A stretch of DNA of 64,000 bases, taken from assembly GCF_007474545.1 (NCBI RefSeq), contig NZ_VKOG01000005.1, positions 118,124-182,123 of the forward strand. Reading direction: 5' to 3'. Positions 1 to 64,000 of the stretch are shown piece by piece (position 1 is the first letter of the stretch; each line of letters starts with the position of its first letter). The notes under the pieces were generated by a model. It saw only the letters and a program-made list of their open reading frames with translations, had not been told where the DNA came from and ran no database searches. The translations under genes and the position numbers were made by a program. Origin of the DNA: Chryseobacterium binzhouense (GTDB taxonomy: Bacteria > Bacteroidota > Bacteroidia > Flavobacteriales > Weeksellaceae).

Positions 1-232
1 TATTCAATAATTCGCTTTTGGTAAACTCTTCCCTTTTTTCGTCATCTGAAAAAATCAGCAGCAGATTATAGTTTTTACCTTCTTCTATATAGTCGCTATC
101 TACTTCAGAAAGAATATACTGATCTACATCCATCAGATTTTCAGTCATTAGAATCAAAGTTTCATCTACATATTTTTCCCACTCTGTTATATTGCTTTTC
201 ATACAATGAAAAGTTAGGCTCAGTACACTCAT
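1..232 (-). CDS. DUF4286 family protein, 3' end cut by window
   Basis: This small acidic protein starts at ATG 232 on the minus strand and runs off the left edge of the window, so only about 77 N-terminal residues are visible. It begins MSVLSLTFHCMKSNITEWEK and continues with a mixed alpha/beta pattern (YVDETLILMTENLMDVDQYI). I recognise this as the DUF4286 family, a short ferredoxin-like-fold protein common in Bacteroidota. No biochemical role is established. It is divergent from gyrA, with about 150 bp between the two starts. Confidence 0.7.
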   Translation of the reverse strand, partial: MSVLSLTFHCMKSNITEWEKYVDETLILMTENLMDVDQYILSEVDSDYIEEGKNYNLLLIFSDDEKREEFTKSELLN

Positions 233-380
233 AATTTAATATTTTTTAAGATATTTTGATATAATTCTCAGGCAAAAATCGTCAAAAATTTTGTAACTTA
301 GCCCGTTATTAAAATTTGAAAATAAATTGTTTTCAGGCGTATTTTTAATAGTCTGATTATCATTGTAATAAAACTTATAT

Positions 381-2963
381 ATGCAAAAAGAAGGAGAAAG
401 ATTAATTCCTATCAACATTGTTGATGAAATGAAATCATCTTACATTGATTATTCAATGTCGGTTATTGTTTCGAGAGCATTACCAGATGTGAGAGATGGT
501 CTTAAACCCGTACATAGAAGAGTACTTTACGGTATGTATGGTTTGGGAGTTTTTTCAAACAGAAAATATTTGAAATCAGCCAGAATCGTTGGTGATGTTT
601 TGGGTAAATATCACCCGCACGGAGATTCTTCCGTTTATGATGCGATGGTAAGAATGGCACAGCCGTGGAGTTTGCGTTATCCTCAGGTTGACGGGCAGGG
701 TAACTTCGGTTCTATGGATGGTGACCCACCTGCAGCAATGCGTTATACAGAAGCAAGACTTAAAAAAATATCTGACGAAATTTTAGCAGATTTAGATAAA
801 GAAACGGTAGATTTTCAAAATAACTTTGATGACAGTTTACAGGAGCCTACCGTAATGCCTACAAAAATCCCTAATCTCCTGGTTAATGGTACTTCCGGTA
901 TCGCAGTAGGTATGGCAACGAATATGGCGCCTCACAACTTATCAGAATCTATAGATGCAATCACCGCATATATAGACAATAGAGAGATTACAATTGATGA
1001 ACTGATGCAGCATATTGTTGCTCCGGATTTTCCTACAGGAGGTATCATCTACGGTTATGATGGTGTAAGAGATGCTTTCCACACCGGGAGAGGCAGAGTA
1101 GTCCTTAGAGCAAAAGTAAGCTTTGAAGAAGTACACAACAGAAATGCAATTATTGTAACCGAAATACCTTATCAGATAAACAAGGCTGAAATGATTGCGA
1201 GAACAGCTGAGCTGGTAAAAGATGAAAAAATCCCGGGAATCTTTGAAATAAGAGATGAATCTGACAGAAACGGGATGCGTATTGTTTATGAATTGAAAAA
1301 TGATGCAATTCCTAATGTTGTTTTAAACTTATTATATAAATATACTTCACTTCAAACTTCTTTCAGTGTTAACAACATTGCATTGGTAAACGGAAGACCG
1401 GAGCAGTTGAATTTAAAAGACATTATCCATCACTTTGTTGAGCACAGACACGTGATCATCGTAAGAAGAACCGAGTACGAGCTTAAAAAAGCAAAAGAAA
1501 GAGCGCACATTCTTGAAGGTTTCATGAAAGTGATCGGTACTCAGGATTCTTTGGATAAAGCAATTTCAATTATCCGTCACAGTGCCACTCCACAGGCAGC
1601 AAAAGAAGGAATTATTCAGGAATTTGATCTGTCTGAAATTCAGGCTCAGGCAATTCTTGATCTTCGTTTGGCTCGTCTTACAGGAATGGAGCTTGATAAG
1701 ATCCGTGACGAATACGAATCAATTATGAAAGAAATTAATAATTTAGAAGATATCTTGGCAAACGAACCGAGGAGATTCCAGATTATTAAGGATGAATTAA
1801 TTGAAATTAAAGAAAAATACGGCGACGAAAGAAGAACTGAAATTGATTACTCAGGTGGAGAAATGTCAATTGAAGATATTATTCCGAACGAAGCGGTAGT
1901 TCTTACGATTTCACACGCCGGTTATGTAAAGAGAACATTACTTTCAGAATATAAAATCCAAAGCAGAGGAGGAGTCGGGAATAAAGCAGCAACTACGAGA
2001 GATTCAGATTTCTTAGAATACATTGTTTCTGCGACCAACCACCAATATATGCTGTTTTTCACCGAAAAAGGTAAATGCTATTGGCTGAGAGTATTTGAAA
2101 TTCCTGAGGGTTCTAAAACTGCAAAAGGAAGAGCCGTACAAAACCTGATCAACATTGAACCCGATGATAAAATAAAAGCATACATCAGAACCAATGATCT
2201 GAAAGATGTAGATTATATCAATCAGATGAGTGTTGTAATGATCACTAAAAACGGAACTATTAAAAAAACTTCACTTGAAGCTTATTCCAGACCGAGAGTA
2301 AATGGTATTAATGCTATTGAAATCAGAGAAAACGACCAATTGCTGAGTGCTTATCTTACCAACGGAGAATCTCAGATTATGATTGCTACCAAAAACGGAA
2401 AATGTATCAGATTCCCGGAAGAAAAAGTAAGAGAGGTAGGAAGAGGGTCTATCGGAGTGCGTGGTATTTCTATGGAGGAAGATGATGAAGTAATTGGAAT
2501 GATTGTTGTAAATGATGTAGAGCGCGAGACGGTACTTGTGGTATCTGAAAAAGGTTACGGAAAACGTACCGCTGTAGAAGATTACAGAATTACCAACAGA
2601 GGCGGAAAAGGGGTTATTACTCTGAATATTACCGAGAAAACAGGTAATTTGATTGCTATTCAGAACGTGACGGACGACGATGGATTGATGATCATCAATA
2701 AATCCGGTGTTGCTATCAGAATGAATATGGATGAGATGAGAGTAATGGGCAGAAATACTCAGGGAGTAAGAATGATCAACCTTAAAAAGAATGATGAGAT
2801 TGCAGCCATTGCAAAAGTAGAAATGGATAAAGATGTTGCAGAAGAGGAATTGGAAAATGAAGTGGCACAAGAGAATGTTGTTCCTAACCAAGATGAATCT
2901 CAATCAGAGAAAAATTTAGAAAATAATAATTCAGAAAATGACGTAGAGTCTGACTCTGAATAA
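381..2963 (+). CDS. gyrA: DNA gyrase subunit A
   Basis: This is the DNA-breaking and rejoining subunit of gyrase, which introduces negative supercoils with GyrB in the cytoplasm. The 860-residue protein has the expected layout: a breakage-reunion domain with active-site Tyr122 ([10 protein letters not shown]), then a beta-pinwheel C-terminal domain with a GyrA-box-like QSRGGVG at 527-533. An acidic, low-complexity tail rich in E, D, N and S follows. In the quinolone-resistance region ([13 protein letters not shown]) the key positions are Ser83 and Asp87, the residues associated with susceptibility in E. coli numbering. A TPR protein gene follows 26 bp downstream and may be cotranscribed. Confidence 0.98.
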
Positions 2964-2989
2964 TCATTAATATAGTTAAAAATTCACCT

Positions 2990-4024
2990 ATGAAAAAGTT
3001 AATTTTAAGTGTAGCAATAACGCTGTCGTCTTTAGCTTTTGCTCAAAAACAAGATGCAAAAGATATCAACGCACAAGTACAGGAATCAAGCAAAGTAGCT
3101 TTTGATGCTTACAATGCAAAAGATTACACTGTTGCAGCTCCAAAGTTTATAGAACTGTATAATTTGTTGAAGGCTAATGGTAATGATGATAAGATTTATA
3201 TGTATTATGCAGGAATCAGTCACGCTTTGGCAAATAATGTAGATGAAGCTATCAAAATTTATACAGATTTGGTAAACTCAGGCTTTACTGGTGTACAGAC
3301 ACAATACACAGCAAAAGAAGCAAAAACCGGACAAGTTGTTTCTCTGAACAAAGATATTTGGGAAACTTTGAAGAAAACCGGTTCAAAAGATTATACAGAA
3401 TATAAAACTGAGCAGACTAAAAGCGTAGAGCCGGATATGTATGAAACATTATCTACTTTACTTTTAAATGCTAAGAAAAATGATGAAGCTTTAGCAGTGA
3501 TAGAAAAAGGTTTGGCAAAGTATCCAAATAACGCTAAATTAAAAGAATATCAGGGAACTGCACTCTATGCATCAGGTAAAACTGATCAATTTATGACAAA
3601 TCTTAAAGAGCAGATAGCAAAAAATCCTAATGATGCAACCAACTGGTATAATCTAGGAGTAATGCAGTCAAAAAATGAAGCAACTCAGGCTGACGCAATT
3701 ACTTCTTTCACAAAGGCTTTAGAGCTAAAACCTACAATGGCAGAAGCCCATCAGAATTTAGTGTATACTGTAATTGGTGATGATGCAAAAGCCGTTGATG
3801 CAATCAATGCCGTTAGAAAAACAGATTCTGACAAAGCTACAGAACTCATCGAGGCAAGAAAAGAAAGATTTGCTAAAGCTCTTCCATATGCAGAAAAATG
3901 GTATCAGGCACAGCCAAACAGTCTTGATGCAGTTACTGTTCTGAAAGAAATTTACGCAATCATGAAAAACCAGCCTAAAGTGGCAGAGATGAGAGCTAAA
4001 GAAGCTCAATTACAGGCTAAGTAA
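2990..4024 (+). CDS. Secreted or periplasmic tetratricopeptide repeat protein
   Basis: The 344-residue protein starts with a clear signal peptide ending near LAFAQ (residues 1-18). The remainder is alpha-helical, with TPR-like units; the clearest lies around residues 214-260 (NPNDATNWYNLGVMQ, then ALELKPTMAEAHQNL). Lysine and alanine are abundant. TPR proteins of this kind act as scaffolds in the periplasm, but no partner can be named from the sequence. It lies 26 bp after gyrA in the same direction, and a strong hairpin terminator follows 24 bp after its stop codon. Confidence 0.85.
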   Translation: MKKLILSVAITLSSLAFAQKQDAKDINAQVQESSKVAFDAYNAKDYTVAAPKFIELYNLLKANGNDDKIYMYYAGISHALANNVDEAIKIYTDLVNSGFTGVQTQYTAKEAKTGQVVSLNKDIWETLKKTGSKDYTEYKTEQTKSVEPDMYETLSTLLLNAKKNDEALAVIEKGLAKYPNNAKLKEYQGTALYASGKTDQFMTNLKEQIAKNPNDATNWYNLGVMQSKNEATQADAITSFTKALELKPTMAEAHQNLVYTVIGDDAKAVDAINAVRKTDSDKATELIEARKERFAKALPYAEKWYQAQPNSLDAVTVLKEIYAIMKNQPKVAEMRAKEAQLQAK

Positions 4025-4048
4025 TTCAATTTAAATTCACCTATAAAG

Positions 4049-4084
4049 AAGCTTAACGGAAAAATCTGTTAAGCTTTTTTTATT
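4049..4084. terminator. Bidirectional Rho-independent terminator
   Basis: A 12-bp stem (AAGCTTAACGGA paired with TCTGTTAAGCTT, one G-T pair) with an AAAA loop is followed by a run of T on the plus strand and preceded by A-rich sequence. It lies between the convergent TPR and NAD(P)-binding protein genes and probably ends both transcripts. Confidence 0.85.
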
Positions 4085-4094
4085 TAGGAAGTAT

Positions 4095-4748
4095 TTAATG
4101 ATTTTTTTCTGCGAAACAAAAGATATTACCAAGTTTAATACTGGAATATCCGTTGCTCTTGATTTTAGAAGCATTAATCATGGCTTTTGCCAAAACTGCA
4201 GTAGGCAATGGCTTTTGACTTTCAAATAATCCCAGCTTATTTGCAAACTTAATAATTCTGCTTCCTAAAACCTCTCCGGTTCTTTCAGAATCTTTTCTTT
4301 CCAGCATTCCCGGTTTGAAGATGGTGATTTTGTTGAAATGTAAATTTCTTACCGCTTGCTCCAGTTCTCCTTTCATTCTTGAATAAAATATTTTTGATTT
4401 CGGATCAGCACCGTAAGAAGAAACTAATATATAATCTTCCACATTATTTTCTTTGGCAGCTTTGGCAAACTCATATTGGTAATCAACATCAACTTTCCTC
4501 TGTGCTTCCTTGCTTCCGGCATCTTTTAAAGTGGTTCCCAAACATGAAAAAGCTACGTCGCCATCAACAAGATTCTTCCACTCTTCAGGCTTTTCAAAAT
4601 CAATGACATGAGTTTTCAGCTTGTCGTTATAAATATTAAGAGGTTTTCTTACAAAAACATTTACTTCATTAAAATCATTATCCAACAAAAGTTGCTGTAC
4701 CAAATCTTTCCCCGTAGCACCTGTAGCGCCTATTACCAAAGCTTTCAT
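4095..4748 (-). CDS. NAD(P)H-binding oxidoreductase, HTATIP2/NmrA-like atypical SDR
   Basis: The 217-residue protein begins MKALVIGATGATGKD, a Rossmann nucleotide-binding loop of the GxxGxxG type typical of atypical short-chain dehydrogenases. Around residue 122 it has FYSRMKGELE, matching the YxxxK catalytic pair. The length and the phrase FSCLGTTLKDAGSKEA resemble the HTATIP2/TIP30-like group. The substrate is unknown and the protein should be soluble and cytoplasmic. It converges on the gyrA-TPR unit through the shared terminator. No operon partner is visible; the next upstream gene is on the other strand. Confidence 0.8.
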   Translation of the reverse strand: MKALVIGATGATGKDLVQQLLLDNDFNEVNVFVRKPLNIYNDKLKTHVIDFEKPEEWKNLVDGDVAFSCLGTTLKDAGSKEAQRKVDVDYQYEFAKAAKENNVEDYILVSSYGADPKSKIFYSRMKGELEQAVRNLHFNKITIFKPGMLERKDSERTGEVLGSRIIKFANKLGLFESQKPLPTAVLAKAMINASKIKSNGYSSIKLGNIFCFAEKNH

Positions 4749-4935
4749 ATATAGATTTTTTATTTAATTATATTAGTCTCTTAATTTATAAATTTTTATA
4801 TTTACATTAATTGATTAATACAATTATAGTTTATTGTGGCATTTTCATTCTTAAAATTAATAAATTTGAAGCAAATATTATAAATTACATCATAATTATT
4901 ATCCTACTAATTATTAACTTAACTTAATATACGAA

Positions 4936-5295
4936 ATGGATGCCAACGACATTTTAGACTATTGTCTTTCCAAAAAAGGAGTTACGGAAAGCTTTCCTTT
5001 TGACGAAGAAACTCTTGTGATGAAAGTAGGTACAAAAATGTTTTTGCTGATGCCCTTAGAAAAGCAGCCTCTAAATATCAATGTAAAAACAGATCCTGAA
5101 TGGAGTCTGGAACTTCGGGAAAGATATCCTCAGATTACAGGCGCGTATCATATGAATAAAACACATTGGAATTCTGTTTCCGTTGTCGGGCTTAAGAAAG
5201 ATTTGATTTTAAAGATGATTGATCACTCGTATGATTTGGTTTTCAAATCATTGACGAAGAAAATAAGAGAAGAAATCAGCCAGCTTAAAAGTTAA
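4936..5295 (+). CDS. MmcQ/YjbR family protein
   Basis: The 119-residue protein has the YjbR pattern: an N-terminal helix (LDYCLSKKGVTESFPFDEETLVMKV), a central beta-rich part with LNINVKTDPEWSLELRERYP, and the conserved HMNKTHWNSV near residues 75-84. YjbR proteins have a double-wing fold related to DNA-binding domains, but their cellular role is not settled. The last 11 bases overlap the end of the convergent ribF gene, so there is no room for a terminator between them. Confidence 0.85.
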   Translation: MDANDILDYCLSKKGVTESFPFDEETLVMKVGTKMFLLMPLEKQPLNINVKTDPEWSLELRERYPQITGAYHMNKTHWNSVSVVGLKKDLILKMIDHSYDLVFKSLTKKIREEISQLKS

Positions 5296-6205
5296 ACTCT
5301 TTCGTCAACCTTTTATCATCATCCAATCTTTCAACCAATTTTTCTATGCCTTCGAATTTAATTTCGTCATGAAGAAAATCCCTAAACTTCACCGTTATAT
5401 TTTCGTCGTAAATATCTTCTTCAAAATCAAGAATATACACTTCAACAGTTAATTTTTCTCCATTCACAGTAGGATTTGTTCCGATGCTTAACATCCCTTT
5501 GTAAGACTGATTTTTGACAAAAACTTCTACAATGTAAGCTCCTTTCTTGGGAAGTAGTTTGATATTTTCGGTTTCGATATTGGCTGTTGGATAACCAATC
5601 GTTCTTCCTATTTTTTTGCCATGAACTACAGTTCCTGAAAGTGAATAATGGTAACCTAGCATTGCATTTGCTTTTATAATATCACCTTCCAGTAATGCTT
5701 TTCTGATTTTAGTCGAGCTGATGTTATTTTCGTGAATATTGATAGCTTCCATTTGCTCAACCTCAAAATCCAGCTCTTTTGAAAGTTTTTTGAGCAATTC
5801 AAAATTTCCGCTTTTATTTTTGCCGAAAGAATGATCGTAGCCTATAATTAAATATTTTACATTTAACCGGTCAATCAAAATCTGTCTTACAAATTCTTCT
5901 CCTGTTAAATTTCGAAATTCTTCATCAAATTCTTTAAGAAACAGACTCCCGATACCATATTTTTCCATCAGTAAAGTCTTTTCCTCTAAAGTATTAAGAA
6001 GCTTCAGATCCTCATTAGGATTAAAAACAAACCTTGGATGCGGCCAGAAAGTAAGAACGGCTGTTTCGAGATTGTTTTCAGAACCTGCTTTTTTCAATTC
6101 ATCCATAATGTATTTGTGACCAAGATGAACGCCGTCAAACATTCCTAAAGATAAGGCTAATGGTTTTTTGGAAAAATAATCGCTGAAATTTCTGAAAACT
6201 TTCAA
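5285..6205 (-). CDS. ribF: Bifunctional riboflavin kinase/FAD synthetase
   Basis: This enzyme phosphorylates riboflavin to FMN and then adenylylates FMN to FAD. The 306-residue length is normal for the bifunctional bacterial form. The N-terminal adenylyltransferase domain shows LGMFDGVHLGHKYI (residues 20-33), the HxGH-type nucleotidyl-transfer motif, and ISSTKIRKALLEGD further on. The C-terminal kinase domain shows GKKIGRTIGYPTANI. The gene converges with the yjbR-like gene, overlapping by 11 bases. A TATATTTG box on the minus strand lies 18 bp upstream of its start. Confidence 0.95.
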   Translation of the reverse strand: MKVFRNFSDYFSKKPLALSLGMFDGVHLGHKYIMDELKKAGSENNLETAVLTFWPHPRFVFNPNEDLKLLNTLEEKTLLMEKYGIGSLFLKEFDEEFRNLTGEEFVRQILIDRLNVKYLIIGYDHSFGKNKSGNFELLKKLSKELDFEVEQMEAINIHENNISSTKIRKALLEGDIIKANAMLGYHYSLSGTVVHGKKIGRTIGYPTANIETENIKLLPKKGAYIVEVFVKNQSYKGMLSIGTNPTVNGEKLTVEVYILDFEEDIYDENITVKFRDFLHDEIKFEGIEKLVERLDDDKRLTKEFNF

Positions 6206-6222
6206 TAGTAAAATTTTGACTG

Positions 6223-6230
6223 CAAATATA
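6223..6230 (-). promoter_or_regulatory. Candidate -7 box for ribF
   Basis: The minus strand reads TATATTTG, an exact match to the Bacteroidota -7 consensus TAnnTTTG, 18 bp upstream of the ribF start codon. No convincing -33 element was seen, so this is a moderate call. Confidence 0.5.
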
Positions 6231-6329
6231 AGTATAATGTAACAATGTATTGATATAACAATGTACCAATGTTTTTATCCGCAAAAATGATTGATAAACC
6301 GGTAAACTGCTACATTGGCAAATTATTGA

Positions 6330-7919
<1,590 letters not shown>

Positions 7920-7970
7920 TAAATTAGACATAAAGATTTAAGATACTAGACATGAGACTTTAATGTTGTC

Positions 7971-7991
7971 TGAAATCTGAAATCTGAAATC
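7971..7991. repeat. Three tandem TGAAATC units between atpD and atpC
   Basis: The atpD-atpC spacer contains TGAAATC three times in a row, followed by a related CTTCAAATC. It is a simple short tandem repeat with no obvious hairpin. A function is not apparent. Confidence 0.7.
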
Positions 7992-8008
7992 TTCAAATCT
8001 AAATTAAA

Positions 8009-8290
8009 ATGAACATAAAAATATTAACACCAGAATATGTAGTTTTTGAAGGAGAGGTAAACTCTGTTTTGCTTCCGGGAAAAAACGGTGAGTTTCATAT
8101 TATGAAAAATCACGCAGGAATCGTATCTTCTTTGGTTGGTGGCAAAGTAAAACTTTATACAAATAGTATAGACAATACTTATGCTAAACATTTCACTAAA
8201 GAAAATGAGAAAGATTCTGTTTTTTCTTATCCTATCAAAAGCGGTGTGATAGAATTTAATCATGATAAAGGAATTATCCTTTGCGAATAA
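8009..8290 (+). CDS. atpC: F0F1 ATP synthase subunit epsilon, short form
   Basis: The 93-residue protein matches the beta-sandwich domain of the epsilon subunit (MNIKILTPEYVVFEGEV, then LPGKNGEFHIMKNHAGIVSSL), part of the rotor stalk. It lacks the C-terminal helical hairpin found in longer epsilon subunits; the short form is usual in this group, so I do not read it as truncation. It follows atpD by 89 bp and is followed 29 bp later by a strong terminator. Confidence 0.92.
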   Translation: MNIKILTPEYVVFEGEVNSVLLPGKNGEFHIMKNHAGIVSSLVGGKVKLYTNSIDNTYAKHFTKENEKDSVFSYPIKSGVIEFNHDKGIILCE

Positions 8291-8319
8291 TTAAATATAA
8301 AGCTAAATATATTTTCAGG

Positions 8320-8346
8320 AAAGTGTAACTTTGTTACACTTTTTTT
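8320..8346 (+). terminator. Terminator of atpD-atpC
   Basis: A perfect 10-bp stem (AAAGTGTAAC / GTTACACTTT) with a TTT loop runs into seven T residues. The same bases contain TAACTTTG (8326-8333), which fits the -7 consensus, so the hairpin could also overlap a promoter for the next gene. Confidence 0.85.
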
Positions 8347-8366
8347 ATGTTTATAAAACTTGTTAT

Positions 8367-9188
8367 ATGCAGAAAGGTTTAATGATTTTTTTAATGGTTT
8401 TTTATGCTTTAATTCATGCTCAAAACATAAAAACCAAAAGAGGAATTGTAAGTTTGGAAGGAATTCACGTCGCAAAAATTTCAAGTAAATCCGGAGAGTA
8501 TACCTTTATGGATTTAAAAGAAACACCGATTTTCACAGTTAAATTTGTAGACAGAAGTATCGTAGATTCAGTAAGAGACAGTTATATCAGACTTAATAGA
8601 ATTTACAATCAGGAAAAAATAGTTGATCTGGATTATATATCACCATCAGCATTTTCAGGTGATGAAAAATCGGCAGTTTATACCTGCATCAAGAGTTTAA
8701 AAATTATTGATGAAAGAGGAATAAACATTAAGAATCTTGATGAGCTGTTCAAAAATTCTCCTAAACGAAAGCTGGATAATAAAACTAAAGAAGCATATAC
8801 TACTCGCTCTAAAATCGACAAACTTAATATTACAGTCAATAATGTTGGAGAAATTCTCAGCAATGGCATTCCGGTAGGGTATTTTACCAATCTTCCCGTA
8901 AGTTTCGGTTCAGAAGACACAATAACCGATAAATCTTTTATTGATATTGAAATTTATGATGCTAAAAGCAAGTTTATCGGGAAATATATTACCACAACAA
9001 AGCAACTCAAAACAGCAGGCGGAAAAACATTTACCTTATACCGCGAAATGTCTGGCAGAGCTTCGATTCTGAAGTTTCCGACTTATAAAGCTATTGCGGA
9101 AAGAATGGCAATTTTAGATCCTAATTTCATTAAAATTAAAGAAAAAGTAGAGGTAGGAGAAATAGTAAAAGATGGCATTGAAAAATAG
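8367..9188 (+). CDS. Conserved hypothetical protein with signal peptide
   Basis: I do not recognise a family. I start it at ATG 8367, which gives a good signal peptide (MQKGLMIFLMVFYALIHAQN). The frame is open upstream only through a TTG inside the atpC terminator. The mature part of about 255 residues is mixed alpha/beta with many Lys and Ile residues, no cysteine cluster and no transmembrane segment. It is probably periplasmic or lipid-anchor-free secreted. It converges with the FecCD permease gene, with 133 bp between them and no clear hairpin. Confidence 0.65.
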   Translation: MQKGLMIFLMVFYALIHAQNIKTKRGIVSLEGIHVAKISSKSGEYTFMDLKETPIFTVKFVDRSIVDSVRDSYIRLNRIYNQEKIVDLDYISPSAFSGDEKSAVYTCIKSLKIIDERGINIKNLDELFKNSPKRKLDNKTKEAYTTRSKIDKLNITVNNVGEILSNGIPVGYFTNLPVSFGSEDTITDKSFIDIEIYDAKSKFIGKYITTTKQLKTAGGKTFTLYREMSGRASILKFPTYKAIAERMAILDPNFIKIKEKVEVGEIVKDGIEK

Positions 9189-9321
9189 AAACTAAATTTT
9201 TACGCATTTTAAATTTAATTGAAAGCAGTTATCATTCATTTCTTATTTTGTAGAAAACCTCCTTCATAGTTTAGTTAAAGAAGAAGTTAGCTTTACAAGT
9301 AATTTAATTAAAATTTTCAAC

Positions 9322-10293
9322 CTAAACTTTGCTTTGTCTTAAAAGCATCATCAAAATGACCGGAATTCCGAAAACTGAACTGATTACATTAATTGGAATC
9401 TGACTTTTTTCAGCAATGATTGAAAAGAAAAGCATCATAAGCATTCCTAAAAACATATTAAGAATCCATTGCTGCCAAAGTTTTGAAGGATTATAAATGA
9501 GCCTGCAGAAATGAGGTACTACAATTCCTATGAACAGGATAGGACCTAAAAAAGCTGTAACAGATGCAGAAAGAAGCGAAGAAGATACAATGATCAGCAT
9601 CTTGAGTGTATTCATGTTAACTCCCAGACTTTGTGCGTAGGAAGTTCCCAACGAATTTCCAATCAACGGTTTTATTGTTTTAAAACAAAAGAAAAGCCCT
9701 GCAGATATTAATATTGATAGAACATAAATCTGATTTCTCGTTACCATATTATTCGCTCCGAAAGACCAAAGAATATAATTTTTAAGACTTTGATTTTCTG
9801 CATAAAACTGCAGCAGAGATACAATTGCTCCTGCAAAAGCCGACACCAGAAAACCAAAAATAATCAGATAAGATTTATCCTGAAATTTATTGGAAGCCGA
9901 TAAAAGTATAAGCATTAATATAAGACTTCCGGCAATGGCAGAAAGACTCAAAAAACTGTTCTGAAGAAACTCAGGCAAAAGTATACTTTGTGAAAAGAAA
10001 ATATAAAAAGCTACGGTAAGACTTGAGATGGAAGTAATTCCTAGAACATCCGGTCCCGCCAAAGGATTCTGGAAATATTCCTGCATGAGAAATCCAGAAG
10101 TAGGAATTGATATTCCTGCCAATAGCATAACCAACACACGATTTATGCGGATTTCAGCAATCTGACTGTTGGCAGATTCAAAGAAAAAATCATGAAAACT
10201 TAAACTTAAAAATCCTGTATTCAGATTAATCGCTGATGCAAAAATAATTGCAAAGACAAATATTAAACACAGGATTCCAAATTTATTTAACAT
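9322..10293 (-). CDS. Iron-chelate ABC transporter permease, FecCD/BtuC family
   Basis: This inner-membrane permease should move ferric-siderophore or cobalamin-type complexes with a BtuD-like ATPase and a binding protein. The 323 residues contain about nine to ten hydrophobic helices. Family motifs are visible: GFLMQEYFQNPLAGPDVLG in the first third and LGPILFIGIVVPHFCRLI near residues 248-265, the loop that contacts the ATPase. No ATPase or binding-protein gene lies next to it in this window. It follows a TlpA-like lipoprotein gene by 19 bp on the same strand, so the two are probably cotranscribed. Confidence 0.88.
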   Translation of the reverse strand: MLNKFGILCLIFVFAIIFASAINLNTGFLSLSFHDFFFESANSQIAEIRINRVLVMLLAGISIPTSGFLMQEYFQNPLAGPDVLGITSISSLTVAFYIFFSQSILLPEFLQNSFLSLSAIAGSLILMLILLSASNKFQDKSYLIIFGFLVSAFAGAIVSLLQFYAENQSLKNYILWSFGANNMVTRNQIYVLSILISAGLFFCFKTIKPLIGNSLGTSYAQSLGVNMNTLKMLIIVSSSLLSASVTAFLGPILFIGIVVPHFCRLIYNPSKLWQQWILNMFLGMLMMLFFSIIAEKSQIPINVISSVFGIPVILMMLLRQSKV

Positions 10294-10312
10294 GACAAAA
10301 TCTAATTCTTAT

Positions 10313-10876
10313 TTATTTCAAAAAAGAGTTGATTTTATCAGTCAGCTGCTGTTCACTGATCATTCCTAAAGTTTCATCAGTTTTATCACCTTTTCGCATG
10401 TAGGTAAAAGGAATGGCAGAACCCGTCCATTGTTTAAAATTGGATGTGAAAAAATTTTCATCAAGAAGCTGACCGTCCAACAAAACAGTAGTGTTTCTTA
10501 TTCCCAGTTCATCCGTAAACTGAGGCACTTTGGTAGTCCAGTCACTTTTGCTGTCTAAACTTACAAAAGTAATTTTTACAGGCTTCCCGTTCAATTCCTG
10601 TATTTTATTTTTAAAATGAGGAATTTCCCTTACACAAGGACCGCACCAGGTTGCAAAAAAGTTGGTTACATAAAGTGTGTCGTTTTTCTTCTGAAGAAAT
10701 TCATTCATTTCCTGTATCGAAAAAGCTTTAATCGGTTCTTTTGGATTTTCAGTTTCTGGTATAGTTGAGATTGCTGCGGAATCTTCTGTTGTATCAGCTT
10801 CCTGCAGTTTCTCATTTTCTTTTTTACAGCTCATCAATGCTGTGGCTAAAAAAACTGAAACTATTATTTTTTTCAT
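10313..10876 (-). CDS. TlpA-like thioredoxin-fold lipoprotein
   Basis: The 187-residue protein has a lipoprotein signal peptide (lipobox ALMSC, Cys17 lipidated), an acidic linker to about residue 48, then a thioredoxin-like domain with the redox motif TWCGPC (Cys78 and Cys81). The cis-proline region is SAIPFTYMRKGD. It is likely a periplasm-facing thiol-disulfide reductase of the TlpA/ResA type; its target is unknown. The FecCD permease gene follows by 19 bp. Confidence 0.88.
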   Translation of the reverse strand: MKKIIVSVFLATALMSCKKENEKLQEADTTEDSAAISTIPETENPKEPIKAFSIQEMNEFLQKKNDTLYVTNFFATWCGPCVREIPHFKNKIQELNGKPVKITFVSLDSKSDWTTKVPQFTDELGIRNTTVLLDGQLLDENFFTSNFKQWTGSAIPFTYMRKGDKTDETLGMISEQQLTDKINSFLK

Positions 10877-11049
10877 TTCTAAAATTTTAAATTATATCAA
10901 CAGTTTATCTCTATAAAATATTCGTTGATATTCAATTTTTTGTTTATAAATTGTCTTTGGAAACATAGCCGTTACTAAAATTTTCTTCGCAGAGAAAAAT
11001 AGAGTAATGCTGGCTTCATGATTATTTTTTATTATTTTTGAATTGAAGT

Positions 11050-12174
11050 ATGGAACAACAAATCTACAAAGGGAAACTTATCAGGTTTCATTGGCTAAAA
11101 ATAAAGAAAAAGGAACAACTTACCAAAAATACTTTTTCTATGGAATTTGACATTCCAGAGGAATTGCAAAATCAGTTTTCATTTAAAGCCGGTCAGTTTG
11201 TAAGTGTAAAAATAGATTTTCAGGGTAAAACAGTCATTAATGATTATTCTATGACATCCGCACCTTTTGAAAATACAATTGCTTTAGGCATCAAAATAAA
11301 TTCCGAGAACGGCGCAACCTCACATCTTTTCAAAGATTATCATGAAGGAGATGAAATTTTGGTAAGCGAACCGGCAGGAAGATTTACTTTAGTTTCAAAA
11401 CCAAGCGAATTCAGAACGATTGTTGGATTTGCGGCGGGAATCGGGATTACTCCAATTTTAAGCCATTTCAAGAATATTCTTCATGAAGAACCCAGAACAA
11501 GACTGTTTCTTTTTTTTGGTAATAAAAGTGCTGAAGATACTGCCTATAAAAAGATTCTTGATCAATTAGCCGAAACTTACGGTGAGCGGTTTCAGATTTT
11601 CTATTTTTATTCTCATGAGAAGCCGGATAATCATTTTTTCTTCGGAAGATTAGACGAAAAAAAATTGGGTTTAATTATCAACCAGATTTTACATCTTGAC
11701 GACACGGATGAAGAATCTACTATCTGGGATGCTGTAGATGAAGTTTTAATCTGCGGGAAGGGAGAGATGATCAAATCTCTGGCAAATGCCTGTTACCACC
11801 ACGGAATTCCAAAAAAAAATATTCATTTTGAATTATTTGAAGAATTTAATGATGATATTTATCCTGTTGAAAAAGAATTTCCACTTATTGAAGATATCAA
11901 AGTAGAGTTCAAGCTCTTTGGTAAGCATTACGAGGCTAATCTTGAAAACAACCGAAATAAAATTCTGCAACAGCTTATTACAAAAAATTTTCCGCTGCCG
12001 TATTCCTGTAAATCAGGCATTTGCGGGAGCTGCGAATGTACTTTGCTTGAAGGTGAAGTTGAGCTGCTGGAAAATGAATATTTAACGGAAAGAGAAGAAG
12101 CTCAGGGAAAAATTTTAGCTTGCATGGCAATTGCCAAAAGTCAGAAAATAAAGCTTAATTTTGATTTTAATTGA
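11050..12174 (+). CDS. Flavin-dependent NAD(P)H:ferredoxin-type reductase with C-terminal 2Fe-2S domain (PaaE/HmpX-like)
   Basis: The 374-residue protein has three modules: an FAD-binding beta-barrel (FKAGQFVSVKI, then DYSMTSAPFE), an NAD-binding domain (FAAGIGITPILSHF), and a plant-type 2Fe-2S ferredoxin domain near residues 295-374 with CKSGICGSC and a distant ACMA cysteine. It should pass electrons from NAD(P)H through FAD to the cluster, as in oxygenase reductases; no oxygenase partner is adjacent. A TATTTTTG box lies 9 nt before the start codon, so the transcript may have a very short leader. Its stop overlaps the TTG start of the next gene. Confidence 0.87.
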   Translation: MEQQIYKGKLIRFHWLKIKKKEQLTKNTFSMEFDIPEELQNQFSFKAGQFVSVKIDFQGKTVINDYSMTSAPFENTIALGIKINSENGATSHLFKDYHEGDEILVSEPAGRFTLVSKPSEFRTIVGFAAGIGITPILSHFKNILHEEPRTRLFLFFGNKSAEDTAYKKILDQLAETYGERFQIFYFYSHEKPDNHFFFGRLDEKKLGLIINQILHLDDTDEESTIWDAVDEVLICGKGEMIKSLANACYHHGIPKKNIHFELFEEFNDDIYPVEKEFPLIEDIKVEFKLFGKHYEANLENNRNKILQQLITKNFPLPYSCKSGICGSCECTLLEGEVELLENEYLTEREEAQGKILACMAIAKSQKIKLNFDFN

Positions 12175-12788
12175 GAATCATCAGAAACATATACCGTTTG
12201 ATCATTTCATCCATAGAAATTGTTTTTCTTTTGGTATGTCTTTCTAATGCATGGGTTTTTGGCTTGACGGGAGGAAGAACGTACACTAAAATATCAAAAA
12301 TTCCTCCTCGCGAAGTGGCTTTGGTTTTGGGAACTTCTCCCAGAATGCGTTCAGGATTATCAAATCCTTATTTTACAAAAAGAATGGATGCAACCGCTCT
12401 TCTCTATCATCACGGAAAAATTAAAAAAATAATTGTAAGCGGTGAAAAAAGTAAGGGATATAATGAGCCTGCTGCAATGAAAAATTATCTTATTTATCAG
12501 GAAGGTGTTCCTGAAGATATTATCATTGAAGATCCTGAAGGATTCAACACCTACAAAAGTATTTTGCGTTGTAAAAACACCTACAATAAGGAAAACGTAA
12601 TCATTGTTTCCCAAGGTTTTCACAATCTGAGAGCGCTCTTTTTCGCCAGAAACAATAATATGAATGCATTGGGTTTTGATGCGCAGGATGTATCAAAACC
12701 CGAAAGCTACTACCGAAACCAGTCCCGTGAAATTCTGGCGAGGGTAGTGGCAGTGGTCTATTTTGTCTTAGGAATTTCTCCAGATTAA
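12171..12788 (+). CDS. SanA/YdcF-like DUF218 envelope protein
   Basis: The 205-residue protein has one N-terminal membrane helix (about residues 8-30) and a DUF218 domain: VALVLGTSPR, KKIIVSGEKSKGYNEPAAMKNYL, and VIIVSQGFHNLRALFFARN. E. coli SanA of this family affects envelope barrier function. The start codon is TTG at 12171, overlapping the upstream stop as TTGA, which points to translational coupling with the reductase gene. It converges with tamL, overlapping by 4 bases at the 3' ends. Confidence 0.82.
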   Translation: MRIIRNIYRLIISSIEIVFLLVCLSNAWVFGLTGGRTYTKISKIPPREVALVLGTSPRMRSGLSNPYFTKRMDATALLYHHGKIKKIIVSGEKSKGYNEPAAMKNYLIYQEGVPEDIIIEDPEGFNTYKSILRCKNTYNKENVIIVSQGFHNLRALFFARNNNMNALGFDAQDVSKPESYYRNQSREILARVVAVVYFVLGISPD

Positions 12789-15382
12789 AAAGGATATCCA
12801 AAAGCAATGTTCAATGTTGGTTTTAATGGCTGAAATTTATTAAATCTCCATCTCTCTCCGTCTGGTTTGTTAGGATCATATATTTTATACGCCAAATCTA
12901 CTCTTAAAGTAATATAAGCGATATTCAGCCTTAATCCAAGTCCGCTTCCGACACCCATTTCGCGAATAAAACGATTGAATTTAAACTGATCATCAAAACC
13001 GTTATTTTCTGTATTCCATACGTTTCCGATGTCGGTAAAAATTGCACCTTCATACATTTCCGTAAATGGGATTCTGTACTCAATATTAGTAGTAAGTTTT
13101 ATATTTCCCATGAGATAAGTACGAACTTTATCATCAATCTGAGATCCTCCCGGACCAAGACCTCCAAAAGCGATCCATGCACGGATGTCATTTGCTCCAC
13201 CGTTGAAATATGATCTCACAAAAGGCATTGTGGAAGAGTTGCCATAAGGAATACCCAAACCAATAAACTGACGAAGTGCCAAAGTCTGATTTCCGTTGAA
13301 TTTAAAATATTTTCTGACATCAAAATCAAATTTTACAAACTGTGCATAAGGAATTCCGAAAATCGTTCTTTCAGGACTTCGCAGCACACCACCACCGTCA
13401 TTTCTGCTTTGATTAAAAATACTCGGAATATTTCCCGCCAATTCAACTTTACCGTTGAAATAAAATGCATTAGGGTAATCTTTTTTACCAATTTCGTTAT
13501 AAATAAAATTATAAATCATTGATGAAATCAAAACATCCTGTGTTTGTCTGTCTTTATTAACAAGAGTTCCCAAAAAAGATAATAAATCTTCAGCCCTTTT
13601 TTTGTCTAAAGTATTTACATATCCTTCATCTGCTAAAATCTGTTCAGAAACCTGATCTCTCGTCAAAGCTCCGGAATTGAACTGCTGTTTTGCCTGAGGA
13701 TTATAAGTAAAATAATCATCAAAAACTGTTTGCCTGATAATATTGTCGTTAACGAAAAAATCGTAGTAACTGTCTTTATTTTTTGTTAAACTGAATAAAG
13801 TATTAAATAAAGTCAGTCTGTGAGACGACTGATCATTTACATTCGCAAAGTAATTTAATCCTGTATTGAAGTTAGTTCTGCCCAGTCCGATGTTATTTTG
13901 TACTGATGCTCCCAAAACTATAGATGTAGTAGGAGAGTATCGTTTAGGAATCAGTTTATAATAGCTGAAAGGGAGCAATAATCTTGGAAAACTCAATGAT
14001 GCCTGTGCAGAATATTCATAGGCTAAAATTCTTTTATCCAGATTTTTAGGGTTTCTGATAGATCCGAAAGTTCCCGCAACACTTGTGGTAAGGTTTTCTG
14101 CACCTCCAAAAACATTTCTTGTGGTAAGATCAACAGATGGCGAAATACCAAAATTTAAAAGCTGAGAATAATTCAGGTCTGTTCCTACTTTCAGTTCGTA
14201 TTTATCCAGCGGTTTTAATACATAAAGAACATCAACAATACTGTCATTAGGAGCATTCACACCACCTTGTCGCAAAGAATCTCTTGCTTTCAGAATACTG
14301 AAATTGTTCATCGCTAAAAGATTTCTTTTGGTAAGATCTAGCTTTTTCTGATCATATTGGGACTCACTGTCAACAATAATTGCTCTCCATAAAGACGGAG
14401 TTTTATACTGATCGTTTATTTTGTGAAATCTTATTCTTCTAAGACTGTCTTTTACCGTACGTTTCGGAAAATCTGAAGGACGATTGACTATTGCAACATC
14501 AATATTTCCAAAAGTGGCTCTTTTGTAAGGTCTATCTAAAGAATCTTTATGTATTTCCAGAACGAGCGGAATCTCTTTTGTACTTTTGAGAGAATCTGCC
14601 ACGAAACCAACTTCGTCATTAGCTGCGTTAAATCTGTAATAGCCATTATCACGCATGAGCTCATTGATTCTGGAAATTTCTTTTTCTAAAACGGTCTGAT
14701 CTAATATCTGTCCTTTTCTTACCAGGCTTTCATGAAGTCTCTGCCTGAAAACTCCTTTGATTCCCGCATCAGGAATATTGTAATAATATTCTTTGATATA
14801 GGTAGGAGCATTATGTTTAATTGAATAATTTACATTGGCTTTTTTAGCATCCGAATCCAGCTTGTGACTATACTTTACTTCAGCATCCCAAAAGCCTCTG
14901 TATGTCATTCTGTTTTGTATCTGTTCTGCACTTTTCTCCGTTCTTGTCTGATCAAGAATTACAGGCGGAGTTCCCCAGCTGTGATAAAGCCTGTCCATAA
15001 AAAGACTTTTCCCTACACTGCTTTGCATATTGTATTTAATGAAAAGAGAATCACGAAGTTTTTGATTTCTCATTTCGCTAGGATAGGTCATATATTCACT
15101 AAGGAGTGTATCATACTTAGGATTGGCAGCATTATAAAAAAGTAAGCCAAGCGGTAAAAAAAGAAGCTGCTTTTTGTTGGGCTTCTGCTGTACGTAATCT
15201 TTTAATTCTTCATCGAAAAACTGTTTTTTGTCTTCAAACTCAAAATTGTTTTGTGTAAGCAGATATTCTCCGTCCGGAACTTTCTTTGTGGTACTACAGG
15301 CATAAAGTAATCCGACAAATGTTGCAAATGATATTATTTTATAATACTTTTGAGGAGAATTCTTATAATGCTTACCGCTCAT
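12785..15382 (-). CDS. tamL: TamL, BamA/TamA-family outer-membrane lipoprotein
   Basis: This 865-residue protein combines a lipoprotein signal (LLYACS, Cys29), periplasmic POTRA-like segments (about residues 100-400) and a C-terminal beta-barrel that ends LNIAFGYPF with the terminal aromatic typical of outer-membrane proteins. The layout matches TamL, the Bacteroidota version of TamA that works with TamB in outer-membrane assembly. No tamB gene is adjacent here. Its start codon lies 14 bases inside the divergent rRNA methyltransferase gene, so the 5' ends overlap; a TATTTTTG box for it may lie inside that gene (15425-15432, minus strand). Confidence 0.87.
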   Translation of the reverse strand: MSGKHYKNSPQKYYKIISFATFVGLLYACSTTKKVPDGEYLLTQNNFEFEDKKQFFDEELKDYVQQKPNKKQLLFLPLGLLFYNAANPKYDTLLSEYMTYPSEMRNQKLRDSLFIKYNMQSSVGKSLFMDRLYHSWGTPPVILDQTRTEKSAEQIQNRMTYRGFWDAEVKYSHKLDSDAKKANVNYSIKHNAPTYIKEYYYNIPDAGIKGVFRQRLHESLVRKGQILDQTVLEKEISRINELMRDNGYYRFNAANDEVGFVADSLKSTKEIPLVLEIHKDSLDRPYKRATFGNIDVAIVNRPSDFPKRTVKDSLRRIRFHKINDQYKTPSLWRAIIVDSESQYDQKKLDLTKRNLLAMNNFSILKARDSLRQGGVNAPNDSIVDVLYVLKPLDKYELKVGTDLNYSQLLNFGISPSVDLTTRNVFGGAENLTTSVAGTFGSIRNPKNLDKRILAYEYSAQASLSFPRLLLPFSYYKLIPKRYSPTTSIVLGASVQNNIGLGRTNFNTGLNYFANVNDQSSHRLTLFNTLFSLTKNKDSYYDFFVNDNIIRQTVFDDYFTYNPQAKQQFNSGALTRDQVSEQILADEGYVNTLDKKRAEDLLSFLGTLVNKDRQTQDVLISSMIYNFIYNEIGKKDYPNAFYFNGKVELAGNIPSIFNQSRNDGGGVLRSPERTIFGIPYAQFVKFDFDVRKYFKFNGNQTLALRQFIGLGIPYGNSSTMPFVRSYFNGGANDIRAWIAFGGLGPGGSQIDDKVRTYLMGNIKLTTNIEYRIPFTEMYEGAIFTDIGNVWNTENNGFDDQFKFNRFIREMGVGSGLGLRLNIAYITLRVDLAYKIYDPNKPDGERWRFNKFQPLKPTLNIAFGYPF
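15322..15352 (+). promoter_or_regulatory. Promoter of the rRNA methyltransferase gene, inside tamL
   Basis: TTG at 15322-15324, a 20-nt spacer and TACTTTTG at 15345-15352 match the Bacteroidota consensus. The -7 box ends 15 nt before the ATG at 15368. The promoter lies entirely within the first codons of the opposite-strand tamL gene. Confidence 0.65.
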
Positions 15383-16093
15383 ATAATTAAAATTTTACAA
15401 TCTTTAGATAAAAAGAAGTTCAGGCAAAAATACAACTTGTTTTTGGTTGAAGGTAATAAAACTATAATGGAACTTCCTAATTCTAACTTTAAAATTAGGG
15501 AAATATTTTCTACACAGGTAAACAATTTTCTTTCGGAAGAGGTGAAGTTTACTCAGGTATCTGAAAATGAACTAAAAAAAATAAGTTTCCTTAAAAATCC
15601 TAAAGATTCAGTTGCTGTTTGTGTGCTTCCGGAAAGTAATAAATTTGAAGAAAAAAATTTCCAGTTGGTATTAGACGGAATACAGGATCCAGGAAATTTA
15701 GGAACAATTATCAGGCTTGCTGATTGGTTTGGCATAGAACAGATTGTCTGTAGCGAGGATACTGTAGATTTTTACAACCCAAAAGTCATTCAGGCTACAA
15801 TGGGATCTTTCACACGGGTGAATATTGCGTACTGTGATTTAACAGAATATCTTTCCTCAACTCAGAATTCCAATATCGGAACAGATATGGAAGGGGAGAA
15901 TATTTATCATTTTGAAAAACCTCAAAAAATAAATTTAATTTTAGGAAACGAAGGTAACGGAATCAGAAGCGAAACTGAAAATTTACTTCATAAGAAAATC
16001 AGTATTCCGAGATTCGGGAAATCGCAATCTACAGAAAGCCTCAATGTTTCTATGGCAGCAGGAATAATTCTTGGTCAGCTTTTTAGAGTTTAA
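15368..16093 (+). CDS. SpoU/TrmH-family RNA 2'-O-methyltransferase
   Basis: The protein methylates a ribose 2'-hydroxyl in rRNA or tRNA using S-adenosylmethionine. From ATG 15368 (MLTAHIIKILQSLDKKKFRQ) it has 241 residues: an N-terminal substrate-binding domain like that of RlmB, then a SPOUT knot domain with motif 1 LDGIQDPGNLGTIIRLADWFG, motif 2 LILGNEGNGI and motif 3 IPRFGKSQSTESLNVSMAAGI. The exact target nucleotide cannot be read from sequence. I prefer this ATG to the upstream TTG because a consensus promoter ends just before it. Confidence 0.88.
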   Translation: MLTAHIIKILQSLDKKKFRQKYNLFLVEGNKTIMELPNSNFKIREIFSTQVNNFLSEEVKFTQVSENELKKISFLKNPKDSVAVCVLPESNKFEEKNFQLVLDGIQDPGNLGTIIRLADWFGIEQIVCSEDTVDFYNPKVIQATMGSFTRVNIAYCDLTEYLSSTQNSNIGTDMEGENIYHFEKPQKINLILGNEGNGIRSETENLLHKKISIPRFGKSQSTESLNVSMAAGIILGQLFRV

Positions 16094-16154
16094 ATTAAAG
16101 TTAAAGAGCAGGAGAACAATTACGTAAAACGTCAGGATTCTCCAACTCCCAAAC

Positions 16155-16652
16155 TTATATCAATTGTTCCATGCTGGATACACTTTTGCTTTTTTGATAT
16201 GCTTCTAATTTTGTACGAACAAATTTCAGAACTACCGGCGCAACATAGATTAGGGCTGCACCCAGAATCTTCTTCTTCCAGTTAGAACTTTTCATATTTT
16301 TCTTTGCATAATTAGCAACAAATGCCGTTACTGCCAGTTTCAAAACAGTATCCATAGCATCCCCTTTCATTGCGCTTCCAGCAATACCCATTGCAGTATT
16401 TTTGCTTAAAATAAGATCTTTTACTTCGGAAGTAATCTGTTTCGCAATTACATCTTTTCGGATAACGGTTTTTTCTTCGCCATTTTCATCTATTTTTTCT
16501 TTCAGATACTGGTCAGTAAGCCCGTTGGTAAATGCACTAAGACTCTCTTTTGTATTTTTGAAAGTTAAAAGTCCTTCAAGATCGTTGACTTCTTCTTTCA
16601 GAAGTTTCTTTTTTCTCCTGAGTTCTTCTAAGCTGTTGTAATTTCTTCCCAT
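16155..16652 (-). CDS. Conserved hypothetical protein, third gene of an envelope-stress-like cluster
   Basis: I do not recognise a named domain. The 165-residue protein has a charged, coiled-coil-like N-terminus (SLEELRRKKKLLKEEVNDLEGLL), a hydrophobic, alanine-rich stretch (MDTVLKLAVTAFVANYAKK) and a weakly hydrophobic segment near KILGAALIYVAPVVLKFV. It starts 4 bp after the end of the holin-X-like gene and follows YtxH, a grouping often seen for small envelope-stress proteins. It may be membrane-associated. Confidence 0.7.
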   Translation of the reverse strand: MGRNYNSLEELRRKKKLLKEEVNDLEGLLTFKNTKESLSAFTNGLTDQYLKEKIDENGEEKTVIRKDVIAKQITSEVKDLILSKNTAMGIAGSAMKGDAMDTVLKLAVTAFVANYAKKNMKSSNWKKKILGAALIYVAPVVLKFVRTKLEAYQKSKSVSSMEQLI

Positions 16653-16656
16653 AATT

Positions 16657-16965
16657 TTAATGATTTAAAAATTGGATTACTTTATCTGCGACCATATTTA
16701 CAATTTTTTTCTTAAAAACCACCACCAAAATCATGATGAGCAGATAAAAGCCTGCAATAATAAGAAAACCCAGCGAATAGTCATTGAGTGCTTTACCGAT
16801 AAGAAATGCCAAACCAAAATTGAAAAGAATGATAAAAAAGCCAAAAGCTACCAGCAAAATAACGAGATAGGCAATTACACCTGCTGAAATTGAAGATTTT
16901 TCTGTCGCTTCAATTTTTAACAGATCTATTCTTTTAGATGCGTATTCTTTTATAGTTTCGATCAT
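16657..16965 (-). CDS. Phage-holin-like / Holin-X superfamily III membrane protein
   Basis: The 102-residue protein has a short amphipathic start (MIETIKEYASKRIDLLKIEA) followed by two long hydrophobic helices (about residues 28-55 and 62-85) and a lysine-rich tail. This matches the small holin superfamily III / DUF1469-like proteins found in bacterial chromosomes with YtxH genes; in this setting it is a membrane protein, not evidence of a prophage. It lies between YtxH and the unknown 165-aa gene on the same strand. Confidence 0.72.
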   Translation of the reverse strand: MIETIKEYASKRIDLLKIEATEKSSISAGVIAYLVILLVAFGFFIILFNFGLAFLIGKALNDYSLGFLIIAGFYLLIMILVVVFKKKIVNMVADKVIQFLNH

Positions 16966-16986
16966 CCTTTTATTTTTTAAAGTTAT

Positions 16987-17018
16987 AAAAAAAGGAACTC
17001 ATTTACAAAGTTCCTTTT
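16987..17018 (-). terminator. Terminator after the YtxH gene
   Basis: A perfect 10-bp stem (AAAAGGAACT / AGTTCCTTTT) with a 9-nt loop is followed on the minus strand by a T run. It would end or attenuate transcription between YtxH and the holin-like gene, giving more YtxH than downstream message. Confidence 0.75.
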
Positions 17019-17043
17019 CTATGTATTTAATATAAATTAAATA

Positions 17044-17391
17044 TTAATTTTTAAGATCGTTCAATCCAGATTCAACATCTTTTACCATGTCGGTAGTTTT
17101 TGATACGATCTGATCTTTATATTTGTCATATCCGTCTTTTACGGTATGAGCAACATTGTTTGCTGTTTCTTTGAAAGTAGATGAAATGCTTTCATATTGT
17201 CCTTTCATTTTTTCAGATACTTCGCCGTATTTATTCTTGGCCTGATCTTTAAGATCTTCAGCTTTATTTTTGATCTTTTTTCTAGTTTCTTTTCCTTCTT
17301 CAGGAGCGTAAAGCATTCCTAATACGACACCTGCTGCAGCACCTGCTAAAAGTCCTGCCAAAATACCTGCTGTATTATTTTTTTTAGACAT
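17044..17391 (-). CDS. YtxH domain-containing protein
   Basis: The 115-residue protein has a glycine/alanine-rich N-terminal membrane helix (GILAGLLAGAAAGVVLGMLYAP, residues 8-29) followed by EEGKETRKKIKNKAEDLKD, the hallmark of YtxH proteins, and then a charged amphipathic helical tail with repeated Lys/Asp. YtxH proteins are general-stress, envelope-associated factors of unknown mechanism. A terminator separates it from the two genes downstream. Confidence 0.85.
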   Translation of the reverse strand: MSKKNNTAGILAGLLAGAAAGVVLGMLYAPEEGKETRKKIKNKAEDLKDQAKNKYGEVSEKMKGQYESISSTFKETANNVAHTVKDGYDKYKDQIVSKTTDMVKDVESGLNDLKN

Positions 17392-17467
17392 TTTTTGTTT
17401 TTTAATAGTTAGTATAATAGTATTTGATAAATAAGGTTACAATTTATATACCAATCAGTTTTAATAA

Positions 17468-18154
17468 TTAATAAAAATCGTTAATTTTTTTTAAATGGTA
17501 AAGAATGCTTTCAATCGTCTGAGATTTTGAAAGATTGGTATTATCTATCTCAATTGCATCATCGGCTTTTTTTAACGGAGAAATTTCTCTTTCGCTGTCT
17601 ATACGGTCTCTTTCAATTAAATTTTTCCGTACCTGATCAATATCGGCTTCCAATCCTAAAGAGAGAAGTTCTTCATATCTTCTTCTGGTACGCTCTTCAA
17701 TACTCGCAGTAAGAAAAAACTTAAAATCCGCACTTGGCAAAACAACAGTTCCAATATCTCTTCCATCCATAATAACGCCTTCATTTCTTGCAATTGATCT
17801 TTGAGTTTCAAGCAGAAAATCTCTTACTTCTTTTTGTTTCGCAATAAAACTTACATGATTGGAAACTTCTGCCGTCCTTATTTCTTTTGAAACATTGATC
17901 TGGTTGACATATAAAACCAGCTCATCTTCATCTCTTTTAAATTCAAGACTGATGATCGGAAAAGAATCATAAAGCTTCTGCAAACTGATATTGCCATCTT
18001 TATCTGTGCAGTTCTGAAGAGCAAACCATGTAATACCACGGTACAAAGCACCGGTATCTAAATGTACGATTCCAAGTTTTTCGGCAATGATTTTTGATAT
18101 TGAACTTTTTCCTGTAGATGAGTAGCCGTCAATAGCAATTACTGGTTTTTTCAT
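17468..18154 (-). CDS. cmk: Cytidylate kinase
   Basis: This cytoplasmic enzyme phosphorylates CMP and dCMP with ATP. The 228-residue protein starts MKKPVIAIDGYSSTGKSSIS with a P-loop (GYSSTGKS) and has the CMP-binding HLDTGALYRG, the family motif VIMDGRDIGTVVLP and a LID-like RTRRRYEEL. It follows porQ by 57 bp on the same strand and is likely cotranscribed with it; this cmk-porQ pairing is familiar from other flavobacteria. Confidence 0.95.
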   Translation of the reverse strand: MKKPVIAIDGYSSTGKSSISKIIAEKLGIVHLDTGALYRGITWFALQNCTDKDGNISLQKLYDSFPIISLEFKRDEDELVLYVNQINVSKEIRTAEVSNHVSFIAKQKEVRDFLLETQRSIARNEGVIMDGRDIGTVVLPSADFKFFLTASIEERTRRRYEELLSLGLEADIDQVRKNLIERDRIDSEREISPLKKADDAIEIDNTNLSKSQTIESILYHLKKINDFY

Positions 18155-18211
18155 AATACAAATTTCAAGAAATTTTATGAAAAAATCAAGAATACAGACA
18201 TGAATCTATTT

Positions 18212-19204
18212 TTATTCTCCGTGACGGGTATTCAAATCCACAGAAATACCAACCTGATTAACATTAGAAGCATTATGATAGCGTACATGTGCATAATCTA
18301 TACGGAATCTTGATATCTTCAGACCAAATCCTCCGGAAATACCTGAGAAATTTCGCTGATCCAATACGGCAAGTTCGCTTCCTCTTCTTACGTTGTAGCC
18401 AAGTCTGATATTGAATCCTTTCTCAGGAAAAAGCTCTGCTCCTACAGAGAAGTGATCTGCTATTTTTCTTCCAATGCCAACTTCCTGCTCATTGATATTG
18501 TAATCTGAAGAAATATCAAACTGCTGCAAATCATGAGCGGTAATTGTTACGGCAAGAGGAAAATTCTTTAAAATTTTTGTGTACCCTAAATCTATTCTGA
18601 AAGGAAGTTTTTCTCTTACTCCATTGAAAGAGCTTAGCTGATACCCGAAGTTTCTGAAAACAACTGATGCTACCTCTTTGTTGATTTTATTATGATAAGT
18701 AATTCCGGCAGTTCCTGCAATAGCAGAAGATGTATAAGTGTCTATTTTTGATGTGATAAAATTAAGACCTCCTCCGATCGTCCAGTCTTCCTCAAACTGA
18801 TAGGCGTATCCTGCACCTACGGAAACATCTGAAGCAGTGAAATCGCCCATTTCAAAACCGCTTTCATCAGTTCGGGGAATATTTCCGTAATTCATGTATC
18901 TTCCATTGATCGTCACCATGTGACCATTATCCAGATCTCTTGCGTATGCAATAGTTCCGTATTTTGTGTCGGCAAGATATGCTGCAGCATTTACTGAAAG
19001 CTGATTATGCGATTCCTTATTCAGTAACGCAGGATTGGCAATAGCAAAGGTGACATCTTTATCTCTTATGCTGATCACATCACCGCCAAGAGCTGCCTGT
19101 CTTGCAGAAACAGGAATATTCAGAAAAGGATAAACGTTTGTCCCGTTCTGAGCAAACGAAACAATTCCTGAAAGAAATAGTGGAAATAATAATAATTTCT
19201 TCAA
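18212..19204 (-). CDS. porQ: Type IX secretion system protein PorQ
   Basis: PorQ is an outer-membrane beta-barrel of the type IX secretion machinery, grouped with PorU, PorV and PorZ at the cell surface. The 330-residue protein has a signal peptide (residues 1-18, ending SFAQ) and a PorV/PorQ-like barrel with the opening YPFLNIPVSARQAALGGDV and NPALL. This fits the T9SS-sorted protein encoded at the far end of the window. It has a promoter at 19223-19253 and is followed by cmk. Confidence 0.9.
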   Translation of the reverse strand: MKKLLLFPLFLSGIVSFAQNGTNVYPFLNIPVSARQAALGGDVISIRDKDVTFAIANPALLNKESHNQLSVNAAAYLADTKYGTIAYARDLDNGHMVTINGRYMNYGNIPRTDESGFEMGDFTASDVSVGAGYAYQFEEDWTIGGGLNFITSKIDTYTSSAIAGTAGITYHNKINKEVASVVFRNFGYQLSSFNGVREKLPFRIDLGYTKILKNFPLAVTITAHDLQQFDISSDYNINEQEVGIGRKIADHFSVGAELFPEKGFNIRLGYNVRRGSELAVLDQRNFSGISGGFGLKISRFRIDYAHVRYHNASNVNQVGISVDLNTRHGE

Positions 19205-19222
19205 ATCAGTATATAATTAATG

Positions 19223-19253
19223 CAAAAATAATTCTTTTTGCTACTTATCAAAA
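19223..19253 (-). promoter_or_regulatory. Promoter of porQ-cmk
   Basis: On the minus strand TTTTG (19253-19249), an 18-nt spacer and TATTTTTG (19230-19223) fit the Bacteroidota consensus, 18 bp upstream of the porQ start codon. Confidence 0.6.
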
Positions 19254-19309
19254 TATTTCTGTCAATATTTATCTACAAATATTTTTCTTTTTTCAATATT
19301 TATAATGAT

Positions 19310-19317
19310 TATATTTG
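19310..19317 (+). promoter_or_regulatory. Candidate -7 box of pyrH
   Basis: TATATTTG matches TAnnTTTG exactly and lies inside the longer pyrH reading frame, 53 nt before the ATG at 19371. No clear TTTG -33 box was found. Confidence 0.5.
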
Positions 19318-19370
19318 CAGAGTTAATTTTTCAGACCAATTATTCTGAAATAAATTTATTAAAATTTAAA

Positions 19371-20078
19371 ATGAAATATAAAAGAATCCTTCTTAAACTG
19401 AGCGGTGAAGCTTTAATGGGCAGCAGACAATATGGTATTGATAACGACCGACTAATGGAGTATGCACAGGAAATAAAAAAAGTTGCTGATAAAGGTTGTG
19501 AAATTGCCATTGTAATCGGAGGCGGAAATATTTTCCGTGGTGTAGCCGGAGCAGCAAAAGGGATGGACAGGGTTCAGGGAGATTATATGGGAATGCTTGC
19601 AACTGTAATCAATGGAATGGCATTGCAGGGAGCTTTGGAAGATGCAGGCATTAAAACAAGGCTTCAGTCTGCTATAGAAATGGATAAGGTTGCAGAGCCT
19701 TTTATCAAAAGAAGAGCTGTAAGACACCTTGAAAAGGGCAGGGTAGTTATTTTTGGTGCGGGTACGGGAAATCCTTATTTCACAACAGATACGGCAGCAA
19801 CTTTAAGAGCTATAGAAATTGATGCAGATGTAATTTTGAAAGGAACAAGAGTTGACGGTATATACGACAGTGATCCTGAGAAAAATGTAAATGCGGTAAA
19901 ATACAACTCGTTAACTTTTGATGAAGTGTATGAAAAAAATCTTAAGGTGATGGATATGACTGCCTTTACATTGAGTCACGAAAACAAACTTCCAATTATT
20001 GTTTTTGATATGAACAAAGAAGGAAACCTTCTTAAAATTGTTGAAGGCGAAAATATTGGAACATTAGTTGATTTGTAG
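19371..20078 (+). CDS. pyrH: UMP kinase
   Basis: UMP kinase makes UDP from UMP for nucleic acid and cell-wall precursor synthesis. From ATG 19371 ([17 protein letters not shown]) the protein has 235 residues, the usual size of this hexameric amino-acid-kinase-fold enzyme. Visible motifs are [17 protein letters not shown] and [15 protein letters not shown]. The frame also opens upstream at 19305, but a -7 box lies in that extension. frr follows after 134 bp, a common pyrH-frr arrangement. Confidence 0.96.
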
Positions 20079-20212
20079 ATCAAAGTAAAAAGAAAGGAGC
20101 AAAGTAAAAATAGGGATGTCTGACCTTTAATTAATCAGCTTTCACTTATATCTTTATATCTTTTAACTTGAATCTTTAATAAATGTGTAATTTATCAAAT
20201 TTTTATTATATA

Positions 20213-20767
20213 ATGGAAGAATTAGATCTTATCGTAGAATCTGTAAAGCAGGATATGGATTCTGCCATCAAACATTTGGATCATGCATTTCAAAAAATCA
20301 GAGCCGGCAGAGCATCTACAACAATGGTGCAGGATGTAATGGTAGAATATTACGGAGCGCCTACACCTATCAATCAGGTTGCCAACGTATCTGTACCGGA
20401 TGCCATGACAATTTCTATTCAGCCTTGGGACAGAACTGCGATCGGAGCAATTGAAAAAGCAATTATTAATTCAAATTTAGGATTTGCCCCTTCAAATAAT
20501 GGTGAAAACATCATTCTTAATGTTCCTCCTTTGACTGAAGAAAGAAGAAAAGACCTGGCAAAACAGGCTAAAGCAGAAACAGAGGACACCAAAATTGTTG
20601 TAAGAAATGCGAGACAAAATGGCTTGAAAGAGCTTAAAAAATTAGATGGAGTTTCTGAAGATCTTATCAAAAACATCGAAGCAGACATTCAGGTACTTAC
20701 AGATAAATATGTAAAACTTTGTGATGACCACCTGAAAGTGAAGGAAGCTGAGATTATGAAAGTTTAA
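20213..20767 (+). CDS. frr: Ribosome recycling factor
   Basis: This factor splits the post-termination ribosome with EF-G. From ATG 20213 (MEELDLIVESVKQDMDSAIK) it has 184 residues, the normal length. Family motifs include FQKIRAGRASTTMVQDVMVEYYG and the C-terminal NARQNGLKELKKL followed by DLIKNIEADIQVLTDKY. The frame is open to 20183, but the extension is not conserved in my memory of the family. A bidirectional terminator follows the stop. Confidence 0.96.
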   Translation: MEELDLIVESVKQDMDSAIKHLDHAFQKIRAGRASTTMVQDVMVEYYGAPTPINQVANVSVPDAMTISIQPWDRTAIGAIEKAIINSNLGFAPSNNGENIILNVPPLTEERRKDLAKQAKAETEDTKIVVRNARQNGLKELKKLDGVSEDLIKNIEADIQVLTDKYVKLCDDHLKVKEAEIMKV

Positions 20768-20792
20768 TGACAATCTCAGACAAAAAAAATAC

Positions 20793-20828
20793 AAAAAAGC
20801 CGTCCTGTAACTACAAGACGGTTTTTTT
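20793..20828. terminator. Bidirectional terminator between frr and the Nudix regulator gene
   Basis: CCGTC (20800-20804) pairs with GACGG (20817-20821), with TGT/ACA pairing inside the loop, flanked by A6 and T7. The stop codon of the convergent Nudix gene (20827-20829) lies in the T run. Confidence 0.8.
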
Positions 20829-21576
20829 ACCAGCTATTGAGCCCGTTTTTCAGGGCAGCAGTATATTTTTCTTCATCAAAAGAATAGAGATCCGGAGCTT
20901 TATGAGCACCACCTCTTCTCTGCTCGTCAAGTTTATTAAGAATTCCCAGATTTTTAATTTTTCTGTAAAAATTTCCTCTGTTAAGTTCTTTTCCCAAAAT
21001 TGCTTCATAAAGTTTCTGTAGCTCCGTTAAAGTAAACTTTTCCGGCAAAAGATTATATCCGATAGGTTTAATTGAAATTTTTTCACGCAATGTAAGCAAA
21101 GCTTTTTCAATAATTTCCCTATGATCCATTCCCAGATCTATTTCGTTGAGCTGGCTTAGATAAAACCATTCACAGGCTTCAGTAAACTCATCAGGAATAG
21201 GATGTATTTTTTCAGGATTGTATAATGCATAATATCCAATCGTTATAAAACGCTGCTTCTGGAAAAGTGTTTCGTCAAAATCTTCAAAATAAGATTCGCT
21301 TCTGTTGATTTTACCAAAAACACCGAATTCTTCGACAAAAATATCCGTAAGACCGGCTCTTTCCTCAAGAATTTTTTTAATCGCATCGTCAAGATCCAGA
21401 TTTTTATCAATAAATCCGCCCGGTAAAAACCATTTTTTTCGGTAATTCATTTTAATAAGAAGCACTTTTAGCTCATTTTGATCAAATCCGAAAATAACCG
21501 GATCGGCTGAAAGGTGAGGAAGGTAAACTTCTTTTGCTTCTATTGATTTACTGATAAACTGTTCCTTTGAATTCAT
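20827..21576 (-). CDS. Nudix-fold transcriptional regulator, NrtR/AraR-like
   Basis: The 249-residue protein has an N-terminal Nudix fold and a C-terminal winged-helix part (about residues 165-240, with LTELQKLYEAILGKELNRGNFYRKI), the layout of NrtR-type regulators. The Nudix box (residues 53-76) is degraded: the usual RE is KI and the last EE is ER, so hydrolase activity is doubtful and the domain probably senses a ligand. The ligand cannot be told from sequence; relatives sense ADP-ribose or sugars. A promoter-like TTTTG-N18-TAAATTTG lies at 21598-21628 on the minus strand. Confidence 0.8.
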   Translation of the reverse strand: MNSKEQFISKSIEAKEVYLPHLSADPVIFGFDQNELKVLLIKMNYRKKWFLPGGFIDKNLDLDDAIKKILEERAGLTDIFVEEFGVFGKINRSESYFEDFDETLFQKQRFITIGYYALYNPEKIHPIPDEFTEACEWFYLSQLNEIDLGMDHREIIEKALLTLREKISIKPIGYNLLPEKFTLTELQKLYEAILGKELNRGNFYRKIKNLGILNKLDEQRRGGAHKAPDLYSFDEEKYTAALKNGLNSW

Positions 21577-21597
21577 TTCTGATAAAACCTAAAGCTA

Positions 21598-21628
21598 CAA
21601 ATTTAAGATTTATATTGTAACACCAAAA
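21598..21628 (-). promoter_or_regulatory. Candidate promoter of the Nudix regulator gene
   Basis: The minus strand reads TTTTG, an 18-nt spacer and TAAATTTG (21605-21598), 22 bp upstream of the start codon. Confidence 0.5.
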
Positions 21629-21732
21629 ATAAGTCATCAATAAAGAGAAACATTTAGCTATGATAATATACAATAAAAAAATCAGAACATTTTAAAAATC
21701 TGATTTTAAATTAATTATCCATTTGGAAAACT

Positions 21733-22731
21733 TCAGCCTTTTTTGGAAGATTTTGCTTTAATTACCATAAAAGCCAATCCTAAACCTAATCCTGTAAGCA
21801 TGGCAATCTTAGTTTTTTTACCCGGAACAGGCAATGAAGTCTCTCCATAAATTCTGTGAGGCAATGAAGATTCCTCCAATACATTACCTGGATCATTAGG
21901 TGCGTTTTTAAGTTTCATCATTATGCGCATTCCTGCGGAAGCTGTATTTATAATTGTTTTTGGAAATAATTTATAGACACTGGTCAGAAGCCACGAAGTA
22001 AAATCCGGAAAGAAATCTTTTTTGGGATCTTTTGCAAGCTGTACTATTTTTTCTGCCGTATCTCTGGGATCAGCTGCGAATGGTGGAATTTTGAAATCTA
22101 ATCCTGAATATTTTGCCGAATGCATATTTCCGGTAGATCTCTGAATCTGCGGATAAAGATTGGAAATATGAATATTTTTAAATTCTGAAACCTCACCGTG
22201 CAGACATTCCATCATCCCGCGAATTCCGAATTTTGTTGAAGAATATACTGCACTATACGGAGCCGGCATAAATCCGCCAATTGATATATTGTTGATTAAA
22301 ATTCCTTCTGTCTGTTCTTTAAACAATTTTAAAACATGATAAGCCCCATTCATATATCCGAAAAGATTGGTTTTTATGACCTGCTCATGAATTTCCATGG
22401 GGATCTCATCAAATTTTCCGCTTGCCATTACTCCTGCATTATTTACCCAGATATCTATTCTTCCGAATTGGTTTACAGCTTCTTTCACAAGATTTTCTAC
22501 TTCCGATGAAACCGATACATCGGTAGAAACTGCTATAGCATTTACTTCAAGATCTTTACACAGTTGTAAAGTTTCGTCCAAGGCTTTTTGTCCTCTTGCT
22601 GCAATGACAACATTACAGCCTTCAAGAGCAAAGGCTTCTACGGTTGCTCTTCCAACACCGCTGCTTCCTCCTGTAACTACAACTGTTTTGCCTCTGAGAC
22701 TTCTTTTTTCTAAATTATTTTTTTGATCCAT
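21733..22731 (-). CDS. SDR-family oxidoreductase with C-terminal membrane helix
   Basis: The 332-residue protein is a classical short-chain dehydrogenase: TGGSSGVG at 20-27, NNAG at 97-100, and catalytic Ser150, Tyr163 and Lys167 (YSSTK). Beyond the roughly 250-residue core it carries an extension ending in a hydrophobic helix (KIAMLTGLGLGLAFMVIKA) and a KSSKKG tail, so it is probably membrane-anchored. The substrate is unknown. It stands alone, with no same-strand gene within 120 bp. Confidence 0.85.
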   Translation of the reverse strand: MDQKNNLEKRSLRGKTVVVTGGSSGVGRATVEAFALEGCNVVIAARGQKALDETLQLCKDLEVNAIAVSTDVSVSSEVENLVKEAVNQFGRIDIWVNNAGVMASGKFDEIPMEIHEQVIKTNLFGYMNGAYHVLKLFKEQTEGILINNISIGGFMPAPYSAVYSSTKFGIRGMMECLHGEVSEFKNIHISNLYPQIQRSTGNMHSAKYSGLDFKIPPFAADPRDTAEKIVQLAKDPKKDFFPDFTSWLLTSVYKLFPKTIINTASAGMRIMMKLKNAPNDPGNVLEESSLPHRIYGETSLPVPGKKTKIAMLTGLGLGLAFMVIKAKSSKKG

Positions 22732-22814
22732 ATCAGAATGATTTAGGTTGATTTTTTTTAAATCTTATCTATTTTTACACCAAACCCTGTTAATGAATCA
22801 TTTTTAATCAGAAA

Positions 22815-22845
22815 AATAAAAAACACAGACGGTATATCTGTGTTT
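22815..22845 (-). terminator. Terminator of the GLPGLI protein gene
   Basis: A 9-bp perfect stem (AAACACAGA / TCTGTGTTT, 7-nt loop) followed on the minus strand by T-rich sequence lies just after the stop codon of the GLPGLI gene. Confidence 0.75.
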
Positions 22846-22853
22846 ATAATTAT

Positions 22854-23729
22854 CTATCTATAAAGATCAAGCCCTATAAAATTATTATTTTTTTCTATTT
22901 CTTCTCTGGCTTTTTTTTCGGAAGCTTTCAGTATTTCATCATTTGAGTAGGTTTTACCATCAAAAGTTATTGTGGCAACAATATTTCCTGTTGGGGAGTT
23001 TATTGTTTGTCTCATATCTTTCACAGGATCTCTTTTATAATCAGTCCAAAGTTTTCTGAATTTCTCTTCTGTCACTTCTATTTCTTTTTCATTTATTAAA
23101 AGATCAGATTTATTTTCACCGGAGTTTGTCCTGCTTGCAATAAGTGTGAAAGAATGATCTGTTTTAGAATCTTCAATTTTTAATATTAAGCCCGGAAGTC
23201 CTGAAAATTCATAAGGTCCGTCCTGTAATGGTATTTCTTGCGTAAACCATGCAGTCCAGTTTCTTCCTCTCCAAAATGCAGTTGCTTTCTGAACTTTGTA
23301 ACCAAGAATCTCATCTTTCTCACTACTGATTTTCCAGCTTAATATCTCTTCGTTATGGAGAGCAAGCCTTGTATTACCGATATTGGTTTTAAGAACTGAC
23401 TTATAACTTGGATATTTTTTAACAACTTCCCATTTTACTTTTGCTGATTTTAATTTTGTGAAATCGTAATGACTCTGCTGAGAAAAAACAGCTTTCTTAA
23501 AGGTAGCATTCATTACAGAATCATAAACTGCTTTTACCTGACTGTAACATATTGAACCGTGAGGTGAAATTTGCAACACCATGTTTTCTTTATCAGATTG
23601 ATCCCGATGTAAAGAATCACTCTTGAAGCGGTATTCATAAATGAACTGATTAGATTGACTGAAACCATAATTCGCTGCAGTGAACAGCAAAAGGAAAAAA
23701 TAGATTGTCTTTATCATTTTTTTCATCAA
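22854..23729 (-). CDS. GLPGLI family protein
   Basis: The 291-residue secreted protein has a signal peptide (residues 1-24, ending YGFSQ) and the family-defining motif YEFSGLPGLILKIEDS near residues 171-186, preceded by TAWFTQEIPLQDGP. GLPGLI proteins are common in Bacteroidota and are often found near TonB-linked or peptidase genes; their function is unknown. Here it has its own terminator and no obvious operon partner. Confidence 0.88.
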   Translation of the reverse strand: MMKKMIKTIYFFLLLFTAANYGFSQSNQFIYEYRFKSDSLHRDQSDKENMVLQISPHGSICYSQVKAVYDSVMNATFKKAVFSQQSHYDFTKLKSAKVKWEVVKKYPSYKSVLKTNIGNTRLALHNEEILSWKISSEKDEILGYKVQKATAFWRGRNWTAWFTQEIPLQDGPYEFSGLPGLILKIEDSKTDHSFTLIASRTNSGENKSDLLINEKEIEVTEEKFRKLWTDYKRDPVKDMRQTINSPTGNIVATITFDGKTYSNDEILKASEKKAREEIEKNNNFIGLDLYR

Positions 23730-23817
23730 TTATTTTTTTTCGAAGATATATATAAATTTAAAATCTGTGTAAAAATTAATGTTTTTTATGACTGATTGTT
23801 AAATTTTAAGATACAGA

Positions 23818-24656
23818 TCATCTTTTATGTTTAATTTTCTGATTTCTTAAGAGAGCTTCAGAATAAATTTTGCCTTCAAAATCAAACGGAATAGAAATTA
23901 GTGTTCCATTTTTATAAGGAACTAAGACATTAAAGTGCAGATGTTCTCCGTCTAAATAACCTGTTGCACCACTCAACCCGATTGGCTGACCTCGTTTTAC
24001 ATAATCCCCGACTTTTAACAAACTTCCGTGTTTCTTTAAGTGAACATATTGTGTGAAAAAACCGTTTTGAGGATGATAAATAGTAATAAAATTGGCAAAA
24101 TCTTGCCATTTTTTATCATTTTTTCCAAATTCATAGTCTTTAACAACACCTACAACAAAACCATCATTTGCACTTGTAATTGTATCGCCAACTTTCAAAT
24201 CAATATCTACTGCGTATTTTGAATAATTTGTATTGTGACTAAAACTTCCTTTATTACCCTGAATTATTTTATATGTTTTGCCTTTAGGAAAGGGAAGTGC
24301 AAGCAGTATTTTCGTTATTTTTTTATTCTCATCACCTAAAGTTTAAAAGTAGGTATAACCAAATTTTTTTGTATCTAAATTCTGTATAAAAAATTTAATT
24401 TCATATTCTGATTTATCATGAATAAAAATTCTCAAAGTATCGTTTATTGTATTTCGATTTTCAGATATTCAGAAAAAAATTTAACCCTTATAGGACAATG
24501 GAGAGGGTTTTGGATTTTGATATAAAGCGTATCATTATCATAACTTGCATTATGAAATATTTCAGCCTGATTATACTTTATTGAAGGCATTTCCTGTGCT
24601 TGATAATGTGAACAGAGTATGATAAAAAAGGAGCAAAAATATATGTGAAATTTCAT
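23818..24656 (-). pseudogene. M23 (LytM-type) metallopeptidase, disrupted by a duplication and a stop codon
   Basis: Read on the minus strand, the gene starts at ATG 24656 with a signal peptide (MKFHIYFCSFFIILCSHYQA). Near 24461-24474 an 8-base tandem duplication (TCTGAATA repeated imperfectly) shifts the frame; removing it joins the two parts smoothly as KFFSENRNTINDTLR. The second frame then meets an in-frame TAA at 24343-24345 before the peptidase domain, which is otherwise complete, with FSHNTNYSKYAVDID and the zinc motif GEHLHFNV. The intact protein would have about 276 residues and would cut peptidoglycan peptides. The start overlaps the stop of the upstream hydrolase gene as ATGA. Confidence 0.8.
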
Positions 24657-25681
24657 CTTTGTGATATAATATTTTTTAGAACAATATTTTTGATTTTCTT
24701 TTCAAAATAATAATAAAATTCACTTTCTTCATTCATTTGATTTTCCAGCACTATAAGACTTATATCGTATTGAGGAATATAAATATTCAGAGAAGAAAAT
24801 CCGTCGCCGAGACCAGTATGTCCGAAATATTTTATACCTTCTGAATCAACCGTTCTGATGTTGTAGCCGTAACCGTTTTTATTTTGACCAAAAACATCAT
24901 GCTGAGACATCACAGAAGGATAAATCATTTGTTTATAAGTATTATTACTCAATAGTTTGCCTTTATGAAGATGATCATTCCAAATAACCAGATCTTGTGC
25001 TGTGGTAACAACTCCGTCAGCTGCAAGGTTTTCTTCATTGATCATTGAATTTCCCACTTTTGTTATTAGATCTTTTCTAATAATGAAGCCTGATAAAGAG
25101 TTTTTATATTTTTCAGAATATAAATAAGTATCATTCATTCTGAGCTTTTTAAATAATTTTTCTGCCAACTGTCTGTAGGTCTTACCTGTTACGTTGTATA
25201 AAATTTTGCCTAAAAGAATATTGGAGATATTTCCGTATTTAAAATCACTCCCAGATTTGAAAATCAGAGGTTTATCTAAATCAACAATTCCATGAGTATG
25301 ATTGAGAAGTTGATGAACTGTGACAGAATCTGCCCATTTTTGTTTCAAATCAGGCAAATATTCATGTATTGGAGACTGTAATTTTATTTTGCCTTTCTCT
25401 ACTTGCTGTAAAATAAGAACTGAAGTTATTTGTTTAGTATTTGACATAATTTCAAACCGATCATTCAGTTTAAGAGGGGTTTTACTTTCAGGATCAGAAT
25501 AACCTGAAACTTTAGTATAAACAGATTTTCCTTTTTGAGATATAACAATAACACCATTGAAGTTTACGGGAGATTGTATTGTCATTAAACTATCTATCTT
25601 ATACCAATTTTCTTTAAATTGTGAATAAAAAATGTTTATGCTTAAAGCAAGCAGTAGTAGAGTAATTTTTTTTAACATCAT
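24653..25681 (-). CDS. Beta-lactamase-fold serine hydrolase (class C/PBP4*-like)
   Basis: The 342-residue protein has a signal peptide (to about residue 20, FYSQ) and the class C-type serine motif S80-N-T-K83 (EIMSNTKQITS), a KYGNIS element that can serve as YxN, and HTGLGDGF near the C-terminus as the KTG-box equivalent. It is probably a periplasmic D-alanyl or esterase-type hydrolase, not a proven beta-lactamase. Translation is coupled by a 4-base overlap to the broken M23 peptidase gene downstream, suggesting a former cell-wall pair. Confidence 0.82.
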   Translation of the reverse strand: MMLKKITLLLLALSINIFYSQFKENWYKIDSLMTIQSPVNFNGVIVISQKGKSVYTKVSGYSDPESKTPLKLNDRFEIMSNTKQITSVLILQQVEKGKIKLQSPIHEYLPDLKQKWADSVTVHQLLNHTHGIVDLDKPLIFKSGSDFKYGNISNILLGKILYNVTGKTYRQLAEKLFKKLRMNDTYLYSEKYKNSLSGFIIRKDLITKVGNSMINEENLAADGVVTTAQDLVIWNDHLHKGKLLSNNTYKQMIYPSVMSQHDVFGQNKNGYGYNIRTVDSEGIKYFGHTGLGDGFSSLNIYIPQYDISLIVLENQMNEESEFYYYFEKKIKNIVLKNIISQR

Positions 25682-25864
25682 TAACAGTATATTTGATATA
25701 TATTTCTTGAAATTAGTAGAAAGATAAAATATTCAATTATCAAAGATAACAAACTTTCCAATTGAAAATAGTGATTAGTTCTATTCACGTTTACATATTG
25801 AATTATTTTTTGATCTTTGCCTTAATCATTATCTTTACTCGGTTTAAACAGCAAAGCAGATTTC

Positions 25865-27061
25865 ATGCAAAATCCGTCTCTAAAAGGAATTTCAAAGACT
25901 ATTATCTGGCTTATGTCAATCATTTCCGGACTTGTCGTAGCCAATAATTATTACAATCAGCCTTTATTAGGGCTTATTTCAAAAGATCTGAACGTCACAG
26001 AAAGTGCAGCAGGAAAAATTTCCGTACTTACTCAGCTGGGTTATGCTTTTGGATTGCTTATGATAGTTCCTTTAGGAGATAAATTTTTACGAAAGAAACT
26101 TATTCTTATAGATTTAATCCTGGTGATTTTATCTCTTCTGTGGATGACTTTTGCAACGGATTTATGGATGTTATATGTAGCAAGTCTTCTTATAGGAACT
26201 ACCTCTGTTATTCCTCAGCTATTTGTTCCTATTACAGCAGAATTATCATCCGAAACACAAAAATCTGCTAACATAGGATTGGTCGTTTCAGGTTTGCTGA
26301 TGGGAATTTTGCTTTCCAGATTTGTGGGAGGTATAGTGGGAGAGATGTGGGGATGGAGATCAATGTACGGAATTGCTGCGGCACTTATGCTTTTGGTATG
26401 GTTTGTTGTGTATAAAATGCTTCCTGAAATACAGCCTAATTTCAAGGGAACCTATTTTGAACTTATGAATTCGGTTATAAAACTTGCTAAAACCCAGCCG
26501 GTTCTTCAATTATCATCATTTCGCGGAGCTATGGGATTTGGTTCTTTGTGCGCACTTTTCACCACCCTTGTTTTTCACATAGAAAGACCACCTTTCGAAG
26601 CAGGAGCCTCCGTGGCAGGAAGTTTTGGTCTCGCAGGAGCGGTGGGAGCTTTGGCTGCCGCAAAAGTGGGAGGCTTGCAAAAGAAAATGAGCATCAACCG
26701 GATTATTCTATATTCTATCTTGATTTTAACCGCAAGTTGGGGGTTCAGTTATTTTGCAGGCGATACTTATTGGGGACTTATTGTTGGAGTGATTCTCATT
26801 GATTTAGGAGTACAGTCTAATCATATAATGAATCAGACCAATTATTTCTTACTTAAAACCAATGCCGTAAACCGCCTGAATACAGTATACATGGTATCTT
26901 ATTTCATCGGCGGATCACTCGGAACTTATCTTGCTTCTGTTGGATGGAAATATGCAGAATGGAAAGGAGTCTGTGTTGTCGGGGTAAGTATGGGATTAGC
27001 AGCATTATTGGCTCATGTATTATTTGCTGATAAAATTTATAAAAAACAATTAAATCAATAA
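25865..27061 (+). CDS. MFS transporter
   Basis: The 398-residue protein has about twelve hydrophobic helices and major-facilitator features: VANNYYNQPLLG in helix 1, GDKFLRKKLILID in the helix 2-3 loop, and a central loop near residue 195. It resembles the drug/solute exporter group (DHA1/YfcJ-like); the substrate is unknown. It is the first gene of a three-gene unit, with a DsbA-like gene 3 bp after its stop. No strong promoter match was found upstream. Confidence 0.87.
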   Translation: MQNPSLKGISKTIIWLMSIISGLVVANNYYNQPLLGLISKDLNVTESAAGKISVLTQLGYAFGLLMIVPLGDKFLRKKLILIDLILVILSLLWMTFATDLWMLYVASLLIGTTSVIPQLFVPITAELSSETQKSANIGLVVSGLLMGILLSRFVGGIVGEMWGWRSMYGIAAALMLLVWFVVYKMLPEIQPNFKGTYFELMNSVIKLAKTQPVLQLSSFRGAMGFGSLCALFTTLVFHIERPPFEAGASVAGSFGLAGAVGALAAAKVGGLQKKMSINRIILYSILILTASWGFSYFAGDTYWGLIVGVILIDLGVQSNHIMNQTNYFLLKTNAVNRLNTVYMVSYFIGGSLGTYLASVGWKYAEWKGVCVVGVSMGLAALLAHVLFADKIYKKQLNQ

Positions 27062-27064
27062 AAA

Positions 27065-27760
27065 ATGAAAGTAGAGATTTGGTCAGACATTATGTGTCCG
27101 TTCTGTTACATAGGAAAGAAAAATTTTGAAAAGGCAGTACAGGAAATACCTTTTAAAGATCAGATAGAAATAGAATGGAAAAGCTTTCAGCTTGATCCTA
27201 CATTAGATTCTTCTGAAACAATGACAACAAATGAATATTTTAGAAATAAAAAAGGAGTTTCTGTTGAGCAGGCTAAACAAATGACAGCGCAGGTTGCTGT
27301 GATGGGAAAAGCTTCTGGAATTGATTTTAATTTTGAAAATGCATTGATTACCAATACTTACAAAGCACATCAGCTTCTCCATTTAGCTAAAAAATACAGC
27401 AAAACTAATGAGGTTAAAGAGGAGTTATTTAAAGCACACTTCATTGATGGAAAAAATGTGGGCAATTTTAATATCTTAACAGAAATTGCACAATCTGTCG
27501 GAATCAGCGATACAGACATTCAGAACTGTCTGCAAAACAATGAGTTTGAAAACGATATTCAGTTGGACATTAAACAAGCAAAAGATAACAGAATTTCAGG
27601 GGTTCCGTTCTTTATTCTTGATGGGAAATACGGAATTTCGGGAGCTCAGCCCGCAGATTTTTTTGTAAATGCTCTTACACAGACATATAAAGAATCTGAA
27701 ATATATGAAGAAAACACAGGTACATTAACTTGCGGTGAAGATGAATCCTGTTCTATTTAA
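27065..27760 (+). CDS. DsbA-family oxidoreductase, FrnE-like
   Basis: The 231-residue protein lacks a signal peptide and has a thioredoxin-fold CPFC motif at residues 11-14 (SDIMCPFCYIGKKNFE), a helical insert, and the cis-proline loop ISGVPFFILDGKYGISGAQ near residue 180. This is the FrnE/2-hydroxychromene-isomerase-like group of cytoplasmic DsbA relatives. The C-terminus carries a further cysteine pair (LTCGEDESCSI). It is tightly packed between the MFS gene (3 bp) and the nucleosidase-like gene (11 bp). Confidence 0.9.
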   Translation: MKVEIWSDIMCPFCYIGKKNFEKAVQEIPFKDQIEIEWKSFQLDPTLDSSETMTTNEYFRNKKGVSVEQAKQMTAQVAVMGKASGIDFNFENALITNTYKAHQLLHLAKKYSKTNEVKEELFKAHFIDGKNVGNFNILTEIAQSVGISDTDIQNCLQNNEFENDIQLDIKQAKDNRISGVPFFILDGKYGISGAQPADFFVNALTQTYKESEIYEENTGTLTCGEDESCSI

Positions 27761-27771
27761 CATAATATAAA

Positions 27772-28350
27772 ATGATACACATTAACGATATTCCTTATAG
27801 TTTAGAAGATATTCTGTTCATATTTGCCTTAGAATCAGAAGCAGCAAAAGAATTTGATCATACCCAAAAGCTGTTAACAGGCATCGGAAAGGTAAATGCT
27901 GCTATTGAACTTACAAAAGAATTGCAGAAAAACAGACCTAAACTGATTATAAATCTGGGTTCGGCAGGAGGAATTGGCTTTGAAAAAGGTGATGTAGTAT
28001 GTTGTACCCAGTTTATTCAGAGAGATATGGATGCACAGGCTTTGGGTTTTAAAAAATTTGAAACTCCGCTTTCAGGGATTCCTGTAATTTTGGACAACGG
28101 ATTAAAAATGAATCATCTTCCAGAAGGAATTTGCGGAAGCGGCGACAATTTTGAAATGAATCACATCAACACCGAATACAATATTGTAGATATGGAAGCT
28201 TATTCATTAGCTTTAATTTGTTTGAAAGAAAATATTCCTTTCTTATGTCTGAAATACATTTCGGATGATGCCGGAAGTGACGCTGCTGATGATTGGGCAG
28301 TACAGGTTCACCTTGCTGCAAAGGCTTTTAGAAAGATTTTATTTGGGTAA
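27772..28350 (+). CDS. Nucleoside phosphorylase / MTA-SAH nucleosidase-like protein
   Basis: The 192-residue protein follows the MTA/SAH nucleosidase pattern in a short form: ALESEAAKEF, INLGSAGGIGFEKGDVV, GSGDNFEM, VDMEAYSLA and YISDDAGSDAA. It likely cleaves the glycosidic bond of an adenine nucleoside such as methylthioadenosine or S-adenosylhomocysteine, but its short N-terminus leaves the exact substrate open. It closes the MFS-DsbA-nucleosidase unit. Confidence 0.82.
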   Translation: MIHINDIPYSLEDILFIFALESEAAKEFDHTQKLLTGIGKVNAAIELTKELQKNRPKLIINLGSAGGIGFEKGDVVCCTQFIQRDMDAQALGFKKFETPLSGIPVILDNGLKMNHLPEGICGSGDNFEMNHINTEYNIVDMEAYSLALICLKENIPFLCLKYISDDAGSDAADDWAVQVHLAAKAFRKILFG

Positions 28351-28693
28351 GAATATGTAGTTATGAAAAAGAAAATAAAAATCTGAAAATTACTCTATTT
28401 AACATAATATAAATTATAGGACTTTTTATAACGTATATAATTAATTATCAATTGTGTCAAATTTTACAATTGTATTATTATGTTAAACTGAATTATCAAT
28501 TAATAAATGATATGAACTTGATTTTAATATTAAATAATTAAAAGTATCTCCGGGAAAAAATTATAAGAGATTCTCAGCGATTAGATTTTCAATTAATTGT
28601 TTCGATTTGTATGCATTTTACTATTTTAGCTAACAGAATTTTATTTAACATAACATTTCAAACTCAAATTTTTTAAACATTAATATTCTATCT
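28351..28693. other. Gene-free stretch, AT-rich
   Basis: No convincing reading frame or hairpin terminator was found. It contains a 20-nt exact copy (TCTATTTAACATAATATAAA, 28394-28413) of the sequence that spans the end of the DsbA-like gene and its spacer at 27752-27771, and a related TTTAACATAACAT near 28643. Otherwise it is AT-rich sequence leading to the lipoprotein gene. Confidence 0.5.
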
Positions 28694-29209
28694 ATGAAAA
28701 AAATTGCAGCAATCACTATCTTATCTGTTCTTTTAATTAACTGTAATAAAAAAACCGATACAGCAAATACTACAACCAACAGCGATTCCTTATCAAACAA
28801 TACAGAAATCGAATCTGAAAAGCAAATTGACACCTTGGGCGCCAAAACTTATTGCTATATGGGTGTTACGGGTAAAGACAGCGTTTTTGTAAGCATAGAT
28901 GATAATCTGGGAACTTTATCGGGTAAAATGAGTTACAAGAATTTTGAAAAAGACAGTTCTAAGGGTGAATTATCCGGCTTCAAATCTGGTGATACTCTGA
29001 AAGTTACCTATGAATTTGCTTCTGAAGGAATGACCAGTAAAAGAGATATTTTCTTTATACAGAAAGACAATATTCTCATTGAAGGTATTGGAAATCAGAA
29101 AGATGAAAATGGAATTATGCGCTACGCCGATGAAAAGAAAATTGATTACAAAAGCGGACAAAATTTGAAATCTGCAGACTGCAAAATGGTGGCAAAAGCA
29201 CTAAAATAA
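28694..29209 (+). CDS. Hypothetical lipoprotein
   Basis: The 171-residue protein begins with a lipoprotein signal (MKKIAAITILSVLLINC, Cys17) and a Thr/Asn/Ser-rich linker, followed by a mostly beta domain of about 120 residues (KTYCYMGVTGKDSVFVSIDD, then LSGKMSYKNFEKD). I do not recognise a family. It is likely anchored on the periplasmic side of a membrane. A strong terminator follows 10 bp after the stop. Confidence 0.72.
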   Translation: MKKIAAITILSVLLINCNKKTDTANTTTNSDSLSNNTEIESEKQIDTLGAKTYCYMGVTGKDSVFVSIDDNLGTLSGKMSYKNFEKDSSKGELSGFKSGDTLKVTYEFASEGMTSKRDIFFIQKDNILIEGIGNQKDENGIMRYADEKKIDYKSGQNLKSADCKMVAKALK

Positions 29210-29212
29210 TTC

Positions 29213-29253
29213 AAAAAAGATCCTGATATTTATACTTTATATCAGGATTTTTT
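29213..29253. terminator. Bidirectional terminator
   Basis: A perfect 10-bp stem (ATCCTGATAT / ATATCAGGAT) with a 9-nt loop is flanked by an A run and a T run between the convergent lipoprotein and BI-1 genes. Confidence 0.85.
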
Positions 29254-29275
29254 ATGTAAAAAGTTATTGATTATT

Positions 29276-29965
29276 CTAGCTTCTTCTGCTCATCAGAATT
29301 CTTAGGATATACCAGAACAAAAGCATAATTGAAGCAAAAAGCTGTAAAGAAGCACCTACATACTGGTCTGTCGAATAGGCATCCTTCAGTTTGCTGGTCT
29401 GATACAAAATAGTTGCAGAAGCAAGAATTACCATTCCCACAGAAAACCAAAGCCCAAGGTTGAAACCGAAAATCATTCCGGCAACGATCAATCCCAAAGC
29501 AATAAATCCTCCAATAGCAATAATGTTTCTTAGGAAGGAAAAATCTTTTTTGGATGTAAACGCTATAAAAGATATTCCCGAAAACATGGCTACAGTAAGT
29601 GTTGCTGCCTGAAAAATAACCTCTCCGCCTCCTGTATACGCCATCGCCATATACATCATCGGCAGAAAAATAATAGCCTGAAGCAGCACATAAACTCCCA
29701 ATCCGAAATATTGTGTAGATCTGCTTTGTGCAAGAGACCATTTTGTAGCTAAAAATGAAGCCAGCCAGAAAACTCCCAAAACCAAAAGCCAGCTGTATCT
29801 CTGCCCTACCATCATATAAATCATTTCGGCAGGAACTACGTTTAGCAATATAGTTTCTACTGCAATAAATGCAACAATTGCCAAAGCAACGTGCAGGTAA
29901 GTTTTTTTGTAAAATTCAGCTTTTTCAACATCTGTAGAATAAGTTACCAAAGAATCATTCATCAT
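29276..29965 (-). CDS. Bax inhibitor-1/YccA family membrane protein
   Basis: The 229-residue protein has seven hydrophobic helices and a short cytoplasmic N-terminus, matching the BI-1/YccA (UPF0005) family; YccA in E. coli interacts with FtsH and homologues can carry calcium. The C-terminal region contains SLQLFASIMLLFWYILRILMSRRS. A small secreted-protein gene lies 17 bp upstream on the same strand and may be cotranscribed. Confidence 0.88.
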   Translation of the reverse strand: MMNDSLVTYSTDVEKAEFYKKTYLHVALAIVAFIAVETILLNVVPAEMIYMMVGQRYSWLLVLGVFWLASFLATKWSLAQSRSTQYFGLGVYVLLQAIIFLPMMYMAMAYTGGGEVIFQAATLTVAMFSGISFIAFTSKKDFSFLRNIIAIGGFIALGLIVAGMIFGFNLGLWFSVGMVILASATILYQTSKLKDAYSTDQYVGASLQLFASIMLLFWYILRILMSRRS

Positions 29966-29982
29966 ATCTATATATTATATTT

Positions 29983-30399
29983 TTATTTGCTGTAATACGG
30001 TATTATTTTTTTGATTTTTCCGTCATTCTGAAATACAACAGTAATTATATCTGTTGGTGAAACCGATAAGTCGGATTCATATTTGTATTGAACAGCAGGA
30101 TACATTGCACCATCAATTTCAATATTTCCGGTTTGATATATTTTCATTTTTCTTTCAAAACTGATTCCTCCTGAAAGATTTTGAACCAAAAGATCAGAGT
30201 TATCTGCCTTTAGCTGATCAGAAATTAGGCGGCTTGCCTGATTTTTATCCGATTTTTTCAATGCAGTAACCAAATCAAAAAACGATTGATTGTACGCTTC
30301 TACTCTATCTTTTGGCAAATCTGCCTTTTGAATTTTTATATTCTGTGCAGAAAAAAAAGAAACTGTCAGTAAAAAAACAATAATGCCTGATATTTTCAT
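29983..30399 (-). CDS. Small secreted hypothetical protein
   Basis: The 138-residue protein has a signal peptide (MKISGIIVFLLTVSFFSAQ) and a cystatin/NTF2-like mixed fold impression: a helix (DRVEAYNQSFFDLVTALKKSDKNQASRLISDQLKA) followed by beta strands to the end. No family is recognised with certainty. It lies between the acyl-CoA reductase and BI-1 genes on the same strand. Confidence 0.65.
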   Translation of the reverse strand: MKISGIIVFLLTVSFFSAQNIKIQKADLPKDRVEAYNQSFFDLVTALKKSDKNQASRLISDQLKADNSDLLVQNLSGGISFERKMKIYQTGNIEIDGAMYPAVQYKYESDLSVSPTDIITVVFQNDGKIKKIIPYYSK

Positions 30400-30441
30400 T
30401 CTAAATCATGTTTAAAACCGACTAAATTTAATGAAAATAAA

Positions 30442-31476
30442 TCAGATAACCTCCAGAAATTTCATAGTATCCACATTATCAGCATAAGTATCTAATCCTG
30501 GATTCTGCGCTTCACCAAAAGAAACTGAATTGAATCCGAGCTCATCTTTTGCTACCACACACTGAATATTTTCTTCGTTTTCAGCGATAAAACTTTTCAC
30601 TTCATCCAGAGAATCGTATCTGCTGAAATTAATAACAGAAAGCGGACTGAATAATTTATCGTCCTCCTTCAGCATTACAAAATTATTATCCCAGAATTTA
30701 TCCTGATTCAAAAGGTAAATCGCTCTGTTGTAATCGTAATTATTAGCGTATTTATTGTGGTTAATCACGTCCTGAAATTCAATAAAGCTTTCAAATAATC
30801 TGTCAATCAAAAAATCTTTGGGAATAAAAATTCTTGTTACATTTCTGCATCCCAAACCAAAGTACTGGAAAATATCTTTAGCTAAAAGCTTTAGTTCAGT
30901 TTCGGTTTCGTCTCCTTTCAGAACAGATACAGAAGTTCTGTTTTTCCTGATAATATTGAGATGATTTTTAAAGTAAAATTCAAGATATCTTGCCGTGTTG
31001 TTACTTCCTGTAGCTATTACTGCATCAAAACTTTCGAGTCTCTCCACCAGCTCAAAAATAATGGGTTCTTCAGAAAACTCATTCCATTTCTTTAATAAAA
31101 AAGGAATCATCAGTTTGTCTTTTGATGAAAGTTTTATCAGAGGAATATGGTTGCTGAGTATAACCGAAATTACATCATGCCACCCAACCAGCGGAATATT
31201 TCCTGCTAAAATAAGTCCGACTTTTTTGGAAGTTTTGGTAAGAGAATAATTACCAAGCCATTTGTTCAAATTTTCCACCGTCATCAATTCTGCCCACTGC
31301 TTCAATGCATACTTTTGATTTTCAATGGTAAACCAAGGGTTTTCAATTTCAGATCTTTTTAAAACACCCTCAAATTCGGCATCATTATCGTTAAAAAGCT
31401 CTGATTCTTTTGCTAAAAAGTCTGTGATATACCGGCTTAGCCTGCTGAGTCCTAAAACTCTTTTTTCGTTGTTCAT
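30442..31476 (-). CDS. Acyl-CoA reductase, LuxC-like
   Basis: The 344-residue protein matches the LuxC/acyl-CoA reductase family (PF05893 type): nucleotide-binding LILAGNIPLVGWHDVISVIL, a glycine-rich VIATGSNNTARYLEFYF, and a likely catalytic cysteine near residue 209 in YFGLGCRNVTRIFIP. It would reduce an acyl-CoA to the aldehyde with NAD(P)H. It is divergent from a ferredoxin gene, with 59 bp between starts; this head-to-head pairing recurs in Bacteroidota and suggests shared control or electron supply. Confidence 0.85.
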   Translation of the reverse strand: MNNEKRVLGLSRLSRYITDFLAKESELFNDNDAEFEGVLKRSEIENPWFTIENQKYALKQWAELMTVENLNKWLGNYSLTKTSKKVGLILAGNIPLVGWHDVISVILSNHIPLIKLSSKDKLMIPFLLKKWNEFSEEPIIFELVERLESFDAVIATGSNNTARYLEFYFKNHLNIIRKNRTSVSVLKGDETETELKLLAKDIFQYFGLGCRNVTRIFIPKDFLIDRLFESFIEFQDVINHNKYANNYDYNRAIYLLNQDKFWDNNFVMLKEDDKLFSPLSVINFSRYDSLDEVKSFIAENEENIQCVVAKDELGFNSVSFGEAQNPGLDTYADNVDTMKFLEVI

Positions 31477-31535
31477 AATTACTGCAAAATTGGGGAATAT
31501 TTTGTAATTTTGTGCAAATTTAAAAAAAATTAGCG

Positions 31536-31886
31536 ATGGCTATTAAAATAACTGATGAGTGCATTAACTGCGGAGCCTGCGAACCGGAATGTCCCAATAA
31601 TGCAATTTATGAAGGAGCAGTAGACTGGAAAGCTTCAGACGGTACCGAACTTTCAGGAATTGTTACTCTGCCTTCAGGTCTTACGGTAGATGCCAACTCA
31701 CCGCAGGAACCTGTAAGTGACGATGTTTACTTTATCGTTACAGACAAATGTACTGAGTGCAAAGGATTTCACGAAGAGCCACAGTGTGCCGCAGTCTGCC
31801 CTGTAGATTGCTGTGTTCCGGATGAAGATCATGTAGAATCTGAGGAAGCCTTACTGAATAAAAAAGCATTTTTACACGGTGAATAA
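31536..31886 (+). CDS. 4Fe-4S dicluster ferredoxin
   Basis: The 116-residue protein has two cysteine sets: C9-x2-C12-x2-C15-x3-C19-P at the N-terminus and CTECKGFHEEPQCAAVCPVDC in the second half, with an insertion between the clusters (WKASDGTELSG). It carries electrons at low potential in the cytoplasm. A TAATTTTG box at 31505-31512 lies 23 nt before the start. A terminator follows directly after the stop. Confidence 0.93.
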   Translation: MAIKITDECINCGACEPECPNNAIYEGAVDWKASDGTELSGIVTLPSGLTVDANSPQEPVSDDVYFIVTDKCTECKGFHEEPQCAAVCPVDCCVPDEDHVESEEALLNKKAFLHGE

Positions 31887-31892
31887 ATACTG

Positions 31893-31922
31893 CCGTCTCA
31901 TCCAACATGAGACGGTTTTTTG
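31893..31922 (+). terminator. Terminator of the ferredoxin gene
   Basis: A perfect 9-bp stem (CCGTCTCAT / ATGAGACGG) with a 5-nt loop is followed by seven T residues. Confidence 0.88.
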
Positions 31923-32004
31923 ATTTTTACGGATAAATCACAATCAAAATATATTATAAATAAATGCTGATCTTAAGGTGAGAAGCAATTTAAAAACAGC
32001 AAAA

Positions 32005-33069
32005 ATGAGCAAAAAACATAATTTCAGTGCAGGACCATGCATTTTACCACAGGAAGTATTTGAAAAATCGGCAGCAGCTATTTTAGATTTTAACGGAATT
32101 GGCTTATCTATTCTGGAAATATCTCACAGAAGCAAAGATTTTGTAGCGGTAATGGATGAAGCTCGTGCCATTGTGAAAAGACTGATGAATCTGGGCGACG
32201 AATATGAAGTTTTGTATCTGGGCGGCGGAGCAAGTCTTCAGTTTGCCATGGTTCCGTACAATCTGATGAAAGTAGGCGGAAAAGCAGCTTATCTTGATAC
32301 CGGAACATGGGCTGCAGGAGCCATTAAAGAAGCTAAGAAAGTAGGAAATGTGGACATTGTAGGTTCTTCTAAGGAAGAAAATTACTCATTTATACCAAAA
32401 GATTATAAAGTAGGTGCTGAATACGATTATTTTCACTGCACTTCCAACAATACAATTTACGGAACCCAGATGAAAACCTTTCCGGAAACGGACACATTGA
32501 TGGTTTGTGATATGAGTTCTGATATTTTTTCAAGACAGCTTGATTTTTCAAAATTTGATTTGATATATGCCGGAGCTCAGAAAAACATGGGTCCTGCAGG
32601 AGTAACTTTAGTCGTAATTAAAAAAGAGATTCTCGAAAAAACAGGAAGAGAAAATATTCCTTCTTACTTTGATTATGCGCAGCATATCAGTAAAGAATCT
32701 ATGTTGAATACCCCTCCTGTATTCCCGGTATATGCATCTCTATTAACTTTACAATATCTTGAGAACAACGGCGGAATTGCAGCAGCAGAAGCTAGAAATG
32801 AAGCTAAAGCTAAATTGCTTTACGACGAAATTGATTCCAATCCTCTGTTTGAGACTTTTTGTGTGAAAGAAGACCGTTCTCTCATGAATATATCTTTTAA
32901 GCTGCTTGATGAAACTAAGAAAGAAGAATTTGATGCAGCATGGAAAGCAGCCTCAATCAACGGACTGAATGGTCACAGAAGTTTGGGAGGTTACCGTGCA
33001 AGTATCTACAATGCTATGCCTATTGAAAGTGTACAGGTTCTTGTAGATGTGATGAGATCAATAAAATAG
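32005..33069 (+). CDS. serC: Phosphoserine aminotransferase
   Basis: SerC converts 3-phosphohydroxypyruvate and glutamate to phosphoserine, the second step of serine synthesis; it is PLP-dependent. From ATG 32005 (MSKKHNFSAGPCILPQEVFE) it has 354 residues. The motif NFSAGP, LGGGASLQFAMVP and the PLP-lysine context YAGAQKNMGPAGV are clear. serA follows 115 bp downstream and a DUF1015 gene after that, so the serine genes are grouped. Confidence 0.95.
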   Translation: MSKKHNFSAGPCILPQEVFEKSAAAILDFNGIGLSILEISHRSKDFVAVMDEARAIVKRLMNLGDEYEVLYLGGGASLQFAMVPYNLMKVGGKAAYLDTGTWAAGAIKEAKKVGNVDIVGSSKEENYSFIPKDYKVGAEYDYFHCTSNNTIYGTQMKTFPETDTLMVCDMSSDIFSRQLDFSKFDLIYAGAQKNMGPAGVTLVVIKKEILEKTGRENIPSYFDYAQHISKESMLNTPPVFPVYASLLTLQYLENNGGIAAAEARNEAKAKLLYDEIDSNPLFETFCVKEDRSLMNISFKLLDETKKEEFDAAWKAASINGLNGHRSLGGYRASIYNAMPIESVQVLVDVMRSIK

Positions 33070-33184
33070 GATTATCAATCTTAAATCTGATAAATAATTA
33101 ACATTATTTTAAAAATTCTTAATTTGCGCTTCAATTAAATATTTTTTAAATATTCAGTTTTATATATCAAAATTAAAATAAAAA

Positions 33185-34144
33185 ATGAGAGTTTTAGCTA
33201 ACGATGGAATTTCAAAAGCCGGAGAAATTGCTTTAAAAGATGCAGGAATTGAATTGCTCGAAAACAGAGTTGCTCAGGATCATGTCATCAATTTCATCAA
33301 CGAAAATAATGTAGATGTGCTTTTGGTAAGAAGCGCAACCAAAGTTAGACAAGACTTGATAGACGCTTGTCCCAATCTTAAAATCGTAGGAAGAGGCGGT
33401 ATCGGAATGGATAATATTGATGTAGAGTATGCCATTGAGAAAGGACTGTATGTCATTAATACGCCTACTGCTTCATCAAAATCTGTTGCGGAGCTGGTTT
33501 TTGCTCACTTTTTTTCATTAGCCCGATTTTTACATGAGTCGAACAGACTGATGCCTTTAGAAGGAGAAACTCATTTTAATGCAATGAAAAAGTCTTTCAG
33601 CAACGCTTATGAACTGGCTGGTAAAACTTTAGGAGTGATTGGATTCGGAAGTATTGGGCAGGAAGTGGTAAAAATGGGGATTTCTTTAGGAATGAAAGTA
33701 AAAGTCCTTACCAGAAAACCAAGAACAGAGGTTTTAACCTTAGAGTTTTTTGACGGACAAAAAGTTAATTTTGAAATTACCTCTACCAATAACACCGATG
33801 AGTTTTTAAAAGATGCAGATTTTATAAGCATCAATACTCCGCAAACTACAGAATATATTATTGATACTCCTCAGTTTGAAAAAATGAAACACGGAGTTTA
33901 TATCGTTAACACAGCAAGAGGCGGAGTAATCAATGAAGTAACTTTGCTTGATTTTATAGAATCCGGTAAAGTAGCAGGAGCAGCATTGGATGTTTTTGAA
34001 AACGAACCGGCTCCGGAATTGATACTATTAATGAATCCCAACCTTTCTCTCTCCCCTCACCTCGGCGGAAATACTGTTGACGCACAAGAGAAAATAGGTA
34101 CTGAGCTAGCTAAACAAATAATCGAAATTAAAAAGAAACTATAA
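33185..34144 (+). CDS. serA: D-3-phosphoglycerate dehydrogenase, short form
   Basis: This NAD-dependent enzyme oxidises 3-phosphoglycerate, the first step of serine synthesis. The 319 residues contain the D-2-hydroxyacid dehydrogenase signature: VIGFGSIGQEV for NAD binding, NTARGGVINE, and the catalytic histidine in SPHLGGNTVDAQEKI. There is no C-terminal ACT domain, so serine feedback of the E. coli kind is not expected. Placement next to serC supports the assignment over other 2-hydroxyacid dehydrogenases. Confidence 0.92.
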   Translation: MRVLANDGISKAGEIALKDAGIELLENRVAQDHVINFINENNVDVLLVRSATKVRQDLIDACPNLKIVGRGGIGMDNIDVEYAIEKGLYVINTPTASSKSVAELVFAHFFSLARFLHESNRLMPLEGETHFNAMKKSFSNAYELAGKTLGVIGFGSIGQEVVKMGISLGMKVKVLTRKPRTEVLTLEFFDGQKVNFEITSTNNTDEFLKDADFISINTPQTTEYIIDTPQFEKMKHGVYIVNTARGGVINEVTLLDFIESGKVAGAALDVFENEPAPELILLMNPNLSLSPHLGGNTVDAQEKIGTELAKQIIEIKKKL

Positions 34145-34151
34145 CACATAT

Positions 34152-35396
34152 ATGCCTGTTTTTAAACCTTTCCGTGGAATAAGACCTCATAAGGATCATG
34201 AGGCTACATTTCCCACACATCCTTTAGATAACTATTCACAGAGCGAAATTTCAGAAAAAGCGCAAGTAGAAAAAACGTATATCAACATGATTAAACCTTA
34301 TGTTGTAAGCAAATCTAAGGATGTAGACCGGAATCTGAGGAAAATACGTTCTACTTTCGAAGAATTATTGGAGGAAAATGTTCTGGTTCAGGACAATTCT
34401 GCCTATTATCTTTACGAACAGATTTATCCCAACAAACAGGTTTTCAGAGGACTCCTGGGTTTATCAAGCATTGAAGATTTCTGGGCAGGGAAAATAAAAA
34501 GGCATGAAAGTACCATTCCGCAGAAAAAAGAAAAACTTGCACACTATCTTGAGAAGGTGAATCTTCAGGCAGAGCCGGTGCTCCTTACCTACCCTTCCAA
34601 TTCTAAGATAGAATTGCTGATGAATCATGAAGAAAAAAATGTTCCGATTTTTAACCATACAGACAGCGTAGGAATCAGACATAAAATCTGGAGAATTGAT
34701 AACCGCCTGAAGCTACAGCAGTTTAAGGAAGTAATTGATCAGATTGATTCTTTTTATATTGCAGACGGTCACCACAGAATCGGATCTACCGCACTTTATG
34801 CCAAACGGCTGAAAGAAAAAAATAAAAGACATAACGGTACAGAAGCTTACAATTTTGTATACAGTTTCATTGTATCCAATCAGTCGATTAAAATTCATGA
34901 TTATAACAGAATTGTCAGAAGTTTGGGAGATCTTTCAGGTGATGAATTTTTAAAGAGACTTGAAAAATATTTTCTTATTCACGAAAAAGGTGAAACACCG
35001 TACTACCCTTCCCAGAAATTTCACATTTCTATGTATATGGAAGGTAAATTTTATTCATTACACGTAAAACATGACCTGAGATCTCAGGAAATGTCATTGG
35101 ATAATCTGGATCATCATATTTTAGACAAATATATCATTAATGATATTTTAAATATTGAAGATTCTGACAGTTCAGACGAAATATCTTATGTAAAAGGAAC
35201 ATCAGACATTGCAGGAATCAATCTTCTAAAAGAAAAGGTAGATAATGGCGAAGGTAAAGTAGGGTTTGGTATATATCCGGTAAGCTTTAATGATATGATT
35301 AAAATTTCAGATCTGAAGCTGAGAATGCCTCCGAAGTGTACATTTATAGAACCAAAACTGATCACAGCTTTATTAATGTACGATATGAAGCAATAA
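34152..35396 (+). CDS. DUF1015 family protein
   Basis: The 414-residue protein matches DUF1015: the N-terminal FKPFRGIRPHKD, a middle part with EDFWAGKIKRHE, and the conserved IADGHHRIGSTALYAKRL around residue 200, a motif seen in ParB/Srx-like nucleotide-handling proteins. It starts 7 bp after serA and is almost certainly cotranscribed. Linkage to serA/serC recurs in Bacteroidota; a role in serine metabolism (a SerK-like kinase has been described in related DUF1015/ParB-like proteins) is plausible but is my inference. Confidence 0.82.
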   Translation: MPVFKPFRGIRPHKDHEATFPTHPLDNYSQSEISEKAQVEKTYINMIKPYVVSKSKDVDRNLRKIRSTFEELLEENVLVQDNSAYYLYEQIYPNKQVFRGLLGLSSIEDFWAGKIKRHESTIPQKKEKLAHYLEKVNLQAEPVLLTYPSNSKIELLMNHEEKNVPIFNHTDSVGIRHKIWRIDNRLKLQQFKEVIDQIDSFYIADGHHRIGSTALYAKRLKEKNKRHNGTEAYNFVYSFIVSNQSIKIHDYNRIVRSLGDLSGDEFLKRLEKYFLIHEKGETPYYPSQKFHISMYMEGKFYSLHVKHDLRSQEMSLDNLDHHILDKYIINDILNIEDSDSSDEISYVKGTSDIAGINLLKEKVDNGEGKVGFGIYPVSFNDMIKISDLKLRMPPKCTFIEPKLITALLMYDMKQ

Positions 35397-35449
35397 TTAT
35401 CTGTTTTTTTGTTTATTTTTATACTCCGAAAAGAAAACGGTCAGTAAAA

Positions 35450-36850
35450 ATGAAAAAAATCTTACTCATCATACTTCCACTCTTTTTGAGTGGATTTTTA
35501 TTTTCACAAAAAAAATATCCTGCCAAAAAGCAAAAACAGATACCTAAATTTAATTATCAGGAAGAATTTAAGAAAATTTCAGATGAAGTTTTCCTTCATG
35601 GTACGGCGTACGATAATCTGGGCGAACTTACCAAAGGAATTGGAGCAAGATTCAGTGCTACTCCGGGATATGCAAAAGCTACCGAATGGGCAGAAAAAAA
35701 ACTAAAAGAAGCAGGAGCAGAAAATGTGTGGAAACAGGAGGTAAAAGTTCCGATCTGGGTTCGGGGAAAAGAATCTTTACAGATCAAAACCTCATCCGGT
35801 GACTGGAAAAATGTGAGGATGTTGTCTTTCGGAAATTCAGAAGGGACAAAAGGTAAAGATCTGATTGCCGATATTCTTTTGGTAAATACTGCACAGGAAC
35901 TGGTAAATCTCACTACTGCACAGGTAAAGGATAAAATCATATTTGTAAACTATATGATAGATCCTACCATCATCAATACTACAGATTCTTATCTGATTGC
36001 TGCTAAATCTAAACTATTATCGGCATCGGTAATCGGTAAAAAAGGTGCAAAAGCATTAATCATCCGTTCATTAACGACCGCTTCAGATGATATTCCGCAT
36101 GCAAAAATGATTTATTACGAACCAGATGATAAAGCAAGAATTCCGGCTTTAACAATAGGTGTAAAATCTGCTGACGAACTGGAAAAACTCCTGAAAACCC
36201 AAACGGTGAAAGCTAAAATCAATATGACGGCAGAATTAAAGGGTGAAACCATCAATCATAATATTATCGGTGAGATTCCGGGTAAAAAAGACAGCAAAAT
36301 AATACTTATTGGCGCACAGCTGGATTCCTGGGATTTTGCCGAAGGAGCTCATGATGACGGAGCCGGAGTAGCACAGTCTATTGAGGTTCTTCGCACATTT
36401 AAAGCATTGGGATATGATAACAACCATACTCTGAGAATAGTATTGTATGCCAACAGCGAAAATGGCGGTCAAGGACGGGATATGTATGAAGCTCAGGCAA
36501 AAAAGAAAGATGAAAAACACATTTTTGCTTTGGGGACAGATGCAGGAGGTTACTCTCCACGAGGTTTTTCTCTTGATATGTCACCCCAGAGAAGAAAGCT
36601 TATATTTGAATGGAAAAATTATTTTCTGCCTTATGGAGTATATGATTTTGGACAGACAGATGCCATTCAGGATATTGCGCCCTTAAAAAAGCTGAGTATT
36701 CCTCTTGCGGAGCTTGTTGTAGATACTCAGAGATATTTTGATTATCACCATTCAGAAAAAGATACTTTTGACAAAGTCAGCAAAAGAGAGCTGCTTTTAG
36801 GAGCCGTAGTGATGACACAAATGATTTTTATGATTGATAAAAACTGGTAA
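35450..36850 (+). CDS. Secreted M28-family metallopeptidase with PA domain
   Basis: From ATG 35450 the protein has 466 residues with a signal peptide (MKKILLIILPLFLSGFLFSQ). A protease-associated insert lies near residues 130-260 (IPALTIGVKSADEL). The catalytic domain shows the M28 zinc ligands in LDSWDFAEGAHDDGAGV, NSENGGQGRDMY, TDAGGYSPRGF and DYHHSEKDTFDKV, resembling carboxypeptidase Q-like exopeptidases. The glutamate preceding a zinc ligand appears as SENG instead of the more usual EENG. I do not use the longer frame from 35336, which overlaps the DUF1015 gene. Confidence 0.88.
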   Translation: MKKILLIILPLFLSGFLFSQKKYPAKKQKQIPKFNYQEEFKKISDEVFLHGTAYDNLGELTKGIGARFSATPGYAKATEWAEKKLKEAGAENVWKQEVKVPIWVRGKESLQIKTSSGDWKNVRMLSFGNSEGTKGKDLIADILLVNTAQELVNLTTAQVKDKIIFVNYMIDPTIINTTDSYLIAAKSKLLSASVIGKKGAKALIIRSLTTASDDIPHAKMIYYEPDDKARIPALTIGVKSADELEKLLKTQTVKAKINMTAELKGETINHNIIGEIPGKKDSKIILIGAQLDSWDFAEGAHDDGAGVAQSIEVLRTFKALGYDNNHTLRIVLYANSENGGQGRDMYEAQAKKKDEKHIFALGTDAGGYSPRGFSLDMSPQRRKLIFEWKNYFLPYGVYDFGQTDAIQDIAPLKKLSIPLAELVVDTQRYFDYHHSEKDTFDKVSKRELLLGAVVMTQMIFMIDKNW

Positions 36851-36872
36851 TGAAAAATATTACAAAATTTTC

Positions 36873-36903
36873 TTGGTCAAAATAAAAAAACATTTTATAT
36901 TTG
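36873..36903 (+). promoter_or_regulatory. Promoter of the tRNA-Ser gene
   Basis: TTG (36873-36875), a 20-nt spacer and TATATTTG (36896-36903) match the Bacteroidota promoter; the tRNA begins 35 nt further on. Confidence 0.75.
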
Positions 36904-36937
36904 CACCACTGAAAACAACGATATAATCGGAGTTTAG

Positions 36938-37025
36938 GGAGAGTTGGCAGAGTGGTCGATTGCGGCAGTCTTGAAAACTGTTGACTGTAACAGGTCCGGG
37001 GGTTCGAATCCCTCACTCTCCGCCA
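36938..37025 (+). tRNA. tRNA-Ser (anticodon UGA), CCA encoded; island integration site
   Basis: The gene folds as a class II tRNA: acceptor GGAGAGT pairs with ACTCTCC, the anticodon loop CTTGAAA has TGA at 36972-36974, a long variable arm follows, and the T-arm is GGGGGTTCGAATCCCTC. The discriminator G is followed by an encoded CCA at 37023-37025. Its 3' end and terminator are repeated at 55828-55903, marking it as the attachment site of the island that follows. Confidence 0.95.
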
Positions 37026-37082
37026 GGTTAGAAACCAAAATAAGCTAAAACGCTGTAAACATCAATGTTTACAGCGTTTTTT
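37007..37082 (+). repeat. attL: 76-bp direct repeat at the tRNA-Ser 3' end
   Basis: The first 20 bases (AATCCCTCACTCTCCGCCAG) are the tRNA 3' end. After four variable bases (GTTA) a 52-base block covers the tRNA terminator. The copy at 55828-55903 is identical except for the four variable bases (TTGG there). This is the left boundary of the island. Confidence 0.88.
37047..37082 (+). terminator. Terminator of tRNA-Ser
   Basis: A 16-bp perfect stem (AAAACGCTGTAAACAT / ATGTTTACAGCGTTTT) with a 2-nt central gap and a T run; the loop must open a few pairs. The same hairpin is repeated at the right end of the island. Confidence 0.88.
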
Positions 37083-37112
37083 GTTTCAGCGCAGTATCAA
37101 AAAAAAAACAAA

Positions 37113-37178
37113 ATAGGTCACGATTTATATGTCCTATTTCGTGTCCCATTCAAAAAATCACAAAAATGGGTCACGAAA
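37113..37178. repeat. Cluster of TCACGA-type repeats inside the left end of the island
   Basis: TTTCGTGTCCCATT (37137-37150) and AATGGGTCACGAAA (37165-37178) form a 14-bp inverted repeat with one mismatch, and a third related copy (TAGGTCACGA) starts near 37114. They lie between attL and the integrase gene, where recombinase or excisionase arm sites are expected. The assignment as binding sites is inference. Confidence 0.5.
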
Positions 37179-37277
37179 AATCAAGGAAAGCCTGACCAAT
37201 AGGCAGTCTAGCGATTGTACATCTTGCAAAAAGTGGTAACAAAAAGTAAATTATTAATCAATTAAAGTTATCACACA

Positions 37278-38494
37278 ATGAACAAAACATTCAACCTGTT
37301 ATTCTTCATCAAAAAGAATAAGATCAGAACAAACGGAACCGCTCCCATCTACTTACGAATTACGATAGACGGCAAGGCAGCAGATATTGCTGCTAAAAGA
37401 TATATCGATCCGAAGAAATGGGATGTTAAAGCACACAAGGCATTAGGAAATACTCAAGAAACCAAAACGCTGAATCTTTATCTAAAACTTTGGAACAGAA
37501 AGTTTACGATTTCCACTACCTGATGCTAAAAGAAGAAAACTTTGTAACTGCAGAGAGTTTAAAATCTAAACTGCTTGGAACGGATATTGAGCAAAGAATG
37601 CTTATTCCGATATTCCAGGAGCATAATGATAAAGTGGAAGCCCTAGTCGGTCAGGATTTCGCCCCGGGAACATTGGAGCGTTACAAAACGTCATTAAAGC
37701 ATACACAGGAATTCATTAACTGGAAGTACAAAACTTCTGATATTGACATTACGGAAATCGATCACGGTTTTATTAGCGATTATGATTTCTGGCTGCGAAG
37801 TGTAAGAAAATGCGGAAATAATACGGCTGTGAAATACCTCAAGAATTTCAAAAAGATCATCCGATTATGTATGGCGCACGGCTGGATCACGAAAGATCCT
37901 TTTCTGGGCTATAAAGCAAAAGTAAAAGCTGTAGAACGTCCTTATCTTACCAAAGAAGAAATTCAGATGATCTACGAAAAGGAATTTGCATCTGACCGAT
38001 TGAGCCAGGTTCGCGATATTTTTCTTTTCAGCTGTTATACCGGCCTGGCTTATGTGGATGTCAAGCAATTGTCAAAATCTAACATCAATGTCGGGATTGA
38101 TGGTGACCAATGGATTTTTACCCATCGTCAAAAGACCGATACCTCAACCAGAGTTCCACTATTGCCTTTAGCTCAGGAAATGGTTTTAAAATATGAGAAT
38201 CATCCGCAGTGCGTCAATTCAGACATTCTGTTTCCTGTTCTCAGCAATCAGAAAATGAATTCTTATCTGAAAGAAATTGCGAGTATCTGCGGTATCAATA
38301 AAGATTTGACTTTCCATATCGCAAGGCATACGTTTGCTACTACCATCACTTTGTCCAATGGTGTTCCTATTGAAAGTGTAAGTAAAATGCTTGGTCATAC
38401 GAATATAAAAACTACTCAGCATTATGCGAAGATCCTGGATAAGAAAGTGAGTGATGATATGGCGGTTTTAAGGGATCGGCTTAAAACTAAATAA
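37278..38494 (+). pseudogene. Tyrosine-type integrase (Bacteroidota conjugative-transposon type), frameshifted
   Basis: Two overlapping frames encode one recombinase. The first (37278-37523) gives an N-terminal arm-binding domain ending NLYLKLWNRK; the second picks up as KTLEQKVYDFHY and carries the catalytic domain. Adding one A in CTAAAACTTTGG (near 37481-37487) restores one 405-residue protein, the usual size. The catalytic part has CYTGLAYVDV (with Ala where many families have the first Arg, as I recall for Bacteroidota integrases), HIARHTFA (His-x-x-Arg) and LGHTNIKTTQHYAK with the nucleophile Tyr. It sits directly inside attL. Either the gene is inactivated or one base was lost in sequencing. 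Confidence 0.85.
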
Positions 38495-38513
38495 TGGATA
38501 AGGATAGTTGAAT

Positions 38514-38559
38514 TTAGTCAATACTAATTTGAATATAACTGTCATTAAGTATTGACTAA
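38514..38559. terminator. Inverted repeat between convergent integrase and DUF262 genes
   Basis: A perfect 12-bp inverted repeat (TTAGTCAATACT / AGTATTGACTAA) spans a 22-nt loop. It lies between two convergent genes and may end both transcripts, although no long T run follows. Confidence 0.5.
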
Positions 38560-38565
38560 TTCATC

Positions 38566-40668
38566 TTATTTAGAAGCCCATTCAATAATTAATTTGAAAG
38601 GCTCTCTTTTTTTATTTCCTCCAATAATTTCAATATCTAAAGTATTGTTTGGATTAATTCCTAAGTTATATCTAAACTGTTGATTATAAAACTGAAAGAC
38701 AGGATTGGTATTTGGAAAATATTGACAACCTTCTATTCCTCTAGTAAAATATGATTTGTAACCTGTAACTTTTTCCAACCAGCCAATATTGAAATTATAA
38801 TTTTTGAAAAAGCTTGTATGTGAATGATTATAGATACGCTCACCAATAATGTAATAAATATATAATTGTTCTTTGGCATTCCTTATTAAAGATAAGTCTT
38901 CGTATTTATTAATCATTTTTAATATGAACTGTTTTTGAATTTCTACTAAAAATTCGTACAAACTTAATTTGTCAGAAAGGGTTGCAAACTGTTTGGCAAA
39001 TAGTATTATTGAAGGATGTCTTCTGAAACTTCCATGTACTATTCTTGAATCACCTGTTTGTTTATACAAACCTGTTATTAATAAATTGCCCCAAATTCGA
39101 TTAAAATTATCTCGGGCTATTTCTTCATAAGCATTGAAAATTGAAAGTAATTTTTTTACTTCTTTGTCTGTGTAAAATATATTTTGTAGTTCAACTGTTT
39201 TGAAATCTTCTTCTGTTTTAGTAAAAGGAGATAAAAGTAAGTTGGTGATACGTCCAGTTAAATATTTATGGTCTTCTATTTTGAAAAGTTCATTTTTGAA
39301 TGACGCAAAGTTTAGATAAAGTTTCGCCTTAAATATTTCTTCTTTCCTTTGATCAACATTAAAACCTATCAATTTATTGTCATCTGATAATTCAGATAAT
39401 ACCTGATAAACATTGTCATCTGAAATAAGGTTATGTAATGAAGAAATTAGTCTTGACCATTCTCGTCTAGAATTATCATCCGTATTTACAATAAGATTCC
39501 TTACAACTCGTATACAATCATTAAGATTCTCCTTATTTTTTTTGTAATAGGAATAACGTAGAGCCAAGAACAGAATAAATAATTGAGTTGTATCTCGTTT
39601 CCCATCTATAACATCTTTTAAAATATGACTTAGAGATTCACCATCCCATAAAACAGGCTCTTTTTTTTCTTTGATTTCTTTTATAAAATCAAATGAAAAA
39701 ATAAGAAACCGAAGATTATCTTCTATTGAGTAAATAGTTTTTAAAAGTCTAAAATCAAGAAAGTTTGTTTCATAAGTTTTACTAGATCGATATTCCGCAT
39801 CTTTAAAGTATAGCATTTCTGTTATAAAACTCAAAAAAGACATAAATGGAGTATCAATGATATAAGAATTTTCTTCTTTATAATCCCATAGATTTTCAAC
39901 CCATAAATATTCAATTTTATCTTTTACCTGCTCCAATAAAGTATGATTATATTGGATGATTTTAGAAAATTCTGATTTAAAATTTTCAAAATCTGTAAGC
40001 ATTTTGCCTCTTGCATTCATTCTGATATAGAGGTTTTCAGTTAGACCAAATTCATCTAAATCTGTAAAATAAAATGAAATTAGCTGCTTATCGTCATCAA
40101 TGATTTTATCTAATAATTTTAAGTCTGAACTTATTAAACTTGGATTTTTAGAAAAAGTATCCAGCATATTCAACATACCAAAAACCGTAGAGTCATTTTT
40201 CCATTCATCATTAAACCACACAGAATCTTCTATTTGATTCTTAATCTCAGCAATGCTATCTACTTGGTCAAAATCCAAAAGTTTCTTACAAAAATCGTGT
40301 GCTGATGGTCTTGTTTCGTATGTGAACTTTGATAGTATTTCCTTTACATCATTTAACCTGTTCTCTTTAACCGCAATAAAATAATACAATAAAAATAGCG
40401 TAGTAAGTCTTTGCTGACCATCTAAAGGAATAAAGACTTTTTGCCTAATATCATCTTTTACCTCGGTTAAAATAGAACCGTAAACAAAATCTAATTCTAT
40501 TGGTTGTTCTTTGATAATTGAATTTATTAGAAAATCATTGATAAACCTCTCTCTTAGTATATTAACTTCAGCTGTTTGACGTCCTTGTGCGTAATCTCTT
40601 TGTATAATTGGTACTTCAATTTTATTATAAGATTTACAAAGTGACCAAAAGGTGTATTTGTTATTCAT
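38566..40668 (-). CDS. DUF262 domain protein, second gene of a tandem pair
   Basis: The 700-residue protein opens with the DUF262 (GmrS-like, ParB/Srx-fold) signature: VPIIQRDYAQGR at 20-30 and FIPLDGQQRLTTLFLLYYF at 79-97. DUF262 in GmrSD-type type IV restriction enzymes binds and hydrolyses nucleotides and senses modified DNA. The long remainder is helical and I see no clear DUF1524 HNH motif, so this member may be the regulatory or sensing partner. It follows the first DUF262 gene by 8 bp, so the pair is one operon. Confidence 0.82.
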   Translation of the reverse strand: MNNKYTFWSLCKSYNKIEVPIIQRDYAQGRQTAEVNILRERFINDFLINSIIKEQPIELDFVYGSILTEVKDDIRQKVFIPLDGQQRLTTLFLLYYFIAVKENRLNDVKEILSKFTYETRPSAHDFCKKLLDFDQVDSIAEIKNQIEDSVWFNDEWKNDSTVFGMLNMLDTFSKNPSLISSDLKLLDKIIDDDKQLISFYFTDLDEFGLTENLYIRMNARGKMLTDFENFKSEFSKIIQYNHTLLEQVKDKIEYLWVENLWDYKEENSYIIDTPFMSFLSFITEMLYFKDAEYRSSKTYETNFLDFRLLKTIYSIEDNLRFLIFSFDFIKEIKEKKEPVLWDGESLSHILKDVIDGKRDTTQLFILFLALRYSYYKKNKENLNDCIRVVRNLIVNTDDNSRREWSRLISSLHNLISDDNVYQVLSELSDDNKLIGFNVDQRKEEIFKAKLYLNFASFKNELFKIEDHKYLTGRITNLLLSPFTKTEEDFKTVELQNIFYTDKEVKKLLSIFNAYEEIARDNFNRIWGNLLITGLYKQTGDSRIVHGSFRRHPSIILFAKQFATLSDKLSLYEFLVEIQKQFILKMINKYEDLSLIRNAKEQLYIYYIIGERIYNHSHTSFFKNYNFNIGWLEKVTGYKSYFTRGIEGCQYFPNTNPVFQFYNQQFRYNLGINPNNTLDIEIIGGNKKREPFKLIIEWASK

Positions 40669-40676
40669 AGTTAATT

Positions 40677-42485
40677 TTAATTTGTTAGATAAGGCTTTAG
40701 CTTAGAACTTAAATCTTGAAAATAACTTTGTTTATCGTCATTTCCCCAGTAATAAGATTGAAGATTAGTATTGCTATAGTACTTTAAGAATATATTTTTT
40801 GTTGCAATAGGGATATATTTTCCTTCTTTTTCCATTTGAATTATTCTATTTCTTTTTACTGGAAAAATAGCATTGTTTAGAGAAGAATTATCCTTCTTAG
40901 AAAGCAAAGCTAAATTATCTAATATGTGAATGGAATCAGAATCGAATAATTGAATTAGTTCAGATTTTAATAAATTAAAGTCATCAATATCAATTTTTTC
41001 GCTGTTCAACATTTGTTGAACTTTGTTTTTTAGAGTAGTCAAATCTGAGGTGTTTTTTTCATTCTCAACTTCATTCATACCTTTTGATACTTTCTCAATA
41101 TCATTAATATCTTCTATTGCAATGTAAGTTTCTTCAAGCCATTTTTTTATAGCTTTTTCATCCTTCATTTCTTTTGATTGTTGAGCATGAATATGTTCAA
41201 TACTCCAGCCACCATCATTTTCTATCTTTTTGTATAAATTAAAAGGAAATCTGTTTTTTTGAGCAGATTTTACTAAGTTAGATGTAACAATATTATGTAA
41301 TAAGAAGACTTTCTTTAAATCGTTTTTATTGATTTCATAAGACATGTTATTTAAGTCTATGTCTGATACTTCTGATATAACTTCATTTAGAGCCCAATTT
41401 TTAAATTTAGATTTTTCGCAGTTAGACATATCAATGATGTGTCTAACATTTGAAATTGAATTGTCTTTTAAGGCCAATAAAAAACCTATGTGATGATATA
41501 AATAATCGTTTTCAAACCAGTGTTTTAACTTACTGAAATATTCTTTTGTTTTATTCCATAACTCAATAGCATTCTCTTTTTCTTTCTCTGGATTATCTGA
41601 TTTGATTTCTTTTTCAAACCACATATAAGTCGAATATCTTTTTATATTATTTTTTGAAATAAGCTTAAAAATAAATTCAATAGTAGAAGAAGTTTCTTCT
41701 AATGTTTTATTGTTTAAAAAGTACCAAAATTCTTCATTTCTTAATTCCATTTCTATACGGTGCCATTCACTCGAAATTTCAGCTTGTCTCAAAATAGATT
41801 CCCTCTCAGTTAATCCATATTTTATTTTAGATAACAATAAAGCTCTGATTAATTCTGCATCTGTCAAGGGTATTTTTCCAATATTCAATCTATTGAATAT
41901 ATCTATCTTCTTTTTTTCGACTTCATCTGAACCATCAATGTTTTTAAGCTCTTCTATTTGGTACCATATTATCTCTACTTTCTTAGTCAGTGTTGAATTA
42001 AACTCATCAATGTAACCAACATCATTTTTAGTTTTACTTTCAAACCAATTTTTAATGATATCATACGCTTGACTCATATAATGAAAGTCCGGATTCTCGT
42101 CACTATATGTGTTGGGAGATAAACTCTCTAAAAAATTTGTGCTTTTTCCTCTCTTTTCAAATATGATAGAATATTTCGGTCGATTTAAATAGTTGAATAT
42201 TATATTCATTGTAATAAGGCGTTGTTGTCCATCTATTACTTCCCAAATATTCAAACCCAGCTCATCAATTGATGGCACAACAACTATTGGTTGTAAGCAA
42301 TACTTCTTTTCATCAGAATTCATAAAATTATGAATATCATCTAGCAAAGCTGTCACGTGTTCTACATCCCACCTATACCCCCTTTGATAATAGGGAATCA
42401 AATAATGTTCAAATCTAGCATCTCTATCAGCAGTTTTATCATTGAGTATAATTTTTCCGATTGGAACTAATTCAATTTTATTCAT
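40677..42485 (-). CDS. DUF262 and DUF1524-like protein, GmrSD-type candidate nuclease
   Basis: The 602-residue protein has the DUF262 motifs IPYYQRGYRWD (30-40) and WEVIDGQQRLITM (81-93), then a helical middle, and near residues 425-435 WSIEHIHAQQ followed much later by DNLALLSKKDNSSLNNAIFPVKR, which match the histidine and asparagine positions of DUF1524 His-Me finger nucleases. This is the fused GmrS-GmrD layout of type IV restriction enzymes. The HIHAQ replaces the more usual HIxPQ, so activity should be tested. It is the first gene of the DUF262 pair. Confidence 0.82.
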   Translation of the reverse strand: MNKIELVPIGKIILNDKTADRDARFEHYLIPYYQRGYRWDVEHVTALLDDIHNFMNSDEKKYCLQPIVVVPSIDELGLNIWEVIDGQQRLITMNIIFNYLNRPKYSIIFEKRGKSTNFLESLSPNTYSDENPDFHYMSQAYDIIKNWFESKTKNDVGYIDEFNSTLTKKVEIIWYQIEELKNIDGSDEVEKKKIDIFNRLNIGKIPLTDAELIRALLLSKIKYGLTERESILRQAEISSEWHRIEMELRNEEFWYFLNNKTLEETSSTIEFIFKLISKNNIKRYSTYMWFEKEIKSDNPEKEKENAIELWNKTKEYFSKLKHWFENDYLYHHIGFLLALKDNSISNVRHIIDMSNCEKSKFKNWALNEVISEVSDIDLNNMSYEINKNDLKKVFLLHNIVTSNLVKSAQKNRFPFNLYKKIENDGGWSIEHIHAQQSKEMKDEKAIKKWLEETYIAIEDINDIEKVSKGMNEVENEKNTSDLTTLKNKVQQMLNSEKIDIDDFNLLKSELIQLFDSDSIHILDNLALLSKKDNSSLNNAIFPVKRNRIIQMEKEGKYIPIATKNIFLKYYSNTNLQSYYWGNDDKQSYFQDLSSKLKPYLTN

Positions 42486-42599
42486 ATGGTTTTTATGCTT
42501 GTGTTTAATTGGAAAACGGCTGAATGTTTAGATTTATCTTATTGCAGGGTCTATAAATACAATCAAGAATACCTGATATTAGCTTTTTCTTAAGTATTA

Positions 42600-43238
42600 T
42601 TAGTTTACATTCAATAGTAGTATAATGATAATTATTGGCGGAAATACTATTAAAAAGTGATATACAAATTTTGTCCTAAAATAATATTCAATCTTTATTT
42701 TGAAGACATCGTAATTTGATAATAAATGATATTTAGCAGTTTTAGTTTTAAATAGCTCATTATCTATCTTTAAATGATTTTCATATCTCTCCAAAATGTT
42801 TTGGTATTGATCAGAAATTTTTTTAGCAAATATCTCCTTATCTTTTATAGTTTGATTCTCAGTTAGTGTTTTATATATTCTTAATTCGTTATAAACTTCA
42901 GAAAGTTCCAAACCGCAATCATGAAATTCCTTAGACTTAACTGAAAAATCTTTAGCATTCTCAATTTGTCCAAATACCAATGCTAGAATAGATAAACTTG
43001 TGATGGAATATGCAATTAAATCCTCATTTAGTTGATTGAAGTGGAGATTATAAACTCCCAAAAGTCCAACAGCAGTAAGATAAACTGACAATAAATTAAT
43101 AGACAAATTAGATAAATTTGCGGTTTGAGTTAACCTAGTGCTTGCTCCAAACCTAATTCCCTTTGTTGACCACAATTTATAATTTAATTCTTCAAGAAAT
43201 GTTTTATCTAAATAATCCTTATATGTTTTGCCTTCCAT
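42600..43238 (-). CDS. SLATT domain membrane protein
   Basis: The 212-residue protein fits the SLATT superfamily: a short N-terminal helix (WSTKGIRFGASTRL), two close membrane helices (about residues 43-65 and 72-90), a cytoplasmic helical region with DFSVKSKEFHDCGLELSEVYNEL, and a C-terminal hydrophobic helix (FLIVFPPIIIIILLL). SLATT proteins are predicted pore-forming effectors in nucleotide-signalled defence systems; no cyclase-like gene is adjacent here. Its upstream region has the island's shared palindrome-N21-TATATTTG promoter. Confidence 0.75.
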   Translation of the reverse strand: MEGKTYKDYLDKTFLEELNYKLWSTKGIRFGASTRLTQTANLSNLSINLLSVYLTAVGLLGVYNLHFNQLNEDLIAYSITSLSILALVFGQIENAKDFSVKSKEFHDCGLELSEVYNELRIYKTLTENQTIKDKEIFAKKISDQYQNILERYENHLKIDNELFKTKTAKYHLLSNYDVFKIKIEYYFRTKFVYHFLIVFPPIIIIILLLNVN

Positions 43239-43298
43239 AAATTTTTTATACTAATGTAAAATTGTAGTTATTTTGTTCGTAAAATGTTGTGAGCTTTC

Positions 43299-43343
43299 CA
43301 AATATATCTACTTATGTCTTATTTGAATTACGGTTATCCGTAA
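43299..43343 (-). promoter_or_regulatory. Palindromic operator and promoter of the SLATT gene
   Basis: TTACGG-TTAT-CCGTAA (43328-43343) lies exactly 21 nt upstream of TATATTTG (43306-43299 on the minus strand). The palindrome takes the place where a -33 TTTG box would be. The same layout recurs at 51412-51456 and, less perfectly, at 45982-46026 and 55251-55295. Confidence 0.7.
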
Positions 43344-43515
43344 ACGACAAAAATAAAAACCATTATAAAATCCACTATCAGTATTTTTACTGAATTTAAT
43401 TCATATTTTTGAATGATATAAAACGTTGAAAATCATTAATATGAAATTGATTCAATTAGAATCCTTTAATATTTGAAGATAATTAGGAACATATTATAAG
43501 TAGTTTAAAATTGCA
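43344..43515. other. Gene-free stretch between SLATT and CxxC microgene units
   Basis: I see no reading frame or hairpin here apart from the palindromic promoter on its left and the terminator on its right. It is AT-rich and contains no repeat that I can recognise. Confidence 0.5.
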
Positions 43516-43546
43516 TAAAAAAGAAGCAAAGTAAAACTCTGCTTCT
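43516..43546 (-). terminator. Terminator of the CxxC microgene
   Basis: An 11-bp stem (AGAAGCAGAGT / ACTTTGCTTCT on the minus strand, one G-T pair) with a 3-nt loop is followed by T6. It overlaps the stop codon of the small gene. Confidence 0.8.
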
Positions 43547-43673
43547 AATTTCTGTGTTGACCTGGTAAAGATCTGCAATGTTGGATTACATTTTCTAAAC
43601 GGCCTAAGCGCATTCTAGTATAGGCTCTCACGAACACTGGTTTCCCACCAGCACATTGTACACATTGTGTCAT
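43545..43673 (-). CDS. 42-residue CxxC microprotein
   Basis: This short frame starts at ATG 43673 and reads MTQCVQCAGGKPVFVRAYTR for its first 20 residues, then a basic region (MRLGRLENVIQHCRS) and ends LPGQHRN. It has CxxC at 4-7 and a HC pair near 36-37, so it could bind one zinc. It is flanked by a textbook promoter 62 bp upstream and a terminator overlapping its stop, making a self-contained unit of about 210 nt. It resembles small unnamed proteins I remember from flavobacterial mobile elements. An alternative is a small RNA. Confidence 0.6.
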   Translation of the reverse strand: MTQCVQCAGGKPVFVRAYTRMRLGRLENVIQHCRSLPGQHRN

Positions 43674-43734
43674 AATAAACGGGTTTTAAGTTAATAATTA
43701 TAACATCGACCCCCTTATGACTTGTCTACATTTA

Positions 43735-43765
43735 CAAATGTATTTTTATTTTACCACTTATCAAA
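43735..43765 (-). promoter_or_regulatory. Promoter of the CxxC microgene
   Basis: On the minus strand TTTG (43765-43762), a 19-nt spacer and TACATTTG (43742-43735) match the Bacteroidota vegetative consensus exactly. It lies just beyond the 3' end of the AAA ATPase gene. Confidence 0.75.
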
Positions 43766-43782
43766 TAGATTATAAAATATTT

Positions 43783-45953
43783 CTATTTCAAATTTTTGGT
43801 TTCTTGATATAAATTAAGTAAATGATAAACGGACATATCTATTAATGGTTCGTACATAAATGAATTTACATGTATATTTTCAGGTGTCATTAGGTTAACC
43901 TTGTCTATAATTCCTAAGTTAAAACTTGTAGGGTATTTTTTCTTGTACATATTAGACAGTACTCTTGTTTGAACATGATTTATTTTAGTAAGGTCTGCTT
44001 CTGGCAACTTAGATATCATATATTGTTCAGCTTTTAATCTACTAGCAATCGCCAAAGTAATTTTATTTTCCAACAAAATTTCATTGATGTTTTTTTCTTC
44101 AATTATTGAATCCGCAGTATCGAAAATAAAATTCTGAATTTTAATAGTTTTATCAAAATCAACTTCCTTGTCTTTCAGTTTGGTGATTCTATTCTTATAA
44201 ATAGTAAAAACATCATCAATTGTAATATCTTTTGAATTCGTTTTTTCGTGAAGGCAGCTTGTAAGTTTTATGCAGTCATCTGTATCCGATGAATCTGAAT
44301 AATCAATTATATTACGAATAAAAGAGATAAGACTTATGAAAACTTTGGGATCATGTGGACTTTTCAAAAACTCTTTAAAAAGATCTTTTTTATACAAACC
44401 TTCAACAATATTTATCGTTCGATTTTCATCTTTGGATGTCATATATGTTTGCTTATCCATGTTTAATCGTGATGCAATTGTTCTATAAAAATCGAAGTTA
44501 TGTGTAAGAATGAGTGATTTAAATTTTTCTGATTGATGAAGTTCAATAATATATTCTATTATAGCATATTTATTTTTATAATCAAAAGAGTCCGCTATGT
44601 CATCAAAGATTAGCAATGTTTCTTGAGAAATATTTTTTCTTGATTCTATCTCAAATAAAAACTGCAAAATAAAATATGCCCGTTGTTCACCTTTACTTAG
44701 TATTTTTAATAAATTTTCTTTTGTCTGGGTTTTGGATTCTTCATTTTTATCTGTAAAAATAAATTCCAAATTAGCAGTTTCCCGTTTTAAAATTACGTCA
44801 TGTAGGTTTCCCATTTTTACTTCAAATGGTACATAAAATCGATCATTAAATTTTTTGATTATGTCTTTCCATAGCTCTACCTCTTTTTTAGATTCTGAGA
44901 TAATAATATCTAATTCTTTCTTTTTCTCTTTGTACATTTCAGATAATGCTTCAGCATCATTCTTAACCTCAGACACGAAGCTAGTCCAAACCTTCTTTTT
45001 GAACCCTTCATAATCTTTTAAATTTACCAGTAAGGAATTATCCTGCTCAATAACTTGTTTGAATGCCCTCAGATCTATATTTGCTCCAATAGCTTTGTCA
45101 ACTTTGTTAAAAGATTCTTTTAACTTCTCATCAGCTAAAATTCTTTCAAGCTCAGCATTATATATTTCTTTTAATTGTGATGATTCAGTAATTTCTATTC
45201 CATCTTCCAAAACGAATTTATGACCGGCATCAAAGTAAGAGTTATCCTCTATAGATTTCATAATTTCATTTGCCTGATAGGTTCCGAAAGTATTATCACC
45301 AGATAATTTAAATAACTTGGAATTTGAAAGGATTTGATTGTAGTTTTCTACATAATCATCTAACAAGTTTTCATTTTTATCTAAGAATTTTTTTACAATT
45401 CCTTTAGTGTCAAATACTGTATTATACTTAAACGTAATTTTATCTGAGTCCTCAGTAAGCTGATCCACATTTGAGGATAATACGTCAAAGAAGTTTTTCT
45501 CAGAATCGTTGCCAAAAGTTCCCATGTATTCAACTTCACAATCAGTACTCTTTGATATTGCTTTAAGCTTTTTTAAAAGTTCAGCTTTAGCAGTATTCAG
45601 TTCAGAATAAATTTGATCATATTTTTCTTTAAGTTCCTTACGAGCTATAAATGATGTTATTTTATTTGTCGCATCATACGAGTTGTCTTCTGCGTTGATA
45701 ACCAAAATTGACTCTGGATTTATTTCTAAGTCATCTGATAATATTTCAAATTTTGATTTCTTATTATATACAACATCTTTTGGAAGATTTTTCTTATCAT
45801 TCTTCGAAATCAAATCAAATGTTTTAGCGAATGAAGTTTTCATTGTTCCGTTCGGCGCATAAATAAGGTACGAATTAACCTTACTGAAATCGAAGTCATG
45901 TTTAATTTTCCTATGCCGAAGCAATTTTCAAAATCTAATTTTAAAATTTTCAT
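43783..45953 (-). pseudogene. AAA_13/RloC-like ATPase with a frameshift near its 5' end
   Basis: The 713-residue main frame has a P-loop-like IYAPNGTMKTSFAKTF, a long coiled-coil middle, the ABC-type signature region LSKGEQRAYFILQFL, Walker B LLIFDDIADSFD and an H-loop LILTHNFDFYRT, as in PrrC/RloC-type (AAA_13) ATPases of defence islands. The frame opens only at a TTG (45924). Directly upstream in another frame an ATG at 45953 gives MKILKLDFENCFGIGKL, which joins KHDFDFSK if one A is added near 45904-45910; ENCFGIG is the expected start. So the gene appears frameshifted, or starts at the weak TTG. The C-terminal 150 residues (ENIHVNSFMYEPLIDMS) have no known nuclease motif that I can see. 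Confidence 0.72.
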
Positions 45954-45981
45954 GGTTTTTTATTTAAAAAAATATCAGTTC

Positions 45982-46026
45982 CAATAATAAGATTTATTTC
46001 GATAACAAATATGCGTAAAACCGTAA
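45982..46026 (-). promoter_or_regulatory. Degenerate copy of the palindromic promoter upstream of the AAA ATPase gene
   Basis: ATGCGTAAAACCGTAA (46011-46026) keeps the CCGTAA half-site and a weak left half. TATTATTG (45989-45982, minus strand) lies exactly 21 nt away. A CATATTTG also overlaps the palindrome at 46013-46006. Weaker than the other copies. Confidence 0.4.
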
Positions 46027-46221
46027 TATGGAATTTTTTATCAAAAAATCAATAAATTTTTTATATGCGCAAAAACATTGCGTAGTAGGATTCTAATTTC
46101 GTATGATGATAATTAGAAAGTGTAATAGATAACTCATTTTTTTTAAATATTCGAATTATCTGGTAATGTGCACTTACTTAATTACTGAAAGTAAAATTAT
46201 AATAAATTAAAATTTTCTATC

Positions 46222-46443
46222 ATGAAAAAAAATCAACACGTCGTGCCGCATCAAGGAAAGTGGGCAATAAAAGGAGCAGATAATCAAAAGAATACCGTAA
46301 TTACAAATACACAGAAAGAAGCTATTGATAAAGCAAGGAATAATTGCTATCAATCAGAATCTGAGCTTTTTATTCATGGAAAGGGTGGCCAGATCAGAGA
46401 TAAAAATAGTTATGGTAATGATCCAAGTCATGTAAGAGGCTAA
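46222..46443 (+). CDS. DUF2188 family protein
   Basis: The 73-residue protein matches DUF2188: HVVPHQGKWAIKGADNQKNTVITNTQKEAI, then a Gly/Asp-rich end (FIHGKGGQIRDKNSYGNDPS). This small fold occurs alone or fused to larger proteins; its role is unknown. It is divergent from the AAA ATPase gene and 157 bp upstream of the 301-aa gene. Confidence 0.85.
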   Translation: MKKNQHVVPHQGKWAIKGADNQKNTVITNTQKEAIDKARNNCYQSESELFIHGKGGQIRDKNSYGNDPSHVRG

Positions 46444-46600
46444 TTATCAAAAATTAATGAAAGCAAATTATCAGTGACGTTTTTCCACTGTTGGTGAAAA
46501 GCAAAATTTAAAATAATTAGGTATGAGTTAGATATATATATATTAAAAGTAGATGATGAACAAAAAATTAGAGAAAATTATAATTTAATAAAATAACAAA

Positions 46601-47506
46601 ATGGAAACATTTAATACTTATTTTACAAAGTTAAGAAATAAAGATATAGACTTTGTAGACATTCCTTTAGGGGAAGATTTAGAGGCATTTATTTGCCCAT
46701 TCTTAATTGAAAATAATAAACATAGTAATCCTGTAGCTCTCGAAGTCTATGAAAGAGTACATCAGTTTTTAATAAAACTTAACAGAGATTTTATTAAGCC
46801 AAACAAAAGAAATGAGGGGATAGAATTTCTTTCTCATCTGCACGAACCAAACGAATATCATTTAGGATATTCCGATAGAAACAAAGGTAAAGCAGTTTCA
46901 GATGTAAGAGCAGAAGTAATTTATGATGCTTTGAGAAACAACTCATTTGCAAAACAAAATATTGCAATTACAAACGAAGCGCATTTTGTCCTACTACTTG
47001 TAAAAGGCATTGGTCAAGATATTATGTCAGATATTATCGCAAATGTTTGTAGAGATATTTTTGCTGAATCAACTTTGAAAATATGTAAAAAGCATAAAGT
47101 TTCTACAATTTCAGCTAAGATTGAGTTTTATAATGCCATTACTAAAAAGTGGGAAACAAAATCTGCTGATTTACCAAATTTTGCAGGTAAATCAATCATA
47201 TTATTACCAAAATTTATTATTAGCGGGGGAAGAGCCTACTCGAATTTATATAATTGGTTTATTGCAAGAAATTATCTTGCTTTTGAAATTCTTAATAGAA
47301 AAAAACCGCTTTCTTCAGATGGTAAGTTTATCTTCAAATTGAAAAACGGTACAAGAAAAGCAATTGTAAAGAAAATTTATCAAGCATACAGAAAACCAAA
47401 AGATGAATTAATTGAGTTTGTCAAAAAATTCAATGGCTCATTAGATGAATTTGTTTGGTATGCCAAAGAGCATTATCCTGAACTTAATTTAGATGATTTG
47501 AGATAG
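46601..47506 (+). CDS. Hypothetical protein of the island
   Basis: I do not recognise this 301-residue protein. It has an acidic N-terminus (FVDIPLGEDLEAFICPFLIENN), a central region with GKAVSDVRAEVIYDALRNN, and a basic, tyrosine-rich C-terminal third (KLKNGTRKAIVKKIYQAYRK). There is no signal peptide, membrane helix or cysteine cluster. The alternation of hydrophobic strands and helices suggests one globular cytoplasmic domain. It ends in a clear terminator and is the last of two plus-strand genes in this part of the island. Confidence 0.6.
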   Translation: METFNTYFTKLRNKDIDFVDIPLGEDLEAFICPFLIENNKHSNPVALEVYERVHQFLIKLNRDFIKPNKRNEGIEFLSHLHEPNEYHLGYSDRNKGKAVSDVRAEVIYDALRNNSFAKQNIAITNEAHFVLLLVKGIGQDIMSDIIANVCRDIFAESTLKICKKHKVSTISAKIEFYNAITKKWETKSADLPNFAGKSIILLPKFIISGGRAYSNLYNWFIARNYLAFEILNRKKPLSSDGKFIFKLKNGTRKAIVKKIYQAYRKPKDELIEFVKKFNGSLDEFVWYAKEHYPELNLDDLR

Positions 47507-47517
47507 AATATTGATTA

Positions 47518-47553
47518 AATAATTGCGGTCAAAAGCCGCAATTATTATTTTTT
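47518..47553 (+). terminator. Terminator of the 301-aa gene
   Basis: An 11-bp perfect stem (AATAATTGCGG / CCGCAATTATT) with a 7-nt loop is followed by T6. It may act on the convergent HEPN-motif gene too. Confidence 0.82.
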
Positions 47554-47576
47554 ATAGAATATCTTTTGTATCTATT

Positions 47577-49124
47577 TTACAACTTAGTATTTTTATTCCA
47601 AATAATTAAGCAATTTTTATTTTCTTCTTTGACTCCCCAGGCTGGTAGAACGTTATTAATTTTTTTTGTATTGTTAATATGTAGAGTTGCTACTAGATGA
47701 TTATTTCGTCTTGCATCGCGAAATGACCTTTTTCTTAAATCATTATTATATATATGGATTTGTAGATACTTATCAGGAAAAATAAATTCTTTCAAATTAG
47801 TCGTATGCTTTTTTCTTTTTTCGGACTTTACCAATGAAATTATATCTTTTGATTTATTTCTAATATAATCTTCAATTTTTTCATCAGAAATGTCTAGAAA
47901 TATGCCAGCATTTTCTATAACATTATAACTCTTCTTATTATGGTGCTTAATATATCGTACATTAACTATCTTGTTCTTATCAGTGTAGTTTTGAAAAAAA
48001 GAAGTTTTATAAATTTTTAATAAGTCTTTTTTCTCACCGAAATACTTTTCTTCAAAAAAAAATGTACCGTCGGTAATAATCACTTTTTCCCCGGTGTAGT
48101 GTTCTCTTAGCTTTTCAAGATCAATAATCTGCCAACATGATAGCTTATATTTTGTTTTAATTTGAATAAAAAAATTATCATACTTTTTAGGCAATAAATT
48201 TTCTAATGTTATTGCTGTGTAAACTGCAGAAAAATTCATGAATTTTCGACTGTTCAAATTTGATTCTACGAGTAAATTATATTGTTTCCCTTTTAGTATT
48301 TCGCTGTCATAACTATGAATAATTTTCCAGCCATAATGATTGGCCTTATATCGTAGTTCAATTTCCATTATTGACGATGGAACGGTGATACCATGATTTA
48401 TTAAAACATCTAAGTATTGAAATATGACTTTTTTATATACTAAAATTATAGCATTTACAATGTCGGTTAGGTTGTCAAATTCTTTTATAAAATCCGAAGC
48501 ATAAAATGCTTTAGTATCTTTCCTATCTTTAAATTTTATTACAGATGATTCAAATGTAACTCCTCCGTGTGCGATTGCATTACGAAGAGTATTGTTATAT
48601 ATATTTGTAAGGTCATCAAAAATTTGATATTTTTTTAGAGTATCAATACAATTATAGATGTCAAGATTATCTGTACCTTTTTTGTTTGTAACCCTTAGAA
48701 AATAGGCAATTGGTTTTATAAGTCCTAACAATACAACATCATTTATTTTTAGATATTCGTACACGATTTTCTCACTGAAAAAATACATTAATTCCGCTTC
48801 ATTGCTAGGCAATAAATTTTCATGAATTGCTTTTAAATTCAATTCATTCATTGTCTTTATTGCATGATTAAATTCAAAAGAAAGGTTATTTAATATCTTA
48901 AAAAAGTCTAAAAGATCGTTTGGATTGTCAACTAAACTTTCAAAATACAAATTTACATCAGTATAAATATTTTTATTATAAAATTTACTTGGAGATTCAT
49001 AGATGTACTCACCCAATGAATGAAAGTTATCATGTTTACAAGCATTCAATTCGGGGAATTTATCCAAAATTATTTTCTTTTTCCTTTCTAAAATTTTATA
49101 AGTGAAAAAGTTTTTATCGATCAT
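47577..49124 (-). CDS. HEPN-motif protein of unknown family
   Basis: The 515-residue protein is helical in its first 240 residues, with the sequence NTLRNAIAHGGV placing Arg181 and His186 in the Rx4-6H spacing of HEPN RNases. The C-terminal half is beta-rich and basic, with repeated lysines (KSEKRKKHTT). I cannot assign a named family. HEPN domains in defence islands usually cut RNA or act as toxins; here that is inference from one motif and the context. The gene follows the DUF6236 gene by 14 bp and is likely coexpressed with it. Confidence 0.6.
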   Translation of the reverse strand: MIDKNFFTYKILERKKKIILDKFPELNACKHDNFHSLGEYIYESPSKFYNKNIYTDVNLYFESLVDNPNDLLDFFKILNNLSFEFNHAIKTMNELNLKAIHENLLPSNEAELMYFFSEKIVYEYLKINDVVLLGLIKPIAYFLRVTNKKGTDNLDIYNCIDTLKKYQIFDDLTNIYNNTLRNAIAHGGVTFESSVIKFKDRKDTKAFYASDFIKEFDNLTDIVNAIILVYKKVIFQYLDVLINHGITVPSSIMEIELRYKANHYGWKIIHSYDSEILKGKQYNLLVESNLNSRKFMNFSAVYTAITLENLLPKKYDNFFIQIKTKYKLSCWQIIDLEKLREHYTGEKVIITDGTFFFEEKYFGEKKDLLKIYKTSFFQNYTDKNKIVNVRYIKHHNKKSYNVIENAGIFLDISDEKIEDYIRNKSKDIISLVKSEKRKKHTTNLKEFIFPDKYLQIHIYNNDLRKRSFRDARRNNHLVATLHINNTKKINNVLPAWGVKEENKNCLIIWNKNTKL

Positions 49125-49138
49125 TGTACAATTATTAC

Positions 49139-50128
49139 CTATCTTAATTTCTTATCAACTAACGCAAGATACTTCATCCCAGTTTGATCAAAAACATTTT
49201 CTGCTTTTTCAATTTTCAATGCTGAGTATATCGCATTAGCAAATCCCGGTAGACCCCAAAGCATAGATTTTAAATTACCTGAAGCTGCGAAAGCCTGAGC
49301 GCCATTGATAAAACCACAGATAGAACCAAATATAATATTTCCTATTTGGCTCTCGTTCATTTTTGCGGTCAACTCACCTTTTCTAATCACCAGTTCTCTA
49401 ATCTTTTCGTTAAATAAATCAGTTCCTTCTTTAACGTTGGGATCAAGCACAAGGAGCTCAACTCTATTAGTAAAAGCCTCTAACAAATCACCATGCTTCT
49501 CTTTGAATCGCAGCATTTTATCAAGTTTTATATCGTGTGGAAGTGGAATTAAACTTTCTAAAATAGTTTCCCTTTTTTTCTGGTTTTTAAGATTTTTGCT
49601 AGTGTAAAACCTTGGTCTTAACTCATCAGTTGTAGGAATTCTATTTGTTTTAGCACCAATCATAGTGGCCACAAATTTCATTAATTGGTCTGCTGTTTTA
49701 GTCTCTACCTCATACCAGTTCCCTTCTGAACGACTCGCAAGGCCTAAATTAGTAAGACTATAAAATACCTCATCGTCAAATTTATCACCATGTATGCGGG
49801 CAGAAGAAAACTTCTGTGAATGCACCAAATTTCTTTGCAATTTACTGAATCGTTCCTGCGCTTTTTCGAGTGAGCTTTTATGCTTCTCAATCTCATTTAC
49901 GAAGGGTTTCGTAACCTCCCAAGGATTATCAAACACCTCGACAGGATTTACAGGTACAATTAATGACATCCTGACAAGTTCCATCATAAATGGATCATAA
50001 TGTTGCTCGGGATTCCAGAAATATTCTTGCGGTACAATCGCTGCAATATCTTTGTAGTAAAGAAGAGTTCTTACTGTCCAATTGTTGTCAGGTACATTGA
50101 TGTAAGGGTAATATAAAATATCACTCAT
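49139..50128 (-). CDS. DUF6236 family protein
   Basis: The 329-residue protein begins SDILYYPYINVPDNNWTVRTLLYYKDI, the pattern I know from DUF6236 proteins, which are of unknown function and often found in variable regions. The middle is helical and charged (KSSLEKAQERFSKLQRNL). A glycine/alanine-rich patch near the end (GNIIFGSICGFINGAQAFAASG) may be buried or membrane-contacting. It precedes the HEPN-motif gene on the same strand, and the two form a likely operon. Confidence 0.72.
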   Translation of the reverse strand: MSDILYYPYINVPDNNWTVRTLLYYKDIAAIVPQEYFWNPEQHYDPFMMELVRMSLIVPVNPVEVFDNPWEVTKPFVNEIEKHKSSLEKAQERFSKLQRNLVHSQKFSSARIHGDKFDDEVFYSLTNLGLASRSEGNWYEVETKTADQLMKFVATMIGAKTNRIPTTDELRPRFYTSKNLKNQKKRETILESLIPLPHDIKLDKMLRFKEKHGDLLEAFTNRVELLVLDPNVKEGTDLFNEKIRELVIRKGELTAKMNESQIGNIIFGSICGFINGAQAFAASGNLKSMLWGLPGFANAIYSALKIEKAENVFDQTGMKYLALVDKKLR

Positions 50129-50407
50129 AGTTTTTGGTTTTTAGTTTTTATAATTCGGTTACTTCTTATCCAATTCGTCTCTATTTTCATATAAAACATC
50201 ATGATGTTCATTTATTATGGCGAATAAATCCTTCATATCTCACAGGTTACTTATTTCTTTCGTAAAATTTTAGAAAGTGTACCTAGATATATACAATCCT
50301 AAGATTATCTATTCATATTTAAGTACCTTCATATGTTTTCTCACACAGCTTTGTTAAATATCCGCTACTTTCTGATATATATCAAAAAAGGATAAAATTT
50401 CTAGATT
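50129..50407. other. Gene-poor stretch upstream of the DUF6236 gene
   Basis: The only frame of note is a minus-strand ORF of 25 codons at 50159-50236 (begins MKDLFAIINEHHDVLYENRD), too short to call with confidence; it could be a small upstream peptide or a gene remnant. No terminator or TAnnTTTG box of quality was found. Confidence 0.4.
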
Positions 50408-50492
50408 CTACTGCGATGGCGGAGTTATAATTTGGGCTTCAGGTTTTATCCATTGTATTTCAACATCAAATTTTGGTGGTGGAAACTGTCTT

Positions 50493-51395
50493 CTAATTTC
50501 GTGTTCTAGTTTTGATTTTATGAGGATAATCAAGAATTTTTACTGCACTGTTTATATTTATGGATTTAGAAGTTTTATAATTTGGATCATAAAACAAATC
50601 GTCGCAAAATTTTATTGCATAAAACATTTGCCAAAAATAAGGCATAATACCTTTATGAACGCTGTCATTACAGAACTCAAAAATCTTTTGAACAATTTTC
50701 ATTTCTATTTTAAAATCGAATAAAGACCTATTTTTTTTAATAAAACTAAAAATAAAATTATGCTTTGTAAAAATCTTCTCGCCGTTATTATCAAATATAT
50801 CACCAAGCCCGACAATTCTATTCAATTTTAATTCAATAGTTTGTCTCAAAGCTACGGGAGATATAATAAATGCAAATTTATTATCCAATCTCTTATCATT
50901 AAAAATACTGTAATACATCAATTGAAATGTTCCTAAAAAATGCCATCTAGAATCATCTATATTGGCTTTGCCACTAACTATAAGGGTATAATTTGGATCG
51001 ACTTTCCTTCCAATATGATTTGCAAAAATTACGATATCATACAGTAGTTCATTAATTAAGAATCCATATTTTTTTATTCCAATATGATTAAAATTTCCTT
51101 CTTTACTCATTTTCTCTTTAATATCTAAGAAACTATAAAATGCAGCAGCAAAATGATTCTTGGCGTATACATCTATTTCAGAATCTGTAATTTCTCCTCG
51201 TAATTTATCAAATATACTATTCCCGATAGTAGTATCCAAAACTTTGTTTTTATTTACAATAGAATTCAATCGTCGGAATTCCTTCTCTGTCTTAAGGAAA
51301 GCTTCTTTTGCAGACATTCTGGATTTGACTGTTTTATACTTATCACTTCTTGCTTTATCCTTTAGGACATAAATAAATTCGTGTTTAACTTTCAT
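50493..51395 (-). CDS. Hypothetical island protein with a probable 3' frameshift
   Basis: I do not recognise this 300-residue protein. It is mainly helical and basic, with a KYGFLINELLYDIVIFANHIG segment and NDSVHKGIMPYFWQMFYAIKFCDD near the end. The last residues after SAVKILDYP look out of frame: removing one A from the A5 run at 50537-50541 continues as AVKFLIILIKSKLEHEIRRQ and on through FPPPKFDVEIQWIKPEAQ to a stop at 50408, a plausible native C-terminus of about 330 residues in all. It has the cleanest copy of the shared palindromic promoter. Confidence 0.6.
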   Translation of the reverse strand: MKVKHEFIYVLKDKARSDKYKTVKSRMSAKEAFLKTEKEFRRLNSIVNKNKVLDTTIGNSIFDKLRGEITDSEIDVYAKNHFAAAFYSFLDIKEKMSKEGNFNHIGIKKYGFLINELLYDIVIFANHIGRKVDPNYTLIVSGKANIDDSRWHFLGTFQLMYYSIFNDKRLDNKFAFIISPVALRQTIELKLNRIVGLGDIFDNNGEKIFTKHNFIFSFIKKNRSLFDFKIEMKIVQKIFEFCNDSVHKGIMPYFWQMFYAIKFCDDLFYDPNYKTSKSININSAVKILDYPHKIKTRTRN

Positions 51396-51411
51396 GGTTT
51401 TCGTATTAAAT

Positions 51412-51456
51412 CAAATATACAAAAGGTTTGGGTTAAATTATTACGGAAAACCGTAA
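51412..51456 (-). promoter_or_regulatory. Palindromic operator and promoter of the 300-aa gene
   Basis: TTACGG-AAAA-CCGTAA (51441-51456) is 21 nt upstream of TATATTTG (51419-51412, minus strand), which is 16 bp before the start codon. Same layout and spacing as at 43299-43343. Confidence 0.72.
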
Positions 51457-51574
51457 AAAGGAGGTCATAAGATTTCCAAGATATCTAAAGTTGTTATAAA
51501 TTTACCAAAAGTACATCTATGGAAGCATTAAAAAATCTAAAGTTATTTCAACTATTGCGGTTCTTACCTTATCA

Positions 51575-53932
51575 CTAAGTCTTTATAATACAACAAAGAA
51601 CTACATCAAAACTCAAAACGAGTTTGAGTATAAGAAATAAGAATTTAAAGGGACTGAAGAAGTTCTCCAACAATGCTCTGATGGTTACTATATAAAGAAA
51701 TAAAGTATGAAAATAAACGGATGAAATATATTTTCTCTCGGCGGTAAGAATTTGATCTTCTCCTTTTAATTTAGAACGGTGATTCAAGAATACGGAACTA
51801 TCCAAATTAATGAATATTTCCTGCAATTGGTCACCTTCTGAAACCGGATACATTACGATATTGTGTCCCATTTCAATTCCATTTTCTTCTAGGGAACTCC
51901 AATTTTCTTCTTTCACTTTATGAAGTTTCGGTAATCCAATGTAATCTTCATCATCTTCCTCTTGAGGTACTTTTTGATTTGGAGCTTCTTTGTCAGTGAT
52001 TTTCACAAGTATTATTTCCTGAAAAACTTGTCCTGGGGCAGTAAGAGAAGCTTGTATTTCAATTTCATCGCCAACATTTAATTCTTCTGTAGGCTCTAGT
52101 GTTAGTTTTATGGTTCCCTGATTAGGGCTGCTCTTAGCAATATTTAATACTCCTGAAACTTCCTTTTTTGTTCCAGGTTCCGTCCCTCCGGAAGTTTCAT
52201 TTCTTTTTATCTGTAAAACGCTGATTTCTAAATCACCGGAATCCTCGGAACGATCAAAATAATCATTTGCTACATCTGTATCAAATTTAATCGTTCTTTC
52301 TCCATTTTTAGGCAATGAGATAATATTGATTCCTTCTTTTTTGTTATGTAATTGAAATAACGATGGAAATCGCTGTGGCAAAAATGGCTTTACCTCTGTT
52401 TTAGGTTTTTGAGAAGCAGGCTTTCTATCCTTTTTTTCTTCCTTTTTCTCCTCTAGTTTTAAAGTATTTTGCAGCAATTTAAATAGATCACTGTTTTTAG
52501 GTAAATTTTTCGCAAATGATTTTATAAGTTCAGTAGTATCTTCATTCTCTAATCCAATACTTTCCTTACGTTTCCGATTAATTTCGTCTAATTCACTCTT
52601 CCTTAATTTCTTGCCCAAATATTCTCTCAATGCATTTGCTTCAGGTCCATCTTTGAGACGATCTCTAGAAGCCATAAATAACTCTTCTCTAAAGTCAGGA
52701 TCCATTTCAGTACAATCCACGTGAATCAGAAGATAATCTTTAAGAAGATTGAGTTTAAGAGTTCTGGATATAAATTCAGTTGTATAACTGCCGTGTACCT
52801 GTCCGTTAATGGAAAACATAACAGACATATTATTTTTAAAAAACCTGCTTCTTATAATTTCTCTGCTCTTTTTAACATCGTGTTTTTCTGTTTTAGGCTT
52901 AAAGACATAGCAGGTTACTTTAGCCCTACCGAATAATTCATCGACATATTCTTCAGAAAAATAGGTATCTATATAATCACTTTGTGCCTCTTCTAATCTT
53001 CTTTTTAAACCAAACAGATCTAATTCTAAAACCTTATTATTAGGGTATCTTTCTTTTCTATCAACGGTTAAAAGAGGGAGTACAGGTTCAAATAAAAATT
53101 CATTCAGACTTTGATTTAAATCTTGAGCAAAGCCTGAATAACCTATCGGAAATTGATAGGAGTACATTTTTATGATACTTCCTGTTATAAAACTTCTTCC
53201 TTGAAGTCTTAAATCTAAATCTGTTATAGGAAAATTAGGAATTTGATTATTTATTTTTAAATATTCAAAATGACTTGATCTTCTGTTGGTTCCAGATTCA
53301 CTAATTTTTCTTTGACGAATTAAAGTAAAGCCAAAATTGCCTGTATTATCATATCTTTTGGATGCAATCAATTGAAATCTTCTTTTTCCACAAAATACCA
53401 AAGCACCGCTTCCTCCCATATTATACTTACCCTGAACAAACTGAATATTAATTTTATTTCCTCTTACTAAAGAGAGAAATGTATCTTCAAATTTCTCAGG
53501 ATGCTGTCCTTCACCATTGTCATATATAATCACAGAAGTATTACGAGGAGGGCCATCTGCTAAAATCTGTATTTCTTCAGATTGTTTACGCCTATTCTGT
53601 TTTAAATCCCAGTTTTTATAATCCGGATAAAATAGATTGATAGCCTCTTCCATTGACTTAGGAGCTTCATCAGAATCAGGAGCAACTCCTTTCTCTAAGC
53701 ATTTTTTGGTCAGAATCGCATCAATAGAGTTGGTTACCTTTTCTACCAATGCGGCAATAGGACTTGATTGTTGATTTCGGACGATACCAAACATATTTTC
53801 GTTTCCGCCTAAAGGAAACCAGTTTTCATCTTTGAATACATTAGGATTTTGTTTAATTACCTCTTCAACTTCCTCTTCAGTAGGACTAAAATATAAAAGT
53901 TTAAAAAGGTCTTCTGTAGAAATATCAGGCAT
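51575..53932 (-). CDS. GHKL-family ATPase, partner of the cysteine desulfurase
   Basis: The 785-residue protein has a GyrB/Hsp90-type ATP site in its first 180 residues: Glu64 and Asn68 (ALVEKVTNSIDA), the DxGxG box at 138-142 (YDNGEGQ) and the glycine loop GKYNMGGSGAL at 168-178. The middle has a second domain with SMYSYQFPIGY-like strands, followed by a charged linker rich in Lys/Glu/Pro. The last 40 residues are hydrophobic and unlike the rest; in a different frame the end would be YIVTNHQSIVGELLQSL and stop at 51645, so a late frameshift is possible. It overlaps the upstream cysteine desulfurase gene by 8 bases (53925-53932), so the two are translated together. Confidence 0.75.
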   Translation of the reverse strand: MPDISTEDLFKLLYFSPTEEEVEEVIKQNPNVFKDENWFPLGGNENMFGIVRNQQSSPIAALVEKVTNSIDAILTKKCLEKGVAPDSDEAPKSMEEAINLFYPDYKNWDLKQNRRKQSEEIQILADGPPRNTSVIIYDNGEGQHPEKFEDTFLSLVRGNKINIQFVQGKYNMGGSGALVFCGKRRFQLIASKRYDNTGNFGFTLIRQRKISESGTNRRSSHFEYLKINNQIPNFPITDLDLRLQGRSFITGSIIKMYSYQFPIGYSGFAQDLNQSLNEFLFEPVLPLLTVDRKERYPNNKVLELDLFGLKRRLEEAQSDYIDTYFSEEYVDELFGRAKVTCYVFKPKTEKHDVKKSREIIRSRFFKNNMSVMFSINGQVHGSYTTEFISRTLKLNLLKDYLLIHVDCTEMDPDFREELFMASRDRLKDGPEANALREYLGKKLRKSELDEINRKRKESIGLENEDTTELIKSFAKNLPKNSDLFKLLQNTLKLEEKKEEKKDRKPASQKPKTEVKPFLPQRFPSLFQLHNKKEGINIISLPKNGERTIKFDTDVANDYFDRSEDSGDLEISVLQIKRNETSGGTEPGTKKEVSGVLNIAKSSPNQGTIKLTLEPTEELNVGDEIEIQASLTAPGQVFQEIILVKITDKEAPNQKVPQEEDDEDYIGLPKLHKVKEENWSSLEENGIEMGHNIVMYPVSEGDQLQEIFINLDSSVFLNHRSKLKGEDQILTAERKYISSVYFHTLFLYIVTIRALLENFFSPFKFLFLILKLVLSFDVVLCCIIKT

Positions 53933-55082
53933 AGTTAGAAGTTTTTAGTTGAGAAATAATTTCTTTAACTTTTTTAATCGTGTAAAGAATTTCACTTTCG
54001 GTATTGTATTTACTTAGGCTGAATCTTATACTCGAAAAAGCATTTTTATTACTTAATCCCATTGCTGTAAGAACGTGTGAAGGCTCTATTAGTTCAGAAT
54101 GACAGGCGGAGCCATTTGATACGCAAATGTTATCAAGCATTTTGATGAGTATGTCAGCTTCTATATTAGGAAAGCAAATATTCGAGATATTGTAGATTCT
54201 ATTCTCTCGATCTCCATTCACGAATGCTCCTTCAATGGTCAATAGTTCATTTTCCAATAAATCTCGCAGCTCTTGTACCGAAGACTTATTCCTTTCTATT
54301 TCATTTATACATATTTCACAGCTTTTGCCTACTCCAATTACTCCAGGAATATTTAATGTACCGCTTCTTTTTCCTTTTTCCTGTCCTCCTCCGTGTACCA
54401 GTGGCTGAAAGTTTATTGTTTTGGAATTTTGATAATATCCACCTATTCCTTTTGGCGCATAAAACTTATGTCCTGAAAAAACGAAATAATCTATGTTTAA
54501 ATCTTTCACATCAATTGGAATTTTACCAACTGCCTGTGTTGCATCCGTCATCATTAAAGCTCCAAACTGATGTGCTATTTTTGTAATTTCTTTTATAGGC
54601 TGTATTACACCAGTTTCATTATTTACTAACATAACAGAAACTAAAAGTGTTTTTTCTGAAATTACTTTTTTTAATTCATTTAAGTCTATTAATCCAGATT
54701 CGAGAACAGGTAAGTAAACAACATCAAAACCTATTTCTTCCAAATATTTACAGGTGTCAAGTATTGCAGAATGTTCAGTTTTAACTGTGATAACTTGTGA
54801 TCGTTTTGTTCTATTTGAAGTAACTACACCTTTTAAAATAGTATTAATTGCTTCGGTCGCTCCGGATGTAAACGTAATTTCTTTTGGTTCTGAATTAAAT
54901 AATTTAGCAACATTTTCCCTCGCCCTTACAATTTTTTTATTAATTTCAATTCCCAAAGAATGAGCACTTGAACTATTTCCATAAAGTTCTGAGAGATATG
55001 GAATTATTTCCCTTATCACTTCATCATCAACCTTCGTAGTTGAAGCATTATCAAGATATATATAATTTTGAGATGTAGACAT
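53925..55082 (-). CDS. Cysteine desulfurase, DndA/IscS-like
   Basis: The PLP enzyme takes sulfur from cysteine. I start it at ATG 55082 (MSTSQNYIYLDNASTTKVDD, 385 residues); the extra codons upstream begin at a TTG that overlaps a -7 box. Conserved parts are the PLP lysine in FVFSGHKFYAPKGIGG and the active cysteine in SNGSACHSELIEPSHVLTAMG. A housekeeping SufS/IscS would sit with Fe-S assembly genes; here it is in a mobile island with a GHKL ATPase, which suggests a role like DndA in DNA sulfur modification or another sulfur-based defence, but no dndBCDE gene is present. Confidence 0.85.
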   Translation of the reverse strand: MSTSQNYIYLDNASTTKVDDEVIREIIPYLSELYGNSSSAHSLGIEINKKIVRARENVAKLFNSEPKEITFTSGATEAINTILKGVVTSNRTKRSQVITVKTEHSAILDTCKYLEEIGFDVVYLPVLESGLIDLNELKKVISEKTLLVSVMLVNNETGVIQPIKEITKIAHQFGALMMTDATQAVGKIPIDVKDLNIDYFVFSGHKFYAPKGIGGYYQNSKTINFQPLVHGGGQEKGKRSGTLNIPGVIGVGKSCEICINEIERNKSSVQELRDLLENELLTIEGAFVNGDRENRIYNISNICFPNIEADILIKMLDNICVSNGSACHSELIEPSHVLTAMGLSNKNAFSSIRFSLSKYNTESEILYTIKKVKEIISQLKTSNYA

Positions 55083-55103
55083 TTTATTAAAATCAGATAG
55101 TAT

Positions 55104-55111
55104 CAAATATA
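55104..55111 (-). promoter_or_regulatory. Candidate -7 box of the cysteine desulfurase gene
   Basis: The minus strand reads TATATTTG, 21 bp before ATG 55082, so transcription would start after the TTG that opens the longer frame. No clear -33 box. Confidence 0.55.
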
Positions 55112-55250
55112 CTCATTTTACCTTATTATATTTTCTTAATCGTTTACCATATATCTAAAAATCAAATTTTATAATTTTTAATTTATGACATAGGATTAAT
55201 CAAAATTTCATCTTACAATTTCGTGAAATCTAAGTTTAATCTATTAGCTT

Positions 55251-55295
55251 GCAATATATAATGAATGATCTGAATTTGTTTACGATAATCCGTAA
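55251..55295 (-). promoter_or_regulatory. Palindromic operator copy at the right end of the island
   Basis: TTACGA-TAAT-CCGTAA (55280-55295) differs by one base from the perfect palindrome. TATATTGC (55258-55251, minus strand), a weak -7 box, is again 21 nt away. It is about 200 bp upstream of the cysteine desulfurase start. Confidence 0.5.
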
Positions 55296-55426
55296 TTATA
55301 AAATCTTATTTTCTATAGCCATAAAGCTTAAGAAATATTTGTAAACTTATTATTAATGTGAATTACGGTATGGTTAAAAATAAAAACAGAAACCAAAAAT
55401 AATTCGCTTCCCAGTCCAACAGCTAA

Positions 55427-55518
55427 ATTCTGTCAAGGTCAAGTCCTACGGATTTTCAGAAAAAGTTTTTACGTATAAAATCTACGCAAAAACTTTTTCC
55501 GAAAAACCTTGACAGAAT
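55427..55518. repeat. 92-bp nested inverted repeat
   Basis: Outer arms ATTCTGTCAAGGT (55427-55439) and ACCTTGACAGAAT (55506-55518) match perfectly. Inner arms GAAAAAGTTTTTACGTA (55459-55475) and TACGCAAAAACTTTTTC (55483-55499) match with one mismatch. The segments between them on the left are unpaired. It would form a long cruciform or RNA hairpin near the right end of the island. Function unknown. Confidence 0.75.
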
Positions 55519-55827
55519 GCCATGCTCATTTTCAAAAGGCTTTCTTTTTTTCTTTTTTTTAGATTTTTTTTCTTCGTTTTCTTTTAAAAATATTTCAACT
55601 GAGAAATTTAAGGCGCAAAGAGAAGGAGTAAGTTCTTGGCTTAAACTCTAAAAAACTTGTTCAAATTTTGGTCTTTTTACTTGCAGATTTCAGCAAAAAT
55701 TTTTAGTTTTACTACGTAAAATTTAAATTAGGATTTTACCACTTTTTTGCAAATGTCCTATTTAAGGCCATTCACAGATATGTTACAGCGAAAATCTTAT
55801 CCATAAAGCGATGAGGAATGGGCACAA

Positions 55828-55903
55828 AATCCCTCACTCTCCGCCAGTTGGGAAACCAAAATAAGCTAAAACGCTGTAAACATCAATGTTTACAGCGTTT
55901 TTT
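55828..55903 (+). repeat. attR: second copy of the tRNA-Ser 3' end and terminator
   Basis: The 20 bases AATCCCTCACTCTCCGCCAG, four differing bases (TTGG) and the 52-base terminator block repeat attL at 72 of 76 positions. No tRNA body precedes it. It marks the right boundary of the island; its hairpin (55868-55901) may also serve the minus-strand DUF1989 gene. Confidence 0.88.
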
Positions 55904-55939
55904 TTTAACAATTTTAAACTTTAATTAAAAAAGAAAACT

Positions 55940-56518
55940 TCATATAACTGTGTAGCCAATCGGTTTGAAAGAATAATTATTAGACATTTCTGCCGAACAG
56001 GCTGTCATTCCTATAATCAGATCCATTTCTGCCTCAATGATTATATAATCTCCTGCCCCACTTTTAGGAGGCAGCACACTTATTTTACCGCTTTCGCCAT
56101 CAACCGTTACATTCATAAAAACATTAAAACAGATAGGAATAGCATCCGGTTCAATGCCGTACGGTTTCAGCGCTTCACAAAGATTGCCAAAACAGCCACG
56201 GTGTGGATTTTCGTGTCCATAAATGATACGAAACGTATCTGCACTGCATGGAGTCAGCAAAAAATCATGACGACCTACTGTATCTTCCAGAATATTAAAC
56301 ATAATGTTACTCCTGTTTGAATAGAAAGGATCTCCTTTAGTAAGAAAGATAGTTTCTGCATAATCTATTGTTCTTCCAGACGACAGATATTCTTTGATAT
56401 CATTCAGATTAAAACAGATAAAGTCGGAAACCTGTTCTCCTTCTATATCTGTTATTTTAAGTTTTTCTCCTTTTTTAAGGATAAATGCCGTGCCGCTTCG
56501 TGGCGAAATTGTATTCAT
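55940..56518 (-). CDS. DUF1989 / urea carboxylase-associated family protein
   Basis: The 192-residue protein matches DUF1989: LKKGEKLKITDIEGEQVSDFI, NILEDTVGRHDFLLTPCSADTF, HRGCFGNLCEAL and the C-terminal MTACSAE. The His and Cys residues in these motifs are likely metal ligands. Relatives named urea carboxylase-associated proteins act as carboxyguanidine deiminase subunits in guanidine breakdown; whether this one does is inference. Its start overlaps the stop of the YcgG-like gene upstream as ATGA, so the two are coupled. It is the first chromosomal gene beyond attR. Confidence 0.83.
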   Translation of the reverse strand: MNTISPRSGTAFILKKGEKLKITDIEGEQVSDFICFNLNDIKEYLSSGRTIDYAETIFLTKGDPFYSNRSNIMFNILEDTVGRHDFLLTPCSADTFRIIYGHENPHRGCFGNLCEALKPYGIEPDAIPICFNVFMNVTVDGESGKISVLPPKSGAGDYIIIEAEMDLIIGMTACSAEMSNNYSFKPIGYTVI

Positions 56519-57204
56519 TGATTATTATATTTATATGGACATTCCCAGTTTTTGTCGTATCTCATACCGCTGTATTGATAGGCTTCAGAATCATCACCAA
56601 AATCATTAAGCATCGGATTAATAGTACCACTTAGCTCAACATCTCTCTTACGGACAATATTTTTCATCTTATCATATCTCTTTAATGATCTGAGCTTTTC
56701 AAACTGAGCATGAGGATTGAATACAATGGTCGGATACCGGAATCTTCTTGCTTCTCTGCTGCTTCCCGGGAAAAGACCTATGATAAAAAACGCCTCTTCT
56801 CCTAAACTGAAACTGAATTGCGGTGATGAAGGATCAGTATCTACCCGTCGGTCGTAAGGATACTTCAGTACATCAAGATCAGACAATGCCTGTAATCTGT
56901 TCCATAGTAAACGGTCAAAACTTTCTTCATTGATTGGGTGTGTTTCAGGAAAAATTACACAGACAGTATGAAAATCTTGTTGTGATGCTCTATATTCATC
57001 TATAAATTTATAAATAAAGTCCAAGATATCTTGATCATCTTTTGGACAAGCTAAATGACCTGCAACAAAAATGTGCATCTGATCTCTGTTGAGTGCAGCT
57101 TTGGCTGCCACACAAGGAAAAAGTGTATCATCTACAAATTCCTTGAAAGCATGGCGCACTTCCAGATCAAGGTCTGTATTTTGTGAATTTTTGGTTGGTG
57201 TCAT
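56515..57204 (-). CDS. YqcI/YcgG (GntA-like) family protein
   Basis: From ATG 57204 (MTPTKNSQNTDLDLEVRHAF) the protein has 229 residues; an alternative ATG at 57225 would add seven. It shows the family parts FPCVAAKAALNRDQ, FDRLLWNRLQAL and PTIVFNPHAQFEKLR. Members include GntA, a heme-dependent N-hydroxylase acting on a guanidine compound in guanitoxin synthesis. The coupled DUF1989 gene supports a link to guanidine-type nitrogen chemistry, but the substrate is not known. Confidence 0.82.
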   Translation of the reverse strand: MTPTKNSQNTDLDLEVRHAFKEFVDDTLFPCVAAKAALNRDQMHIFVAGHLACPKDDQDILDFIYKFIDEYRASQQDFHTVCVIFPETHPINEESFDRLLWNRLQALSDLDVLKYPYDRRVDTDPSSPQFSFSLGEEAFFIIGLFPGSSREARRFRYPTIVFNPHAQFEKLRSLKRYDKMKNIVRKRDVELSGTINPMLNDFGDDSEAYQYSGMRYDKNWECPYKYNNQ

Positions 57205-57386
57205 ACTCTTAAATACGCAAAGCATGTGCCACCAAAGCCTATACTACATTCAAAATCAAATTACTGCATACCACATCTAATTTAAAAAAACATTATAAAG
57301 TACTACTATTATTGAAGTTAGCTCAGTATCAAAAATAATTAATAATAAAGTGCTTTTGCCAATTTTAAAGAATTAACATCCATAAT

Positions 57387-57421
57387 AAAAAAACTACGGT
57401 GTTTAATCATCAACACCGTAG
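57387..57421 (-). terminator. Terminator of the GMC oxidoreductase operon
   Basis: A perfect 10-bp stem (CTACGGTGTT / AACACCGTAG) with an 8-nt loop is followed by T7 on the minus strand, 20 bp after the stop of the last gene of the operon. Confidence 0.87.
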
Positions 57422-57441
57422 AATTATTATTAAAATTAAAA

Positions 57442-58995
57442 TTAAGGTTTATGATACGGACATCCTGCAGGAGGACTTACAGTACGCTCCGCATTAGAAG
57501 CAGGTGTTGTCATACTCATTCCGGAAGGAGCATTGAAAAACTGCTCTTCAATAATTTTTCTCTGATCTGCAGGAATGTCTTCAATCTTACGAAGCGTATT
57601 CACCTGAATGTGGGGCCAGCTTGTAGTACCACCATCATTTCCGAAATCAAATTCAAAAAAGATAATCTGCTCATATTGCAGCTGAAGGATTTCTTTTCCA
57701 TCTTCTATCACCGTTTCTATCCACATTCTGAAATCTACTTCAACAGTAGGAACAAATCGGTTAACAAAAGGAACATTTAAAATTCCTCCCTGCGCTCCGG
57801 TTTTCATTTTTGACGACATCTGAATCAGAACATAATTGGCAACATTCTGTCCGCTTAATGTATCTCTTAATCGCATATCGGGTCTTACACAATAAGGATA
57901 AAGATCATTCGCTAGAATTCTTTGAGTATATATTTTATTTGAACCGGGATCGTTTTCGTCAGTTAATGTCTCATGAACCCAAGCCGGAGCGGGCTGATCG
58001 AGATTGATCGGGTTGGCCACACTTGCACCGGCTCCGCCCATTGTTGGTGAAATCGCAAGATGATCCGGCTGCCATGTTGCATCACCGTAAGGAAATTGCG
58101 GAGCACCACTGATTAAATAATTTGATCCGCTCGGTGCAATATCTCCCAATAAGGTAATCGTGCTTCCGTGAGGAATAACGCCACTTCTTGAAATCGAATA
58201 ATCCGGAATAAAATAAGGACCGGTAATGCCGTCTCCCGGCTTTATTTCCTGCGCAGGAATAATTTCAAAATATTCCTGACCTTCTTTTAATTCACTTAAA
58301 AGAATATAGCTCACATTTCCAAAGTCATCTTTTACCTGAACCAATGGTTCATTTCTGTATTCCCCTTTGTAACCGTATTTCTGATAATCTTCCTGCGAAA
58401 AGGCGTGAATTCCGCGGTCTTTTTCAATGGTTTCTTTGGTTGCCGCATAATTGTATACATCACTCAGCCAAAGATACATTCCGTTTTCTTCGTGAATCCC
58501 TGCGTATTCCAGATCAGGTTTTCCTTCAACTTTATTTACGCTTTTAATGGTCTGATCGTATTTTACCGCACCACAGAACAATTCACTCGCACCGCCACGG
58601 TTACGAACACCGCCCGGAACGATTTCGAAAGTTAATTTTTCAATATATTCTTCCGTATCAAAGCTGAATTTTCCCGGAATTCTATTTTGATCAGTTCCCG
58701 GAGAAGGCATAATCGTCGTATGAATTCCGCTTCCTAATGATGGTCTTTTAATGTTTTGATTGTAATTGGCATTGTAACTTACCCAAGTTCCTTCCAGAGC
58801 TGCTAAAATTCCATAATCAACATTATTGGCGATTTCAGCTAAATTTTCTTCTCTAAATGGTCTTACTGGATCATCAATCAAAAGTTTGGAATACCCATCC
58901 ATAAGCGTTGCCAAATAGCCTTTTGTACTTTCTGCTGAGGTTCTTAAGAGTTGACCGTCGTGTTGTTCCAGTCCGTCTTTTTTTCTTTTTAACAT
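57442..58995 (-). CDS. Conserved 517-residue protein, heme-binding candidate
   Basis: I do not have a firm family name. The protein is beta-rich, with ILAALEGTWVSYNANYN near residue 65 and TFEIVPGGVRNRGG near 127, reminiscent of calycin/FABP-like barrels, perhaps two copies (a second beginning near 385). The C-terminus ends AGCPYHKP, with a Cys-Pro pair like heme-regulatory motifs. There is no signal peptide. It is the last gene of a four-gene redox operon, 27 bp after the ferritin-like gene, which supports a cofactor-binding or peroxide-handling role by context only. Confidence 0.6.
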   Translation of the reverse strand: MLKRKKDGLEQHDGQLLRTSAESTKGYLATLMDGYSKLLIDDPVRPFREENLAEIANNVDYGILAALEGTWVSYNANYNQNIKRPSLGSGIHTTIMPSPGTDQNRIPGKFSFDTEEYIEKLTFEIVPGGVRNRGGASELFCGAVKYDQTIKSVNKVEGKPDLEYAGIHEENGMYLWLSDVYNYAATKETIEKDRGIHAFSQEDYQKYGYKGEYRNEPLVQVKDDFGNVSYILLSELKEGQEYFEIIPAQEIKPGDGITGPYFIPDYSISRSGVIPHGSTITLLGDIAPSGSNYLISGAPQFPYGDATWQPDHLAISPTMGGAGASVANPINLDQPAPAWVHETLTDENDPGSNKIYTQRILANDLYPYCVRPDMRLRDTLSGQNVANYVLIQMSSKMKTGAQGGILNVPFVNRFVPTVEVDFRMWIETVIEDGKEILQLQYEQIIFFEFDFGNDGGTTSWPHIQVNTLRKIEDIPADQRKIIEEQFFNAPSGMSMTTPASNAERTVSPPAGCPYHKP

Positions 58996-59022
58996 GATAT
59001 ATTAGTTTTTTTGGTTGATTAA

Positions 59023-60507
59023 TTATAAAGGAAATTCAAAAGTAGGTCCCGCATTATACTGCGAATCCAATGGCTGACTCATCAATCCGATTGCCTGCTC
59101 TTTCAAACCGTACATGTACATGACGGATTTCGCCAGTTCTTCGGGATTTCCTTCTACAGCTGCCTGAATAGCATCCAACAATTTCTTGTAGGTTTCATTA
59201 AATGCTTTTCCCTGCTGAAATAACTGCGGATTCGATTGATAATCTGCCATTTTTGGATTTGGCTTCATAGGATATGCTTCGTTCCAGTCGACAGGAAGCG
59301 GTTTTCCGACAGGCGGCGTTGTTACCGACATCATTCCGTTTTCATCGGTGAAAGGCGTGTAATCTCCTTCCAAATAAAAATGCTCATGGAAAATTTCCTT
59401 AAATCTGAAATAATGCGCCAATTCTGCCCCTTCTTCAAACTGTGATGCATCTACATCAAAAATAGAATCATCGGCACCTTCTCCCTGTCCTTTAATTTCC
59501 TGAAAAACAAGAATTACCCCTTCTAAAGCTTCTACGGGATGTAGTTTTCCGCCACTTCCGTAATATTGTTCGGGACGAATCTGTTTGGCAGGATCTCCTG
59601 TAAAAATTCCGCCTTTATTTAATTCTTCAAAAGTCTGAGGCAATTTTCCGTTGGCTTTATAATAAGCAACAATCTGAAAAACAACAATGTAAAAGAATAA
59701 AACATCATAATATTCTCCTATGGTATGAACATTCTGCATCATAAAATCTTTCATATTCTCCAGTGTCCACAGATTATTTTCCTGAACTGCACTTCTTGAA
59801 AGTAAAGCATTCGGTTCTGCATCATAATCATATTTCGGAGCTTTTACCAAAGGATTACTTGGACTTTCAATGGCAATAAAAGTTGCAATACTGTTTGAAG
59901 AAAATGTTTCCAGACCTACATAGAAATCTACATTCATTGGCAATTTCATCGGATAAGTCGGGTAATTTTCGGGTCTGTTCACCGAAGGCTGAATGCTTAC
60001 TGCGTTCATCACGTTGCAAACCATAATCATGTGAAGCATTTCTTCTACCGCAACACTTCTGATAATCTGTGATGCCAAAACGTTGGTACCGTCTTTAATA
60101 GAGTACAAAGCCGTTAAATACGGAGGAATGGTGGAATGTTCTATTAAAATTGCAGTCTGCAAAAGATCCTGTAAAATAGGAATATAATCTAATTCTGTTA
60201 ATCCTTTTTTAACTTCAAAAGATGTTTTTGAAAGTTCTGCCACAGGAAACATTTCAGAGATTTCGCCGTTAAACTGAGACTGCAGATATTCGTTAAATTC
60301 TTCAATCTGGTTATTCAGCAAAAGATTGGTTAATGTTTTACTGTGATATTTCAGACCTTCGATCCAGTTTTCTTTATTGATGCTTGAATCAAATAATAAC
60401 GACTGTAAAGAAATTGCTTCTGCAACGATGGTATTTTTAGCTAAAGAACTTCTCAGAAGATTATTATTTTCCTGAGGTTCTGATTTATTGATAAGTCTTT
60501 GTCTCAT
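59023..60507 (-). CDS. Ferritin-like (iminophenyl-pyruvate dimer synthase-type) protein
   Basis: The 494-residue protein has a ferritin-like di-iron domain near residues 105-330: LQTAILIEHSTIPPYLTALYSIKD with Glu123, and VAVEEMLHMIMVCN with Glu155/156 and His159. This matches the VioB/RebD-linked ferritin-like domain family, whose members couple or oxidise amino-acid-derived imines. The N-terminal 100 residues and the C-terminal part are specific to this group. It lies 5 bp after the GMC oxidoreductase gene. Confidence 0.78.
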   Translation of the reverse strand: MRQRLINKSEPQENNNLLRSSLAKNTIVAEAISLQSLLFDSSINKENWIEGLKYHSKTLTNLLLNNQIEEFNEYLQSQFNGEISEMFPVAELSKTSFEVKKGLTELDYIPILQDLLQTAILIEHSTIPPYLTALYSIKDGTNVLASQIIRSVAVEEMLHMIMVCNVMNAVSIQPSVNRPENYPTYPMKLPMNVDFYVGLETFSSNSIATFIAIESPSNPLVKAPKYDYDAEPNALLSRSAVQENNLWTLENMKDFMMQNVHTIGEYYDVLFFYIVVFQIVAYYKANGKLPQTFEELNKGGIFTGDPAKQIRPEQYYGSGGKLHPVEALEGVILVFQEIKGQGEGADDSIFDVDASQFEEGAELAHYFRFKEIFHEHFYLEGDYTPFTDENGMMSVTTPPVGKPLPVDWNEAYPMKPNPKMADYQSNPQLFQQGKAFNETYKKLLDAIQAAVEGNPEELAKSVMYMYGLKEQAIGLMSQPLDSQYNAGPTFEFPL

Positions 60508-60512
60508 TTTTT

Positions 60513-62576
60513 TTATTTTAAAATTGTTTCCAGATCTTTCAAAATAGATTCTACGGAACGGATGGTAAATGCGGATAAAGTAAGTGTAGGATTAGAAGTT
60601 CCTAAAGTGGTCATATTTCCTGCTCCTACAATGTATAAATTCGGATGATCCCAGGATTTGCAATAACTGTTGGTTACAGAATCATCGGGATTATCTCCCA
60701 TTCTGTGAGTTCCTACAATATGCCCTGCTCCGTTGTAAGAATATCTTACACCGTCATAGACAAAAGTATTGTTGTCTGTTGCGTTATATTGAGTAAAATC
60801 CTGAATACCCAATCTTTCAAACATCTGATCTGAAGCCTGTTTTGCCTGCTGCATTGCTTTCATTTCGTATTCCGTCAGTTCATAATTAATCACGGGATGC
60901 GGAATTCCCAATACATCCAAATACTGATCGTTGATGGTTACTCTGTTATTCGGATTCGGAAGCTGTTCGATCTCAAAATGGAAAAGCACCTGTCTGGAAA
61001 GTCTGTACGTTAAAGCATGTTTCAGATCTTCCCCGAAAAGTCCTTCATTTAAGAATTCTGAAAGGTCTGATCCGGGAGAAAAAGCGGGCCAGCTCCATCC
61101 CCAATTATCGAGAGGAGAAATCCACGCAGAAAATTCGCTTCTGAAATTTCCGTCACGGAAAGACGAAATATTGGTGGTAGAACCAGGACCTCGGTAAGAA
61201 TAAACAGGATCCGGAAATAATCCCCAAGTCAGCATTACCATATGATCCATCAGGTTTCTTCCTACCTGATCGCTTCTGTTGGCTGCCGTTTTCTCAACTT
61301 TCTGTCCGTTTTCCCAAACAGTATATTTTGAATTTAAAAGAATTTTAGGATTTTCAAAAGCGTTTGCAGCAAGAATGACAATGGAATTTTTAGTATCAAT
61401 CACTTCTTCCACAAAATTTGTTTTTTCCCTTGAAATGTATCTTCGGATGTGAACTTTAGAGATTTTTTCCTGATCTTCCACATCTACACTCAATTTATAA
61501 ACAACACTCTGCGCCTGAATCTGGATATTGTGGTTTCTCTGAAGATTCTGGTTTTTATTGACTTTATACAAAGCTTTTTTGAGTGTTTTCAAGGCGTTAT
61601 ATTTTGCCTGAACCGGACAAATAGGAACACATGATGCATTTCCTTCGCAACGTTCTCCCTGATAAGGATTCCAGACTGATCCTAAAGCTTTGTACTCCTC
61701 ATTTTCGATATTACTTAATGATAATTGATATCCTGATTCTGAAGCTTCCGCCTTAATTAATTTAGAGGTTCCGTAAGCAATATTCGGAGTAGAATTTCTT
61801 CCCTGCGGTGACGGAACCATCGTTAACGGAATTTCTTCTGAATTTACCTGAACTGAAGTTCCCGCCAATCCTTTTATAATCTGATGGTCCATGTAACTCT
61901 GCGGAATTTCTTCCATCGGAAACACATAATCTTTGCCGTAATACTCTTCCATATTTTCATTGATAGGATATTGCTGTGCTGCCACATTTCCGGAAACACC
62001 GATCTCAAATTCGGCCATTTCGTAATAAGGCTTCAGGGTATCATAATCAATCGGCCAATCCATGGCTCTGCCGTATTTTTCTTTCAGTCTGAAATCATTC
62101 GGAAGCATTCTGGGTGTGGTTCCGAGCCAGTGAAGCGTTGTTCCGCCTCCTACACGAATGGCATCACTCGCAAAAGGCATCGGACCAAACTGTACCAAAT
62201 ATCCTTTCTTATCCGGAAAAGGCTGAACAATTGGCTGCATATCCAGAACATTCGGAGAAGGCGCCTGTTTCAGATCCGGATACGGTGAATTCGGAACTTT
62301 GGCTTCTTCCATGTAGAACTTACGGATATAATCGTTGTAAGTAACCATTGATGTTGCAGAATCCAACTCTATTCCGGCTTCCAATCCGGCTTCATACATT
62401 AAGATTGATAGTTCTTTGTAGGTTTTTGAGTCGTCCGTTTCAGTACGGTGAACCATTTTTTTTGCATCTGTATCAAAAACATGGTCTGTTAAAAGTTTAG
62501 CAATCAAAGAACCGGCAATTCCTGTTCCTACGATGATTACATCTTTTTTTTGCGGTGTTTTTTCTGTATGATTCAT
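60513..62576 (-). CDS. GMC-family FAD oxidoreductase
   Basis: From ATG 62576 (MNHTEKTPQKKDVIIVGTGI) the protein has 687 residues. The FAD-binding loop is VGTGIAGSL at 17-25; GGGTTLHWLGTTPRM, CVPICPVQAKYNAL and the C-terminal HIVGTHRMGDNP and LGTSNPTLTLSAFTIR are typical of large GMC dehydrogenases acting on sugars or alcohols. The CEGNASCVPICP cysteines are notable. I prefer this start to the upstream one because it overlaps the preceding stop as ATGA. No signal peptide is evident; its export, if any, may depend on the small subunit. Confidence 0.87.
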   Translation of the reverse strand: MNHTEKTPQKKDVIIVGTGIAGSLIAKLLTDHVFDTDAKKMVHRTETDDSKTYKELSILMYEAGLEAGIELDSATSMVTYNDYIRKFYMEEAKVPNSPYPDLKQAPSPNVLDMQPIVQPFPDKKGYLVQFGPMPFASDAIRVGGGTTLHWLGTTPRMLPNDFRLKEKYGRAMDWPIDYDTLKPYYEMAEFEIGVSGNVAAQQYPINENMEEYYGKDYVFPMEEIPQSYMDHQIIKGLAGTSVQVNSEEIPLTMVPSPQGRNSTPNIAYGTSKLIKAEASESGYQLSLSNIENEEYKALGSVWNPYQGERCEGNASCVPICPVQAKYNALKTLKKALYKVNKNQNLQRNHNIQIQAQSVVYKLSVDVEDQEKISKVHIRRYISREKTNFVEEVIDTKNSIVILAANAFENPKILLNSKYTVWENGQKVEKTAANRSDQVGRNLMDHMVMLTWGLFPDPVYSYRGPGSTTNISSFRDGNFRSEFSAWISPLDNWGWSWPAFSPGSDLSEFLNEGLFGEDLKHALTYRLSRQVLFHFEIEQLPNPNNRVTINDQYLDVLGIPHPVINYELTEYEMKAMQQAKQASDQMFERLGIQDFTQYNATDNNTFVYDGVRYSYNGAGHIVGTHRMGDNPDDSVTNSYCKSWDHPNLYIVGAGNMTTLGTSNPTLTLSAFTIRSVESILKDLETILK

Positions 62577-63052
62577 GAGTTGCTGTTTACAGGTTTTGTT
62601 TCCCAAGATTTAAAGCCCGGCTGTTTTGCTCCCGGCGGATGCGCATGCATTACCGTCCACACAAGACCTTCTTTATAAGATCTGTCGTTTACATAAGCAC
62701 CTTCCCAGGTTCCCAGATACCAAAGCGTGATAACACTCTGAGCAATGCCCTGAGTTGCAGGATTGGCAATAATTTCAGCTTTAATCGTGCTTTTCAGCTG
62801 TTCCTTGTTCTCAGAATTTTCAAGAACATTTTTAGAAACATTCAGAAATTCGATAAAAGTTGCCGTTTCAATCTGGCTGAGAATGTACTGGTAATAAATC
62901 TCGGTTAAGCCTGTAGATTGCAGTTCGTTCACGGAAAATCCTGTGAGGGATTCTGAAATCGCTATGAACACGTCGTAATAATAATCATCGACGTTGAGGA
63001 TTTTGTTGATAATCATTTTTGTAAAATTTGGTGTTAATAAACCTGTCTTCAT
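62573..63052 (-). CDS. Small subunit of a sugar/alcohol dehydrogenase (sorbitol or gluconate dehydrogenase small-subunit-like)
   Basis: The 159-residue protein is helical and ends in WYLGTWEGAYVNDRSYKEGLVWTVMHAHPPG, the pattern of small subunits that accompany GMC dehydrogenases (FAD-SLDH or gluconate 2-dehydrogenase subunit 3 type). It has no clear Tat signal; starts at 63052 or at an internal Met (63016) are both possible. The 4-base overlap with the GMC gene shows they are made together. The promoter lies about 125 bp upstream. Confidence 0.72.
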   Translation of the reverse strand: MKTGLLTPNFTKMIINKILNVDDYYYDVFIAISESLTGFSVNELQSTGLTEIYYQYILSQIETATFIEFLNVSKNVLENSENKEQLKSTIKAEIIANPATQGIAQSVITLWYLGTWEGAYVNDRSYKEGLVWTVMHAHPPGAKQPGFKSWETKPVNSNS

Positions 63053-63111
63053 GTAATAAAGAAGACATTTCTAAGCTCGAAATAAGGACTGTTTGATGGT
63101 ATCAGTATTGA

Positions 63112-63156
63112 TTAGGCGGTTTCATAGACTCTCTGAACGGTTTTAAAGTTGTACAT
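63112..63156 (-). other. 14-codon upstream ORF in the operon leader
   Basis: Between the promoter and the first gene the leader contains ATG TAC AAC, giving MYNFKTVQRVYETA and a stop. It may be a leader peptide or a chance ORF; there is no ribosome-stalling codon run or terminator-antiterminator pair that I can see. Confidence 0.3.
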
Positions 63157-63349
63157 AGTTATTAGTTTTTATCCTTTCAAATATAAGACTTTATCATTGT
63201 GATTTATTCAGGGATTTTACGATAATTGAGCATTTAAAGCATATTTATAATTATTATAAAAAATAATATTCCAACTACAATCTATTCATTTATTCTAATA
63301 ATAATTATTCAAAATTTAAAATAATTACTTTTCTATTACAATTAATATA
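63157..63349. other. Promoter-containing, otherwise gene-free spacer
   Basis: AT-rich spacer between the adhesin gene and the redox operon. It contains the operon's -7 box at 63178-63185 and a chance-looking TTACGATAAT at 63217-63226 that shares its first ten bases with the island palindrome but lacks the CCGTAA half. No ORF. Confidence 0.5.
63178..63185 (-). promoter_or_regulatory. -7 box of the GMC oxidoreductase operon
   Basis: TATATTTG on the minus strand fits TAnnTTTG. The predicted leader before the first gene is about 120 nt. No good -33 box was found. Confidence 0.5.
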
Positions 63350-63383
63350 AAAAAATAACAGCAGTAATCATATTACTGCTGTT
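63350..63383 (-). terminator. Terminator of the T9SS-sorted protein gene
   Basis: A perfect 12-bp stem (AACAGCAGTAAT / ATTACTGCTGTT) with a CAT loop is followed by a T-rich run on the minus strand, 21 bp after the stop codon. Confidence 0.88.
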
Positions 63384-63404
63384 ATTATCTAAATGAACAT
63401 TAAT

Positions 63405-64000
63405 TTACTTTTTGATAAACTTAAATGTCTGAGTATTATCTTGTGTGAAAACCTGAATGAGATATACTCCCTGTACTAAAGAATGAACATCAATACTTCT
63501 TTCACCTTTTTGGAAAGCTTTCTCCGTAATCTTTCTTCCCTCACCCGAGAAAATTACTACTTTGATTATTTTTTCCTCACCACTGAAGTTAAGAACTTCT
63601 CTAACTGGATTAGGATAAATCTGCATTGATGAATTAGACTTTATTATATTACCAACACTTAAACTTGCGTTATAAGCGAGTACAGCTAATGAAGCCGTTG
63701 ATTCGCAACCACCGGAAGTTTGTGTAGCGTAATAGGTTGTATTATTTACAATCAGAGTTGTCATTGGTAAACTACCTGTATGATTTGCAGCATCAGCAGC
63801 AGAAGCATACCATTTGATACCTTGTCCGTTCACAACTAAAGCACTTAAAGTATCACCAGCGTTGAAACTTTGAACAGCAGCTCCAGTTGGAGCTCCAACA
63901 GCAGCCGATTGCGTAATAGTTACCGTTCTTGTTGTTGTACAAGAATTAGCATCCGTTACCGTAACGGTATAAGTTCCTGCTGAAAGTCCTGTTGCTGTTG
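63405..64000 (-). CDS. T9SS type A sorted cell-surface protein with SprB-like repeat, 5' end cut by window
   Basis: The visible 197 C-terminal residues begin with a SprB-repeat-like segment (GLSAGTYTVTVTDANSCTTT), then an Ig-like region with GIKWYASAADAANHTG and TTYYATQTSGGCES. The end is a type A T9SS sorting domain: MQIYPNPVREVLNFSGEEKI, then GVYLIQVFTQDNTQTFKFIKK. The protein should be exported by the Sec system, then across the outer membrane by T9SS, and fixed at the surface. The frame is open to the window edge, so the protein is larger. Confidence 0.88.
   Translation of the reverse strand, partial: TATGLSAGTYTVTVTDANSCTTTRTVTITQSAAVGAPTGAAVQSFNAGDTLSALVVNGQGIKWYASAADAANHTGSLPMTTLIVNNTTYYATQTSGGCESTASLAVLAYNASLSVGNIIKSNSSMQIYPNPVREVLNFSGEEKIIKVVIFSGEGRKITEKAFQKGERSIDVHSLVQGVYLIQVFTQDNTQTFKFIKK

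Follow-up and report, generated by a model that had tools for sequence, protein, structure and literature searches.

A palindromic promoter element shared across a mobile defence island of Chryseobacterium binzhouense probably belongs to a widespread two-component regulon

An integrated island and its probable cargo

The DNA analysed here (the window, 64,000 nt) corresponds to C12:118124-182123 of the 3.61-Mb genome of Chryseobacterium binzhouense and contains an AT-rich island (26–33% G+C in intervals across 38–56 kb) that begins at a tRNA-Ser gene (Table 1). About 20 nt of the 3′ end of this tRNA are found again near 55829, followed by the second copy of a 52-nt repeat, and a gene for a tyrosine recombinase lies beside the tRNA. 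On the basis of the tRNA gene, the repeats and the recombinase, the operons described below are probably the cargo of an integrated element. A short open reading frame (ORF) at 37278–37523 overlaps the recombinase ORF and appears by eye to be its N-terminal part.

Judging from gene order, both GmrSD_N genes probably form one operon with the SLATT_5 gene that stands first behind operator 1. The 300-aa protein behind operator 2 has no sequence match in Pfam, PADLOC or the Protein Data Bank (PDB). Behind operator 3, the cysteine desulfurase gene starts at a distance of 144 nt and probably shares its operon with the gene of the 785-aa HATPase-like protein, for which there was no PDB sequence match. 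The palindrome had been loosely likened to DndB-type operators; none of the 10 island proteins scanned with PADLOC matched DndB, and the link to a response regulator described below is a better-supported source of the site.

Table 1. Features of the island and the candidate regulator gene
Feature	Position	Strand	Basis or remark
tRNA-Ser (TGA), left island border	36938..37025	+	3′ end found again near 55829
52-nt repeat, left border	37031..37082	.	Identical to right copy
Tyrosine recombinase, 334-aa ORF, beside tRNA	37490..38494	+	PDB sequence match to IntI4 and XerA
GmrSD_N protein, 700 aa	38566..40668	-	PF03235, E 6.1e-25
GmrSD_N protein, 602 aa	40677..42485	-	PF03235, E 5.7e-31
SLATT_5 protein, 212 aa, first gene behind operator 1	42600..43238	-	PF18160, E 4.9e-48
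Operator 1 -7 box TATATTTG	43299..43306	-	21 nt downstream of operator 1
Operator 1, perfect palindrome	43328..43343	-	Pattern search
713-aa protein behind degenerate (chance-level) site	43783..45924	-	PADLOC PDC-S46, E 1.2e-233
Degenerate composite, 4 mismatches, chance level	45982..46026	-	Palindrome part 46011-46026
300-aa protein behind operator 2	50493..51395	-	Family not recognised
Operator 2 -7 box TATATTTG	51412..51419	-	21 nt downstream of operator 2
Operator 2, perfect palindrome	51441..51456	-	Pattern search
785-aa HATPase-like protein	51575..53932	-	PF13589, E 5.7e-5, below family cut-off
Cysteine desulfurase, SspA/DndA-like	53925..55106	-	PF00266; PADLOC SspA, E 1e-149
Operator 3 -7 box TATATTGC	55251..55258	-	21 nt downstream; two mismatches to TAnnTTTG
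Operator 3, palindrome with one mismatch	55280..55295	-	Pattern search
52-nt repeat, right border	55852..55903	.	tRNA 3′ end repeated just before
RcsB-like response regulator, 221 aa	C1:388394-389056		Own genome, contig other than that of the window

A composite promoter motif in the window

The original prediction described two perfect palindromes and one with a single mismatch in this island, all of which were recovered at the same positions. We define the composite motif as the palindrome TTACGG-N4-CCGTAA followed after 21 nt by TAnnTTTG, the −7 box of Bacteroidetes sigma-A promoters; two window sites have the exact box at this spacing. Taken alone, the palindrome gives a weak signal with mild enrichment (3 places at ≤2 mismatches versus 0.82 expected, a count that 6 of 100 shuffles also attain). 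For the composite at ≤3 mismatches and spacing 21, there are 4 readings versus 0.07 expected and none of 100 shuffles reaches 4. These represent three distinct places, all within the integrated island (43299–43343 and 51412–51456 with 0 mismatches each and 55251–55295 with 3, all on the minus strand), the fourth reading being the 51441 palindrome read on the other strand (3 mismatches).

At ≤4 mismatches, 6 composite places are found in the window, one of them in the flanking core (33954–33998, plus strand), versus 0.57 expected; none of 60 simulated sequences has more than 3. As 0.57 such matches are expected per window, the site at 46011 is by itself at chance level; a −7 box had been claimed 21 nt from this palindrome and is present as written, in a composite with 4 mismatches. 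The flanking core within the window holds no composite at ≤3 mismatches, in line with the earlier remark that the flanks lack a full copy, and many copies occur elsewhere in the genome.

In Flavobacterium psychrophilum, mapped transcription starts put TAnnTTTG at −12 to −5 (PMC9723704). With the box at this position, the palindrome spans about −49 to −34 and is centred at −41.5, so that the proposed −33 placement holds in that the palindrome overlaps the −33 box and needs correction in that it sits just upstream. A centre near −41.5 is where class-II activators sit, and the geometry thus suggests class-II activation. Given that the palindrome fills the −33 place, the missing TTTG there is partly due to the construction of the search.

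The motif across the genome and the genus

The genome-wide search that had been proposed as a check yielded 24 composites at ≤3 mismatches versus 5 for the reversed pattern in the C. binzhouense genome, and the palindrome at ≤1 mismatch occurs there in 22 places versus 6 reversed. Across 149 genomes of the genus, the composite at ≤2 mismatches occurs in 1752 places versus 50 reversed. The motif is therefore shared across island operons, as predicted, yet is genome-wide and genus-wide, and we reject the notion of a motif private to the island because the genome holds many further copies outside the window. Refinement on 100 fetched sites gave the operator TTAYGG-NWWN-CCRTAA, that is, TTAC-N8-GTAA with conserved GG/CC.

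In the C. binzhouense genome, the genes behind sites include cas9 (in two ORFs, the N-terminal part recognised), a CFI-box protein, an HSDR_N nuclease behind a DUF1508 gene and, by eye, a ParA-like ATPase. For rmuC and a glycosyltransferase, the −7 box was read by hand at spacing 22. Several further composite matches in this genome are intragenic. One perfect palindrome (C1:709266, L024) was rejected as a regulatory site, since by eye it belongs to a hairpin that resembles a terminator and has a run of T behind it.

A two-component pair flanked by sites

At C1:388–391 kb of the same genome, sites surround a two-component pair that consists of a TPR histidine kinase (HK) and a response regulator (RR). 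The kinase matches TPR_12 above the cut-off and HATPase_c just under it (24.6 versus 26.4 bits). The regulator shares 95% identity with that of Chryseobacterium aahli and matches Pfam Response_reg at 31.5 bits (cut-off 30.2). Among 39 RR sequences, the receiver residues E9, D10, D59 and K117 are invariant and the phospho-acceptor position is kept, and a profile of these 39 has RcsB chains as its best PDB sequence match (E 2.8e-10), reaching residue 191. Pfam recognised the receiver alone, with no LuxR-type helix–turn–helix (HTH) match at E 0.05. The predicted model (mean pLDDT 90.1) comprises a receiver and a helical C-terminal domain of four helices. The RcsB-like nature of the receiver is well supported, and that of the DNA-binding part is probable. 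The island itself contains no such regulator gene, as had been remarked; the probable regulator is encoded on another contig.

We compared 80 named RR loci, mostly from Chryseobacterium and also from Elizabethkingia, Pedobacter and Sphingobacterium. In 69 of the 80, the RR start coincides with the end of a kinase ORF that has an HDx[VILM] box. Ahead of the RR, 72 of 80 loci have a composite at a distance of 40–140 nt, which places it in the 3′ end of the HK gene; behind the RR, 71 of 80 have one at no more than 340 nt. Taken together, the loci contain 214 sites, whereas the reversed pattern scores 0; two loci are without any site. Where exact −7 boxes occur 8–37 nt from a palindrome with ≤1 mismatch, 97 of 101 at the RR loci have spacing 21. 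In the window and the fetched stretches of its own genome, the corresponding numbers are 5 of 10 at 21, 3 of 10 at 22 and 1 of 10 at 24.

The intragenic site coincides with an N-x-x-x-R motif in 54 of the 69 HK ORFs. In all 54, the Arg of this motif is encoded by CGT, a codon that accounts for 222 of 1391 Arg codons across the HK ORFs; a Thr at the second residue is encoded by ACG in 47 of 47 cases (203 of 1616 overall). The remaining 15 ORFs lie outside this count; among those listed, the motif reads S-T-V-S-R. Such fixed codon choice indicates that the DNA is conserved and not the protein alone, that is, codon-level selection on the site.

Co-occurrence of regulator and site

In an order-level survey of 196 genomes (RR at E ≤ 1e-15; site at ≤1 mismatch), sites occur in 43 of 45 genomes with the RR versus 3 of 151 without it; the RR is present in 45, the site in 46, both in 43 and neither in 148. 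The reversed pattern gave 2 matches altogether. G221 and G236 have the RR and lack the site, and the RR-lacking genomes with sites are G200 and G316 (2 each) and G038 (1). The RR match holds a stop in G286, which still has 2 sites at ≤1 mismatch, and in G111, which has 2 sites at ≤2 mismatches. In G176, G207 and G280 the sites lie solely beside the RR, so that part of the co-occurrence is built in. The genomes in these counts are related and the statistics ignore kinship.

Within the genus, 7 of 149 genomes gave no RR match. The 142 with the RR have a median of 12 sites (minimum 2), and the five without it at ≥90% completeness have 0, 2, 3, 3 and 4 (one-sided rank test, p about 1e-4, uncorrected for relatedness). 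The two incomplete genomes without the RR have 2 sites (G147) and 12 sites (G062; 87% complete, 410 contigs), and the latter is a counterexample to the link unless its RR lies unassembled.

Genes behind the sites

From 12 genomes, we sampled 100 sites outside RR loci among the matches listed (G003:C2:1096694 left out), of which 78 are non-intragenic and have the start of a gene of ≥90 aa no more than 300 nt downstream. The other 22 were dropped (7 intragenic, 14 with no such gene at that distance and 1 short); the 14 include a cas9 gene (L140) that lies 461 nt from its site. For comparison, 40 random regions were drawn, one overlapping another; after exclusion of one that covers an RR locus (L227), 99 genes in 38 regions were used.

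PADLOC families matched at 1e-10 number 252 for 77 of the 78 target genes (L125 left out) versus 19 for the 99 random promoter-proximal genes, counts in which one gene may match dozens of families. Of 30 genes drawn at random from the 77, 6 have a PADLOC match; the control family tallies sum to 21, which places between 2 and 21 of the 99 control genes with a match. With 6 of 30 targets versus 2–21 of 99 controls, a defence enrichment over all targets is unproven, and many target genes carry no defence annotation. Among 10 proteins chosen by eye as likely defence, 9 match, a figure that is not an enrichment estimate.

Particular families were inspected for the composite upstream, in windows of 600 nt (cas9 and random genes) or 1490 nt (KAP and SLATT_5), with loci from related genomes in all three families. 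Upstream of cas9, it is found in 28 of 30 loci within 4 mismatches and in 19 of 30 within 3 (reversed, 0 of 30), these 30 being the best-scoring loci of a gene present in 77 of 149 genomes. Within 3 mismatches, it precedes 4 of 6 SLATT_5 genes, as well as all 8 KAP genes of the top-scoring clade versus 1 of 22 others, a split made after the result was seen; the PADLOC family tally suggests that the top-scoring KAP genes are QatA-like. Of the 99 control genes, 84 have ≥400 nt upstream, and these gave 0 of 84 within 3 mismatches and 1 of 84 within 4. In the RR-lacking genome G029, the 282 nt of sequence at hand upstream of cas9 contain no site (best 8 mismatches); this single case is possibly another cas9 lineage.

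Proposed model and its alternatives

We suggest that the palindrome is probably the dimer site of the RcsB-like RR beside the TPR kinase, with a regulon that would include acquired defences. The identity of the regulator is well supported by comparative sequence evidence (for example, the flanking sites, co-occurrence and codon-level selection), which also favours the predicted control of separate modules by one regulator; between activator and repressor, the geometry favours an activator. On receiving a signal, the HK would phosphorylate the RR, a dimer of which would occupy about −49 to −34 instead of a −33 element and, as a class-II activator, bring RNA polymerase to the −7 box TAnnTTTG. 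A promoter within the HK coding sequence would let the RR also raise its own expression. Its regulon may comprise cas9, KAP NTPases, SLATT, OLD/GajA-like ATPases and methyltransferases, alongside many uncharacterised genes. Islands would carry the cassette along, so that their cargo joins the host circuit, and the mobile defence island in the window is probably wired in this manner into a widespread two-component regulon.

The same RR could instead act as a repressor, with bound dimers that keep RNA polymerase from the −33 region until a signal releases them. The site does overlap the −33 position and the response regulator CovR is reported to repress cas9 (PMC12216829), but a repressor would need no fixed spacing, whereas 97 of 101 −7 boxes lie at 21, and promoters freed of it would be without a −33 element, as the palindrome takes that place; we regard repression as unlikely. 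Less probable still is that another protein, for example a LexA-like S24 repressor of Bacteroidetes, binds the palindrome and that the RR gene is one of its targets. Such a protein of Elizabethkingia anophelis is described as binding TTAC-AAATT-GTAA, Weeksellaceae may hold up to five regulators of this type (PMC8565304), and rmuC and an sbcD-like gene are among the targets here. However, the half-sites are spaced by N5 rather than the N8 with conserved GG/CC found here, the refined site matches none of the known LexA-like palindromes (GGA-N5-TCC, CTAA-N5-TTAG and TTAC-N5-GTAA; PMC8565304), and site presence tracks the RR over the 196 genomes.

The cassette might also be chiefly a feature of mobile elements and phages that spreads as they do, its link to defence being a by-product of islands. 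This would accord with the position of the window sites in an integrated island and with the viral contig collection, in which 70 stretches hold the exact composite (71 matches) and the reversed pattern has 0; yet the best-conserved copies, which show codon-level selection, are those on either side of the chromosomal RR (72 of 80 and 71 of 80 loci), and we regard a mainly mobile cassette as improbable. Chance palindromes in AT-rich DNA would agree with the mild enrichment of the palindrome alone and with the chance-level site at 46011, but the composite is enriched in the window, the genome and the genus, and the spacing and codon tests point the same way; chance was thus rejected for the composite and has a negligible likelihood as a general account.

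Relation to known systems

BrxR-type local regulators control defence operons through inverted repeats and are encoded inside one defence system, whereas one chromosomal regulator is indicated here for many. The RR resembles RcsB of the NarL/FixJ family in its receiver (conserved acidic residues and phospho-acceptor position), its best PDB match, its predicted helical C-terminal domain and the activator-like position of its site; it differs in lacking a Pfam LuxR-type HTH match at E 0.05, in its TPR histidine kinase partner and in its many putative targets among acquired defence genes. Two-component control of CRISPR–Cas is already known. In Marinomonas mediterranea, the kinase PpoS and the response regulator PpoR are reported to control CRISPR–Cas and phage resistance (PMC8523701), being described as BarA/UvrY-like with an sRNA and CsrA homologues, whereas here a candidate direct operator lies at many defence loci. 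In Streptococcus agalactiae, CovR is reported to control the cas9 promoter directly (PMC12216829); it is described as a virulence regulator that represses a distal promoter, and belongs to a phylum other than that of the present RR. The LexA-like repressors of Bacteroidetes share the TTAC/GTAA half-sites in E. anophelis and differ, as described, in being S24-family proteins with a DNA-repair regulon and N5 rather than N8 (PMC8565304). Among the papers listed by literature searches, with subscription journals and preprints mostly outside their scope, none describes the operator or regulon by title and abstract, and the exact palindrome strings did not occur in literature text among the matches listed.

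The way in which a bacterium coordinates its many separate defence systems is an open question, which we address with a proposal drawn from many genomes: one chromosomal regulator, one operator and many targets, with RR-lacking genomes as natural contrasts. This makes it testable whether a shared promoter wires acquired defences into the host, and the unknown genes behind the site offer a route to new defence genes. As a more tentative extension, which we consider conceivable rather than likely, a core immune two-component system in Chryseobacterium, Flavobacterium and related Bacteroidota may sense attack and switch on acquired defences across the genome, including CRISPR–Cas9, via a standard promoter cassette borne by islands, and phages may have adopted this cassette to time their genes by the host alarm.

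The viral copies may mean that phages exploit the host RR and so respond to its signal, that they carry cargo, or that a different regulator is involved. In one viral contig (L440), the composite precedes genes that resemble, by eye, those of a phage protease and structural proteins, and in others it is followed by genes that look HTH-repressor-like and terminase-like.

Surroundings of the regulator locus and the island

The spot beside the gene for the RcsB-like response regulator, the proposed binder of the palindrome, is a variable-cargo spot. Among genomes, the gene behind the site that lies 3′ of the regulator gene varies (stretches L087–L116, directly after that gene), and includes those for an HSDR_N nuclease, a DUF1508-like protein and small Cys-rich proteins, among others. 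Approximately 47 of the 214 sites at the named loci fall into the position class of the 278-aa gene (see table), that is, on the opposite strand and approximately 2–3 kb upstream of the regulator. Within the island, the tyrosine recombinase appears, by eye, to be split over two overlapping ORFs. Among the 10 island proteins scanned, no Dnd or Ssp families were found beyond the cysteine desulfurase, except for a weak SspE match in the GmrSD_N proteins.

Features of the window and of its source genome
Feature	Location	Remarks
Island	window 36938-55903	tRNA-Ser gene at one end; copy of tRNA 3′ end and 52-nt repeat at the other
Cysteine desulfurase (SspA/DndA-like) paired with 785-aa HATPase-like protein	window 51575-55106	
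278-aa gene, function unknown	L022:11045-11881	divergent from the histidine kinase gene; own site
cas9	L030:8070-12267 (source genome, C1 near 1,253 kb)	two overlapping ORFs; cas9 matches in both

Leaders and viral contigs

By eye, TTGACGNAATGCGT-like repeats are common to the leaders 3′ of the −7 box at L016:8001, L028:8001 and L046 (source genome), and the genes behind these leader repeats differ among the three. The exact composite promoter (palindrome, 21 nt and −7 box) is also present in 70 viral stretches (L407–L476) from a viral contig collection, in which the reversed control pattern had 0 matches. On one of these viral contigs (L440), the promoter lies upstream of genes that, as judged by eye, resemble a phage protease gene and a structural operon.
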